From Eucalyptus grandis (taxonomy: Eukaryota; Streptophyta; Magnoliopsida; Myrtales; Myrtaceae), in the NCBI RefSeq assembly GCF_016545825.1, contig NC_052616.1, positions 1,116,001-1,180,000 on the forward strand: 64,000 nt of DNA, in the 5' to 3' direction. Every line of letters begins with the position of its first letter. Positions within the stretch are counted from its first letter, which is position 1. The notes beneath the pieces were generated by a model. The model was not told the origin of the DNA. It was given only the letters and a program-made list of their open reading frames with translations, and did not search any database. Positions 1 through 64,000 of this stretch are shown here, one piece after another. The position numbers were made by a program, and so were the translations under genes.

Positions 1-265
1 ATGATCATTGCTGCATGGAATGAATGCCACCCAGAGAAGATTTTGGTGCCCAAGAGACTAAAAGGCGAGGAGGAGATTCACCACGCATCAACATTCTACA
101 TCCAACAACATCGGATTTCTGCCATCCTGCGTCCGAGTCCTTGATGTGATTGAGAAGCCAACCCAACGAGCACAAATTGAGCATCTTAAGTGGAAAGTGG
201 AAATGATTGAAGCAGAAAATGAGAAGCTTCGTAAGGCGTTGAAATCCCGAAAGCATATAAAATGA
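1..265 (+). pseudogene. 5' leader ORF remnant of the Tat element, coiled-coil-like
   Basis: An open frame from position 1 runs to a stop at 142-144, and reading then continues in the next frame to a stop at 263-265. The second half is charged and heptad-like (for example the residues EMIEAENEKLRKALK), suggesting a coiled coil. It lies directly upstream of gag, so it is probably an extra ORF or gag-leader region of the retrotransposon. Its 5' end is outside the window. No function can be assigned. Confidence 0.4.
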
Positions 266-488
266 GACGTCTTGAATTTTGATTCCTAGTTCGATATTTA
301 GGGACTTTGATTTCTAGCTCATTTTTTTCAATTTTTAGATTCAATGTTTAGGGACTTTGGATTTTAATTCTTAGTTCAATGTTTAGGGAACTTGGTTCAA
401 ATTTCAAATAAAATCAGGCATTAGACCATTGTAATGGTCCATTTTTCCTATATTGTCATTGGTTCTTACATTACTTTTATCCAATTAG

Positions 489-1937
489 GTGATAACGGAT
501 CCTCCGCGTTCGCCCATCATTACACGATTGAGAGCAAAAATGGCCGACCAAGCCGAAATGCGAGATCGTATGTCTGTCGTGGAAGACCAACTCAAACAGT
601 TGCTCACCTCTATGCAACTTATGACAACTCAAATGCAATCTCTCCAAGCGAATCAGGCCCTTGCACCCGCTCTCCCTGAGATTGTAGTCCCAAAGCAGAC
701 GAACAAGGCTCAAATTGATGATGACGACAAGCCTGAACTGGAGGATGACCCACTGTTTGTCACTACCGAAAAGGTTAAGCCCGACAATGTCCCTAAGGCG
801 GAGCAAGATGAACGCTTCACCAAACTTGAAGAGAAACTGAAACAATTGCAAGAGTCGCAAAGTTCACTTCCATTTGACTTGTCAGTTTATGAGAAAGTCA
901 AGATGCCGAAAAAGTTTAAGATGCCGGAGTTCGAGAAATACGATGGTACTTCCTGCCCAAAGGCTCATTTGCAGATGTACCACGTACGCATGGCCCAGTA
1001 TGTCAAGAACGAGCCTCTCATGATCCAATCCTTTCATGCAAGTTTGACCGGGCCCGCTCTTAATTGGTATGTGATGAAGAATGTGAACCTCCTCGACACC
1101 TGGAACGAAGTGGCTGACGCGTTTCTCAAACAATACAAGTTCAACATGGACATAGCACCTTCCCGATAAGACCTAGAGCGGATGGAAAAGAAAAAGAGCG
1201 AGTCATTTAAAGAATATGCTGTAAGATGAAGGAACCTAGCGGCTCAAATCACTCCTGAACCTACCAACAAGGAGCTGATGAAGTTGTTTGTGAAGACCCT
1301 CTCATCTGAGTTTCGTAACCGAATGGCCAGTACGTATGTCGAAAGCTTCAATCAGCTTATTCCTGTAGGAGAACAAATTGAGATGGGAATAAGGGAATGA
1401 TGGTTTACTGAGCCATCTAGTAGAAGATTCACTGCCAAGAAGGAGAAGGAAACAGCAGTGGATGTGAATGTGGCTTATAGCCAAGAAAATGCCAAACGTG
1501 TCCCGGCCATTCAAATGAATCCAAGACAACCACAAACCACTGGCCGCCAATCATTTGCCCAAGCAAATAATAGAAGGCAATTTTCTCCTCTCCCTGGGTC
1601 TCCATCTCAAGTGCTGACGATCCTCCGAAAGAAAGGTTTGCTTACTAATGAACCAAAGCGTCCCAATCGCGAAAACATTCGCGGTTATGACCTGACAAAG
1701 AAGTGTGACTACCATAACGGTGAATTGGGGCATTCAACTGACGAATGTTTCACCCTCAAGCACAAGATCCAAAATCTCTTGGACACAAAAGCCTTCTCAT
1801 TTCAAACTGCTCAGCCAAATGTCCAGAAGAATCCGCTACCGGAGCATGAGGGTACAGTGAATGCTATCCTAGAACCTGAAGTTCGACGGATCAAGAACTC
1901 GAAGGTGCGTGTGGCGATGCCTACAATGGACTGGTGA
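489..1937 (+). pseudogene. gag (capsid/nucleocapsid) remnant
   Basis: One frame covers the whole region but is interrupted by stops at 1167-1169, 1227-1229 and 1398-1400, and by a further stop at 1935-1937. The N-terminal part is a charged coiled-coil segment. The middle matches the plant retrotransposon gag core, with a segment reading LNWYVMKNVN near 1063-1090. The C-terminal part has a knuckle-like pattern near 1700-1760, CDYHNGELGHSTDEC. Gag would package the element RNA in cytoplasmic particles. The three internal stops show that the copy is dead. The start chosen is the first ATG of the frame; the true start may lie upstream. Confidence 0.85.
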
Positions 1938-1964
1938 GAGCTGGATATTATTCAGATCAAGAAG

Positions 1965-3120
1965 ATGTTCCCCATCATTGATGAAAGAAAGAGTTGCCGA
2001 ATGGTGGATGATGGTATCATTGTGTATGCTGACCATAACCGCATAGTTTCCACTATTTCTCATATCATTATCGATTGGGAGGAAGAGCAGGCTGCTCTTG
2101 ATGGTAAAAGAGAAGAAGATCCGTCGCTCACGGATATGCCCCCACTTGAAGATGCATCGGATGAGGAGATTGTGATTGAGATGCCTCAGCCGTATGAGTA
2201 TGTCAATAATAAAGCAAAGGCCTTGGTCTTATGACCTAGATGTTGACCTCGTTACAAGGTTTGGTCGAACTTATGCTCAAAATAATGCTCAACCCGCAAA
2301 GCCATCCACCGATGAAGAGGCTAAGGAATTTCTGGCTGTGATTAAAGCAAGTGAGTATAATATCGTCGATTAGTTACGAAAGATGCCTGCTCAGATCTCT
2401 TTGCTCGAGCTCCTCCAAACCTCCTCTGTGCATCAAAAGTCACTGATGAAGGTGCTAAGTGAAATTCGTGTACCCGAAACAGTTGAGGCAGATAAGCTGG
2501 AAGATTTTGTGGGATCGGTCCTTCTCAAGGACATGATTGCTTTTTCTGATGAGGAATTCCCTCTTGAGGGTAGGGGGCATAACAAAGCACTCTACATATC
2601 GGTCAAGCATAAGGTTTCTTATGTGTCCCGAGTACTTATTGATAATGGGTCTGCCCTAAACATATGTCCATTGGCTACTCTTCACCGCCTTAAGGTAGAC
2701 CCGTCCAAGATACATGCTGCGAAGACTTCTGTGCGAGCTTTTGATGGCACAAAGAAGGAGGTGCTCGGAGAGATTCATCTTGATGTGCAAATAGGGCCGG
2801 TTGTTTTCAATGTCCCTTTTCAAGTAATAGATATCCCTACTGCGTTTAATTTTTTGTTGGGTCATCCCTGGATTCACACTTCTGGGGCGGTACCTTCAAG
2901 TCTGCATCAAGCTGTGAAGTTCGTGATCAAAGGGAAGCTAGTCACTGTCTATGGAGAGGAGGATCATCGGATTTACCATGAGACGGCTATCCCCTATGTG
3001 GAGCCAAATGTTGAATTCGAATCGAGTTATCACTCATTTGAATTGGTGTCCACCATACATCGTTCTCGAGATTCGTCACCATCCACTCCTGAAATTTCAA
3101 ATGCTGCCCTTATGATATGA
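1965..3120 (+). pseudogene. Retrotransposon aspartic protease region of pol
   Basis: Reading passes from the gag frame (to about 2234) into frame 1, crosses a stop at 2371-2373 and then stays open to 3120. The protease core reads VLIDNGSALNICP at about 2632-2670, the retropepsin D-x-G motif in its usual plant Tat context. It is followed by the FLLGHPWIH segment near 2850-2880 that forms the second half of the fold. The enzyme would cleave the Gag-Pol polyprotein. The core motif is intact, but the upstream frameshift and stop separate it from gag. Confidence 0.85.
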
Positions 3121-3123
3121 AGG

Positions 3124-3636
3124 GTGATGGTTGGGAATGACTTTGTTCTTAGCCATGGTCTTGGAAGAAGAGGTCAAGGTATTCAAAACCCCATTGAAGC
3201 CCCTCAGAGGTCCCGATCTGCTGGGTTAGGGTACCATGGAAGAGGTGGAGGAAGTTCTGGAAGACAAAGACAGGGAAGGCATAACTCGCCACCTGAGCAA
3301 GGGCGAGGGAGGCAAAATTTACCACCTCCAAATATTCATGAGACGTTCCCTGGTCCTCCAATTATGATGCAAGATGAAGCTGAAGTCATGGATACTCTAG
3401 GACAGCCAAGTGGGAAATTCAACTATATGGTGAAGTATTCGGCTCCTCCCAGCTTTTACTTTGATGCCTGCAATATAGTTCCAAGTGGATGGGATGGCAT
3501 GGATGATCCGACGCCTTCAAAGACGGAAAACTCTGATGACACCCTGGAAGGAATTTCAAGTTTGTTCAATGATTTCTCTATCGGAGCCATTGATGGAGAA
3601 CCTCTAGAGGAAACGGGCCACTGCCCACAAGAGTAA
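3124..3636 (+). pseudogene. Protease-RT linker with G-patch-like glycine-rich segment
   Basis: An open frame of about 170 codons follows the protease after a stop at 3118-3120. It begins with a glycine/arginine-rich stretch including HGLGRRGQGI and GLGYHGRGG, which resembles the G-patch-like motif some plant Ty3/gypsy proteins carry between protease and RT. The rest is acidic and low in recognisable features. From 3637 to 4056 the sequence is noncoding in this copy, with A-rich runs. G-patch identity is an inference from spacing of glycines only. Confidence 0.5.
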
Positions 3637-4285
3637 CTCATTTACTGCTTTCTCACATTCCCCTGCGCGGGAATTTTTATTGCTTTCTAGGAATTGTTTT
3701 CGATTTCTTCTTTTCTACTTTCTTCTTAGGACTTGAATTGCATTTTCCATTCAATAAATTGTAATTGATTGATGAATTTCAATGAAATTACAAGTTCTAT
3801 TTTGAGGGCATGATGAGGTACACCAAACCAGCCCGGTGATGATATCCAGCCGATAGAACAAAATCAAAAGGAGAACTCTGAGGCCTGGGTTTCATCATGC
3901 TTCCTCATGTCAAAATGTTTCGAAACATGCTTTCGCAAAAGAGTTTCAAAAAAATGTTCAAAAAAATTCACAAAAAAATAAAATATAATTAACCCTGTTT
4001 GTCTTTTTGATCCTTCTATTTCATGTTTCAGGGATGATCATATAGCATGCAAAGGTATGGAAATGGTCCGATCCAATGGAACGAGTGCTGATAATGATCC
4101 TGAAGAGTCGATCAAGGATTCCATCAAAGATTCCATTGAGGTGCAGCAAAGTTGGGAACAACATGAAAAAGCCAAGATTCTCACATCAGAGCAGACCGTC
4201 ACTATTAATTTAAGTAACACCGAAGAAGCCAATGAGGTGAAAATAGGGCGAATCTCCCCAAAGACGAGGCTAAGCGCCTAATTCA

Positions 4286-5035
4286 GCCATCAAGGAATAT
4301 AAGGACATCTTCGCATGGACCTACGCCGACATACCTGGGTTAGACCCGTCAATCGTGGGGTATTGTTTGCCTACTAACCCGGACGTGCCTCCTAAGAAGC
4401 AAAGGCTGCGAAGAACTAAGCCTGAGCTCTCGAAGAAGATAGAAGAAGAAGTGATGAAGCTTTTAAAAGTCGGATTTATTGAAGTCTCGCAATACCCTGA
4501 ATGGGTAGCAAACATCGTGCCGGTGATGAAGAAGGATGGTCGAGTTCGAGTTTGTGTCGATTATCGGGATTTGAACAAGGCTAGCCCAAAAGATGACTTC
4601 CCACTACCTCACATAGATGTCCTTGTTGATAGTACTGCCGGATTTGAACTATTCTCATTTATGGATGGTTTTTCTGGGTACAATCAAATAAGGATGAAGG
4701 AAGAAGATAAGGAGAAAACTGCATTTATCACCCCATGGGGGACCTTTCATTACAAGGTTATGCCCTTCGGGCTTAAGAACGCAGGGGCAACTTACCAGCG
4801 AGCCATGGTAGCCTTATTCCACGATATGATGCATCAAGAGATCGAGGTATATGTTGATGATATGATCGCAAAGACTCGACCTGGGAAAAGCCACATCGAA
4901 ACCTTGAAAAAGTTGTTCGATCGACTCCTTGAATTCAAGCTTCGTCTAAACCCCACTAAGTGCGTGTTTGGAGCAACATCCGGTAAATTACTTGGATTCA
5001 TTGTAAACAGAAAGGGATTGAGATCGACTGGCTAA
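4286..5035 (+). pseudogene. Reverse transcriptase domain of pol
   Basis: The frame is open across the RT palm and fingers. Visible motifs in order are VCVDYRDLNKASPKDDFPLPHID (about 4550-4615), FSGYNQIRM, the TPWGTFHYKVMPFGLKNAGATYQ block, and the catalytic YVDDM at 4850-4864. Both catalytic aspartates are present. The frame ends at 5033-5035, where the family sequence continues in another frame at about 5025, so a frameshift separates RT from RNase H. A further small open piece upstream (4057-4281) belongs to the same polyprotein in a different frame. The enzyme copies element RNA into cDNA. Confidence 0.93.
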
Positions 5036-5039
5036 AGCT

Positions 5040-5690
5040 AAAGGCATATGTGAGCTGCAACCTCCATCAACGGTGAAAGAAGTCCGAAGTCTTTTGGGCA
5101 GATTGAATTACATTGCTCGATTCATTTCCCAACTTTCTGAAACCGCCAAGCCATTCTTCAAGCTCTTAAAGAAGAATGCACGAGTCAACTGGGATGATGA
5201 GTGTCGAGAAGCGTTCGACAAGTTGAAACAGTACTTAATGAATCCACCAGTTCTTGTCCCCCCATCGCCAGGGCATCCTTTGATTCTCTACCTCACCATT
5301 CATAGTGAGTCATTGGGTGCGATGTTGGCACAAGGAAGTCCCGTCGACAAAAAAGAACGAGCCATTTATTACATGAGTAAAAAATTCACCATGTCAGAGC
5401 TGAAATATTCGATGTGGAAAAGACTTGTCTTTGCACTAGTGTGGGTGTTGCATAGATTGAGACAAGACACACCGCATTACCGACATTCCTTGTAACTGAG
5501 AATGATCCTATCAAGTACCTACTTAATCGGCCAGCTTTAGTGGGTAGGTTGGCTAAATGGCAAATTTTGATATCAGAATTTGATGTGCAATATATGCCAC
5601 GGAAGTCGGTTAAGGGTCGAGTGATCGCCAATTTATTGGCTAAGAATCCAGAAGCCTCAAATAATGATGATCGTTCCCTAGATGACCGTA
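5040..5690 (+). pseudogene. Ancestral RNase H / connection domain of pol, degenerate
   Basis: Two open pieces (5073-5495 in one frame, 5540-5773 in another) together show the RT thumb (SLLGRLNYIARFI), then the original RNase H fold of Ty3/gypsy (LTIHSESLGAMLAQ, KKERAIYYMSKKF, ELKYSMWKRLVFALVW). The usual catalytic acidic residues of this domain are poorly kept; the first position reads as threonine rather than aspartate. In the Tat lineage this domain is known to degenerate into a connector after a second RNase H was acquired. A frameshift occurs at about 5455-5495. Confidence 0.75.
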
Positions 5691-5699
5691 TCTTGATTG

Positions 5700-6258
5700 T
5701 AAATGAAGACTCATGGACAATGTTCTTTGATGGAGCCGTGAACTTGTCTCTGTTCCGCACCGGGGCGCTTTGATATCCCCTGCATGCGGACAACATCACC
5801 TAGTAGCTGCGAAGCTGATATTCCCATGCACTAACAACACAGCCGAGTACGAAGCTTGCATCCTCGGGCTTCAAGCTGCAATTGAGATGGGTGTAGCCAA
5901 ATTAAAAGTGTTCGGGGATTCTGTGTTAATCATACTGCAGACCGTAGGTGAATGGAAGACTAAGGATGCTAAATTGCTCCCATATCACAAGTACCTAGAA
6001 GATTTGATCAAGGAATTCGATGAAGTTTCATTCGAATACTTATCGAGGTCTCATAATCAATTTGCAGATGCACTCGCAACCTTATCATCTATGTTGCAAA
6101 TCACTGACGGATTAGAAGTCGAGCCATTGAAGATAGAGGTTCTGCCAAGGCCGGCTTATTGTATGGTAGTGACGGAAGAATCTGACAAAAAACCATGGTA
6201 TTACGATATCATGAACTACATCCAAAAACAAGGATTCCCGAGAAAAGTACTCCACTGA
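5700..6258 (+). pseudogene. Second, archaeal-like RNase H domain of pol
   Basis: This domain starts with MFFDGAVN near 5718, changes frame at about 5750-5770, and continues with NNTAEYEACILGLQAA, a VFGDS motif and SHNQFADALA near 6052-6075. These supply the D-E-D-D catalytic set expected of RNase H. A second RNase H after the connector is diagnostic of Tat elements. In a live element it removes the RNA strand during cDNA synthesis. Only the frameshift between the first and second motifs breaks it here. Confidence 0.8.
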
Positions 6259-6271
6259 TAGGAAGTACATT

Positions 6272-7435
6272 ATGAAGATGGCCTCAAAGTTCTTTGTCAG
6301 TGGTGAAAATTTATACAAGAGATCTTATGATTCAGTCTTGTTACGGTGTGTGGGTGCACCTGAAGCCACTCAAATTATGCAAGAAGTTCACGAAGGAGTG
6401 TGTGGCCCTCATATGAATGGGCACATGTTAGCCAAAAAGATCATGGTATTAGGCTATTATTGGCTCACACTAGAAGGTGATTGTATTCAGCATGTTCGAA
6501 GTTGTCATCGTTGCTAGGTTCATGGTGACAAAATAAATGTTCCTCCAACAGAGCTACACCAGTTTTCTGAGCCATGGCCCTTCTCAATGTGGGGGATTGA
6601 TGTGATCGGCCCGGTAAATCCTAAGGCTTCAAATGGACATCGTTTCATTTTGGTGGCAATAGATTATTTTTCCAAATGGATTGAAGCTATGTCATTTGCA
6701 AGTATCACTGCTCGCAATGTCACGAAGTTCATCAAACGTGACATAATTGCTCGCTATGGTGTCCCTGAAACGATTATCACTAACAACGGGACAAATTTGA
6801 ACAACAAGCTCGTTGATGAGTTGTTCAGCGAGTTCAAGCATTTGACTTCATCCCCTTATCGCCCTCAAATGAATGGGGCTGTTGAAGCAGCCAATAAGAA
6901 TATTAAGAAGATCTTGGCTAAGACAGCCGAGAAATATCGAGATTGGCATGACAGATTACCCTTCGCACTGATGGCGTATCGGACATCGATTCGTACTTCA
7001 ATCGGAGCAACTCCTTTTGCTCTGGTATACGGCATGGAGGCAGTTTTGCCTGTGGAAGTGGAGATTCCTTCCCTGAGAATATTATCCCAAGTGGAATTAT
7101 CTGAGGCAAAATGGTTGCAACAAAGACTTGAACAGTTAAACTTGATCGATGAGAAAAGATTGAAGGCTCTCTGCCATGGCCAAACATATCAACAGAGAGT
7201 AGCCAGATCTTTCAACCGAAAGGTGCGGCCGAGACATTTCAAGGTAAATGATATTGTTCTAAGGAAGTTGTTGCCAATTTTTCCAGATCCTAGGGGGAAG
7301 TTTGCTCCAAACTACAGTGGCCCATATGTGGTAAAGAAGGTACTTCATGGCGGTGCTTTGATCTTGGCAAAAATGGATGGTCGTGTGTTTTCCACTCCAG
7401 TTAATTCAGATGCTGTCAAGAAGTATTACCCATGA
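6272..7435 (+). pseudogene. Integrase of pol, catalytic aspartate lost
   Basis: The zinc-binding HHCC domain is at about 6388-6517 (HEGVCGPHMNGH followed by HVRSCHRC), after which a TAG stop at 6515-6517 interrupts the frame. The core starts with GIDVIGP (first D at 6599-6601). The second catalytic position, normally D in a DNG motif, reads N at 6782-6784. The glutamate is kept in AVEAANK at 6884-6886. A C-terminal GPY/F-type module (YSGPYVVKKV) lies near 7310-7345. The D-to-N change would abolish strand transfer even without the stop. Confidence 0.92.
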
Positions 7436-9520
7436 TAGAATTTGCCATGTCATGTTTTCAATTGCAAACATTTTATGATGAATAAATTGCCTCCTTGAAT
7501 TGCAAATTCAAACTTGTTGCAAATATTGCATGTTTTCCTTGATGAATTATATGAGATAAATTGAATGTGTCAAATGGGATACTTTGGAATGACGAAAGGC
7601 AAGCCTTATTCCATATACTGTTTCATACACTAATCCCTAGCGAGTTGTGTGGAAAAATTCCATGCCTACGAGAAAAAAGGTGATCTCGCAAAGGGTACGT
7701 CAACCAAAGTGATGAGAGGCAGTTCTTTCTGCTACCCGAAACACTCCAGGTATATCCATTGTTCAGTCCTTTGAGCCCACACACATGAAGAGCTTTTTAA
7801 AAATTATTCCTGTCAAGAATCATCCCATACTGGGACAAGATTTGAAATGAATGATAGGAATTTTCTTACTCACACTTGCATCAATCTTCGAGTGATGCTT
7901 TTACAGTGTGACTTGTACGATAATTTAAAATGCCTTCAGACGACGAAGAGCAATTCTTTCTCTATCCTATACACTTTATCCATTGCATAGGCCAATTGAG
8001 CCTATGAATTCATTTCACATTAAACCCAGTTGGTGATCATCCCCCACGCTGGGGCAAGGCAAGAAAAATCAAACCACTCAAGTAGCATGATTTACAATGC
8101 TGATAAAGATGAAGGCTGTGCAAGTAAAAAAAGAGTGTAAAAAGTGGGGCATGAAAAAACAGTGTGCCTGGTAAAAGCAAGGCCAATGCCCACATAAAAA
8201 AAATCAAACACTTGATGAATGAGTCGTATCCCCAACAAGGTGGTACCCAAAAAAAAAAAAACTCAAATGTTGAAATGATGCAATTAGTGGAGTTGTGAAG
8301 TGAAGAAAATCTTCGAGATGGAGAAGAAAATTACTAGAAATGTCAAGATGATCACCAACTTTGACCTCATAAACACTTTTTGAGCCAAATGATCATTTCG
8401 TTTCTCAACCCATGAACCTAACCTACGTTACGTCCCTTACAAAGTCTCTTCAGATTAGGGCACTTGAGTTAACGTAAAAGTTCATATGTTTGGAAGCATC
8501 GCTTGAATAAGTGCGAGTAAGATAATTTCTACTTCATTTATCATGTTTCTTGACTTGTAAATCCCAAGATGATTGTGAAATATCATTCATTTTTTTAATA
8601 GCCTCGACTCAAAGAGTTTCCTTTGCTAAGCCATTGATCAAGCCAGCGTTATGGTCCTTGTTAAAGACCTCTCAGATTGGTAAGTTCGCACCACTTGCGA
8701 GATTGCTTGAACCCTTGTTTGGCATGATGATGGAAAGGTAGAGTGATTGACAAAAATCTTGTATCAAAGGTCAGGATAAAACAACTCATTTTAATGAGGA
8801 TGAGTGAAAAGTCCTTTCAGACCAAGAGGTCTCCCATTTGGCACATCCATGACACTCATGTGTTCAGATTGGAACATTTTTTTTGTGAAAATCTTTCCAA
8901 TGGAAATTAAGTGATACATGCTTGATATAAATCATAGTGCATGAACCTCCCTTAAATTAATGCATGTTTGTGATCACAAATGCATATTGCTTCTCCTATG
9001 ACCATGTTTTGTGTAAGACATTTCCCCAGGAACAGAGATGTTACCAGGTAAGTATATCTCTATCTATACCTTAAATACTTGTCGTTGTACAGGTATTTTC
9101 CCTTTTGAGTACACTGACACTCGATGGAGTTGTCCCCAAAGATTTTTCCCTAGATTGCAACGCTGGGCGACCGAATAATGGTTTGGGTCCTAGCCAAGCA
9201 AAATCCCGTTTAGGCGACCGTAGAATGGTACGGGTCCTAGACAAAACCTATTTCCCTATTCAGGCGACCGTAGAATGGTACGGGTCCTAGACATGTAACA
9301 CCAACTACCTCGAACTACTCTACCCTCCTTGAAGGTAAGTTATTCCAGGTAGGTTCATTTGCATTAGCATTTCCATGCATCATATAAATTGCATTTTTAA
9401 AATGGGATTCGTTTTTTCAAAAAAAAAAAAAATCATTCAATGCATGTGCATAGTCAAAATATAAGTCTCAATTTGTCTTTGAAGGCAACCTCTTTGAGCT
9501 CACCTTCAAAGAGCGGCAGC
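7436..9520 (+). other. Noncoding spacer between integrase and 3' LTR, ending in polypurine tract
   Basis: There is no supported gene in these 2.1 kb. Small open frames such as 8550-8741 and 9105-9290 show no domain. A long noncoding stretch at this place is normal for Tat elements. The bases just before the LTR (about 9506-9520, CAAAGAGCGGCAGC) are purine-rich and are the likely polypurine tract that primes plus-strand synthesis. Confidence 0.6.
9166..9292 (+). repeat. Tandem repeat, 47-50 bp unit, about 3 copies
   Basis: The phrase GGCGACCG starts at 9166, 9213 and 9263, each followed by a version of TAGAATGGTACGGGTCCTAG. Copies 2 and 3 are nearly identical; copy 1 is diverged. It lies in the spacer of the Tat element, where such minisatellites are common. 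Confidence 0.85.
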
Positions 9521-12500
9521 TGTTGACACCTAGATTTTGACGGTCCGTTTAGTCATTTATCGCATTAAAAAATTAGGGTTTAATTTTATCAATATATATA
9601 TATATATATATATATTGATCGCATAGCATATAGATTTAGGTGCATTTTATTTTAATTTGCATTTTTATCTATTGGATCAGTGCGGATGGGTTCAAATTAG
9701 TTGGATTAAGCCCACAAAGCGAGCAGGTTGGCCCAAGCCCATGTTTTTTATTGATTGAAAATTATCTCATGGAAAATTGAGATTGATGCGATATTACGGC
9801 AGTTTTTGACGTTTAAAAAATCATATTGCAATATTATCTTTAGCCTTTTTGTGGTAAAATCGTTGGGAATATTAAGGAGGATAAGGAATAATCTAAAATA
9901 TTTTGTTGCGGATAGAGATCTCGAAAGATTTTAGAGTTGGATAATGGAGTTTTATCTTGAGTGAATTATCTGGAAAATCTTCACAAAAAATTTCAGATTA
10001 TCTTCAATCGCTGAGTCAGTATATAAAATCTTCAATGGTCGAGTGAGTCAGCTTGGAAGATTTTAACAGATGATTTTAGATTTTGGAACCTCTTTTTGGT
10101 TGAGCACATCTCGTTTTTTCGAAGGGTAATCCTCAGCGATTGGGTTGTTATGCAAATCTTCGTAGGTAGAACAAATTGGGTTTTCACTCTATAAATAGGG
10201 GGAGGGGACTAAAAAAACGAAAGAAAAAATTCAGGAAAGAGAGAGATAGAGAAAAAAGCTTCTACAGAAAGTACATGAAAAAGAGAGTGAAAGAGACGTG
10301 AGAGAGAGGGAGAAAGAGAGAGAGAGGGAGAAAGAGAAAAGACAAAAAGGAAAAGAAAAAAAAGGGGGTCTTCTTCTCCTTCTTCGTGCAGCGCCCCGCC
10401 GCCCCTGCGCAACGCTCGTCCGCGAGCCCCCGCGCCCAAAGCCGCCGCCGCGACACCGAAGCCACGACGACCCGAGCAACGCCCCACGCTCGTTCGCGGT
10501 CTGCCCATGGAGTGTCCAACGTCTCCGCCTCGCCGCGACACCACCGCTGTCCTGATCTGCCCGTTCGAGAGCCCCGACGACGGCAAATCTGAACCGATCG
10601 TTGCTACACCATTGAGCGGGCCCTGCACCGGCCCGTGCCTCCTCTGCTGCTCATGCTGTATCTCCCCCGTCAAGACCGACGTCCAGCAAGCACTACCGGT
10701 TCGACGCTACCCGCGGTTGCCGGACCTCCTCGGCCTCCGTCCCCGCGCCGCTCGATCCGACTGTCGCTGCTGCTGTCCGAAACCGGGCGGACTCGCGCTG
10801 TTCGTTTCCCCGACGTCCTGCCGACCTGCGCTGCTCGCCGCCCGAAGCCGAGCAAACCCGCGTTGCTCACGCCCGCGACGCCTCTCGGCAACGCCCTCTG
10901 CCGGAGACCCAAACGCCGGTAGCTTAGATCGCGACGCCCTATTCCGTCGGTTGTCCTTGCTACTCGGGTGCTGCCCCTTTTCTGCCGGTGTGCACTCACC
11001 GGAGTCCCCCTTGCCGGACAGACCATTTGCTGCCCCCCGAAGATCCACGAGCAAGCCGGGCTTTAGGAAAAAAAAAAAAAACAAAAGGAAGAAAAAGGAA
11101 AAGAAATTAGGTAGTTTTATTTTTCTTTTTTCTATTTATTTTATTTATTTCTTTTAAGTTTTGGAGTGATCTTTATTTTATGGATTTTGTAGGCATTATC
11201 CACAGGATATTCCCTAGAATTATTGTAATTACTAATTTGATCCGTAAGATCTCGGATCATTTTTTTTATTATAATAATTTCTGGGATTTGTCGATAGTAT
11301 TTTAAGTGTTGAATCAATATAACTATTAATTTGATCCGTAAGAATTCGGATAAGATTTTTAGTTATTTTGAACTCTTTGTTGTGATAATTAGGGTTAGGA
11401 TAATCGTTAATTTGACTGTGACACAACATGTTATTTTTTCGATTATTTTGATCCTTTATTTGATTGCATATCTTGATTGTTTAGATTTAATGTTTAGTTG
11501 ATAATTGCTTGTTTTTGAAAACCACTAAAAAAATCTAAAAAATATTTGAATTAGGATTCAATTTGTTTTTTTTGAAATATTCCTTATTATGTTGTATATC
11601 TAGAATATAGATTTTATTCCGAATTTAGAAAAATATAAGAAAAACAACAAAAAAATGCATTCATTTAGGTTGTTAGTTTTATCATTATTTGAATTGCATA
11701 TGAAATTTTAATTTCGAAATTAATATAAAAATAAAAAAATCATCATCCATATATCATGTTGAATTAAGGTATTCTTTGCACGTCATTGCATGTTAGGATT
11801 GCAGGTTTATCAATTATAGGTAGATAATCTCTCCTAGATAAATTGCATGTTTTGTTAAGAAAATAAAAATGTCCATGTCATATGGAATTAAGTCCATAAA
11901 ATGCACGTCATTTTAGTGATTATTGTTAGGTTTATTTCTAATTAGAAATTGCATGTCATTAAATTAGGTCATTTAGATTGCATTTAATTATTGCATTTCT
12001 TCATGTCATATAGTTTAGGTCATGCTGCTATGTCATATTAGATTATTAACATGCATTGCATAAGTCATGATTTTCATTAAATAAAGTGAAAACAAAAAAT
12101 TGAAATTGCGTGTTAATTAGAAATCATATCTAGGGCTGCTGATGTGATTTCTGATTTAACAATGCAGATGCTTTCATTGCTCCTAGGTATGTTTTGCAAT
12201 ATTAAATTGCTTTTTTGAGTGTTAAGTTGGTGATATGCGCACACGTATGATCACCTCACATGTTAGGAAGTTAGATTAAAATCAATTCAATTGCCAAACA
12301 TTTTTTTTAAATGAAATAAAAAGGTACCGAAAGGGCACTAGGATAGTCTGGTGTAACCAAGTCCCCGAACTCATAAATCTCTGGTTCGTAGGAGTAAAGT
12401 AAATCTCCCGTTACTTTATTTGGGTTTCTAATCAACCCACCAAAAATAGATTAGTGGCGACTCCTAGTTAAAATTCAATTGCATGTTAACAATTTAAACC

Positions 12501-12606
12501 TAAGTCGCGAATTGGTATGGGCTTGGGAGAGCCCGAGCTAAATCTAGGCTTAACAATCTATTAACCTAGTTTTAGGTGGTGAACCCGCGAAAATTAGGTC
12601 GCGACA
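9521..12606 (+). mobile_element. 3' LTR of the Tat element (3086 bp)
   Basis: The LTR begins TGTTGACACC at 9521 and ends GGTCGCGACA at 12606, so it has TG...CA ends and follows the polypurine tract. A TATA box lies at 10190 and is followed by a GA-rich transcribed leader (10200-10370) and a GC-rich segment (10380-11070). That GC-rich block opens long frames on both strands, which I regard as noncoding. The last 350 bp share wording with the end of the solo LTR at 19403-22531, showing a related family. The right flank is repeat R. Confidence 0.92.
10190..10198 (+). promoter_or_regulatory. TATA box of the Tat LTR
   Basis: TATAAATAG lies about 670 bp into the LTR and just upstream of a GA-rich leader. 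Position and consensus fit the retrotransposon promoter at the U3/R boundary. Confidence 0.65.
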
Positions 12607-13330
12607 GGGGGGATTTGATGCAACTGAAGAAGTTGAATCACATAATTTACGCATAGCATAAACAAATACCAAGTATCGAGGCATGACCCAAGAGTTTAAC
12701 TCAACATTTGAAGAATAACAATTGGAATATATAATTCCATTTTAGGGTCATCCACCTTGGTATTTGACTCAATTTGTTCGTACATGAGAATTTCTCGCGT
12801 TTGCAATTCACCTATCTAAGATGGACTTCATTGTCATGGAAAAAGGGAGTACCACTAGTTCATTCATTTTGCTCTGTAAGAATAAATGAAAGACTAACTA
12901 CTCGTTCAAATCGTCTTAGTCCTTTTCAAATGGGCTTTTACTACTTAATAGGCACAAGTGTTGTCACGAGCCTGGTTGGGTGGTCACTTTGGCCCCACTT
13001 TTTTTTTTTGTCAGTTCTACTCTAATCCTACGCTAACTCTCACCCTCAAACTTTTGCTTTGCCTCCTTGCACAACATGGGAGTCGAAATACATACTTGAA
13101 ACTAAATTGTCCCCATCCCAACCTTTCCTGAGAAGGTGGGGATTCAAACCGCCCACCCTCCTTTCCATTTTGGAAGGATGGCCATTGAGCTTTGGCCCCA
13201 CTTGGAATGGAACAATATTCCTATGTTCCAAATGTAACTTGATTTGTTTTGTTTAATGCAATTCTATTATTCTCCACCTCCATCCTCGTCCCACCTTGCG
13301 AAGTGTGGGGCAAGGTTGGTTATTAGAACG
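12607..13330 (+). repeat. Dispersed repeat 'R', copy 1, interrupted on the left by the Tat LTR and internally by a SINE
   Basis: From GGATTTGATGCAACTGAAG onward this matches 61815-62420 closely and 31190-31513 plus 51311-51600 more loosely. No coding capacity is seen, and no clear terminal repeats could be defined. Because the Tat LTR ends exactly where this homology starts, the retrotransposon inserted into an existing R copy. Confidence 0.75.
13001..13189 (-). mobile_element. SINE with 14-bp target site duplication
   Basis: A 189-bp insert is flanked by identical CTTTGGCCCCACTT at 12987-13000 and 13190-13203. It starts on the + strand with a T run (the 3' poly(A) of a minus-strand element). 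Near its other end it carries, on the minus strand, GGTTTGAATCC, close to the pol III B box GGTTCGAATCC. The same site is uninterrupted in the R copies at about 62211-62235 and 51385-51420. This gives direct empty-site evidence for a retroposition event. The SINE family is not identified; the A box is not clear. Confidence 0.85.
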
Positions 13331-14366
13331 ATGAGGAAAAGGATTCTATTTTTGCCAGTTCATTTAATAAGAACAACGAATAGATATGGCAAACGAGGAG
13401 AGATGCGTTTGTAAATTTACAAGTTGGTACCAATAAATGACATTAGTGATAGATTGAAAATGATTCACAAACTTGTAATTAGAAGTAGCAATTACTAAGG
13501 AAAAGTCGATGATTTATAAGAATTTAGAAATGACCTTTGCGTTTTTTAAATATAATAATTATTTAATATTGAACAGTGAATTTTTTAAAAAACCTACATA
13601 TACAAAATTTTAACTTCATTTCAAATCACTGAAATTTTTTTTTTTTTTTTTTATAGAATTTTGTGATGACGAAACACATTTTTACCAAATTATCATTATG
13701 AGAAAAAAAAAGTCCATATGACTCAACATGTCATAAAGATATAGAATAATATGTTATGCGCATGAAATGGAAAGTCCAAACACGACATGCTAAGTTGGTG
13801 TTATGAAAGGTTTGATGATTTCTTTGAAAAAAATTGTTATGCTATTGCACGTTGATTTTCAGTATAGAGCGGAATAAAATCTGCACTTCCTATTCGTTTT
13901 TGAGTTTGATAAATGCATTGCTTATCAAGTAGGTGATCCTCCGTGACCTATTGATTCATAAAGAGCATGTCACAGGCTTCTCCTTGCTTAATAAAGGGCA
14001 TGTCTTAGAACACAAATTAATGAAATTGTAAAGTTATAGGCTAGCCCGTCCACGTGAAACTTTGGCTAGGAAGCGTCGGATCCATGTTGTACCAAGGAAA
14101 AAAAAAAGAAAGGAAAAAGAAAAAAAAGGTGGATTTAAAAAACTTGCCTAGAATTCCAAGATGAGCAGTGCGAACATCCGTCCACTACCTCTTGAAGGGA
14201 AAATTTGACCCTTAATTTTTGTGCTTTCTTTAGTTAAGGTCTTTTCAACTTTCAATTTATCTAATCAAATCTAGCTCCTAGAATTGATTCTAATAAATTT
14301 GAATTGACGTGTCCGTCGGACCGTTTTAAAGTACGAAGTGGGAAAGACAAACTTGCTTTTGTGGAC
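13331..14366. other. AT-rich intergenic DNA, no gene seen
   Basis: There are no supported open frames. The stretch holds A/T runs, including a long T run near 13638 and an A/G-rich run near 14098-14130. Confidence 0.6.
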
Positions 14367-14466
14367 NNNNNNNNNNNNNNNNNNNNNNNNNNNNNNNNNN
14401 NNNNNNNNNNNNNNNNNNNNNNNNNNNNNNNNNNNNNNNNNNNNNNNNNNNNNNNNNNNNNNNNNN
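14367..14466. other. Assembly gap (100 N)
   Basis: One hundred undetermined bases. The round number suggests a placeholder rather than a measured length, so the linkage of left and right flanks depends on scaffolding. Confidence 1.
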
Positions 14467-14699
14467 AGAATGAAGACTTATCCAGATGCCAAATTATCTT
14501 CAAGGATTCGATTCGTATGGTTTTTGGAAGACCTTATGGCTAGATATAGCATCTAATCATTTGATTATTCTTATTGGAATCTACTTCGATACGAAGATCT
14601 TTTTGAAAGGCGAGCAAACTTGGAAGGTTCTACTTATGGAAACCAAGATCATGATTATATGGGCGAACAGGATTGATGGGCTTTCATCACAAATCATCT

Positions 14700-15228
14700 A
14701 ACAACTCGAGATCACCTTGTTTAATTCTGTCCAATGGGTAGATTGGAAGAATTCCTTTGGAAAGTGCCAACGGTCTTGAAGGCGTGAAGGAGTATTAAGG
14801 ATGACTCTCTAGTTGTTCAAAGTGGTGTGTGAAAGAAGAATTTCAAAGTCTGAATCTCTATTGTTCCTTGCTCTTTCATTCATTGAGCTCAAAGTTGTAT
14901 ACAAAAGAGAGATACACATAGTGAGACTCTATGAGAGATCAGTAGAAACTCTTCACTGAGGAAGTCAAGATCACGAGCTGTAAAATCTCTTTTGATTCAT
15001 AGTGAAATCTAGCCAGTGGGCTATCAGCGCGAGAGAGTGGACGTAGTCTTGATCTAAGCCGAATCACTATCCTTGTGTTCCAATTCTCTTTCCTTAACTT
15101 CTTAGTTTTATTCATTGTTTTATATAACTGTTTAAAGCTATTTACGTCCTTTGTCAATCATTTTCAAAAGACAATGTATTACTTCTAAGTCTTGCGAGAA
15201 AATTTTATTTACACCTATTCACCCCCTT
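14700..15228 (+). mobile_element. Probable Ty1/copia LTR 3'-part remnant
   Basis: The segment carries phrases typical of plant copia LTR ends: a GTGGACGTAGTCTTGATC block followed by AAGCCGAATCACTATCCTTG near 15038-15077, then a T-rich region and CACCTATTCACCCCC near 15212-15226. No primer-binding site or internal domain follows, because the RLP pseudogene starts immediately. The left boundary is uncertain because of the nearby gap. Identification rests on recalled family wording only. Confidence 0.45.
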
Positions 15229-17310
15229 TTACTTTGGGTAAGCAAAAGGAATCGTGCCCTCAAGTTTATTTTTACCAAGATTGAAAATCAACAAAGAATC
15301 AATATTTCCAAGACATGAAGGAATTGTGCCATTCAGACTATTGATGAACAAATCAAGAATGACAAGGGATCTTGCTCCACAAATAGATTGAATTCCTCCG
15401 TGAAGGATGTTGTTGGAGATATTGTAATAAGTCGTTGATGGTGCTAGACTAGGGAGTTTTGTTTTGAGGAAGTTAGAACTAATGTCAAGATACTTCAACT
15501 TAGGCAATGGCAGATTGTTATAGTTGTTTCCAAAGCCAGTTAGAAAGTTGTGAAAAAGAGTCATACACCAACTTGGGTAGTGACACATTGATCTGGTTGT
15601 TCAGAAAACTAGTTAGAAAATTGTGAGAAAGACCCATAAACATCAAATTGAGCAATTACAAATCGATTTGGTTGTTTTCAAAGCCAGTTAAAAAATTGTG
15701 AGAAAGATTCATAAGCCTCAAGGTTTCTCTACTACCACTGAACATCCACATAGGAATAGTCCCTTCAATTTTATTGTATGAAAGAGATACCCCTCGTAAT
15801 CCGCTTAGGTATCCTAAAACTTTCGGAAGTCATGTAGGTTGCATGAATCTAAACTTAAATGGGAAAGTTTTGGAAGAGTGGCATTGATATCGGTTTTGGT
15901 AACAAATGATATGTTGTTGAAGTCCAAATATAACATCTTCAAGTTCTTGAGTTTGTGTAAATCCACGATGCCACTTAAATTATTGTGACTTAGTTGTAGA
16001 AATTCAAGATTCTTGAGTTCCCATATTGAGTTCGGAATTTCACCTTGCAAATTGTTGGATGAAAAGTCAAGCGCAACCAACCGCGTCAAGTTCCCAAATG
16101 GAGATGAAATTGGACCGCTTAGTTGACCATCTGTCATATGTAAAGAAGATCAGACTTTTCATTTGGTCACTAATTGAATCTCATTATTTATTTATATATT
16201 TCTTTAAGAAAAACCTTGCTAATTGAATATTACTTAAAAGGTCCAAAGTGGTGAGTTTTGCGAAGTTGACAAGCGAATGCCAAATATCACTTGTGAAATT
16301 ATTGAACAAGAGATCTAGATATGACGGCCAAGTGAGGTTAGCAAAGGAAGCAGGGATTTCACCCTGAAATTTACTGAATGATATATCCAGATAAACAAGC
16401 TGAGGAAGATTACCCAAGGAAGTGGGGAGTGAACCCGAGAAAGGACAATTTCCAATTGATAATTTATTCAAGAAAATAAGATTTCCAATTGAAATGGGTA
16501 TTTCCCCTAAAAAAATTCGTGCCCCAAAGAGACAGATTTCATATGATTACTCCACTATTTTTCTGGGATACGACCAGAAAGGTTGTAATTGAAACTGACG
16601 TCAAGGAATTCCGGGTTTGGAAATTGAAAGATGCTTACTGGAAATTCTCCATGCAATTCACAATCTTCAAGTTTCAGCGACTTTAAAGAAGAGAAGTTTA
16701 CAAGCACACGAGGGAATGGAGATGGCATCCTTATATAAGGTAGTTCAAGTTCTCTAAGCATAGTTAAGTTCTGCACCAAGTTGTCTACATTAGGCATCTC
16801 TAGACCCCATCCAAAAGACAAATCCAGAAAACTTAATCTAGAGAGCCGTGAGATTTCCCAGGGAACTTTTCCAAAACAAAACGGATTGGAGAGATTAAGG
16901 TATTGTAACATGGAAAGGTTGTTGAAACCGTATGTGATTGAGGAATAGTTGAAGTCATTCGAAGCAAGATTGAGCAAATCAAAATGAAGTAGGCGAAAGA
17001 GGTTGGTATCGGAAGTTATGATACCAAAGAGACAGCTATTGCTAAGGTTAAGGCCTATCACATGACAGGTGGCCTCGTCGCACTCTACGCCATTCCATGA
17101 GCAGCAATCTCCCTGTCCATCCACTGACTAGGATTCAACCTTCGGATTAGCACAATAAAAATCAGTTCTGTCGATTCTGAAACTTCACTTGAATTCCATC
17201 AAGGCTGAGGTCTCATCCGCATGACATAGGGAATTAGCGAAGGAAGTAGTAAACGCAGGGAGGAAGACGATCAAAGTACAGAACAGGTAGAATAAGGAGG
17301 GGGGTGCCAT
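15229..17310 (-). pseudogene. LRR receptor-like protein (Cf/RLP type) pseudogene
   Basis: The start codon is at 17308-17310. A signal peptide follows (MAPPSLFYLFCTLIVFLPAF...), then the CHADETSALMEFK cap typical of plant LRR receptor-like proteins, broken by an in-frame TGA and a later TAG before the GDCCSWNGVECD motif near 17090-17120. Extracellular LRRs of the LxxLxLxxNNLxGxIP type occupy 16555-17124, 16184-16471, 15814-16137 and 15229-15588 in shifting frames. The last piece reaches the C-terminal LRRs (SLLIFNLGKNKLEGTIP). No transmembrane segment or tail is found; the left end abuts the copia-like remnant. Intact relatives are membrane immune or developmental receptors. Confidence 0.88.
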
Positions 17311-18180
17311 AATTTTTTGTTTTGTTCTTCTGCTTTTTGGTAGAATTCGTTTTTAGTGGAGAAGCTTTTATAGGCACAAGCACTTCGAGTGCTGAAATTT
17401 CATTATGCTTGGACCATTCATGCACTATACACATCTGAAAAGACATTGGCACTAAATTTTACCTGTAGACCCATGCTATGCATGGCCAAAGTCTTGAGAT
17501 GTGGACCGATATGGAAATAATTACTCTAGAAGTTATACTTGATCTGTTGATAATTACTTATGATTAGAAAATTTATGGCGCAAATGACTTGTTCAGAAGT
17601 TCAGTTAAATACTAAGGTGAAATTTCCCTCATTTGTGTGCTGCTGAAGAAGTCGGACGATTGTACCTTCTTGATGATGTGTTAACCAATACATTTTCAAT
17701 AGTAAATCCAAGGAGTTGCTTGTTATATGTGGAAAAAGGCATTCTTATATAGATCATTAGGAACCATGCACCTAAAAATAGCATGATCCAGACATGGATC
17801 TTGAAGAAGCAAAATCACGCACTGTCCATTTAAATTATCCAATGGATCATCTTTGTATACTTTTCTAGTTAAATCGTGCACTCGTAATTGCTACACGGAA
17901 ACACGAAGGTGTAAGTTTAGATGGGTAAAGGGTTTGCTTATCTCCTTGTGGTCTTGTGTATCAAGCTTTGCTGGGAGCGCTCTAGAATAAATCATGAATA
18001 AACCAGGTCAATATAAGAGAGGGCACCCTTACAATCACCCAAGAAAGTGAACTAATCGAGGTGAGCGAAAATCGCCCCACTTCATTGCTAACTTTAGATA
18101 AATAAATAAATGTTGCATAGAAGTGATTGAACCTGATAACTTATACCAAAATGTAATGAACAAATGAATAAATATATATG
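17311..18180. other. RLP upstream region and partial repeat R
   Basis: No gene is seen. From about 17880 to 18130 the wording (GGGAGCGCTCTAGAATAAA and CCCAAGAAAGTGAACTAAT) resembles repeat R at 30550-30730 and 61200-61380. The stretch ends at the ATATG target duplication of the solo LTR. Confidence 0.5.
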
Positions 18181-18827
18181 TGTCACACCCCGATCCTCCG
18201 AGCGCGTGCCCATCCCTCGGTGGTCGATTAAATAGCGATGCCCCAGGACGCGTCGCCAACCCATCCATTTTAATGTACATGCGGAAGCGAATTACTAATC
18301 CCCTGACAATTACAAAGATGGGATAGGAAATGCAGGACAACAAATGTCAATTCAACACATTATTATTAACCACAATCTGGTTTACAAACAGAGGCCAACT
18401 CTAGGGTCTAAGTACAGAAAATCTATCTCAAAAAGAACTTCTAAGCCATCCATGCTCTTGACCCTTTCGCCTCAAGCTCCGGGTTCTTCACCCTAAGGAC
18501 CTGAAAATGTTATCCCACAATGGGGTGAGACGACGTCTCAAGTTCACCCCTTAAACTCCGACTAGGAATAAAATACGCCCCAAGGGCTGCCTAAGCACAA
18601 AAACAAGTCAGAGGACTTACCCTTGCCTCATTTTCTTCCTACAAGTCAGTACAATTCAACCACTCAACCAATCATTTCAACTCAAATCAACTCAAGTCAT
18701 CAAATCAGATCGAGCCATCGATCAATCGATCCAGTCGATTCTATCTTATCAAGACCATCTCTCGGTCAATCCATTCAATACTATCTATAAAGTCCGATCA
18801 CATCAAGGACTGCTCATTCTAAACTGA

Positions 18828-19060
18828 TAAAATATATTGTTCACGCTAAGTTGACATATCAAGGCCCTTAGACTGATATAGTATACTGATAATGCTTACT
18901 CTAAGTTGATAAAGTATATTACTCGCGCTAAGCTGACATATCAAGGCCCGTAGGCTGATATAGTATACTAATAATGCTCACCAGAAGCTACTAAGGTATA
19001 CTGCTCGCGTTAAGCTGATATATCAAGGCCCTTAGGTTAATATAGTATATTGTTCTCACC
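18828..19060 (-). repeat. LTR-internal tandem repeat, about 81 bp x 3
   Basis: The phrase GACATATCAAGGCCC recurs at 18854, 18935 and (diverged) 19017, in imperfect units of 81-82 bp with TAGTATACT near each unit end. The related LTR at 50145-50345 has its own, different tandem array. Confidence 0.75.
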
Positions 19061-19402
19061 ATCTGAGAATGCCACCATTTTTTTTTATCATTCCCGATAA
19101 AAATAATCATGTGTGGGTACATGGTCTTTTAACCAAAATATAATATTTTCCCTTTTGAAAATCCCACTAATTTCAATGATCCATAAACAAATTTTTGTGT
19201 TTAAAACTAGCACCCGGTATTTTCTAATTAATTACCGAAATTATTAAATTTTGGGATAAATTCCCCAAAATTACAAATCACACTCAATTTGCACAAAATA
19301 GTACTCAATTAATTAAACAAATCACACCATTGCAATTAGCATAAAATTTCGGTCACCGGCTATTCCGGTCTAATTTTTGAAAAATAATAATTAATTAAAT
19401 AA

Positions 19403-22400
19403 TGTTGACACCTAATTTTTTGCCCAAATTATTGCATATAGATTAATTAATTAAAAAAGAAAAAAGATTTAAAAAAAAAATTTAAAAAAGAAAAAAAGTT
19501 GTGGCCAATGATCTAAATGTGACTAGCCAAGCCCAGGAGGTCAGATTGGAATTAAAATGGCAAATTGGGGCAAAATGCAATTTCCAAAAGTTGAGGGACC
19601 AATTCGCAAATTTTGCAAAATTTCACCCGAGCCCTTAAATCATCATCTTTGCCCCCAATTAAGTTGAAATTGAACTTGGGTCAGGTCTAATTAATCGAAT
19701 CGGGCAAAAAGGACCTAATTGCATTGAATTTGACATTTTCGAGCAAGAAAATAACCAACTTTGAGGGACTCTCTTGCAAAATTGGGTGGAGACAATTACG
19801 AAAAATGGTCAAGATCTTAAACTAATATACATGAGGTTGCTAATTGATCAGAAACCGCGGCCAAATTGATGGATTAAAGCACACAAACTAGCTACCAAAA
19901 CCCAGCCCACGGTTAGGTCTTAATTCGGAGCTGATAAGTAGGCATATTGGTGGCCCCACCATATCTCACTCAGCCGCCCATATAGCTCGATATTTGCACG
20001 TGATGGAAGAACATATATAGCAGTGCAAGTGGACGGAAATTGGCCAAGGATAAGCTCCTGACAGCACCGGAAAATCGCAGCAAAACCTGCACACTCAACA
20101 GTTACAGAATTAAAAAAATTGGCTAAGTCAGGAGAGTGGGTGGACTAGCTCGGTTGGCAGGCTTGGTAGGGGGCAAAAGCTGACCAAAAATCCCTCAATT
20201 CATGGGATAAGATCACGGAAGCAAGGTATTTCAAGGGATGAAAAAAAGAGACGAGAGAGAGGAGGGGCTCGGAATCGTACCCAAAAAACACCCTCAGAAG
20301 CAATTCCATAAAGGAGAGAACCCAGAAATTCCAGATGAACCTTTAGAGAGAAAAGTGAGATTTACACACATCTCTCTCTAGAGATTGAAACTTTACTCCA
20401 AGATCTTTCCAACCATAGGTCACATGTTCCAAATGAAGATCGGGAAGGCCTCCTAAAGCCCCCCGAAACAGTGCCCTCCTGGCAAGCCCAGAAATTCTGA
20501 AAATTTTTCCAAGTGTTGAGCCTGATTGGTCACAAGTGAGGAAAAGCGAGTGCTTTTGAGAAACTTTTTAGAGACAAATGAGGAAAGCCATGACTTACAA
20601 GCCAAACTATAATACATATAGTTTGGGTTGATTTGAACTTGGCCAACAAGGAAGGTTTGGAAGTCTAATTTTGGAAGTCAACGAAAAGTTTCGTTGTCAC
20701 TTTTTCTTCTGCAGATCTCACTTTCAGCTTGAAGGAACCAACTTCCACGTGCTTCCAGAGGACAATTTCGTGGTTTTCTTGGCCAAGAGTCACTTGAAAA
20801 AGAAACTAGGAAGCAAGGTAAGCATCCTAGATGTATTTTTGTTCGAGTTTGAACATGTTTTGATCATGAAAATCGAGAAGGAAACTAGTCCGAAGAACTG
20901 ATTTCTGAAGCTAAAAATTTTTTTAAGTGTTTAAAACCTCTTCAATGCCCCCACATGCTTGACTTGTTACTCCCCTTTGCATGCTTTTTTTCGTCGTTGT
21001 GACTTTGATGAATGTTACATGGGAGTGCAAATGATGCATAGGACAACCCGGTTTAGTCTTTAAATCTCCTTGTGAACCATGAAACCATCTATAACATGAG
21101 CCAAAAACCACATTGAGACATGGTTGGCCAGCATAGATCATGCACGAATGCTTCTTGGAGAGTTCATTTTGATGCGTTCGGTTGATCGTTTTCGGTGATG
21201 TTTGTTGCATTTGAAAGTAAGTGTTACCTATTTTCATCTAGATGGAGTAATATTTCATATAGATGTGGCATGTGATGGTTGTCGGAGCTTCAATCTGAGC
21301 ATTTGACATGGCTGTTTAACTTGGGTTCATCACCAGATTTGCAAAACAGCTCCAACCCGCATATTGGAGGCCGTTTTCAGTTCGGTTTTTGCATGTTCTA
21401 GGCTGTGATTTCTAGTTAAACCTGTTCCTTGCATGTGGTAGTATAATCTTGATACTTTACCTCCGCATGAGATTGCTTATGGGTCGAGATTGAAGGCCAC
21501 GAACATGGCCCAAAGAAGCCGTTTTGAGGTGTTTTGATGCAAGCCAAGTGTTCGATGAAATGTTGGAACCAAGTTTCAACCTTTGAAACGGTCGATTTAA
21601 GCTCTATTATTGTAATATTCATGTGCTGTGTTGTTCAATATTAGCATATATCGGTTTAGGGAATTATTATTATTATTATTATTTAAAAAAATTCAAAAAT
21701 TCAAAAAATTCAAAAATATATATAAGTGATAAATGGCATCAAATTAAGGAAAAATGACATATATGAAATTTTATTAATTTTATAAGGCCATTTTTCCTAA
21801 TTTAATGCTATTTTGATATTTTATAATTATTTTCGTAAATAATCTATTTCCCATAGATTAAAATTAATTGGAGTAATTTCATGCATCTAGAGTAATTTAA
21901 TGCATATTTAACTTCTCATTTTGCTCACGGGGGTCCTGTCCCGGGACGTGATAACAAGGCCATGTAATATTATTTGCCCGACTTGTATCGGGTCTTTCTT
22001 TTTTCCGCATTACTTTCAAGTTATTTCAATTTCTTGGATGTTTATTTACCACACCGCTTTTCAATAATTTGAGTGTAAATTTCTTTTCTAAATTATGTTA
22101 GGATTAGTTTAGACAAAAAAAAAAAAACCTACAAAAACATTTGCATGGACACTTAGCGGTTTCATAAAGATTATAATTGGTAATCAAGATGGTGTGGCCA
22201 TTTAGATAAACAACCTTCCAAATTAGTGGTACCGCAAGGGCGCTAATAGAAACATTGGCGTAAACAAGTCCTCGTTCCTAGAAATCTCCGGTTTGCGTGA
22301 AATCGATGCAACACTCCCGTGTCTCGGTTGGTTTCTAGCCACCTCAATAAGCTAGTGGCGACTCACTAACTACATAGGTTGTTAAGAATTAAAATTCAAA

Positions 22401-22531
22401 ATCCAATGTTGCGCGAGTATGGGGCAGGAGAGCCCACGCCTGGTTTAGGCCGTTGGTCCGCTTCTTTAGGCAAATACCCTAAACCTTTCTTTCTTTTCCG
22501 GATGGAAAAAAAAAAAAAAAAGGTCGTGACA
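19403..22531 (+). mobile_element. Nested solo LTR (Tat-like), TSD AATAA
   Basis: The 3129-bp LTR begins TGTTGACACC and ends GGTCGTGACA, with AATAA at 19398-19402 and 22532-22536. Its ends and the last 350 bp resemble the 3' LTR at 9521-12606 (GGTACCG.AAGGGC, TAGTGGCGACTC), so it is a related Tat family, but the middle differs. There is no internal region, so it is a solo LTR inserted into the outer solo LTR. Open frames within it, such as 20671-20901, lack domains. Confidence 0.95.
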
Positions 22532-24672
22532 AATAATTACCAAAATTAATTCATAAATACCAATAAATAGCAAAATGCACACTTAGGCCGGAAAAACCTA
22601 ATTAAAAGCCGAGACGGGCCTGGAAAATTTCCGAACCTATCTAGATAAATACTACTGCTTATCTACTTGCTAATTGCACTACTCTAACCACCTAATATGC
22701 AATATCGAACGATTAAATTGCTAATCCGTTCTAACTAACCACCTAAACCATACTTAACCTAAACTAATCAGCCCTTAAGCATCATTAACTTCCTAAGCAA
22801 GGATTAGTAAGTAAACTCACTGGTTTTGCAATCCGGTGAGTCCATGACGACGGCAACACGGAGACGGGCAACAAACTCCGAAGCGACGACATCAAGCGGG
22901 GTCGAGACGAGCCTGAAAATGGGCCCAATAGTCCATGAACCCTTGCTGCCTTTGGTTCTGCTTGGTTGAGCTTTGCTGGCCAGGGCTTGGCGGGGACATG
23001 GCTGAGCTCACTTCGGCGGCACGGCAACTGCGGAGGGGAAAACCAGGCTAACGTGGGCTGAAGATGGGCTGGTCATGAGGATGCGTCGAAGGAGTTGCTG
23101 GGCTCGGGGGCGAGAGGTCGCTCGGTGGGAAGCAGCAAAATTCCATCGCTGCTGGAGTCAACGCCAAGGGGCTGCTAGACACTGGAGTTGACTCGATGAA
23201 GAGCTGCACGTGAGATGGTGTGTCGGTGGTGCTGGCCGAAGAAGGAACGGACGAAGGAAGCAGGCTGGTGGCGTCGGTGGAGATGGCAGAGGCGGAGAGA
23301 GAGAAACGATCGGTGGCTACTTTGGTTTGAAGGGACAGAAACGTAGGGTTGGGCCGAGTAAAGAGAAGACACGGGAAGGTGGGGATGGCAGTGTGAGGGA
23401 GGGGTAGCTACAGGGAAGATCAGGCTGCCTCGGTGGAAATGGGGGCGTCAGTGGGCTGCTCAAGTCTTCCACAGAACCAAAATACAAGAAGATGAAGCAG
23501 CAGAAGAATAGGCAGAAGGAGCGGTCGCTCAAAGGAAAAAAAGGGGAAAGAGGAGAGAGAGGGGGATGTTGGCCAAGGGGGAGAACGTGCAAGAAAGCTA
23601 AAAGAAAAAGGGAGAGAGAGAGGGATGGACGAATAAGGAAGCCCCAAAAGTCAAAGGAAATAAAAGCAAAAGAAGACCAAGCTGCAGGGATTGTCGGCTA
23701 AGGGAAACGTGCGAGAAAGAGGGAGAGAGAGAGACGTGCGAACGGAAGGGGGCCAGCTGGTGTTCGAGGTAGCTGCGGATTGGGGGTTGGGTTTGAAGTC
23801 CACAAAATAACTTGAATAGGTGTTTAATCATCCTCAATTTCAGCTCACCTTCAACCAACAATATCAATTGGTCATCCAGGATCAATTTCAACACCAACTT
23901 GCAAAATTTGTAGTCCAATTTGGCTAAGGATGAATCCCACACCCTTTTCCACACTTGGTCTCACCAACTAGAGCCTTTTAAAGGCCAAAAATCCCTTCAA
24001 TTTGATCAATTCGAATTTTCGTTATTTTCCAAATCGTCCGAATTGATTTTACGTAAAAATCCCGAACTCACCGAAAATTCCTCGAAAGATGAGTCGATAT
24101 TCCTAAAATTAATCGTGACATAATAGAACTTTCAATTTCTGAAACCGGGTTCAAATTCGCGGTTAATTTCAACCGGACGTGATTTTAACGTGACCTAACC
24201 TACTTGGTAGTTTTTAGGAATTTTTAGTGCAATTGACCCATGATCGATTTATCTCGAGTCACAATATATATCTTCGACACATTGGCGACTATCGGTTGTC
24301 ATGAAAATCTCAAGGTTTCAAATACGAACACAGGGCGTCAAAATGACAAAAAAATCAATCTAGTGCCGATCAACGAGAATTTTGCAGTCAGGTGGAATCA
24401 CCCACACTTGATCACATATCTCAATTGAACTGACCTATCTCTGATCTGTAATCGATTTTTAATTGTATCGTAATGACCCTTGCAGACTAACACGATCGAG
24501 CAGTCGATTCCTAGTTGAATTCTCAAGTCTATTGCGTTTATATTCCTTAACAGCTTCGCTTGGTAGGCTAGTTATCTCATGAATGGTCATCCTAGAGAAT
24601 AGCACTATAGGCGTGTCAATGAAAGCCCAACTTATCCAATCGAAAACAGAACCTGAAAATCAGGATGTCACA

Positions 24673-26300
24673 ATATGTATATGTACATAATTCAGGTAAT
24701 TTTTAATCCTTACTTAGCCATTTTCAATACAACTTTGATAAATTAATTAGTTGGATGAAATGAACATTTTAATGTTTAGATTGAACTCAATTGATTACAA
24801 ATGACTTAAGCTAATAAGTTTTGTATATTTAGTGTATTCTTAATACCGCACCCATTAAATATCATACTACACAATTTACATTTACGATTGAACAGTACTA
24901 TATAGACTCCAAGCAAAAATAAATAAATATTCATGATTTTCAAGGATATTGTTGTCCTTATTTTTATGTAAAACGAGATGAAAATACGAAATCTTGAGAT
25001 ATTTTCAATCAATGACTACGATAATTTAATTTGGTGACTCCTACTTGTCAATCTAAAAGATGGGCAACAATCTTTTCCTGCTTGCCTCGATTTGGTCTTT
25101 CCTGTGGAAAAGAAAAATTATGAGATGCCAATTTAGTGGACCACCTATGCAATTGTGATTGTACATGAAGTATCCTTTCACATCAAACTATGAAGTGGCT
25201 AAGAAGACGCCCTAGAATTCTGATCCATAAAAATTGCTTACCATAAAGGCTATGGCAATCCAATCTCCTCTCTCTCTTCTATGACATAAAAGCTAAACTA
25301 ACAAACACAAAAATTAAATAAAGAAAGAAAGACCAAATCATGTCACCCTCATTAGTGTACATTGTTCAGACTTTGGTCATTTTGATCTTGATGCTCCATA
25401 CATGCTATTTCACTCGGAAAGTGAAAATCTTTCACCAAATATATTGATGTTAGTTTTTTTTATAAGGAAAGGATTATGTACTGATCTTGTACAAGTTACT
25501 TAGCTGAAAATTGAAAGGTGAAATGATAAACAAGTTATAAAATTTAAAGTACCGAAAAGTAAATTTACAAAAATAAGACTGAACAAAAAATATTTGGGAA
25601 GAAGTGCAAGAAAATTTATAATATTTATGGTAAGTTTTTATAGCCCACTAACAAAAGTTTCAAAAATGCAGTTAGTACTTCTAATTACACATACTGGAAC
25701 CGTCATGTGGTCATGTGGTGTTGAAATTGACACATTTCACTTGTTTTCTAATTCCACAACTTAAGCAAAATCTGCAATTGACAAATCATCAATGATCAAT
25801 GTAGATTGTTTAGTACCCATTAAATCAACCCCCTTGTTCACAAATGACCTCTTTGATGGTCAACCATACTTATCACTTATCAATAAATAAATAAAAAAGT
25901 TAGTCATTTCTTGGTGTAACACATGCTTTTCTAATCCAATGCGCCATGTCGACAAGAGACTGGCCTTGATACGGCTCAAGAGGAGTCTTGGAATCAACCG
26001 ATTAGGTCCTCATTACATTTATCCGAAGCACAAACCATATTCATCACTAGGTGAAAACAAAGATTACTACTCATGGGAAGACGGTGAAGTGCAATGAATT
26101 CAGTGATCACATTGCCAATCTCGATCTTAGTAGCAATTATCTCTCTGGTATCATACAATACAATCTGATCCGTTGTGATGTAACACGAATACTAATGGAC
26201 CTTGCAATTCGAATTTAATGAGAAGAATAAATTACACGATGCTAAGTTCGAGTCATTGCCCATTACCAAATCTTTGACCAATCATCTTTTCTTAAACATA
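24673..26300. other. AT-rich intergenic DNA with a reversed fragment of repeat R
   Basis: No gene is seen. About 25020-25170 is similar, in reverse complement, to 59120-59240 (GTCAATCTAAAAGAT, TTTAGTGGACCA, ATGCAATTGTGATT). The rest has no recognisable structure. Confidence 0.5.
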
Positions 26301-26308
26301 TTTAATTC

Positions 26309-26505
26309 TCTCTCTCTCTCTCTCTCGTACTTATAAAGGGAAAAATCTCAGCCGCACTACCTTATCGGGCCTTGGGCTTTTGGTCCATGACGCGAATCCA
26401 AAAGGAGCTAAAATGAATCGGGTCAGGCCCAAGGCTCGTTTGTCTTCTTCTTCTTCGGATCCAATATGTAAGCCCTAGGGTTTTACGTACGAAGCGATAT
26501 AAAGC
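26309..26505 (+). promoter_or_regulatory. Ribosomal-protein-type promoter (site II, telo-box, TATA) of the RPL13 locus
   Basis: Visible elements in order are a CT microsatellite (about 26307-26328), site II-like TTGGGCT near 26372, GGCCCA at 26426-26431 (reverse of TGGGCC), a telo-box core TAGGGTTT at 26477-26484, and a TATA-like GATATAAAG near 26495. Site II plus telo-box is the known combination in plant ribosomal-protein promoters driven by TCP and telo-box-binding factors. It sits about 100 bp upstream of the 5' UTR exon of the L13 pseudogene, so the promoter seems better kept than the coding region. Confidence 0.7.
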
Positions 26506-26509
26506 TTCT

Positions 26510-28733
26510 CTCTCAGTCGAGCTAGCTTCCCTCCGTCGAACCATTGCACCGCTCGGTTCCCAAGCCCTGAGGCAGGTACCGTCTGAGCTCGATTCTCTGA
26601 AATTTTCGGTGCTGATTGTTGTGTGATCGTGTGTGTTCCGCTTCCGTGTCGATCTTCGGCCTCTTAGCCGCTCCCTTTTTCCGGTTGATTCTTGTGGATT
26701 CGCTTCGATTCATGTCGGGTTCGAATCTGTTTGCTTTCGCTCTGTTTCTGTCAGCTTGGTCGGTTGAGAGTTTCGGCATCATTCGCCGTCGTCGTTCCGG
26801 ATTTGCCGACTTCGAGCTCAATTTGTGGACGGCCTTCGCCCAATCTGATCGGGCCATTAGATGTTGTTGATTCGCATTGTGTTGAAAATGCTGTGTTTTG
26901 TTTTCGCTCGATCGGATTCTTGTTTATGTGGGTTGACAAAAGGTTTCTGGTGATGCATTGTCCGAAGTAGCTGTTTCCTTTTTCTGGGCTGAGGAGGTAG
27001 GAATCGAGTTTCGATGGTTCTGCTTGTCGAGATTGTTCACAACGTAGCATTTTGTTGTCTAGTGTGCAGTGGGAGTGTGGAGGCTCAAGAATGTCGATGC
27101 CCTGAATGGCGATTGTAATTCTAAATTCAGACATGGTTCTTGTACTGTGCATGAGATTTACTTGGATTTCAGCAGTCTAGGAATATATCCTGATTTTAGC
27201 TCAGCATGATCGGCTCATTTAAGCTGTTGGTCAACAAAACTTAAAAAATGATGTCATCTAACACGATATTGTTTGGTTTACTCCTTTATTATGTCATTCT
27301 TTTTCTTTTGTGAAAATGGTTATTCCGGATTGAAATTATCGCATTGGCAATGTGGTGGATTGTGTGATCTTGATATTTCGATTTCTGATTTTCTATCAAG
27401 GCACTGAAAACCACTTTTAAAATTTTGCAGAGTGAAATAACAAATTTGCTGTACTTTTCGTTAATGTGTTTGGATCATAATCTGTCATGTATTGAATGTC
27501 TGATAGCTTTTGCTGCTAAGATGTATCCACGTCTCAGGGCCATCTCAACCTTAAAAGCTTTGTCTTTTTTTTTTTTTTCCCTTTTTAGGTAAGTCATGGT
27601 TAAACATAACAATGTCGTGCCAAATAGGCACTTCAGAAAGCACTGGCAAAATTACATCAAGACCTGGTTTAACCAGCCTGCAAGAAAGGCTAGAAGATGC
27701 CTAGGTAATTGAACTACTTACCTAGCTATTGAAGTGAAATCATTGGTTGCCATTCTTATTATCAGAGCATTCTGATGCTCTTTATTTCGTGCCCAGTTCA
27801 GCAAAAGAAGGTTGTGAAGATTTTCCCACGGCCAACAGCAGGTCCCCTCAGACCGCCAGCATTATTTTCACCACAATTTTGCATATGAAGCATTGTTAAT
27901 GCCCGTGTTGTTTTACTGGTATATTACTCCTTACTGTGGTCAAAGTCACATTCATTTAGCTTGCGTCCCATTGGAGTGGCAGGTTCCAAGTAGACTTGCG
28001 TCCTTCACTTCATTTAGCTCTTTAAATGGAACGTGGCAGTTTTTTTTTTAGCCTTTTCATTGTTTCATCCAGATTCTGTCTGTTAATTTGGCATGTTTTC
28101 ATTTTCACTAAACATGATTTTTTCCACAAAGGTTTGGAATTACTATAGCTAATATTTTTATGACAACGAAAATGCCTTCCCTGATTTCTCTTTCCTTCAA
28201 GGATATCCTGTTACAGTTTTCAGCATCCGATGCAAGCCTCGTGCTTAACTTGCATTTTGCATGTCTCAGGCAGCAGGTATCCCAAAGAAATTAGCTCCAA
28301 CAATTGGAATTGCAGTTGATCGTCGCTGCAAGAATCAGTCACTGGAAGGTCTACATGCTAATGTGCAGAGGCTGAAGACATACAAGGCGAAGCTAGTTGT
28401 CTTCCCGAGATGCCCACGGAAATTCAAGGTAAATTGACTACTTACAAAATTCATATCAATATTGTGCGATCCTTGTTCTTGTTGAAAGCATCTCATCTTC
28501 CTTTTCCATGCAGGCTGGTGATTCTACTCCAGAAGAGCTTGCAACTGCAACTCAAGTCCAAGGAACTTACCTGCCCATTGTAAGAGAGAAGCCAGCGGTG
28601 GAACATGTGGAGGTCACAGATGGATGAAATCATTCAACGCATATGCCAAGCTGCGAGTGGAGCGCATGAACAAACGTCACGTGGGCGCGAGGATGAAAAA
28701 GGCCGCTGAGGCCGAGAAGGAAGATAAGAAGTA
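26510..28733 (+). pseudogene. RPL13: 60S ribosomal protein L13 (eL13) pseudogene with introns
   Basis: A 5' UTR exon ends at about 26573 before a 1-kb intron. The coding start is at 27596 ([20 protein letters not shown]). Coding exons follow at 27596-27704, from 27797 (QQKKVVKIFPRPTAGPLRP), at 28270-28428 ([16 protein letters not shown]) and 28514-28733 ([17 protein letters not shown], ending in [12 protein letters not shown]). Splice sites are mostly kept, so this is a duplicated, not a processed, copy. It is broken twice: the exon from 27797 loses its 3' part after LRPP, so the central HGQTLKYNMKVR region is missing, and a 1-nt loss near 28622-28627 shifts the last exon. Several conserved arginines are altered (RRCL for RRRI). 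Intact L13 is a large-subunit ribosomal protein. Confidence 0.92.
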
Positions 28734-30409
28734 GTGAGGCCGGTTCATTTTTTGGTTAAAAGCATGTTTTTAATGAGTATTTAACGCAGTCAATTTTCAG
28801 ACGACCTTGGTTTTTGAGAGTTCCATCTGTATTTTGACATTTTTTTCCCATGAGTTTGAATTATATTTTTCCCTTGACGTCTCTCCCCATGCAGATAGAC
28901 TGCTGTTGCAAATGGAATTTGTGGAAATTTTTTAGTGAGGTTCATCACTTTGATAGTGTGAAGACTGCAGTATAATTTAGCTAGGCTTTGGGTGTGCATT
29001 TTGACCGCATCCATTATGAACATATCGTAATGTTAATATTACCAAAGCACAATTAATGACTATTGACGAGTGCCTTCAGGGTACTCTTTGACATTTTTCA
29101 AACGAAAATCTCCCAAAGATATTTGGGTAGATCAAAATCAAAGACATATTAGTAATTTGAAGAAAAACAATTCTTTCTATTAATTTGCTGATGGATTTTA
29201 CTAATTAAAACTGGATTTTGGGAATTGGAGGTTGAGGCCCATCAGTGTTGTCCGTTCTTTTGTTAAAAGTCATGACTGGCAATTGCACTGGCGGCCAATG
29301 GAAATATCTATTCAAGAAGTCAAAGCATTAATGGAAATCAACTGTTCTCGTCTTGAAAATGTTTCATTGATTGAGGGAAGATTTAATGACAGGTACTGAC
29401 TTCTCAAGGTTAGTTGCGCAAACATTGATTTGGCCAACTATCATAAAAGCAATTTTATTGTGGGCCGATCAAAATTTAACTTTGATGTTACATCTAACAA
29501 GAAAACTGGCAAGTTGCCCCACTAATTTATTGCGGTTTGTCTTCATCTATTCTTATCGTTTAAGGCTTGGTCATTGTTTAAGACTTGGGTGTTGGTGTTA
29601 AATTGATTTGGCTAAGGACAATCCGTAAAAGTAATTATTATTATTTTATTTTTTAACATGGTCGGCTATAACATTTCGTTCAGGTACGCAACTATTCATG
29701 ATAACCTCATCTAAGAGCCATGTGACTCGGACATGGTTCATGACGTAAGTAAAATGTAAATGTGAATTATGCAAGTAGAGTTTTTATTTAGGAATTGGGG
29801 GTCAACATCTTATTTTCAATGTGGCAAAGAATCGAATAGGGTAGTTAAAATTTAGGTTTCGACAAAATACATAAAAGCTTTATGTGACTAGCGGATATAT
29901 TTTTAGCCCTAACTTGAGAAGTAACCATGGACTCAACCCAATATTTACGTTTGCATTTATTTCCACACTTTCAAAGTTTCTTTATTGGTCTATGCACTAA
30001 TGACTTGAAGCTTGACTCAAGCAAAAGAGTATGATTACTTCCAACTTAAAGAGGGGAGAGACCATTCTAAGGCTATGTTTATTTTGGGTAAAATGAATTA
30101 TTTGATTTTTTTTTTGTAAAAATAATCTCTTATATCACTTAAAATAGTTAGTTTGTGAAAAATAGTTTCATCATCATCAATAATTTATATCTAAATATAT
30201 TTTTGGCCGATGAAAATATTTTTATTTATTTGTTTTTGCAAGTAATACAATCAATCATTTTTAAGAAAATATTTTCTAAATTATATATTTTCCATGAATA
30301 CCAATTGAGCCTAAGTTAAAATGAATTTATGAAATTATCAAATATTTCAAAAATGAATAAATAAAAACCGACATGCTTCATATAGAAAAAGGTTAATATT
30401 ACCGAAGTG
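28734..30409. other. Intergenic DNA, nothing recognised
   Basis: AT-rich sequence without a supported gene. Short open frames (29371-29601 and others) show no motif. Confidence 0.55.
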
Positions 30410-31513
30410 CATTATCCTTATTCAATACAATACATATTTGGTCTTTGTTGTATTTCGATCTAGTCGGTAAACTTGAAATTGCTACACATAACGACCAAGG
30501 CATTGGAAAAATTTTGCCATAAGTTTTCTCTTCTCCTTAGGATCTTAAATTCAAATTTTATTGGGAGCATCCTAGAAACAAAATTCTGATTATACCACAT
30601 CGATATAAGGAAGAGCATCCTCAAGATCGCTTAGAAAAATAAACTCATAAAGATGCGCGAAAGCTAATATGTATACTACTTCATTGCTAAATTACCAAAA
30701 AAAAAAAAATGTTACATAGAAGTTGATTTTGTGGGGTTTGTCGGTTGACTCAAAAGTCAATTTGCAAAGCCGAAACTTTTATTAAGAAGCCAGCTACATA
30801 AAAATTATTATAACCTACCATTTGTTTTTAACTCATGGATATACAGGAACAAATAGGATACTAGCAAATCTTGGACGATATTACGTTGACAAGATGTGCG
30901 TGACTTGCAAGTTGAAGTGGCCATCTCAGATTCTCAACTTAGTGGAAGACTTGGGAGACGGCTTTCGAGTCAAGGAAAGGTTGACGTCTTCCGCTGAATG
31001 CGGACTCAATGATGAAATGCAAGGTCGACTTCATTTGCACGGCATGCATTATGATCGATAGGTACAACTAGTGCCTTAAATTTTCCAAAGTAATTCTATG
31101 ATTATTCCGTTCATTGCTTATAATATCATTAATTATTATGATACACCTTTTATTTTCTTAACCTTCAATGGTTTCTTATGAGGAAGGAATCGATTCACAA
31201 TCAAAGAAGTAGAATCACCTAATTTACATATAGCACAAACAAATACCAAGCATCAAGGGATGATCTAATGAGATTAACTCAACAATTAAAGAATGAACAT
31301 CGGGTATAAACAATTTATGTCTTCTAGTTATCCACCTGTGCGTTGAATCATTTTATTACTTAGTCCGTACATGCGAGTTCCACACATCTGCGGTTTAACT
31401 ATCTACGACGTACATCATTGTCATGGAAAAGGGAATACTAAGGCAATGCTAGTTTATTCATTCCGTTCTATAAGAATGAGTAAGTTGAACCAAGACCAAA
31501 TTGAAAGACTAAC
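30410..31513 (+). repeat. Dispersed repeat 'R', copy 2, left part
   Basis: This matches 61080-62100 in order: the GGGAGCATCCTAGAAA block, a GTTACATAGAAGT..GAT block, the segment encoding the pseudo-reading KWPSQILNLVEDLGDGF, then the ACCAAGCATC..GGGATGA block. It stops at TAAC (31510-31513), where a solo LTR interrupts it, and resumes at 51311. Confidence 0.7.
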
Positions 31514-31875
31514 TATTCCGATTTTTTCAATTCTATTTTCAATAATTTGAGACTGAATTCATAAATTGGAAGTCATGTTGTGTCACAAATCTTATTAGGA
31601 ACATTGGATTAATTAATGGACTTCAATTGCACTCAATTTGAAGAGAATTGAATGGAATTTAAGAAATTAATATACAAGATTTTTATGTCACAGCGGAAAA
31701 AGAAATTTGCACCTATTAGAATATATTGTGGAGGATTTGAGTTAGTGGAAAATGACTTTATGTGATGTCATGGTGGTTGAGGCCAAAGGGAAGGAGATCT
31801 TGACAAGTGGAGGGTGTGGATTGGCTCTCAAAAAGTGGGGCTCTCCCATCAATCTTCTCCTTCTTCCTTGGGAAC

Positions 31876-31884
31876 AGTTGGGAG
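31876..31884 (+). repeat. Left 9-bp target site duplication of the Pack-MULE
   Basis: AGTTGGGAG directly precedes the left TIR and is repeated exactly at 48972-48980. A 9-bp duplication is characteristic of Mutator-superfamily insertion. Confidence 0.92.
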
Positions 31885-32657
31885 GAGAAAATATTCTGGT
31901 ATGTGCGCGCCCGTCATCTGCCGACCTGGTGCGGACTTACCAATGAAACGCCGGCATGTGTCCCAGCGAGGGACCCGCTGAAAAGCGAAGGCGCTGGTTT
32001 TTGTCGGCTCGGCTCGGCTCGGCTCCACGCGAAGAAAGGACGGTCGGCGTATTCCTCCCGCTCAAAATTTTTCTCTCTCTTCACTTGAATGGGCGCGGGT
32101 TCTCTCTCCTCGTAAAAGAAAAAAAGAACGCTCGAGCCTTTCACTTTCCTCCTCGCATCCCACCTCCTCCGCCTCCGTCTCCGGCTCCGCCTCCGTCTCT
32201 CGCCGCCCAAAAGCCTCGCGGTCATCTGCCTCCCGGCATCTCGGTCTTGTTCCCGAGCGGCACCGGGCTCCCGCCGACCAAGCTGCCCGGCCCGCTCGGT
32301 CGCAAGGGAGATCTTGGCGGACTTTGGCGGGGGTCGACGGCGGGGCGAAGAAGGAGAGCCTGCTGCATTTTCTCTCTTTTTTTCAACGAAGCGCGCTTTT
32401 CTTCCCGCTTCGCCTCTCTTTCCTCAAGCACTCCTCTCCTCTCTGTCCCGAGCCCTCTCACTCACCCCAAGCGCCCCCTCCTCTCTTTCTCGAGCCCTCT
32501 CACTCACCCTAAGCGCTTCCCTCCTCGCCTCTCCTCGTCGCCGTCATCGACTTTCCAGTAGTGGCTCCGAAATCGCCGGCTTTCGATCGGCCTCTCAAGC
32601 TTCTTTGAAGCAAAAGAGGTTTGCGAGGCTAGATATACTGCTGGCGGTGCTAAGTTT
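31885..32657 (+). repeat. Left terminal inverted repeat of the Pack-MULE (about 773 bp)
   Basis: It is nearly identical in reverse complement to 48180-48971. It is GC-rich and contains a GGCTC tandem run (about 32008-32026), a long pyrimidine-rich stretch, and two copies of a block reading GAGCCCTCTCACTCACCC about 42 bp apart (near 32450 and 32492). Homology ends at GTGCTAAGTTT. The glucosidase II beta start codon follows 119 bp later. It opens long frames, but these fit CT-rich low-complexity DNA better than protein. It may act as a promoter and leader. Confidence 0.9.
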
Positions 32658-32775
32658 TGGGGTTTCGCCGCGATGCCGTGAACTTCCAAGATCACGGTCG
32701 AGCACCGGCACCGGCACCTGCACATTGAAGAATTTACTTCTGGGTTCCAGCTCTTTTCAAACGCTTCCTCCGGAC

Positions 32776-35700
32776 ATGAATTCGCCGACCGTTTTCATCT
32801 CCGCCGTCGCATTGGTCCCGCTGTCCAACGGTTCTCTCCGCGTGTCGTCCTCGACTTCGCCGCCCAAAGACCCGTTTCTCGGGATAGCTCCTGAAGGTTC
32901 GAGCCCGTCGCTTTCTTATGGGTGCCTCGTTTGTAAAGTGTTTTTTATTGGACAGAGCTCGCTGTAGTGGGAGGGGTGGGGTGAGGGGTTTTGACTATTT
33001 GAGGCCGTGGTTGGGTGGTGATGACACCTGCGTGATACCCGGATGTGAAATATTACGCTTCATCGAACAGGATGAAGTGTAAGGATGGGTCGAAGAAATT
33101 CACCCCAGCCCGTGGTCAATGACGATTTCTGCATCGCCCGAGATGGGACAGATGAGCCGTCCTTTTTGAGCCATTTTTTTTAGCAATTAGTTTGCTGTTG
33201 TCCTTGAATTTATTGGTTGTTCTCACGTCTTGCATTGTGTTTAGATGGATGAGTTGATGCAACGGAAGGGAAATAAAGACAGAGATTATGAATAGGATAA
33301 ATAATGGAAATAGTACAATAAATATTTCTTTTTGGGCCATAGACCACCCTGGGGCAAAATTGGGAGGAGATGGAAGTAAATTCATGAATCACTGTCGCCC
33401 TTCTTTTCATTTTTGATGAGATGCATATGAAGAACTCCCAGTTTTCTTTCTTGCTGAACGAAGCGCATTTAATTGTTACCTTAAGCAATTTCACCAGATA
33501 TTACGGACTTGGCAGGTATATTATGAGGACTTAATATTTTCCTTGGTAATTGTCATGAATAATCGATTTTGCATCATAGATCAGCAAAACTGCGGATTGC
33601 TTTATTTGATATAAATGCTTTTGAAGAGCAAAGAAGTGTATTCAGTTTATATGGGATGGTCTGGCCAACTTCCATAAACTGGCATAGTTGAGCGATGCTC
33701 TCCATTGATATATTAGTAATGATGGTTCATCAAGAAGCTCACTGGGACTCATGTTAGTTCAGTTGTATTGTGGTTATCACAAACCACCGGTTTCTTTTTG
33801 TTAGGCTTGTACTGGTTTTAGATATTACTTATCCAAAAAGACTGTTACTAATCCTAGGCTTTATTTCTTCTTATAGAAAATAGTATGTGTGCAAACACCT
33901 AGTAGTGTCCATATCTGGACCTACTTTGATGTTTAGACTATTCTAAATGACACCATTACTCGTACCCGGCTTTGTTTCCTTCTTTAGAACATCTCATGTA
34001 TGTCTGCAGATTTCTTGTAGTGTCCACCACTAGAGCTACGTACTTTTCTAATTGTAACTTCACTTTCTCTGACTCGATAATGCAGGAACATCAGCATGCC
34101 CAAATGGAAAACTTTATTGTCGGAATGCAGGACATGTTCCTGTCATTATATTTTCTTCGAGAGTAAATGATGGCATTTGTGGTAAGTAGTCCATCGGAAC
34201 TTTTTCTCCATGGTCTTGGCCTTTCCAAGCGTTCGTTTTCCTGTGTTGATTGTGGACCTCATTCTCCCTTCTGATCATCTGTACATAACACATGCATGTA
34301 AGTTCATGTACCATCAAACAAGATCCTGCTGCATTTGAATTGCCCAACAAGGTTGCAATTCCTTCTTAGACATAAGAATATCAGATATGATATTATGAAT
34401 GGCCAGGGCCCAAAGTCCTCTTTGCAGATTTTAATTGCTTCAGTGTCAAGGATATCTCTAAACTTCACTGCAATGAGATGTTCCACGCTTTAGTGTCATG
34501 GGGCACTGATTAATCATAATTGTGCAACAACAGATTTATTTACCTGCTTTAGCAACTTCATGTCCTGGATTGTCTTTCTCACCAACAAACATCACTGTTA
34601 AAATATTACTTTACAGACTATTTAATGAACCCTAATACCATGAAGACAAGTAAACAAGGGTATATTTCAAGTGATGAACAGATTTGAGACTACTCTTTAG
34701 GAACTCTCCAACTTTTGAGGACAAGGACATTGATTGTGAGATATATGCATATGGGAAATGAATGGAAACTATTTTTTCGGGTTTAAATCTTAAGGATTGT
34801 TTCAAAAGCTAGACAAGAGTGGCTTCTTCAATTGAGAACAGTTTGCATGCTTGGTCTGTTTATCGGTTCAATCCAGTGAAAAGAAAGTGGTCAAAAAAAG
34901 GTGAGATGGAGAACTGGTTTAGTTCGGATTGATCTTTTCCTTAATGCTTGTCAATGAACAGTGTTTCTGAGAATACAAGAAAAATTGCAGGAAGGGGGAA
35001 AGGTTGGAGAGAAAACAAAAGGTGCATTTTTGAATGAAATCTACGTGCTTATCGTCATATGCAAGGATCTGCAGAGTGATCAATTGTTAGTAAAATGGAT
35101 GATGAATGTGTGGATTAAGTAACATCATAATATTGTAATAAGATACTAATTAATGCTTAGATTAATTTTCCCTTTTCATTGTTTAGGATTTTTGTCAATT
35201 GGACAATTACTAAATGCTAAGGTCCTATAAAAGATTTATATGCTGACATCATCCGACCTTAATAGGTTGACGGAATTACTAGATCGTTCGGTTCTTGTAA
35301 CACTAATTTTAGCATCCATTGGACAAAGGTTAACTAGCAGGTGGTCATTCTTTTTCTGCCTCCTCTTAATGTTTCCTCCTAACATATGTTCTTTGCCTGC
35401 TCCATGATATTCAGACTGCTGTGACGGGAGTGACGAATACAGTGATAAAGTGAAGTGCCTGAATACATGTCGGGAAACTGGAAAAGCAGCATGAGATGAG
35501 CTGAAGAAAAAAATTGCTGTGTACCAGGAGGGCGTTGCCATATGTAAACAGGAGGTGGAACAGGCTAAAGTAGCTCTTGCAAAAGACAAGGAAGAATTGT
35601 CAAAACTGAAAAGTGAGGAGAAAGTACTGAAAGTGCAGTTTGAACAGCTTAAAGGTTTGGTTTTTCCTAATTTGGTGGTATCTTGGCAAAATAACTTGAA

Positions 35701-36640
35701 TTTAGTTGTCATGATCTCATTAAACCTGAGTTTGCCCTTAAAACGTAGTTGCTAGCTACTGCACATATATATCATCTTTGTTCATACTGCATCCAGTGAT
35801 AGCAGCATATTATGGTCTATGGAATTGGAAAAACTCACACTCTGATGATAATGAACTCATCATAGTATAGCTTCTGTATAGATATTTTACCGTACTAACT
35901 GTTTGGTAGTTTTACCAAACAACGAAGCATTTTCTGAATGAGTGTGGATGTTGTGACTATTAGATATTGATGTGCCAGATGTATCCCAGCCTTGTAGGTA
36001 AATGGATGGAAGATTTGGGAAGCATTTGGTTTACCTCACTAAAGAAATTACTTCATCCCTCTAAACGAGTGTCTAGTAGTATTATGATGTTTGGAAGATT
36101 AGCTATATTTGGGAAAAATAGTGAAAATGGACGGGATAGGTGGAAAGTCGGGAGAAGTTTGAAATTTCTGTGAGAGAGAAATAGAGGAAAATTTGAATTT
36201 TTAGATGCTCTCTCAAATTCTGGCCCTTGGTGCTCTCAAAATAGCCTTAGTGTCATGGTCACTATTTGCTATCTCTCGTTGTTGTACATGTGCTTAGACT
36301 ACCCTTCTTCCATGCTTTGGCACTTTATGATGCTTAGTTTAAGATTTCTTTTTACATGCGTTCGTTTTTGTGTTACTATCAATTGTTTTGTTGCTTTTTC
36401 ATCTCTAAATATAGAGCGCAAAGAACAAATAGAGAAAGCAGAGGAGAAAGAACGAATGAGAAAAGAAAAAGGAGGGAAAAAAGAGAAGCTGAGGGGAAAG
36501 CTGGCAAAGAGAAAGCAGTTTCAGCAGGGTTGGGTGTTGGAGATCTTGGATCACGTAAGGATGGGAGGAGGCAGGCTAGCAGAGAGGAACAAGAGAAAAT
36601 CGAGGCTGAGATGAGAAAGAATGCCTACCAATTGGCCTAT
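32776..36640 (+). pseudogene. Glucosidase II beta subunit (PRKCSH-like) 5' fragment
   Basis: Exon 1 (32776-32896) encodes a signal-like start and SPPKDPFLGIAPE, the hallmark of the family N-terminus. Exon 2 (about 33028-33140) encodes KYYASSNRMKCKDGSKKF then, after a 1-nt frameshift, NDDFCIARDGTDE; the LDLa-type CDCPDG cysteines are lost. Exon 3 (34086-34181) encodes [16 protein letters not shown]. Exon 4 (35415-35654) has DGSDEY, a TGA at 35492-35494 and a coiled coil. Exon 5 (from 36415) encodes EQIEKAEEKERMRKEK and is frameshifted. The C-terminal mannose-6-phosphate-receptor-like domain is missing. The intact protein retains glucosidase II in the ER for N-glycan trimming. It lies inside the Pack-MULE, just after its left TIR. 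Confidence 0.9.
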
Positions 36641-36787
36641 GCTAAAGCAGAGGAGGCATCTAGGTTACTGTGGGTGGAGCAAACAAGAAAGGGAAGAGAT
36701 TCTAAGATGTTTTGCTGTTGCTTTTCTTGAATCTCTTGGGCCTACCAAAACCCGCAGTGAAAGACTGCAATTCCATTCCGCCAAAAA

Positions 36788-38269
36788 CATACTGGTGGGA
36801 CTGGATTTGTATCCGAGGACATAGCTTTGAAGTGTCGTGGAAATATTTTCAAGGGAAGAGGTGTGATTGCTTCTGCTTTTAAGGTTTGTGACCTGTGGAT
36901 ATGGGTATCATCTTAGTGGTATCTTCGTCTTGCTATGCAAGAAAAACTGATCTCCAAAAAATAATTATGACAAATAAAAAAGGAAAATCTACATTGCATT
37001 ATTAAGTATCATTTCAGCTTTGCGCTGTAAGTGTGAGTCTAGTTATTAGTATTTTAGCTTCAATAATTCTCCATATTGCGATATATTTCATTTTTTCTAT
37101 CGGTTCATTTATATCTTCCATTCTAATTGTTTTGGCCGAATTTTAATCTGTAGCTCCCTCCTCATACAATTCATATTCGACCGTCGATGATCAAGGTTGA
37201 AAAGGACCCGAAGCTTTCAAATATCAGGACCGTTGATGCACTTGAAATAGTACAAACAAGGTACAACCAACATATTTTGCCGCAGGCTATCATTGTTTTA
37301 ATTAATTCTCTTGAGGTTCTTATGGTACCTCGACCCCTAGTAATGTGATCACAAAGTGTTATCTGTGGGTTTGTTGCTGGCTATGCTATTGATTTGTTGA
37401 TCATTGTGTTAAGATTTTCCTTTGGAGTTAGCTGGTTAAAGACCCTTACATAAACAGACTGAAAAGTTAGCGGCTTTCTTGTTCTTTCAGCAGTTTAATT
37501 TGAACTTGGGACATGTTTTTCTTGTGAATTACTAAATCCCATTGCTTTTTGTTTGAAGCTTTTTCTGCCATCAAATTTTACCTTTTGGAAGAACTGATTA
37601 GACCTTGGTCCTCATTGATGCAAAAGAATAAACCAAAGCCTGCATATCTTTCAAAGATTTTGATTGCACTTTTAAGCTATGGCGGGGTCCCTAATGAATT
37701 TCTTTTGGACATGGTGGAGAATGCTCTGGGAGATGCAAATAGTGTCTTCTCTAGTAAACGAGCAGCTCTAAGAGGTAGTATTCTTCTGAACATTTGGACC
37801 ATTGAAATAATGTCTATTCTTAAAACAGTCCAAAAAGAGATTTTTCTCCAATTTTTTTTTTCTATACTTGGATGTGCTTCTTTTTTTTTTTTTTTTTTTG
37901 ATTCAAAATATGCATAAGTAAAAAAATGCATCTCTATTCATCTTTGCTGCTTTTACTTCCTCTGGGTGCGTATTTCCTTTAATTGCTATTTGACGTGTAA
38001 ACATTTTCCCTTGTGTTTTCCTTTTGTTCTTTTACCGTATGAACAGTTTTGGTGAATCATGGTGAGAAGGATGGTTTGACTGCAGCCAGAATGATCTTAA
38101 CTGGGATTCCTCTGGACGAAACATACCTACAGAATCGTCTGTCCATCCCGATGAACGATGAAAAGAAGAGTTTGAAAGGAGGAAGGATTCATATTCCAGA
38201 TTCTTACTATCTAATGGGGACAGCCGATCCAACAGGAATTCTTAAAAGTGATGAAGTTTGTATTATCCT
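36788..38269 (+). pseudogene. RNA-dependent RNA polymerase fragment (RDR3/4/5-like), truncated before the catalytic motif
   Basis: Four exons follow the glucosidase fragment on the same strand. 36788-36883 encodes HTGGTGFVSEDIALKC, where the family has a DGTG motif. 37153-37260 encodes PHTIHIRPSMIKVEKDPKLS. 37627-37774 encodes KPAYLSKILIALLSYGGVPNEF and FSSKRAALR. 38047-38269 encodes VLVNHGEKDGLTAARMIL and YYLMGTADPTGILKSDEVCIIL. The catalytic DbDGD region normally follows a few exons later and is not found. The first exon's aspartate reads glycine. Intact RDRs make double-stranded RNA for silencing; the RDR3/4/5 clade is poorly understood. The clade call is from recalled motif wording. A bridging segment at 36500-36715 is not assigned. 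Confidence 0.88.
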
Positions 38270-39585
38270 GTATGTACTCGTAATCTCATCTTTCTGTGCT
38301 TGATTTATCATTTAGCACGAGTCTGCTAAAGAAAACTCAAGAAAAACAGTCATTTTTGTAATTTTAATTTTAGAGTGCATCCCTTGGTTTTTAGTGGCTT
38401 GGTATGGTTATGGAATAATTTCTAACCATGCCGTAGGGTAAAATTCAAAATTTAGGTCTGCATATGATTTGGCTTATTAAGATTCAAGTATGTGCCACTT
38501 GTTGACCTAAGCATATGCCTACCCATATAAACCGTTGACTCAGCTCCTACCTTTCACAGTTTCAGAGCCAAACTTGGTAAAGCCTCTACTTGTTTCTTGT
38601 TTCCTCGTATTGCCAGTTAAGGAAACTATCAAATTACACAAAGAAATTTCATCTTTTTATGATTTGTTTGCAGAAATGTTTCTGGTTGTGATTTATGCAG
38701 GTCGTTTTGGTACATGCACCAATAAAGGATAATAACCAAAATAAAGATTACAGCATCAGTGGACTTTATGGATTTTGTTTGAATGGCTTTCATCTGTGGC
38801 ACCTGCAATACGCTCACAGAATCTGATTTCTCTGTAAACACAGAGGAAACTTAGTAATTAACTGCTCTCTACGAGACCAAGCTAAATCTGGCAAAGCATG
38901 CGACTACTATATAAAACAAATACAACTTTGCTATTAGGAACTGTGCAGTCCCTGGAATCAGCATATAGAGCAAGGCAGAAGTGCATCACGGACAAGACCC
39001 ATCAGTATCCTTAACATGGACATTGCAGAGTCTGACCCTTCCCTGTTCCAGAGGCTCTTCCACTAGGTGAAAAGAGATAGTAAGTTCCTGATGGCCAAAG
39101 TTAATATTTGCTCTATATAGTAGTCCCAGTTCTTTGCCAGATCTTACTCGGTTGTTACGGGGTAAGAAGCTGATTGCTTATTTTCCTCCTTGCTCTACAA
39201 TGCAACCCCAAACGTAATGCAAAACTTCCATATTAGGCTCATTTGACCTGCGATTTGGCTTGGATATGGTCATTGGTGTGCAAGAGTCGGGATATCTGCC
39301 ATTTGACCATTTGGTCCGCAAGTTTTGCATCGGTTTCAGTTAATGGTGCTTAAGAAATGGATATTTTCCCTTCCGTGTGCTGTACCCATCTGAACTGATT
39401 GTTTTTTTATTAGTTGTGACAATAAATGCGCGGAAGAGACAGGATTTCGGCAAGATATATCTTCTTTCTTATGGTGTTATTTCTTTGTATTAGGAGTATG
39501 GAGTCACAAGATAAATTATGTTGAAGCACTAATGCATCCTCTAAAACTTGCTATCAAGTTGCTGCAGCATTAAATGGTGAACTTT

Positions 39586-39777
39586 TTGCAGATGGCGGGG
39601 TAGAGATCAGAAGAATGACCGTAGCAGGTGATGAGACGGATCACAGGTCTGGGAAGGTGTTTGAGTGGAGAATTGAAAGCCTTTTCCCGACTGGGCTCTT
39701 CTCTCTTTTGAGCTGCCCAGACCCATTGATCACACAGTTCACCGGCAACTTCAGTGCAGATGGGATTTTCCAGTGAT
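39586..39777 (+). pseudogene. Unassigned exon-like frame inside the Pack-MULE
   Basis: After TTTTTGCAG (a good acceptor) the frame reads GGVEIRRMTVAGDETDHRSG, then WRIESLFPTGLFSLLSCPDP and ITQFTGNFSADGIFQ, and ends with TGA at 39775-39777. The composition looks like real protein, with balanced residues and no low complexity. I do not recognise the family. It may be an exon of a further captured gene. The overlapping minus-strand frame 39570-39815 is a weaker alternative. Confidence 0.4.
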
Positions 39778-40691
39778 TCATCGAGAAGTGGATGGACAAT
39801 CGCTAAATCTGGCAACTAAGGCTTCATAGGAGTATTGACTTCATAAAGGGAAAATGTCATAGCGTTTCCGGGCACTTGCTAAGGCTCTTTAGTTATGCTT
39901 TTGTTAAGTAGACTTTTCAAAAGTTCTTCGTCTCGTACGTTAGTCCTCATCCATTCTACTAATGGGATATATTTGCCCTTTAAAGTATTGGATACTCTTG
40001 TTTTCCTATAGAGAATATGTTGCTCTGCACATAAAATCAGATTATGCAAGCAAGTTTATCTGGTTGTGATTTTTCACTTGTTTTCTCATTACCTATGCTG
40101 AGGTGCCTTAAGCCAGATGAAGAGTGTAAGATGTTCAGACCGTTGGGCTTTGTTTCAAATGGGTTTCGTCTATAATATCGGCACTTCCAAGTCCTAGATA
40201 TGTCCAAGGGTGTTATCTGGCTTTTTTGGTTTCTTGGCCTGATCTTACCTAGAATTGGTTCATATCACCATGGCAAGATAGAAAGGATCGAGTAAACCTT
40301 CATAAAGTCAGTATGCGCTTTGGGCACCTTGGATTGGCACATACTATCCACAAGTGTCCTTAGAAGGTTGTTAATGGATAAGTCTTAACTTAAAAAGGTG
40401 GTGTTTTCCTGTGTTATGGAATTTAGGGCCCATCAAACAATCTATGGAATTCTTTCATGGGACTGGAAGCATTAGGGTGCTTTGTAGGTGGTGGCATAAA
40501 TTATTTTCTTGTAGACTTTGACGAGTGGCGGTGAGCAATGAAACCGCAAAGATAGGGACGATTAGCCAAATGAGGACACATCTTGTGTAAAGCTTTTGTT
40601 ATAGAAAATAATATTATAGTATTAGTCGATGTACATTTGTCTTACTCAAATGTTGCAGGTACTAGATTAGCATAAAGATAAGTTAGTGCAG

Positions 40692-40866
40692 GCATTTAAC
40701 CAGAGTGAGGTTGCATTTAACCAGAGTGAGGTTGCCGAGTGGCTCTATCTGATACATCACCCTTAGATCAAATCAACTGGTGCATTTACCTTTCTTTTGC
40801 TGAGTGGCTCTATCTGATACATCACCCTTAGATCAAATCAACTGGTGCATTTACCTTTCTTTTCTT
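40692..40866 (+). repeat. Two adjacent tandem duplications (21 bp x 2 and 65 bp x 2)
   Basis: GCATTTAACCAGAGTGAGGTT is present at 40692-40712 and 40713-40733. A 65-bp unit starting GAGTGGCTCTATCTGATACA occupies 40737-40801 and 40802-40866. Copies appear identical, so the duplications are recent. Confidence 0.9.
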
Positions 40867-42047
40867 CTCTTGCCTTGTTCTATCTCCCCAAGCTTTTGGA
40901 AGGTTCTTTTGTGTGAGACTAAAAGCTTTTATCATATATTATATCGTCAAAACATCACAAATTTTCTATGTCGATAAGGGTTCATTTTCTGGTTGTAGTG
41001 TGATGAATTTTTTGCATAATGAGCAATACTAGCAACCATGAAAAGCCATTGTTAAAACTCTACCAAGCTTTCAAGAGGACAAAGGGGAAATGCACATATA
41101 GTTTACCTGATTTGTGCATCATTTCTTATAGATTCATATTAATCGAAATCAGGACTCTGAGATTGGACGTGTAGAGTTTTATCTCTTCAAGCACAAAAAC
41201 ATACCTGGTGAAATTGAGTTCTTGCCCACATTATTTTGTGAAATTGAAGCAGTGCATTTTGTATGACACTGGTATTCAGTAGTTGAGGGCCAAAAAGAAC
41301 TCGAACACAGCATTTCGATGTTTGAAAAACAAAGTTTTCGAGATATCTTTCAACAATACAAAGAGTGAGAATTAAGAACCACCATATTCTTTATAACAAG
41401 AATTAAAAATTCAAGATTGTTCTGATTTCCAAAACTAACTAAAAGTTAACTAATGTCGATTTTGTTTGTATATCTACACACTCAAAAGCTGCAGAAATTC
41501 TTTAGATCCTCTTCCTTGCCATACCAGCTTGGTATTTATCTTCAAAATGTGAGGATACAGATCCTTGGAGGAGTTCCTAACCATCCCCTCGGTGACTCTA
41601 GTAGCAAGTGATATATCTGCACAAACATTCGATTATTTATATGCATGCGCTGTTTCAAATGCCATTTACATATGCACCAATATGTCTTTAGTTGTTCAAA
41701 TTGAATAGGATTGGAGAAACTAAAACCTTGGGGAGACTTCTTCTCATCAGATAGCAGCTGCTGCAATGGATATGGGGCTCCTCCTGCAAAATTAGAGGAT
41801 AAAAACAGAGAATACGTTCAGCACTTGAAAAGGAACAACAGTAAAGCATTTGAACTAAACCTGGTAAGTAATCTTTATACACAGCAGGTCTACATTGACG
41901 AACCTGCTCAAATCACAACATCTTTCAACCTCAATAGAAGAAAGATGAAATGTTGTCAACCAAGTTTTACAGTTTTCGACTCTTCCTCCAGCTTTACCAT
42001 TAAAATTCCAGCCAATGAGAGAATAACCACTGAAAAACATTCAGATT

Positions 42048-42990
42048 GTGCAGTTTGATATCACTGTCAATGCTCATATCAGCTTGTCTGTCATCAGCAA
42101 GTCCAGCCCTGTCTCCTACATCTAAGTTGATTTCGCCAGAAGTACTATGTCGATGTCTGTCCTGCTTCTCTGGAACAAGTAAACTAACAGACTTAAGGAT
42201 GTCTACAATACAGACATAAACATAAAACAATGAACTTGCATCATTACCTCTAACACGACAGCCCAAAACCCGATCAACCTGAAAAGCAGAAAAGGGTCAA
42301 ATGAATTAAAGATGGATTCTAAGATCAATCACCAGAATCAAACAACAAAGTTGGTCATAAGTAGATTTACCTGCTGAAATTCACTCTGGCGGTGCCGCTT
42401 ATGCACACTGGTGTATCATTCACATGACGGTCTCTTTTCTTTGGCTTTACTGCCCTGGTGGGCTTTTCAACTCTCCAGAAAGCTTCTGCACCACAAAATC
42501 AATTTTAAATATATCATCGAGCCTCAATAAAAGTATCTTATATATGTCTATGCGTAATATGTCGGTAATGAAAAGGCCAATGTAAAAGTATCTACCTTTT
42601 TGTTTATTTGGACCATTTGAACCTTCTTTTGCTCCATTTTCTTCCATGGCAGACCATGAACCCTTGTTTACAAACGTTCTCTTTCTTAATTGTGAATTAC
42701 CTATTTCAGGTATTGCAGCTTTCTTCTTCGATCCATGTCTCTTAAAAGTAGCAATAATTTGCTTGCCATCATCATTCCTGCTCTTAGAAGCAGCAATAGT
42801 TTGCTTGCCATCATCATTCCTGCTCTTAGAAGTAGCAATAATTTGCTTTCCATTGTCAGTCATGCGTTTCTTCTGAATGTCATTTTTTCTGCACAAGCTT
42901 TCTCTTCTTAGCTCTCTCTTTACTAGCACCAATTCCAAGAGCAGCTTGACCATCTGGACTAATGAATCAATCAGAACATTGAGAATTTTT
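42048..42990 (-). pseudogene. CHD3-type (PICKLE-related, CHR4-like) chromatin remodeller fragment
   Basis: Read on the minus strand. A lysine-rich exon covers about 42990-42600 (DGQAALGIGASKERAKKRK, then after a frameshift KKRMTDNGKQIIATSKS and RHGSKKKAAI). Further pieces are at about 42478-42372 (EKPTRAVKPKKRDRHVND), 42283-42252 (VDRVLGCRV) and 42200-42048 (VPEKQDRHRHSTSGEINLD). The VDRVLGCRV phrase and the basic spacer match what I recall of the region before the chromodomains in plant CHR4-like proteins. PHD, chromo and helicase domains are absent. It lies between the PUS3 fragment and the MULE interior on the same strand. Identification is moderately secure. Confidence 0.6.
42751..42870 (-). 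repeat. 42-bp coding minisatellite, about 3 copies
   Basis: The unit starting GCAATA begins at 42751, 42793 and 42835, so the period is 42 bp, or 14 codons. On the minus strand it encodes repeats of NDDGKQ(I/T)IA(T/A)SKSR. The third copy is diverged. It preserves the reading frame of the CHD3-like fragment. Confidence 0.85.
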
Positions 42991-43340
42991 CTCTGATGCA
43001 TTTTGCATTCCTTTTTTCAGAGCCTTCAATTTTTAATAGCATGTTTCTTGCTCATGCCAATTAGTGTTAGCAAAGCATTTGAACATTACATCTTTATTTT
43101 CCACATGCCAAACAACTGACTCACTAAAAAAGGATTAGTTTGTGTCACCATATGGTTATGCAGATCGCAATGTTATCTCATATAAAGCCTTTTCTCCATA
43201 ATGTCTTGTCCAATATTGGTAGCCCCGTGCATTTTGTTGCATTAACTAATAGATATAAAACAAACTATCTCTCACCCATTTCCTACGTTCAACTTATGGT
43301 AACCAAGACAGAGAATGGCGAAGTATCTTATATTATGTAC

Positions 43341-46300
43341 ATCAGGAGATTCAAGACCTTGGCCAACCATAAACATCACAGCAACCATGCAATGAACTTG
43401 GTGCCACAAAAATGCACTGCCCTTAATTTTGAAACACCACAGTTCATTACTTTCCAACCTGCATAAAAGGAAGTTCATTAAAATCAGAAAAGACACTGCA
43501 AACTAGATTGGTCTTATTAATATAATAACTTGTACATGAGAGAAACTGGCCAAAATGAAAAGGCCCTTTTTTTGCCGTTTGATTTCTCTTTCATCATCAT
43601 ACCAACAAAAAATATAGATGCATCTTTGCATCTTTTCTTAACTTATAAAGATCTCAAAAAAACATCTACCAGAACCAACCTCTTATCACAAGAAGAGAGT
43701 TCAAAGGATGTTATATGACGCTTGTAGTCGTGGACATTAAATGCATCCATCTTACAAAAATTTCTGAAATCATGATCCCCACAAACTTTTGGCCTGCACT
43801 CTCCATTGCCTAGCATAAAAACAGAGAAAGGACTTCTATCAAATGAAATGAAATAGTCATAATATCAAATTTTTAGGTTCAAAATCAGCATAAAGTAGTT
43901 TATGAAATGAAATAGTCATAAACTATAAAATGAAGAGTTACCCTAATATCCAAATTATTTCTCCAAAAGAAATATTTGTACTCCCTGCTCATACAGCTAA
44001 ACCTGCAAGATATTGAGGAAGACAAAATCATGTGAAAAGGCAAACCCCACCTACGTTTCCGCAATCATTAACATTATAAAATCAACAAATTTGAGGCATC
44101 TCTAATGCATTTCATCAACAGAATCCCATCATATCGAATCAAAATAAAGTACACCATGCCACCATGAGAAGGAAAACAACCTTGCACTAAAATTAATTGG
44201 AACAGGACACCAGCCAGTTACTCGGATATCTTTGGGTAAGACTCGATTCAACACTCTCACATAATCAATTTCCGCGTCTAAGACTGACATATAAATGAAA
44301 GTAAGCATCATATTGAACATGATAATTTTTCATCATAAATAATTCGTTGCAGCAAATCAAATAAAGTACGAATCTGTAATGACTGCATAATCCCAACATA
44401 TATGCACTTTCCTGCAGAATACCCTGCTAACTTCGAAATGCTAACCACTTAGTCTGAAATAAGCCACTTTTGATTAGGAAAGCAGTGTGATGTGTACACG
44501 TATGTATAGGAATATGTATATTTAATGGATGCTTTATTACCGTACCAGCAGTTTATTTCCAGCTTGGACATCAGCCTTGCACAAAATACACCGATTTTTA
44601 ACAATTAATCTTTTCTCTTTAATGGGTCTGTAGCAATTGAATTGAGTCACAATTTTCCAGTGAAGTTCAAACTTCATTCAAAAGCAATTTAAAGACTCAT
44701 AGCAATAAAATAGAGCTCAAAACAATTAAAGATCAGTCACTTAAACAACATACCATCTCTATCTATAGAAAGTCCCCAATTGTTTGCATCATCTGTGTTC
44801 TTAGGTCGCAGGTTTGATCGTAGAAACAGGGAAATGACCTGCATCAGAAAGCAAACCATAGCCTACTCATGATGCACCTAAGAAAAGAAGCAAACAGGAG
44901 ATAATAGAACAACAACATTAATAATAAAAGAAAGAGCCTACTGCAAACATAATTATCCTAGGTAAAATGACAATTGATACTAGACACTTGTCCACGTCAT
45001 AAAACCTTCTTGTATCTTGTGGTGGTATCTCTATCAACATTTCAATCATCTTGCAAAGAGACTCCCAGCTATCAGAACTCTCGCTCTTTGGTACTTTCTC
45101 ATCTCCAATTCATATCATTGCTTCTCTAACAAAATTCACTTCAGAACTTGCACTCCAATTACAATATTCTATGATCTAATTAACACCCAATCTCAAATTC
45201 CTTGAGAAAATCAAGCTTCACATATTGCTCCTAACCGATTCTTATACGGTAAGATTATAATCAACAAAAGCTCTCGTGAAAGGAACATCATCATGAATAT
45301 TCACAGTAATCACATCTATCACGAGGATGGAAATATATGGTTGTTATAAGGAAAAACTCTGATAATTGCCCCTTGTGCCCATACTTCCACAATTGCATTT
45401 TAGTAGTTAAAAGTACTAAGTAGTACACATGCAACAGTTAACCATCTTTTTCCAGAAGCCCTTAAACATGTTTCTGAGTAGCCTTGTCATCTGTTTTTCC
45501 AAGTTTAAGAAATAATCAAAAATTACAAAATACAACTGAGATTGTGCTCGTCTACTAAATATAAGTTGACACGCGTTTTTGCAAGAAAATGCTCAACATT
45601 TAATACAGGTTGAAACAAAGACCCACATTCTCTCCGCAAGGAAATGGTGATTGCACGGAATAGTGAGCCAAAGATAAAACCCAATCTAGCGTCTGTGAAC
45701 AAAATAACAATCTACCGATCCATCAAGAAACTTAGAAGCGGAGTAGCAGTTTTTGAACTTACTTGTCCAAAAGATGAAACTCCTTTGTCTGTTCTGCCAC
45801 ATCTTGAGTACTGTGACTTTTTCTTGTCACCAACTAAAAGCTTAGTCTTCTCAAGAGCTTTAAAATTTCAGACTGCATGACACCAAAATCAGTATGATGG
45901 GATTCGGATCGAAATGAATTAGGTGTCTGCCAAGAATGTCAAAAATGCCAAAATAGAACATCTGCTGATTTTAAATCGATAGCATCCATGATTTAAACAT
46001 TCGCATTGCACAATATTAAAGAACTCTTCCATGTATCTTTGATAATAAGCAGAAACTCAGTGACTTTGCTTGCATGGTACAAACTGATCTACTAGTGTAC
46101 CGAAAGATAGTGTCCTTACTGAAAACATAAATTTAAATCTTATGAAGAAGTAGAACCCTGTTTTATAGCACATATTTTCCGTTAGGCCCAATGCTGAAAT
46201 GAATGAAGATTTTGGGGAGAAGATGGAATGTAGGACCGGACCTCGACAGTTGGATCCAATTGTGCTTCAGAGGCAAAACCATAAAACCTGTAAAATAAAG

Positions 46301-48008
46301 CAAAAGTGAAGCGATTTCATTGTGCCAAAGAAAAGCTAGAGTACATTCAATGGCCTAAGGCACAACACATTCAGGATTTCATATGTCTAGGAAATTAGTC
46401 AGACTTGCCATGTGGTGTAACAGAAAATTAGTCACATATTTCACGAATCACATCCACTACACATTTACTTGTGACAGATTCTGCAACTTAAGAGATTTCT
46501 GCAGTGACACCCTAGTTTTAGAACATGAATGCTTCCATAGCAGAAATATCCTCAAATTATTAATAACAGCTAAACTTTCACAATTTCTAGAGTATTTTAT
46601 ATTCCATGCTGCCTCTTAAGAACAGACAAAATCAAGACAAAGGGAAAGATAATAGACTATACCAGATTAAAATCGTTTTATGATGCAACAGTTGCATTGT
46701 ATGACAAACAGTACAATGGCTACAATCTGTACCTTGTCCAAAATACATCAATCTTAGAGCAACATATCGCCTTGGATGGTGTTCGAGAATTCCTGTTTTG
46801 AAATCTGCAGCAGGAGGTATCACAACATTCACTAAAATATGGCTGCACATTGAAAGAACTTTAGCCGAACAGCATGCTCATCTCTATGGAAGCAGGGTTG
46901 TAATAAATTACTAACTCAAACCCTATAAAACTTAGTATTAAAAACTATTCGCACAACAATATTGATGCTTTGATTATGTCTAGTTTTAGCGCTTAGGGTC
47001 GCTTGTTTTTCTTTAGACTGTTTGGAGTCACAACTAACACAGCCTGCTAAGCAACTCCACGAAACTTCACCACTATAGTATCCTGTAACCTCTCAAAATT
47101 TGCAAGAAGGCCACTTAATTATTGTTTGACTTTTGAACTTAAACCGTTCCTCCCGTTCCTGAAACAGGCTGACTCCCAAGTCACTGAAAAACCCTCGACT
47201 GGAACTTGAAGAGCAATAAACATACAAGATCTCAGTGGTTCAGATTAAACATGCAATTGGAGCTCAAAGAGTTTGACCAGTAGCACCTTTTTTCTTCCTA
47301 GTCTTCTTGTCCAGCTTCATTGATTTGCCATTCCCATCGACCACTCCACTTCCCTCTACGACACAACCAATCTTGTCTTCCATCTGCACAAAATGAAGCA
47401 ATAAGCTCAAGTACATCGCATTCAGCACGTAACATTGAATTTCGCTTATCCCCTATATGCATGGCCAATAACAAAGAAGCGCCAACCAAAAGATGCATGC
47501 ATTCACTCAAACCACCGACAAACAATGCATGCCCAACTCAAATGCGCGCTCGACCCAACACCGAAACCGGCTTCGGGCTGCTACAAAGATATCAAGATTC
47601 ATTCGAGAAGTCGTAAAGACAGTGAAATCCTCTCGAAAAGTGAAAAGGGAGAATCGAAATGGCTCACCTTTTGACAGCAACATCCAGAGAGTCGAGAAGA
47701 AAGGTCGGCGTTCTGCTTCTCCAGCTCCTGAAATGCGATGGGGGCCAAGTCGCGAAACCGACAGAGTTAGCACGCGGCAGCTCGTACAGGCAATCGAAAC
47801 TCCCACACACACGTGCGGGTACGAACCGCTCGATCGAGTTACAGCTTCAAGGAAATCGCAATCGAATTTTAAATAGAAAAGAAAGGAGGAAGAAGCGTTT
47901 CCAATGGCGCGCGCTAGAGAGAGAGAGGAGTACGTTGATTGTCGTCTGGAGATAATGGATCTGGGAGCGAAGGGCGTCGACTGAATCTACATCGGGCGAA
48001 GTAGACAT
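43341..48008 (-). pseudogene. PUS3: tRNA pseudouridine synthase 3 (PUS3/DEG1-like) fragment
   Basis: The start ATG is at 48008-48006, just inside the right TIR. Exons include a piece ending at 47669 (ELEKQNADLSSRLSGCCCQK), 46804-46733 (HHPRRYVALRLMYFGQ), 46287-46242 (FYGFASEAQLDPTVE), 45872-45763 (SQYSRCGRTDKGVSSFGQ, with the catalytic Asp of truA-like enzymes), 44838-44754 (VISLFLRSNLRP), 44277-44181 (RVLNRVLPKDIRVTGWCPVP), 44002-43942 (SREYKYFFW), 43809-43680 (CGDHDFRNFCKMD) and 43458-43341 (IKGSAFLWHQVHCMVAV). Single-base losses at the 46733/46287 junction and near 45860 shift the frame, and the C-terminal exons are missing. The intact enzyme modifies tRNA positions 38/39. It lies within the Pack-MULE. 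Confidence 0.93.
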
Positions 48009-48179
48009 TGCCTCTCTCCCGCTTCGCCTCGCTGCGCTCGACGTTCTGCTCCGCGCTCTTACTCCGGCGAGACAGAGGCAATAGAAAAGAAAAAAAAAGG
48101 CAAAGGAGAAAGAGAGGTCTCACGGTACCCATACGCCTCTCTCTCCTCCACCACAATATCCCTCGTGGCCGTCACGGCA

Positions 48180-48971
48180 AACTTAGCACCGCCAGCAGTA
48201 TATCTAGCCTCGCAAACCTCTTTTGCTTCAAAGAAGCTCGAGAGGCCAGTCGAAAGCCGGCGATTTCTGGAGCCGCGGCTGGAAAGTCGATGACGGCAAC
48301 GAGGAGAGAGGCGAGGAGGGAAGCGCTTAGGGTGAGTGAGAGGGCTCGAGAAAGAGAGGAGGGGGGCGCTTGGGGTGAGTGAGAGGGCTCGGGACAGAGA
48401 GGAGAGGAGTGCTTGAGGAAGAGAGAGGCAGAAGCGGGAAGAAAAAGCGCGCTTCGTTGAAAAAAAAAAGAGAGAAAATGCAGCAGGCTCTCCTTCTTCG
48501 CCCCGCCGTCGACCCCGCCAAAGTCCGCCAAGATCTCCCTTGCGACCGAGCGGGCCAGCGCTTGGTCAGCGGCGGGGAGCCTGGTGCCGCTCGGGAACGA
48601 GACCGAGATGCCAGAGGCAGATGACCAGCGAAGCTTTTGGGCAGGCAGAGACGGAGGCAGAGCTGGAGACGGAGGCGGAGGAGGTGGGATGCGCGGAGGA
48701 GGAAAGTGAAAGGCTCTGAGCGTTCTTTTTTCTTTTACGAGGAGAGAGAACCCGCGCCCTTTCAAGTGAAGAGAGAGAAAAATTTTGAGCGGGAGGAATA
48801 CGCTGACCGTCCTTTCTTCTGCGTGGAGCCGAGCCGAGCCGAGCCGACCAAAAACCAGCGCCTTCGCTTTTTCAGCGGGTCCCGCTCGGGGACACGTGCC
48901 GACGTTTCATTGGTAAGTCCGCACCAGGTCAGCAGATGACGTGGCGCGCACGTACCACTGAATATTTTCTC
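48180..48971 (-). repeat. Right terminal inverted repeat of the Pack-MULE (about 792 bp)
   Basis: This is the reverse complement of 31885-32657 with small indels. It ends GAATATTTTCTC at 48971, followed by the target duplication. The GAGCC tandem run at about 48828-48846 mirrors GGCTC on the left. Its inner edge lies 171 bp upstream of the PUS3 fragment's start codon on the minus strand, so the same TIR sequence precedes a start codon at both ends. Confidence 0.9.
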
Positions 48972-48980
48972 AGTTGGGAG
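48972..48980 (+). repeat. Right 9-bp target site duplication of the Pack-MULE
   Basis: AGTTGGGAG, identical to 31876-31884. The following bases continue the split solo LTR. Confidence 0.92.
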
Positions 48981-50144
48981 GGAAAAGCAAGGGGAGAACT
49001 AGCGACCGGCCCCTCCGTTCGCACGCCCGACCGCTCGCTCATCGTCGCTGTTCGCCCACACGTCGCCGGTGTCGCTCCTCCGCCGCTCTCGCCCACTTAC
49101 GTCGCACGCCTGTCGCACGCCATCCTCGCGCCCAGCTGCCAGTCCTGTGCCATCTCACTGTCCTCCGTAGCCCTGCTTGTTGTTGAAGTCGCTTGAGCCA
49201 GTGCCACCGTCATCCTGTCCCCAGAACAGCCGGAGCTCGCTGTCGCCGCCGTCCTGCTCGCGCCGCTGCTCCACTCTTCAACTCGCTGCTCCGTTGCGGC
49301 TCGTGCAATCTCGACCCTCCAGCATCGTCGTCCGGCGTCACCAGCGAGCCGCCGCACGCCAAGGCTGCCGGAGCCACCGCCAGTCACCGCCGAAGCTCCG
49401 CCGTCACCCTACCTCCATCGCCTGGCCGTTTCCGACCTTTTCCGGCTGTTGGAGTTGCCGGATTTGCCCTCTCCGACCAAGATCAGCAGCCGAAGTTCCA
49501 GCCCTAGTCCGGATGTTCAAGGCCCGTTTTAGGTGTCTTCCGGTCCTCTTTTGGTGTCGCCTTGAGGAGATTTGTCGACAGCCTCGCTGTTTTCTTCGTC
49601 GGAGACTCATCGGAAAGCGATTCCGGTGAGTTTAGCCTCCTAAACCTCAATTAGAGGGTTAATTATGCTTAGGGAGGTTTAATTATGTTAAGTGTTATTA
49701 GGTGGTTAGTTTAATTTATTTAAGTGTAGATTAGATTAAGGTGGTGTTTAATTTAAAGTATGTTTAATTAAGACTAAGTTAATGTTTATATTAGTATAAT
49801 GGTGATTTGACTTTAATGATTTATTTTTGATTTAAATAAATATTTCGAAATGATTTAATAATTTAATAATATATTATTATTCGAAATTATTAAAATATTA
49901 TTATTTAATTAATTTTCGGAATAAATTTAATTATTTATTCATTTCCGAAAATTATTTCAAAAGACCTTAATTTGTCGAATTTCGTGCCGATTGCAATGTC
50001 ACTTTCTGTATATTTATTTGAGTGTCGGTTTATGAGAATTGAGTGAATTAGTGGTTATGAGAGAATTATCCCAAAATTTGAGAAGGTCGGTATTTTATGG
50101 GAAGATGACTGTGAAAGGTTGTGAGTGAACTTAGAAAACTGCCG

Positions 50145-50345
50145 ATGTATGGCCGTGCCAATAAGGCCGAGATTTACCATCGAATTTGAAATCGGTCGTG
50201 CCAATCGAGCCGTGATCTACCACCTATTAAAGGTCGTGCCGAGTGGGGTCGTGATGCCACTAAATCTAATTTGCCAAGTGGGGTCATGATGCCACTAAAT
50301 CTATTTTGCCCAGTGGGGCCGTGATTACCACTAAATTTTAGACTT
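50145..50345 (+). repeat. LTR-internal tandem repeat, about 40-50 bp unit
   Basis: Repeated phrases of the type GTGCCxAxxxxGxCGTGATxx.CCACTAAAT occur four or five times with drift. The last three copies (AGTGGGGTCGTGATGCCAC, AGTGGGGTCATGATGCCAC, AGTGGGGCCGTGATTACCAC) are clearest. It lies within the right part of the split solo LTR. Confidence 0.7.
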
Positions 50346-51310
50346 GCCTGTAAAGTCATGTTTGAGAGTCTAGAATGAATAGTTAGAATGACCGTGTGAT
50401 GACTTTGATGACATGTAATCGACTGAGACAATTGATCGTTGAGTCAATCCGAGTAATTGAATTATTTGGATGATGTGGTTGTCAGTATTTATTGATTAAA
50501 CTGATCTGCATGAAGGAAACTGAGGCTAAGGTAAGCTCTCTGATGCCTGTTTGTGCTTAGGTGGTCTTTATGGCGTATTTTCTTTCTAATAGGGGTTTAG
50601 GGGGGGTGAACTTGCTGAGACAATGTCTCACCCCCTTGTGGGAAAAATATTATAGGACCATAGATGGCGGAACCCCCGGAGCAATATGATATTCCCGTGC
50701 AGATTATGGAGAGGTGCAAAGTTTTCCCGATCCCGATAGTCATTGGATCTATGAGCTGATTAGGAGCACAGTCTGGATCTAGGAGACCGAGCTTGTCATG
50801 GTACCTCATAGATATAGGGCATGGTTCCGTTTTGGGCCAATGGTTTTAGGATTGGTCCTCTTGATAGCTTTGATATCCCACCTGATGTGATGGAAGCCAT
50901 TATAGGTGAGGGCGTAGCTGACGCACCCAATGGTGGAGTGGAGGACCCATCGTCTCCGGAGGTTGATCAGTCTAAAGTGGGATTGACGAACGAGTCCAAC
51001 TAATAGTCTTAGGACCATTCCTTCTTTTTGGTGGACTGATCCCTTTTTGTAGGCTGACCCTTTTTGGTACATACAAACTCTGACCCATTTTTTGTGTATG
51101 TAAACTCTGACATGAATATCTATGAAAGTATGTTTGGTTTTGAATGAGTTGGTTTCCTGTTTTCCTATCCCGTGAGTTTTGTTAGGGGTTTTATAATACA
51201 TTCCGCATGCGCATATAAAATGAATGGGGTCGGCGACACTACCTAGGATGTCGCATTTGCATGACCATGGCGGGTTGTTCACGTGCCCGGGGTTCGGGGC
51301 GTGACATAAC

Positions 51311-51600
51311 AACTCGTTCAAATCGTTTTAGTCCTCTTCGAATGGGCTTTATGACTTAATGGGTGCAAGTGATCTCACAAGCCTGGTTGGCTAGTCACTT
51401 TAGCCCTAATTGGAATGGAACAACATTTGCAATTTGTTATTTATCCTATGTTCCAGATGTTTTTAAGGGCATCGGAGCACACTTATATTGGATAATGTAG
51501 CTTGATTTGTTTTGTTTAATGTCGTTTTGTTTTTCCCCGAAAGAAGGGGAGAAAAAAAGCTTCATCTCCTGTGTATAGGCATTCATCATTCTTTTTTTCT
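51311..51600 (+). repeat. Dispersed repeat 'R', copy 2, right part
   Basis: This continues the R copy interrupted at 31513: ACTCGTTCAAATCG, GAATGGGCTTTATGACTTAAT and TGGAATGGAACAACATT match 12902-13215 and 62150-62250. The continuity proves that the solo LTR with its Pack-MULE inserted into R. Confidence 0.75.
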
Positions 51601-51784
51601 TTTTTCCTTTTTTAGATTATTATCACTTCAAATGTTAATTTCGGCGTGAGAATATTTTATTTACGTTCTTCACTCCTATTGTATAACAGCACTAGCATTT
51701 TAGCCCGTGCAATGCCGTGATACTTGAAATAACATCTTTAAGAAGTCATGAATATTTATATATTTTAAGCATGGAAGTTTGTAA

Positions 51785-52020
51785 AGTATTGTCTAATTGT
51801 AATGGCATTGTGGTACTCTACGCCATCCCATGAGCAGCAATTTCCATGTGACCCTGATAAACCTTCGCATAAACACATTGAAATGTGTTTTGTAGGTTTT
51901 GAAACTTGGTTGAATTCCATCAAGGCAAAGCTCTCATTCGGATGGCATGGTGGCTTAGCAAGTGAAGTATGAATCAAAATGAGAAGGACGAATGAGTAAC
52001 AAGTGCATAGAGTAAAGACA
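51785..52020 (-). pseudogene. LRR receptor-like protein N-terminal fragment
   Basis: On the minus strand the reading contains a signal-peptide-like CYSFVLLILIHTSLA, then PPCHPNESFALMEFNQ and, in the same frame, GNCCSWDGVEYH, the cap of plant LRR receptor-like proteins. No LRR follows. It resembles the cap of the pseudogene at 15229-17310 (NSLCHADETSALMEF, GDCCSWNGVECD). It directly abuts a broken copy of the membrane-protein gene 3' end at about 52020. Confidence 0.75.
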
Positions 52021-52710
52021 CCATGATCTCTATTTTTGTTACTAGAGTCGGTTAATATGGGAAAAGGTCGAGCTTGATTGTAATTTATGTTTAGAGACAA
52101 TTTGGAAAAAAAGCCGTTTTTTATCACCTTGGCATTAAATATTCTGCTACTATTGTAATTGTAGGATCTTGTTGAATATTGTTTTAGCATAAAAAGAGAG
52201 AAGTTCTTTCGGCAATCTAAAATGGGAGGGGCTAAAAGTTTGGTTTTTGTGTGGAATAGCGTAATGTAGGTAGTGAAGGCGAAGTTAAAGCAAGAGGCAA
52301 TTCAAAATGGAGTTGTTTATCTATTAATCATACCGAATTTGTAATACAATATATGTATTGAGTATACCTCTTATTGTCCTAGCTAAAATTGTTATGTAAC
52401 TAGACGAGAGGAAAAGAACAACTAAGTTTAGAGTCCTTTCATTGCAGAATATGTGGGGAGTAAAGCTGCAAGTTGATTTCTAATTACAGAGTGGGCTACC
52501 AATTGAGTTAGTACTTCACATACATAAATAGTTGATATTTCTAATTATGGCGGAATTCTATTATTTTTTAAGTCTTGGCAGCGTGGATATGCAACTAATA
52601 CTCTCTGAAACTCAAATCATTTTGTGATTGTTGATTTTATGGTATCTCTAGTTTTTTTAGGCTGCATTGTTCATGTCATATGAATATGCTATTTTTCTTT
52701 CCATACAATC
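52020..52710 (+). pseudogene. Duplicated 3' end and flank of the membrane-protein gene
   Basis: The sequence is a diverged copy of 57845-58500 in the same orientation. Its first 65 bases match the end of the coding region, with residues YGKR recognisable but a stop just before. The following 600 bp match the 3' flank (GGATCTTGTTGAATATTG, GTGATTGTTGATTTTATGGTATCTCT). Upstream homology ends where the RLP fragment begins. Confidence 0.75.
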
Positions 52711-54180
52711 AACACGCTACTCTTTAAGCATACCTTATGCCAATTAGAATTTGATTTGTTGATAAATTACCTCAAAATAAGAGAAATTATTTCACCTTTG
52801 AAATATTAAGTGAGTGCTTGCTTTAGAGATTTGTCCGGTCAAAGAAAAATTTACGTTCTATTTTTGTTGTGGTTTTCGTATTTTGTCTAATATCTCTCAA
52901 CAATGGCAAATGAAAGTTTTGAAGGATAACAATTTTTTACCCTCTTCTAGTATGGAGTCTTAAAAGATTTACAAACTCAACATTTGTTATAAAATCTTTG
53001 TCCACCTCTTCCATTTTACTCATCTTTTCCTCGTTGGCCTATTATAGAGCAGTTAATGTCTTCTCATTAGCTCATTTACAATCATCGTTCCACACATCAC
53101 ATGAGTCTCGGTCATCGCTATAGCTTTGTCTTGAATCCACTCATTACTAATCTCGTCTTTTCTGAAATTCCTGCTCGGAGCTAGACATTTTCTTCACTAA
53201 CAATATGTGTACATTTTGGTACTTCACCTACCTAGTTAGCATTGCATGCATAGGTGAGATATTCATCATCAACTAGAAAATGAGTATTTCAAGGTTCGGC
53301 ATTGCTCGATTTGGTTACTTCTAGATATCGCCAATTGTTGTCAATGTTCCGAAGAATTTTTAGCTTCACAAAGTTTATATTTAGAACACAATCTCTCACT
53401 AACTCAACTAGAAACCCTTCAAATAGAAGCGCTACTAAATGCAAAGCTTTGACTTTGCTCTTATTTGGGCTTCCAATTTATCAGCAGTAGATATATTCTA
53501 ACCATTGATTTTCCTTCTTTAAAGCAAAAGAGATCAAAATTGACCCTGATGTCTTTTCCTCTTCCAAATCCCTCCCTCCGTCCCTCCCTCCTCTCTCTCT
53601 CAACCTTCCTTCGTCTCTTCCACTTCTGGAAGGGAGGGATTTGACTTAGATCTCTCCCTCCCATCCTAGTTATTTTTTTCCCCTTTCCTTACTCTCCTGA
53701 ATTTAGTTTTAGATTTGAAAGCTTTGTTCTCCCAATATTATATATCTAATTTTAGATTTTAGAGTTTTAATAAATAAATACTTCGTCTCTAGTTTAAATA
53801 GTGTTCACAACAGTTTTGATATTTAACTTATGGTACTTCGCATTAGCTACAAAACTTGCTTTCACAAGTGTCAGATCTGATCTTCTTCAATATGTTTTGT
53901 TTTTATATGGTGATGATGTAGGGATGCCGAATCGGTGTACACCATTAAATCTAGGTGCACGTCGTCAAAAGGTAAAATCATAACTACAAATTGAGATCTT
54001 GAAATATGCTTATTACTATGACATTGTGTGATTTTGCCATGAGCCTGTGATTATTTGTGCCAATCATGCTTTAATGATATGCATTGATTTTTGACTTTTG
54101 GTTTGTTTTGGAATTTTATGGGCTTGTTTGTTATTATAACTTTTGAGATATTCTATTATGTATTATTTTGATAATGAATG
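52711..54180. other. AT-rich intergenic DNA with a CT microsatellite
   Basis: No gene is supported. A CCCTCC/CTCTCT-rich run lies at about 53570-53620. The base composition changes sharply to GC-rich at about 54180, marking the 5' region of the next gene. Confidence 0.55.
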
Positions 54181-54341
54181 GAAAACCCTCGGTTCCACGG
54201 CGGCCGGAGACTTTCCCTCCGATCGCTACCTCCGGAATCGGTCGGCCCGACACGGAGAGGTCCTCGGGGTTTCCTCGCCCCATGCTTCTCCGCTGCGCGT
54301 AGTGTCCCGATATCGGCCGACCGGATAAGGCGTCGGGAGCT

Positions 54342-57300
54342 ATGGATCCCTCCGCCGGCGACGCGGCCTCGCCGCCGCCTCATCGCGGGGCGACGGGCGA
54401 GAGCAGGAATCTCTCCGTACTGCTCCGATTGTTCCTGGCTCTCCTTTTCCCCGTCGTGTTCTTCTTCTCCTCGTCGTTCTTGATCGGCGTCGTCGCCCTC
54501 CTCGTCAGTAACTTCTCGATCCCCAGCCCCATGTCGCTGCCTGCTCAGTGCAAAATAGTCTCCAGCAGTAAGTTCCGTTGAATGATTGCTCATGCTTTCG
54601 GGTCTTCACCATTCGAGTTGGCTGAGCTAAGTTGTGGATTGTTACCGTCTTGGCCGTTTTGTGCTACTTCAGTTGCTAGCTAATGATGAGAAATGGACAG
54701 GATGTAGTATGTGATGACTCGCTTGATCAATGAAACGCAGCGAGTTGCGTTTTCGTACTGTTGGTCGTGTTATGCGCTCGAGTGTCGTATGCTGAGTTTT
54801 GAATTTTTTCTTGCAGGTGTGGATATAAGGTCGTCTAAAGTTTGCGAGCTTGGGCTGTTGAATTATAACGCCAAGATTGTTTTCAGCTCGTCCGAGAAAA
54901 GGAAATTCCGGTGCCATTATGATTACTATTGGGCTTCAGTATTTAAGGTGATTCTATGTCCTTTGAGGAGTGATTACCGTTTTTAATGTGCATTTTCTTG
55001 TCTGTTGTGAGGTTTAATTATCCATGGTATCTTTTGGGGCCAATGAGGCTCGGTTTCGCTGATTCCATTGTCGCCTTGTTTTGTCTGGAACTGCAGAATT
55101 TTCATAGTTATCTGCATATTTTTCTCTAGCCTGATTCTTATTGTCTATACAGCTGCCTGATAAAATGTCTGTAATATTTGACACACATTTGTAATGCTAG
55201 AGAGTCCTATCTAGGATTTACTCATCTCTGTCGCACACAAGTGCAAGAGAATGCACCTCCCCCCCTCTCCCCCTTCATGTTCCTATGCCATTTCAAGCTG
55301 AGGTTTGGATTGGATAATGTTGTGCATGACCATTAGAACCTATCTTTTCATTCATTTGAGTGCGCAATAAGTCTTATCTTGCCATCACTTATTATATGGA
55401 GGTTCAACTAATTAGGAATCAAGCATGTGTCAAAGGAACTACTTATTATATCATTTGTCCTATTATCAGAATCAACCTTTTACTGTCTTTTTTTAGCTAT
55501 GAATGTCAATTAAGGAAATATAGTTATAGTAGTTTCACTCTATGCTTATTGTCAGTTTGTCATCTATGTAACAATGTCACGTGCCGATGTATTTATGAAC
55601 GCCATATCATTCTTTAAGTCACAGGGGAACTTTCTGAATCAGCTGGTATTGATTCTGCGAAAATACTGTTCATATGTAAGAATACTATGAGCTGTTGTGA
55701 AGCTGAAAAAGCATTTGCGTGTTAGTTGATACATTGGATACAATGAAGTTTGAAGCTGTTTATAAATGTTCATGGAAGTGAGTATTCTTGCTGTGCTTGA
55801 GATAAATAAAAGTTAAAAGAATCATTCTAGATTAATTATAAAGGAGATCAAAAGGTTAACTCTTCTATGATTTTGATGAAGGTTGGAAGTGGAGAAGGTG
55901 GTGGTAAAATCTGTTTGATTAGGTTAAGCCTGTCTTTGGCAAATGCCCTCCATATGTTCAGATTTGATAAATCGTACCTTGAATGGATTGTTGAATCATT
56001 GAATGTTAAATTTGGTTTCCCATGATATTTCTAGAGACACTTAATTTACCGATTGCCTAGTTCGACCTATCTTCCTTCTAGAAAGAGACTTGTTATCATG
56101 GTGAAAATGAACCAGGTCAACTTGATCAAAACATATGGTTGATAAAATTGGCAAAAGCCTCACACATAGTTTTGCTGGTTTGTTTCTCTTTTTCAGTCTT
56201 CTTAGTCAAACAATTACGCAGTTCATATTTGATCCTTTTGATGTCATTTTAAGATTGAACATAGGTTGGGGTTGTGTAAATCTTTACTTTGGGAGTTTTG
56301 GTTTGTATAGTTTAGAATTAAATCAGATAGCAAATGTTGCTCCTTCTTGGCTTTAGTAAGTACCTTGTTATGCTCCTTCCAATTCAGGCATTCATCGAAA
56401 TTGGTGCATTTGTGTGTTTCTTCTGTGTTTATGAACTTTTATTTGTAGTCATTAATTGATTGTGTTCCATACATAGGTAGTTAGAGATTAGATGCTTTTA
56501 TCAGGCTAAGTATCTTAGTTTAACTCAGAAGAGGTAAAAGAATGTTGAGAGCGGTCATAGGAAAAGAAAGCTACCACATATACTGACTGCCGAATTGAAT
56601 TTACTGTTTTGCCCCTTCTTATAATTGCAGGTAGAATATAAGAATCATTTATCAGGGCACACTCGACTAGCTCTTGCAGAGGCCCCAAATGAGGCCCTTC
56701 CTGCTAATTGCAGACCTGGTTCTGTTATTCTTTAAGTTAGGACCACATGGAGTTTGGCTTGATGGATGAAAGTTTTGGAAGCAAGTATGCATGATCCGCT
56801 GATCAGTAGTTTGAACCACCTGTAGCTCTGCAGTTTGCATTTATTACCTGCGCTTGTGTTGTGTGTGGCATGAAATGTATGTCTCTTCTCTGTTCTTGTA
56901 ACAAAGTGGAGTGTGGTCTCACATCAAACTGCCAAGCAAGGGCTGCCTATGTTGAATCAGGTCAACACTCTGATTTCAACCACTCATGGATTGGTGGTGT
57001 AGACCGGATCTCTGCCCTTGGCCAACTAGTAGGACTGGCCATTCCAATCCGACTTTTAAAATACTGCATTAATCACATAGTTTATAATGGTCAGATTACA
57101 ACGATTCTATTTTGTTTGGTTCAGTGTCTTTCTATAATATGAAGGATCTTGGCACATCTGAAATCAGTTCACTTTTGCGGTCTTGGTCTGGCCTTTGCAA
57201 CTACTTTGAAGTATATTCTTGTGCTCTGTTTGAAGTGACCGATGACTGTTTTTCATCTGAGTTGCATGCGAATCTCAATATGCTAATCAATGGTCATTAA

Positions 57301-57926
57301 TACAGAACTCAGTCCCAAGAATCACCACAAGCCAACATTGCCATGTGCCATGTACATCTCATTGTGCTGTAATTTGTTCTTTTTCTGGAGTCAAATTGCA
57401 ATTGAGATTACTGTCTTATCTGCTTACAGATCAGTTGTTATTGAACTTCTAGAATACAATATCTGAATTTTGGCTGGCATTAAAGATCACATTCGCCATT
57501 ATGTGACCTTCCAAATACTGCATTTCCATCTCCTTTACATTTAGCCTGTACGTATTCATTTGTTGTGTCTCTTACTTACATCATGGTTTCTAAATTGCTT
57601 ATTGTGGCCTGTGTATCGTCAGGTTCTCGGAGATTTTCAAATCCTGGGTAACCTGCAAGATCAGAGCTAAATATTGGAAATGGGAAACAATTGTCGGGGT
57701 GGTTACTGGTTTTTCAACCTCCTTAATATCAATGAGTTTCATCAGACTCTTTCAACAGATCAAATCTCGGCATTGGTCGCGTCCAACCAGGACACTACCT
57801 TGCATAGTTAGTGCAAACCGATTGAAGTGTGCTTGTTTGTTTGTGGCATATGTATCTTTTACTGGTTGGCTTGCTTTACAATTTGGAAAAAGGCTGGGCC
57901 TTCCTGTGATTTATGTTCATAGGTAG
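54342..57926 (+). CDS. Plant-specific membrane protein of unknown function, spliced, probably damaged in the middle
   Basis: Exon 1 (54342-54569) encodes a cytosolic-looking start and a strong transmembrane segment (LFLALLFPVVFFFSSSFLIGVVALLV), and ends at a GTAAGT donor. Exon 2 (54818-54945) encodes RSSKVCELGLLNYNAKIVF and FRCHYDYYWASVFK. Exon 3 starts at 56631 (VEYKNHLSGHTRLALAEAPNEALPANCRPG) but reaches a stop at 56736-56738, earlier than I expect for this family. A C-terminal exon (about 57623-57926) encodes WETIVGVVTGFSTSLISMSFI and a second hydrophobic segment, CLFVAYVSFTGWLALQFGKRLGLP. The middle exons were not found. Either exon 3 splices before the stop to unseen exons or the gene is a pseudogene. 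The family is known to me only as an uncharacterised plant membrane protein. Confidence 0.65.
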
Positions 57927-58500
57927 TTTGGAAACGCCATTTTTTGTCACCTTTGCATTTAGGATTCTGCTATTAATGTAATTGCAGGATCTTGTTGAAT
58001 ATTGTACTTAGCAGAAAAGAGAGAAAGGTTTTCTCAGGAATTAATTCTTGGTATTAGTGTGGAATAGCTGAATTTATGTACTGAGAGGAAGTTCAAGCAA
58101 GAGGCGATTCAAACTGCTGCTGTTGATCTCTTAATCATCCTGAATTTGTGGTGTAAGATGTGTATTGAGTATATCTCGTCCTAGCTAATCTCATTATGTA
58201 ACAAGACAGAGAGGGAAAAACAACAGAATTGGTTTAGAGTCCTTTTATTACAGAAACGTGTGGAGAGTGAAGATGCAATTTGATTTCTAATTACAGTGGG
58301 GTACCGGCAGATTTAGTATTTTGCATACATAAATAGTTCACACTTCTCATTATGCTGGAAACCTAATTTGTTTTAAGTTTTGGCAATTAGTATATAAAAC
58401 TGATACTATAACTCAATTCATGTTGTGATTGTTGATTTTATGGTATCTCTTGCTGTTTGAGGCCACAATGTTCTCATCATGCTAATTTCTCTTTCCAAAT
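57927..58500 (+). repeat. 3' flank of the membrane-protein gene, duplicated at 52083-52710
   Basis: Direct-orientation homology to 52083-52710 with about 5.8 kb offset. A T then G homopolymer pair lies just beyond, at 58538-58558. Confidence 0.75.
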
Positions 58501-59400
58501 ACACTAAAAAGGAGTAGCGCGATTTTTCTTTTATCTTTTTTTTTTTTTGGGGGGGGGGGTGTGGTTTCAGGAATTGAATAGATTCAAATTAGAAGCAATT
58601 GAAAGTACTCGGCATCCACTGCAATTGCCCGTGAAATCACCAGTCTTTCATTCCATAGAAGCTGCGTATAAATTTAGTAGGATGACTCCAACCGTCCTTA
58701 TCAACGAAAAATAAAAATCAACATATGTGGGGGCAGATTTGAAGCTTACTCCTACATGCTCTTTGATGGGCAAGACGCAATTGTGGATTCTCATCTTGAG
58801 TCGTGATGTAATTCGAGGCTTACTCGACAGGACTATGAGATGCCTGAAATGACTAATTGCAAGTTGCAACTAAGGTTTAACTCCCCGATGGGTCACTATT
58901 TCCATAACTTCTTATAATGAATCAAGCCATCCACATGAGAGATTGAGATTCCCTTTAAGTGATAATTAAGATCCCTGCGCTTTTTTAAGTGATGTTGAGA
59001 ATTATAAGGAAATAGGCATTTTTTTTTTCCAATGGAAAGAATTGGCCACGCATCCCCATGGTACAAACTCCTCAACTTTTCATGCATGCCATGATTGATG
59101 GTTCATGTGCAATCTTAGTTGCATAGTTGGTCCACTAAAATGACATCTTATATTTTTTCTACAAAAAAGATCAAAATTGAGAGATTGAAGTAAAGACGTA
59201 CGCCTAATCTTTTAGATTGACCAACATGAGTCATTCTCTGGTCCCTATAAATATTTCTAGTCCTTGAATCACAAAAAGAAAATAATGTAATCATCAATTG
59301 AAAATATCTTCACATTTTATATATTGTCAACTAAATTTATATAAAATTAAAGACAAAATATACGTGATTATTATAAATTGCAAACGAGCATAAATCTCTC
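58501..59400. repeat. Fragment of repeat R (58900-59240) and AT-rich DNA
   Basis: 58900-59240 matches 60570-61050 in direct orientation: CCACATGAGAGATTGAG, a T run, CACGCATCC..CATGGTACA, GCCATGATTGATGGTT, TTGGTCCACTAAAATGACATCT. No gene is seen. Confidence 0.6.
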
Positions 59401-59403
59401 GTG

Positions 59404-59697
59404 AACTATAAAAGCTCTGATGGCAGAGAAATGGCGCCAAGACATGGCCTTAGATTAGAAGTAGCCAATAATGTTACTCATCTACACATCAAAATGGTTG
59501 CCATGTCTACTATTCATGCAATTGAAGGCACTCACGAGCATAATTTACTGATGGAAACTCTTTTGATTGAATGCAGGAACTTGCTTGTGGATCAATAGGA
59601 ATACAAATCAAGCATGTATTTAGAGAAGCAGATGGTCACACGGATGCTTTGGCCTTGCTTGGAAAGGAGCAACGTGTTGAAAGATTATTGCATTGAT
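59404..59697 (+). pseudogene. RNase H-like domain (RVT_3 type) remnant
   Basis: The first frame reads GLRLEVANNVTHLHIKMVAM, then HEHNLLMETLLIECRNLL, to a stop at 59596-59598. The next frame continues with IQIKHVFREADGHTDALALLG to 59697. The order of alpha/beta elements and the final READGHTDALA motif, carrying the last catalytic Asp, match the RNase H-like domain found in plant non-LTR retroelement derivatives. The first catalytic part is missing and a frameshift of about 10 bp separates the halves. Confidence 0.7.
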
Positions 59698-60569
59698 TGA
59701 TAACGGGTCATATATGCTCTTTATATATGCGCGGTCTCTTTCCACTTGTTGACTTAATTTTTTGGATTGGACTTTCATTGTCTCACATTACTTGACAATG
59801 GATCTTATATGTATCTATGGTTTGTTATTTATTCCATTACTCCATATCTTTCGGATAACATTCCATCAAAATCTTAGGTTTGGATGGTGAAAACGCTCCG
59901 GATTAGGGAGATAACCCTTCATATATCCAAAATAAGTAGAATGTATGCATTGATTTTAGTGATCCGTAAATCAATATTTTTAAATAGATGGAGCATAATA
60001 CACAAAGAATCCATCTAAGTGCAATATCTGAAACTATCACTCAACACTTTGAGTAGATTTCCGACATATACAACTTGAATTGGTTAATTCAATTCTTGAT
60101 CATGTGATTATGAATTAGTGAATATGATAATGTGAAACACATTGACATGTGCTCGCGGATATATGATGACAAAGAAGCCAAAAAAGAGTATTTGCGATTG
60201 TGCAATTTTAGCTTTCTTAGAGAAATTACATCACTGATATAATTTTATAGAAAAAATTGTCCAAAAAGTCATAAATTTATTGTACAACAATCAATTTAGT
60301 CATAACTTTACAATTTGGCTAATTTAATAATAAGGTTAAAAATAACAAGATGTAGGTAGTCCTTGATGAGTTCTAAGATTTAGTGCCGATTGCCTATTTT
60401 TTATCATGTCAAAGTGGTCAATTTACTATGTGCGTGAAAGCTTACTCGAGGAATCACCAAACATACAAATGAAAATTTTGGAAATTCTGAGCGTAAATTA
60501 CATGAGACACATTTAATTGGTCTAGCCGCTGATTTGTTGATGGGTGACTATTTCCCCAGCAGAGCATCT
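59698..60569. other. AT-rich intergenic DNA, nothing recognised
   Basis: No supported gene, repeat or RNA was found between the RNase H remnant and the next R copy. Confidence 0.5.
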
Positions 60570-62420
60570 TCTAATAAAAGATATTGATAACCCACGTGAG
60601 AGACTGAGGGTTGACAATGTGACAATTAAGATCAAGTATACTATGAATGCCGTATGATAGCGTTAGGAGATGGGTTTATCAAGAGAGTTCCTAAGTCTGC
60701 CATGGGATGTTACTCTTGGGCTTATCAGAAAATACTTAACATATTGCCTCTCATTGCCTTTCTTTGTTGAAAATAATGTTGATATTCACGAGCAAATTGA
60801 GGTTTTTTTTTTTTTTTTGGGGGGGGCAAAAAAAAAGGAACAGAGATGGTCACACATCCACAAGGTATACATTCTAGGTCGAATTCTCATGCCGTGATTG
60901 ATGGTTTGGGTGCAATCATGATTGCATAAATGGTCCATTAAAATGGCATCTCATACATTTTTCCACGGATAGGCCAAAATTGAAAGACTTGCAAAAAGAC
61001 TTTTGCCACTTTGAATTGACGAACAAGAGTCATTCTATAGTTTTTTTTTTCTTCAAAAAGTTAATGTTTTAACATATGATTGTATTAATCACGTATGATC
61101 CATAAAATTATTGGATACAATACGTATTTGATATTTGTCTTATCTTCTATTTAGTTGGTTCAGATGGCCAGAAGTTTTCTACTTTCCTTGTAGAGTTGGG
61201 CTCAAGCTTGGGAGCACTCTAGAAATAAAATCCCAATTCCACCAAGTCGATATGATGTAGTGCGCCTTTAAGATCTCCCAAGAAAATGAATTAATTGAAG
61301 TGAACGAAAGTGCCTCTGGACACCACTTCGCCACTAAATTAAAAAAAAAAAAAAAAAGGAAAGTTACGTAGAAGTGATCGTTGTGGGTTTTGTTGGTAGA
61401 ACTCAAAAGTCAAGTAAAGCCGAAACTTATATTAGGAGGCAAGGTACAAAAGAATTGCTATACTTTAACTTTTGTTTTTAACCAATAGATATACATAAAC
61501 AAGTAGGGTACTAACAATTTTATCCAAGATTACGTCGAGAAGACGTGTGTGATGTGCAAGTTGATACGGCCGCCCTGGACTCTCAACTAGAGGAAGACTT
61601 GGAAGACGACTTTCGAGTCAAGGTGTGGTTGACGACTTATGCTGAACGCGAAGTTGATGAAATGCAAACATCGACTTCACTTACACGGCAAGGATTTTGA
61701 TCATGGCATGACAAGTGCCTCAAATTCTCCATCATAATTCTATGAGTATTGCTTTAATTGCTTATGTTATCGTTAACGGTTGGTGATACACATCTTATTT
61801 TCTTAGCCTTTGTTAAGGGGGAGGATTTGATGCAACTGAAGAAGTTGAATCACATAATTTGCGCATATAATTAACAAATACCAAGTATCGAGGCATGACC
61901 CAAGAATTTAACTCAATGTTTGAAGAATAAGATTGGGAATATATAATTCCATTTTAGGCTCATCCACCTTGGTATTTGACTCACTTTATTTGTACATGAA
62001 AATTTCACGCATTTGCAATTTACCTATCTAAGATGGACTTCATTGTCGTGGAAAAAGGGAGAACCACTAATTCATTCATTCTTACTGAGCAAAATGATGA
62101 ATTAGTTGGACTAAGACAATTTGAACGAGTAGTTCTTTCAATTCGGTCTAAGTCCTCTTTGAATGGGCTTTTACTACATAATAGGCACAAGTAATGTCAC
62201 AAGCCTAGTTGGCTAGTCACTTTGGCCATACTTGGAATGAAACAATATTCCTATGTTCCAGATGTAACTTGATTTGTTTTGTTTAATGTAATTCTATTAT
62301 TCCCCAAAAGAAAGGGAGAAAAAAATATTTATCTCCCTTGTATAGGCATGCATTTGTCATTCTTTTCCCCCTTTTTAAATCATTGATATTTCATTCCCAG
62401 TCTTCACTCCTATTGTATGA
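60570..62420 (+). repeat. Dispersed repeat 'R', copy 3 (most complete, about 1.85 kb)
   Basis: All blocks of the repeat appear in order here: the CACGTGAGAGACTGAG block, a T/G homopolymer, the GGTCCATTAAAATGGCATCTC block, the GGGAGCACTCTAGAAAT block (61211), the TTACGTAGAAGTGATCG block (61363), the ACTTGGAAGACGACTTTCGAG segment (61600), the GATTTGATGCAACTGAAG block (61827), and a TATTCCCCAAAAGAAAGGG end (62295). It has no SINE and no LTR insertion, so it serves as the reference empty site. Terminal structure is undefined; the element class is unknown. Confidence 0.7.
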
Positions 62421-63238
62421 CGACATTTCAAGAAGCTAGGGAATTAGTGACCCATCAGGTAGTCAAATGGCTTTGCAATTTCATCGTATTGCCTAAGTCT
62501 CATTTTTTTTTTCAAAATTATGTTAAGAGTTATGAGCCAAAGGGCATTTTTTTTTTTCAAAAGGGAAAAAAGGTTCATACATCCACAAGGTACAAATTAA
62601 GTTGAAGCATTCATCATAAATGTCTAGATTGAAACTCAATTCTGGTGTCATTGTACAATAAGAGTGAAGAATAGGACTCTCACGTTGAAATTAGCATTTG
62701 ACGTGATAATGGTCAACTAATGCTTAAAAGAGTGATGAATAAAGCTTAATTTCTCCTTTTTTTCTCTGAAAATAACATGATTACATTCAAAAAAGCATGT
62801 CGAGTTACATTGTCCGAAATATATGTGCTCCCCGTGTTATTGCACATTAGGTCTATAATAACGTCTGGAACAGAGGAATAAATAACAAATTGCAGATCTT
62901 GTTCCCTTGCAAGCAGGATTAAAGCATCCGTGCAACCATTTGCTCCTCTGAATATGTGCTCAGTTTCAAATCCCAGCAGTTCCTCGAGCTAGTTCCTAAC
63001 ATTCAGCCAAAAGAGGGTTAATAGCAAATTATGCCTTTGATTGCCTGTGATTGCTTGACTAACAAACATGGAATCCATTTAAATGGGCAAATGGGTAACA
63101 TTATCAGCCAATTCTAATCTAAGGCCATGTCTTTGTGCCATAATTCTGCCAAGATGTGTTTACTGTCTGTTGAAACTTCTCTAGTTCCTGAGAGACTTAT
63201 CCTTGTTTGTAATTCATCTTAATCACGTACACTTCATC
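62421..63238. other. Intergenic DNA, nothing recognised
   Basis: AT-rich, with T-run blocks similar to those in repeat R (62540-62590). No gene is supported. Confidence 0.5.
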
Positions 63239-64000
63239 GTTAATTTTATATCAAATGAGACAATGATATATAAAATCTGAAAATATATTCAGTGGAAGAT
63301 TACGGTCTTCTCTTTCTGTAATTCGAGGACTAGGAGTACTCCTACAAACTGTAGGACGGCTCCCGTTCCAATCTGAAAGAATGGACAAGAGTCCTGATAA
63401 GTTATGTAATTTCCTATTGTTGTGAGAAGATTACTCACCCAACTTCAGAGTCTCCCCCACTTTCTTGTCAAAATAATACAGATTTTTCAACCATAGCCCA
63501 AAGACTGGGTTGAGTGCATTGACAATTAAGAGGCACACTTCTGATCATAATCAAATTGATTATTACGCATTATCAACGTTGTCAAAGTTCAAGTGGCCAT
63601 CTCTTATTCTCAACTTAATGGAAGACTTGGGAGACTTCTTTCAAGTCATGGAGTGGTTGGCGTCTTATGCTGAACGTGGACTCAATGATGAAACGCAACA
63701 TCGACTTCACTTGCACGGCATGCATTTCCATCATGGGTTCTACAAGTGTCCCAAATTTTCCATAATTCTTCAATGATTATTTCATTTATTGATTATAATA
63801 TGATTAATGATTGTTAATTTTATATCAAATGAGGCCATGATATATAAAATCTGAAAATATATTCAGTGGAAGATTATGGTCTTCTCTTTCTGTAATTTGA
63901 GGACTAGGAGTACTCCTACAAACCGTAGGACGGCTCCCGTTCCAATATGAAAGAATGGACAAGAGTCCTGATAAGTCATGTAATTTTCTATTGTTGGGAG
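63239..64000 (+). repeat. Direct repeats of about 190 bp, 574 bp apart, cut by the window edge
   Basis: 63239-63426 and 63813-64000 are nearly identical (GTTAATTTTATATCAAATGAG, GGACTAGGAGTACTCCTACAAAC, GGACGGCTCCCGTTCCAAT). The 386 bp between them contain an R-like segment (63585-63740). They could be two units of a tandem array or the ends of a small LTR-like element. The second copy reaches the window end, so which of these holds cannot be decided here. Confidence 0.85.

Follow-up and report, generated by a model that had tools for sequence, protein, structure and literature searches.

A giant Pack-MULE-type element in Eucalyptus grandis and the family to which it belongs

Rice Pack-MULEs show a bias toward the 5' ends of genes, KI-MULEs and VANDALs carry ULP-like genes, and the FARE2 foldback elements of Arabidopsis are about 16.7 kb long. 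Pack-MULEs of rice and tomato are described as having terminal inverted repeats (TIRs) and target-site duplications (TSDs) of 9-11 bp and as being mostly 1-2 kb in size, about one third of those in rice being multicopy (PMC6431247; PMC3310237; PMC8277862). For the rice set of 2004 (Jiang 2004), a review states that no element exceeds 7 kb, and a transposition efficiency that falls above ~6 kb of cargo is considered there as a possible reason for this ceiling (PMC6431247). For the dicot/monocot sub-group of the Jittery group, TIRs of 39-292 bp and TSDs of 8 bp or unstated are tabled (PMC6446971). KI-MULEs and VANDALs are mentioned in PMC13317346 and PMC8277862, and maize ZmMULEdt-3, spanning ~10.7 kb, is assigned in the table of PMC3310237 to a type that has an additional internal TIR.

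Here we describe a family of Eucalyptus grandis whose hallmark is a TIR of about 0.7-0.9 kb that ends GAGAAAATATTCAGTGGT; the element in our window (the whole stretch of 64,000 nucleotides that was analysed) is one member. Measured against the descriptions cited above, this family is of the known Pack-MULE kind: like the rice and tomato elements it has TIRs, TSDs and pieces of host genes, which may stem from more than one locus, and the window element is non-autonomous. What is new are complete copies of 13.6-17.1 kb (seven copies read terminus to terminus), above the 7-kb ceiling of the rice set. The family further differs from the rice and tomato elements, as described, in its gene blocks of 4-5 kb, in the amplification of composite cargo as a unit and in module swaps. 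With the tabled Jittery group it shares FAR1, MULE and SWIM domains, seen in the one transposase stretch that was read (L047), where FAR1 and MULE share a frame and SWIM has a different one; it differs from the tabled description in its TIRs of 0.7-0.9 kb, which reach 3.1 and 3.7 kb in two siblings, its 9-bp TSDs and its transposase-bearing terminus pairs, which span 20-27 kb and contain host pieces, and we do not file it within this group. KI-MULEs and VANDALs, where mentioned, are likewise MULEs carrying a captured host-derived gene, whereas the Eucalyptus cargo consists of several unrelated, copy-variable gene pieces with no evident conserved coding cargo. ZmMULEdt-3 is similar in being a plant MULE of ~10.7 kb and differs by its extra internal TIR, according to the table entry. 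Set side by side by description alone, FARE2 resembles our element in size and in its long inverted repeats. No title or abstract opening returned by our literature search dealt with a giant MULE family in Eucalyptus.

Boundaries and class of the element

The first-pass annotation, made from the sequence of the window, had claimed a TIR-bounded element with a perfect 9-bp flanking duplication, and both claims were borne out. The element comprises 17,087 bp (31885-48971; genome C5:1147885-1164971). Aligned against each other as had been suggested, its TIRs of 773 and 793 bp are 92.7% identical, and the inverted-repeat listing of the window pairs 31912-32657 with 48179-48941. In the letters of the window, the left junction reads ...AACAGTTGGGAG followed by GAGAAAATATTC and the right junction GAATATTTTCTC followed by AGTTGGGAG, so that AGTTGGGAG flanks the element perfectly on both sides (Table 1). 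A genome search with the left TIR gave at least 64 matches, far above chance, from the best 40 of 236 candidates scored.

TIRs at both ends and a TSD within the 9-11 bp range are found as in the Mutator-like superfamily. The element contains fragments of host genes with donors elsewhere, namely glucosidase II beta (L029) and PUS3 (L043), and no transposase was recognised among its open reading frames (ORFs), nor did it have a PF10551 match among the best 150 of 767 candidates scored. It is thus a non-autonomous Mutator-like element of the Pack-MULE type, and its earlier designation as a Mutator-superfamily Pack-MULE with several captured gene pieces was right; the checks proposed with it (siblings, MURA partner, parental genes) turned out mostly in its favour. 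Its length lies outside the usual, non-defining Pack-MULE size of up to 7 kb; the remark that its size is unusual agrees with the rice set as reviewed (PMC6431247), and size and cargo are traits of the family (see below).

Table 1. Features of the element and its flanks (window positions).
Feature	Position	Strand	Evidence or occurrence
Left TSD copy AGTTGGGAG, 9 bp	31876..31884	.	flank reading
Left TIR, 773 bp, terminus GAGAAAATATTC	31885..32657	+	inverted-repeat alignment
Glucosidase II beta gene, 5' part	32665..36514	+	colinear with C10:22.03 Mb (L029), 93.4%
466-bp stretch between glucosidase and RDR pieces	36515..36980	.	common to C7_6.1, C11_5.6, C9_41, C8_38
RDR fragment, two recognisable exons (~37627-37773, ~38073-38270)	36981..38381	+	PF05183
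Module	38487..40446	.	also at C8:62.30 Mb (L036) and C7:49.02 Mb (L034)
Dispersed module with CHD3-like exon (~42558-42785, ~42880-43005)	40437..42999	-	many genome copies
PUS3 gene capture	43022..48071	-	colinear with C6:37.71 Mb (L043), 95.9%
Subterminal sequence, right TIR to PUS3	48072..48178	-	present too in siblings without PUS3
Right TIR, 793 bp, terminus GAATATTTTCTC	48179..48971	-	inverted-repeat alignment
Right TSD copy AGTTGGGAG, 9 bp	48972..48980	.	flank reading

Captured gene pieces

The glucosidase II beta and PUS3 captures both face TIRs. The former starts ~111 bp ahead of the apparent ATG and continues through the first exons and introns; the colinear DNA match to its donor extends over 3.85 kb, so introns were retained. 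Exons of the donor scored 45.2 bits (above cut-off) and 29.3 bits (below cut-off) against PF12999, which had no match in the single window ORF of this piece that was scanned against Pfam. It is the donor locus that identifies the window piece as glucosidase II beta, and this identity is solid. In both trees of this gene the element copies are separated from the donors with 100/100 support; M1a includes three tandem donors and M1b two. Within the 9-9.5 kb examined around either donor, L029 or L043, there is no TIR match. In place of the 466-bp stretch that follows in the window element, C4_1.39 has 266 bp of different sequence, its glucosidase and RDR pieces being longer by ~140 and ~280 bp, respectively.

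The PUS3 capture begins ~63 bp ahead of the apparent ATG and takes in the seven exons that were tested, over 5.05 kb of colinear DNA with introns retained; the last C-terminal exons of the donor (donor exons picked by eye) are absent. PF01416 matched a window ORF at 1.8e-12, and a second exon at 1.6e-4 fell just below the cut-off. Frame-shifting gaps occur in three of the seven tested exons of the window copy; in the exon comparison the E7 row of C10_2.9 is blank, and exons are absent from C9_41 (E5-E7) and C3_62 (E7). In tree M7a the donor sits among element copies, next to C10_2.9 (90/90), so that a second capture or conversion is possible there.

For the RDR piece, PF05183 was found in two window ORFs (4.2e-6 and 6.9e-10, both above cut-off). 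The next RDR exon (profile 377-450) is absent from the window copy and retained in several siblings. No RDR donor gene was found in the genome search (best 75 of 96 candidates scored). The locus at C11:13.32 Mb was considered as donor and rejected: it is one more mosaic, which contains a GT61 frame and a kinesin exon and has degenerate TIR matches to either side.

Of the two modules between RDR and PUS3, that at 38487-40446 has a copy (L036) with an NF-Y-type open frame at a distance of ~0.6 kb. Some copies of the other, 40437-42999, sit in transposase-bearing terminus pairs. A CHD3 resemblance is presumed from its PHD-finger tail, which has the form IPLGKWQCPKC in P0005 and a similar one in L032; for the module, neither Pfam nor PDB gave a substantial match, and PDB searches with two cargo ORFs gave nothing useful. 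In a protein search of the genome all 38 candidates were scored, which gave 42 matches spread over 21 places; with surroundings read for part of these places, no separate CHD gene was recognised among them. A TIR pair is seen for part of these places, and not for e.g. C5:62.19 and C6:32.88. On this sequence evidence the CHD3 identity of the exon is not confirmed.

Of the cargo named in the first-pass annotation, glucosidase II beta (by donor), RDR (by PF05183) and PUS3 (by PF01416 and donor) therefore stand; CHD3 is not confirmed. Parental genes were located for two pieces, L029 and L043, but not for RDR or a CHD gene; the retention of introns holds for the same two pieces by colinear DNA and probably extends to RDR. 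The captured pieces in the window copy are probably not functional proteins.

Siblings and transposase-bearing relatives

Searching the genome for siblings with the TIR, as had been advised, was fruitful: C7_6.1 and C11_5.6 match the window element nearly end to end (93-97%), each with its own perfect 9-bp duplication. TSDs were compared in the seven copies for which the flanks and the two terminal motifs had been read; C3_68.2, C3_68.8, C2_40 and C11_13 have an end that is degenerate or unread and were left out. Five copies (the window element, C7_6.1, C11_5.6, C2_8.7 and C9_39) have perfect 9-bp TSDs that differ from one another, and a matching TSD is absent in C9_41 and C10_16.9. The composite units with perfect TSDs at five sites measure 14.1-17.1 kb. 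That C2_40 abuts another element end was considered and rejected: its left flank has a chance AATATTTTCTC only, and the left terminus that faces it is located at C2:40564711.

Genome-wide, the terminus pattern matched 134+141 = 275 times, against 0+1 for the reversed-pattern control. Pairing drew on 100 of these 275 matches, a pair being defined as neighbouring facing ends 0.5-50 kb apart, and gave 29 facing pairs among 101 ends listed; random placement (2000 times, with an assumed length of chromosome 5) gave a mean of 0.20 and a maximum of 3. The median size of the 29 pairs is 16.9 kb. Since pairs are simply neighbouring facing ends, two or more units may be contained in the longest ones (48.8, 42.4 and 32.0 kb). 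Two further DNA searches of the genome scored the best 40 of 85 and the best 40 of 69 candidates; as only best candidates were scored, copy numbers are lower bounds. Trees and module table are based on fetched copies, with C4_1.39 and C2_40 read in part. The element-end comparison covered 19 of 24 ends, and the ends of C8_38, C3_62, C1_45 and C4_1.39 were judged from separate comparisons.

Six of the 29 pairs listed enclose a PF10551 match (best 150 of 767 candidates scored genome-wide), where 0.13 would be expected under an even spread that ignores transposon clustering. Modules of the window element occur in five of these six, three having RDR and glucosidase pieces and two more the CHD3-like module; given the size of these pairs as well, large size and cargo are family traits. 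By our arithmetic, PF10551 lies 5-6 kb inside one end and reads inward in five of six pairs. The search for a MURA-encoding partner thus succeeded in part: PF10551 is present between the same termini, but the frame is broken in the one stretch read, L047, which makes the competence of this transposase doubtful.

Capture history and competing explanations

As the window element is one member of an amplified family, its cargo was mostly captured in ancestors and not at this locus; the capture in rounds that was proposed at first pass holds. Modules were acquired stepwise, with reshuffling. Ordering the captures by identity per fragment, another early suggestion, proved feasible: the tree path from window copy to donor is 0.023 (M7a) and ~0.038 (M7b, hand-summed) for PUS3 versus 0.045 (M1b) and 0.067 (M1a) for glucosidase, and more divergent siblings carry glucosidase pieces with no PUS3 match seen in them. 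For both reasons PUS3 seems to be the younger capture, the distance-based order of M1b and M7b deserving modest confidence.

Taken as a whole, the observations are very probably best explained by a member of a giant Pack-MULE-type family that would have been mobilised in trans, gained cargo by stepwise template-switch capture and exchanged modules. The window element would be moved, now or formerly, by the FAR1-type transposase of relatives with the same termini. Repair or replication would switch template from the inner edge of a TIR into the 5' region of a gene, thereby adding cargo; this would have happened round after round, PUS3 coming last and glucosidase II beta and RDR before it, and recombination would then exchange modules between copies.

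We consider it possible, if somewhat doubtful, that a glucosidase/RDR element and an element with the 38.5-43.0-kb module were fused as nested MULEs, one inserted in the other with loss of the internal ends, instead of the cargo having been gathered by direct serial capture. The 40437-42999 module does occur as a dispersed repeat, with PF10551 at most 20 kb upstream on the same strand at 7 of 24 module loci (hand count), and is found inside two transposase-bearing pairs (C2:21.1 and C2:30.7); RDR and CHD3-like pieces adjoin at C7:20.03 and C5:34.88 Mb and are joined in the NCBI protein P0128. However, no internal inverted repeat of ≥40 nt to the TIRs is listed within the window element, several module-bearing relatives have the same termini, so that exchange within the family explains the sharing equally well, and at C2:2.04 Mb (L033) two supposed transposase ORFs (by eye) matched no Pfam family, though PF10551 matches there. 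The long, ordered, intron-containing cargo could also recall a segmental duplication or a gene cluster flanked by inverted repeats by chance; this is hardly credible and was rejected on TSD, TIR and transposase evidence, as the donors of glucosidase and PUS3 are located on two different chromosomes, and the unit recurs almost complete at unlinked sites with different 9-bp TSDs. Capture by a Helitron, CACTA, hAT or foldback element is very improbable and was rejected on the same evidence: gene-fragment capture is on record for Helitrons and CACTAs (as described in PMC6431247 and PMC8903248), but here long TIRs, 9-bp TSDs and MULE-transposase matches between the same termini come together.

Whether the family makes a functional product, be it a chimeric RDR/CHD3-like protein or anti-RDR siRNAs that would shield it from silencing, was weighed as well; we regard it as unlikely. 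Under the name 'probable RNA-dependent RNA polymerase 5', NCBI lists P0128, which joins an RDR piece carrying GGDFDGD to a CHD3-like one; the adjoining matches at C7:20.03 Mb lie in one 148-aa frame within a transposase-bearing pair, and the RDR exon 377-450 is stop-free in 7 of 10 scored copies. Against this stand the loss of that exon and the frame-shifted PUS3 exons in the window copy. Only slightly less speculative would be a self-sustaining exchange in which giant MULEs with a transposase, along with their non-autonomous relatives, would capture host gene 5' ends at the TIR inner edge again and again and swap modules, the transposase-bearing copies keeping an RDR/CHD3-like chimera that might help to evade or steer small-RNA silencing.

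The size limit of such elements becomes testable in a named genome through the TSD-flanked composite units and the transposase-bearing pairs. Donors occur alongside full forms and partial ones (C4_1.39, C3_68.8, C2_8.7), so that the family offers a stepwise view of capture order and junctions. Genome annotation is affected, too: the NCBI proteins TFIIB-2 isoform X2 and RDR5 include pieces of the family or of the dispersed module.

Termini, target duplications and sibling copies

The terminal inverted repeats (TIRs), their terminal motifs and the perfect 9-bp duplication at both flanks, by which the first-pass annotation had delimited a Pack-MULE-type element in the window, were upheld by alignment (see table). 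The left TIR had at least 64 matches in the 616.5-Mb assembly of 36 contigs (best 40 of 236 candidates scored), in which the window corresponds to C5:1116001-1180000, and near end-to-end matches of the whole element, at 93-97% identity, were found at C7:6.11 Mb and C11:5.62 Mb (C7_6.1 and C11_5.6; copies are labelled by chromosome and Mb). The window element is a family member rather than a single copy. Perfect, mutually different 9-bp duplications flank five of the seven testable copies, a count that leaves out C3_68.2, C3_68.8, C2_40 and C11_13, in which an end is degenerate or unread; in C9_41 and C10_16.9 both termini are present and the flanks have no matching duplication. The usual TIR length in the family is 0.7-0.9 kb. 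Far longer inverted repeats occur in C9_41 (loci L013/L014, C9:41.43 Mb; 3.1 kb, 97.6% identical) and C3_68.8 (loci L021-L023, C3:68.85 Mb; 3.7 kb, 94.0%).

Coordinates of the element, its gene captures, target-site duplications (TSDs) and PF10551-bearing terminus pairs
Feature	Position	Details
Window element (WIN)	window 31885-48971	TIRs 773 and 793 bp, 92.7% identical; AGTTGGGAG at both flanks, perfect 9 bp
Glucosidase II beta capture	window 32665-36514	colinear with C10:22.03 Mb, 3.85 kb, 93.4%
PUS3 capture	window 43022-48071	matches C6:37.71 Mb, 5.05 kb, 95.9%
TSD of C7_6.1		CTTGACGGG, perfect 9 bp
TSD of C11_5.6		CTTTTGATG, perfect 9 bp
TSD of C2_8.7		CATTTACAC, perfect 9 bp
TSD of C9_39		CACCCAGTC, perfect 9 bp
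PF10551-bearing pair	C2:21.12-21.14 Mb	
PF10551-bearing pair	C2:30.72-30.75 Mb	
PF10551-bearing pair	C2:40.56-40.59 Mb	
PF10551-bearing pair	C5:34.87-34.89 Mb	
PF10551-bearing pair	C7:20.02-20.04 Mb	
PF10551-bearing pair	C11:46.08-46.10 Mb	

Pack-MULEs as such are known, and so is capture from several loci. In the accessible parts of the descriptions compared (PMC6431247, PMC3310237, PMC6446971), the combination of size and family behaviour is not matched. The rice set contains no Pack-MULE above 7 kb (PMC6431247), whereas C7_6.1 and C11_5.6 measure 16.9 and 17.0 kb, in line with the earlier remark on unusual size; tomato elements above 2 kb are rare, and one tabulated maize MULE is ~10.7 kb long (PMC3310237). 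MULE TIRs span 14-500 bp in the text of a survey and up to 640 bp in its table (PMC6446971), compared with 773/793 bp here. Among titles and abstract beginnings, with subscription journals outside coverage, no description of a giant Eucalyptus MULE family was found. Elsewhere in the window, open frames at 489-7435 resemble a Ty3/gypsy-type retrotransposon polyprotein, and open frames similar to parts of LRR receptor-like proteins lie on either side of the element (16555-17127 and 51765-52301; all by eye).

Captured genes and the probable order of capture

Of the four genes proposed as cargo, glucosidase II beta and PUS3 could be traced to parental loci, while no RDR donor and no CHD3 gene was recognised among the genome matches scored. 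At the C10 donor, exons of glucosidase II beta are marked by PF12999, the reading frame interrupted by the capture border runs on, and no TIR match lies within the 9 kb read; similar loci are located at 22.08 and 22.17 Mb. The C6 donor is the PUS3 gene, as pseudouridine-synthase or TruA matches show, and the capture does not extend to its C-terminal exons (L043 884-1575, recognised by eye). The captures start ~111 bp (glucosidase II beta) and ~63 bp (PUS3) before the apparent ATG, each with its 5' end facing the nearest TIR.

The RDR piece is confirmed by a PF05183 match. In a genome survey with this profile (best 75 of 96 candidates scored), the element's exon layout was seen, as far as known, solely at element or matching-module copies, the surroundings of C11:41.96, C3:2.25, C6:36.90, C11:12.47 and C2:28.99 not being included in the copy assignment. 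Since the separate RDR loci returned differ in layout, no donor could be pinned down in this survey; the parental gene may have been lost, may have diverged or may be among the candidates left unscored. The CHD3 remodeller is not confirmed as cargo: no profile HMM supports the CHD3-like exon, and its 42 matches at 21 places are, where known, element copies or copies of a dispersed module. The module at window 38487-40446 has a copy ~0.6 kb away from an open frame with a CBF/NF-Y histone-fold domain (PF00808; L036 780-1553).

Identity of the window copy to its donors, gaps excluded, is 94.8 and 96.0% for glucosidase (two halves) and 97.9 and 96.6% for PUS3; its internal modules are 97.0-99.8% identical to C7_6.1 and 94.1-98.5% to C11_5.6. 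The glucosidase element copies form one clade separate from the donors (support 100/100). Judged from the sequences, glucosidase and RDR were probably captured earlier and PUS3 later, because tree paths from window copy to donor are shorter for PUS3 (0.023 and ~0.038) than for glucosidase (0.067 and 0.045) and because glucosidase/RDR copies without a PUS3 match exist: C2_8.7, C9_39, C3_68.2 and C3_68.8, each covered side to side, and, over the stretches read, C4_1.39 and C2_40. In C4_1.39 a longer glucosidase piece is followed by 266 bp and a longer RDR piece. One of the PUS3 trees (M7a) places the donor beside C10_2.9, among element copies, which counts against a single PUS3 capture.

The data show DNA-level capture with introns, stepwise growth and amplification, in keeping with the several capture rounds suggested earlier. 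Across copies, one of three interiors adjoins the same TIR inner edge: glucosidase, a subterminal segment that leads into PUS3 or into something else, or a further gene-like stretch. Cargo would be gained by template switching at this edge; the left junction has a few bases in common with the donor, which fits the gap-filling and fork-stalling models outlined in PMC8277862 but falls short of proof. The module at 38.5-43.0 kb may instead have arrived by nested fusion of two family members, the other route proposed at first.

Two siblings contain other gene pieces. In a degenerate copy of ~13.8 kb (L042+L030+L041, C11:13.3175-13.336 Mb), a 303-aa GT61-type open frame (PF04577) directly abuts the RDR piece, and an exon of a kinesin (PF00225) is close by; L028 (C8:38.414-38.424 Mb) has exons for an HD-ZIP N-terminal domain (PF04618) and a leucine zipper (PF02183), which are homeodomain-gene pieces.

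Transposase matches between family termini

A genome search for the terminus GAGAAAATATTCAGTGGTNNGTG, allowing up to two mismatches, gave 134 forward and 141 reverse occurrences, compared with 0 and 1 for a reversed-pattern control. Pairing neighbouring facing ends 0.5-50 kb apart, among 100 listed termini plus the window's left end, gave 29 pairs, from 0.9 to 48.8 kb long with a median of 16.9 kb. In 2000 random placements the number of pairs averaged 0.20 and never exceeded 3. MULE-transposase matches lie between these termini: six of the 29 pairs, 20.1 to 26.8 kb long, enclose a PF10551 match (best 150 of 767 candidates scored) versus 0.13 expected under even spread. Worked out by hand, the domain reads inward 5-6 kb inside one end in five of the six; in the C2:40.56 pair it reads toward the left end, which is ~7 kb away. 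These pairs are candidates for the predicted MURA partner; the one locus read (L047, C11 pair) is frame-broken, since a 494-aa open frame encodes the FAR1 and MULE domains but SWIM lies in a different frame. Relatives of the protein are present in E. globulus (91%), Corymbia (87%) and Rhodamnia (76%). RDR and glucosidase pieces are present in three of the six pairs (C2:40.56, C5:34.87, C7:20.02) and the CHD3-like-exon module in two more (C2:21.1, C2:30.7); the C11 pair has no RDR, glucosidase or CHD3-like-module match among the matches listed. The window element would be mobilised in trans.

Coding state and annotated proteins

Frame-shifting gaps in three of seven tested PUS3 exons argue against a PUS3 protein from the window copy, as far as its sequence can tell. 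The set of broken exons varies from copy to copy, and the PUS3 exons present in C9_41 and C3_62 are open. NCBI protein models P0001 to P0004, P0006 and P0128 lie on the family or its module. In P0128 ('probable RNA-dependent RNA polymerase 5') an RDR piece is fused to a CHD3-like piece; matches to the two adjoin at C7:20031467-20031856 in a 148-aa frame, which suggests that P0128 derives from the transposase-bearing pair there. P0004 (named TFIIB-2 isoform X2), like P0128, contains family or dispersed-module pieces, and both names may be misleading.
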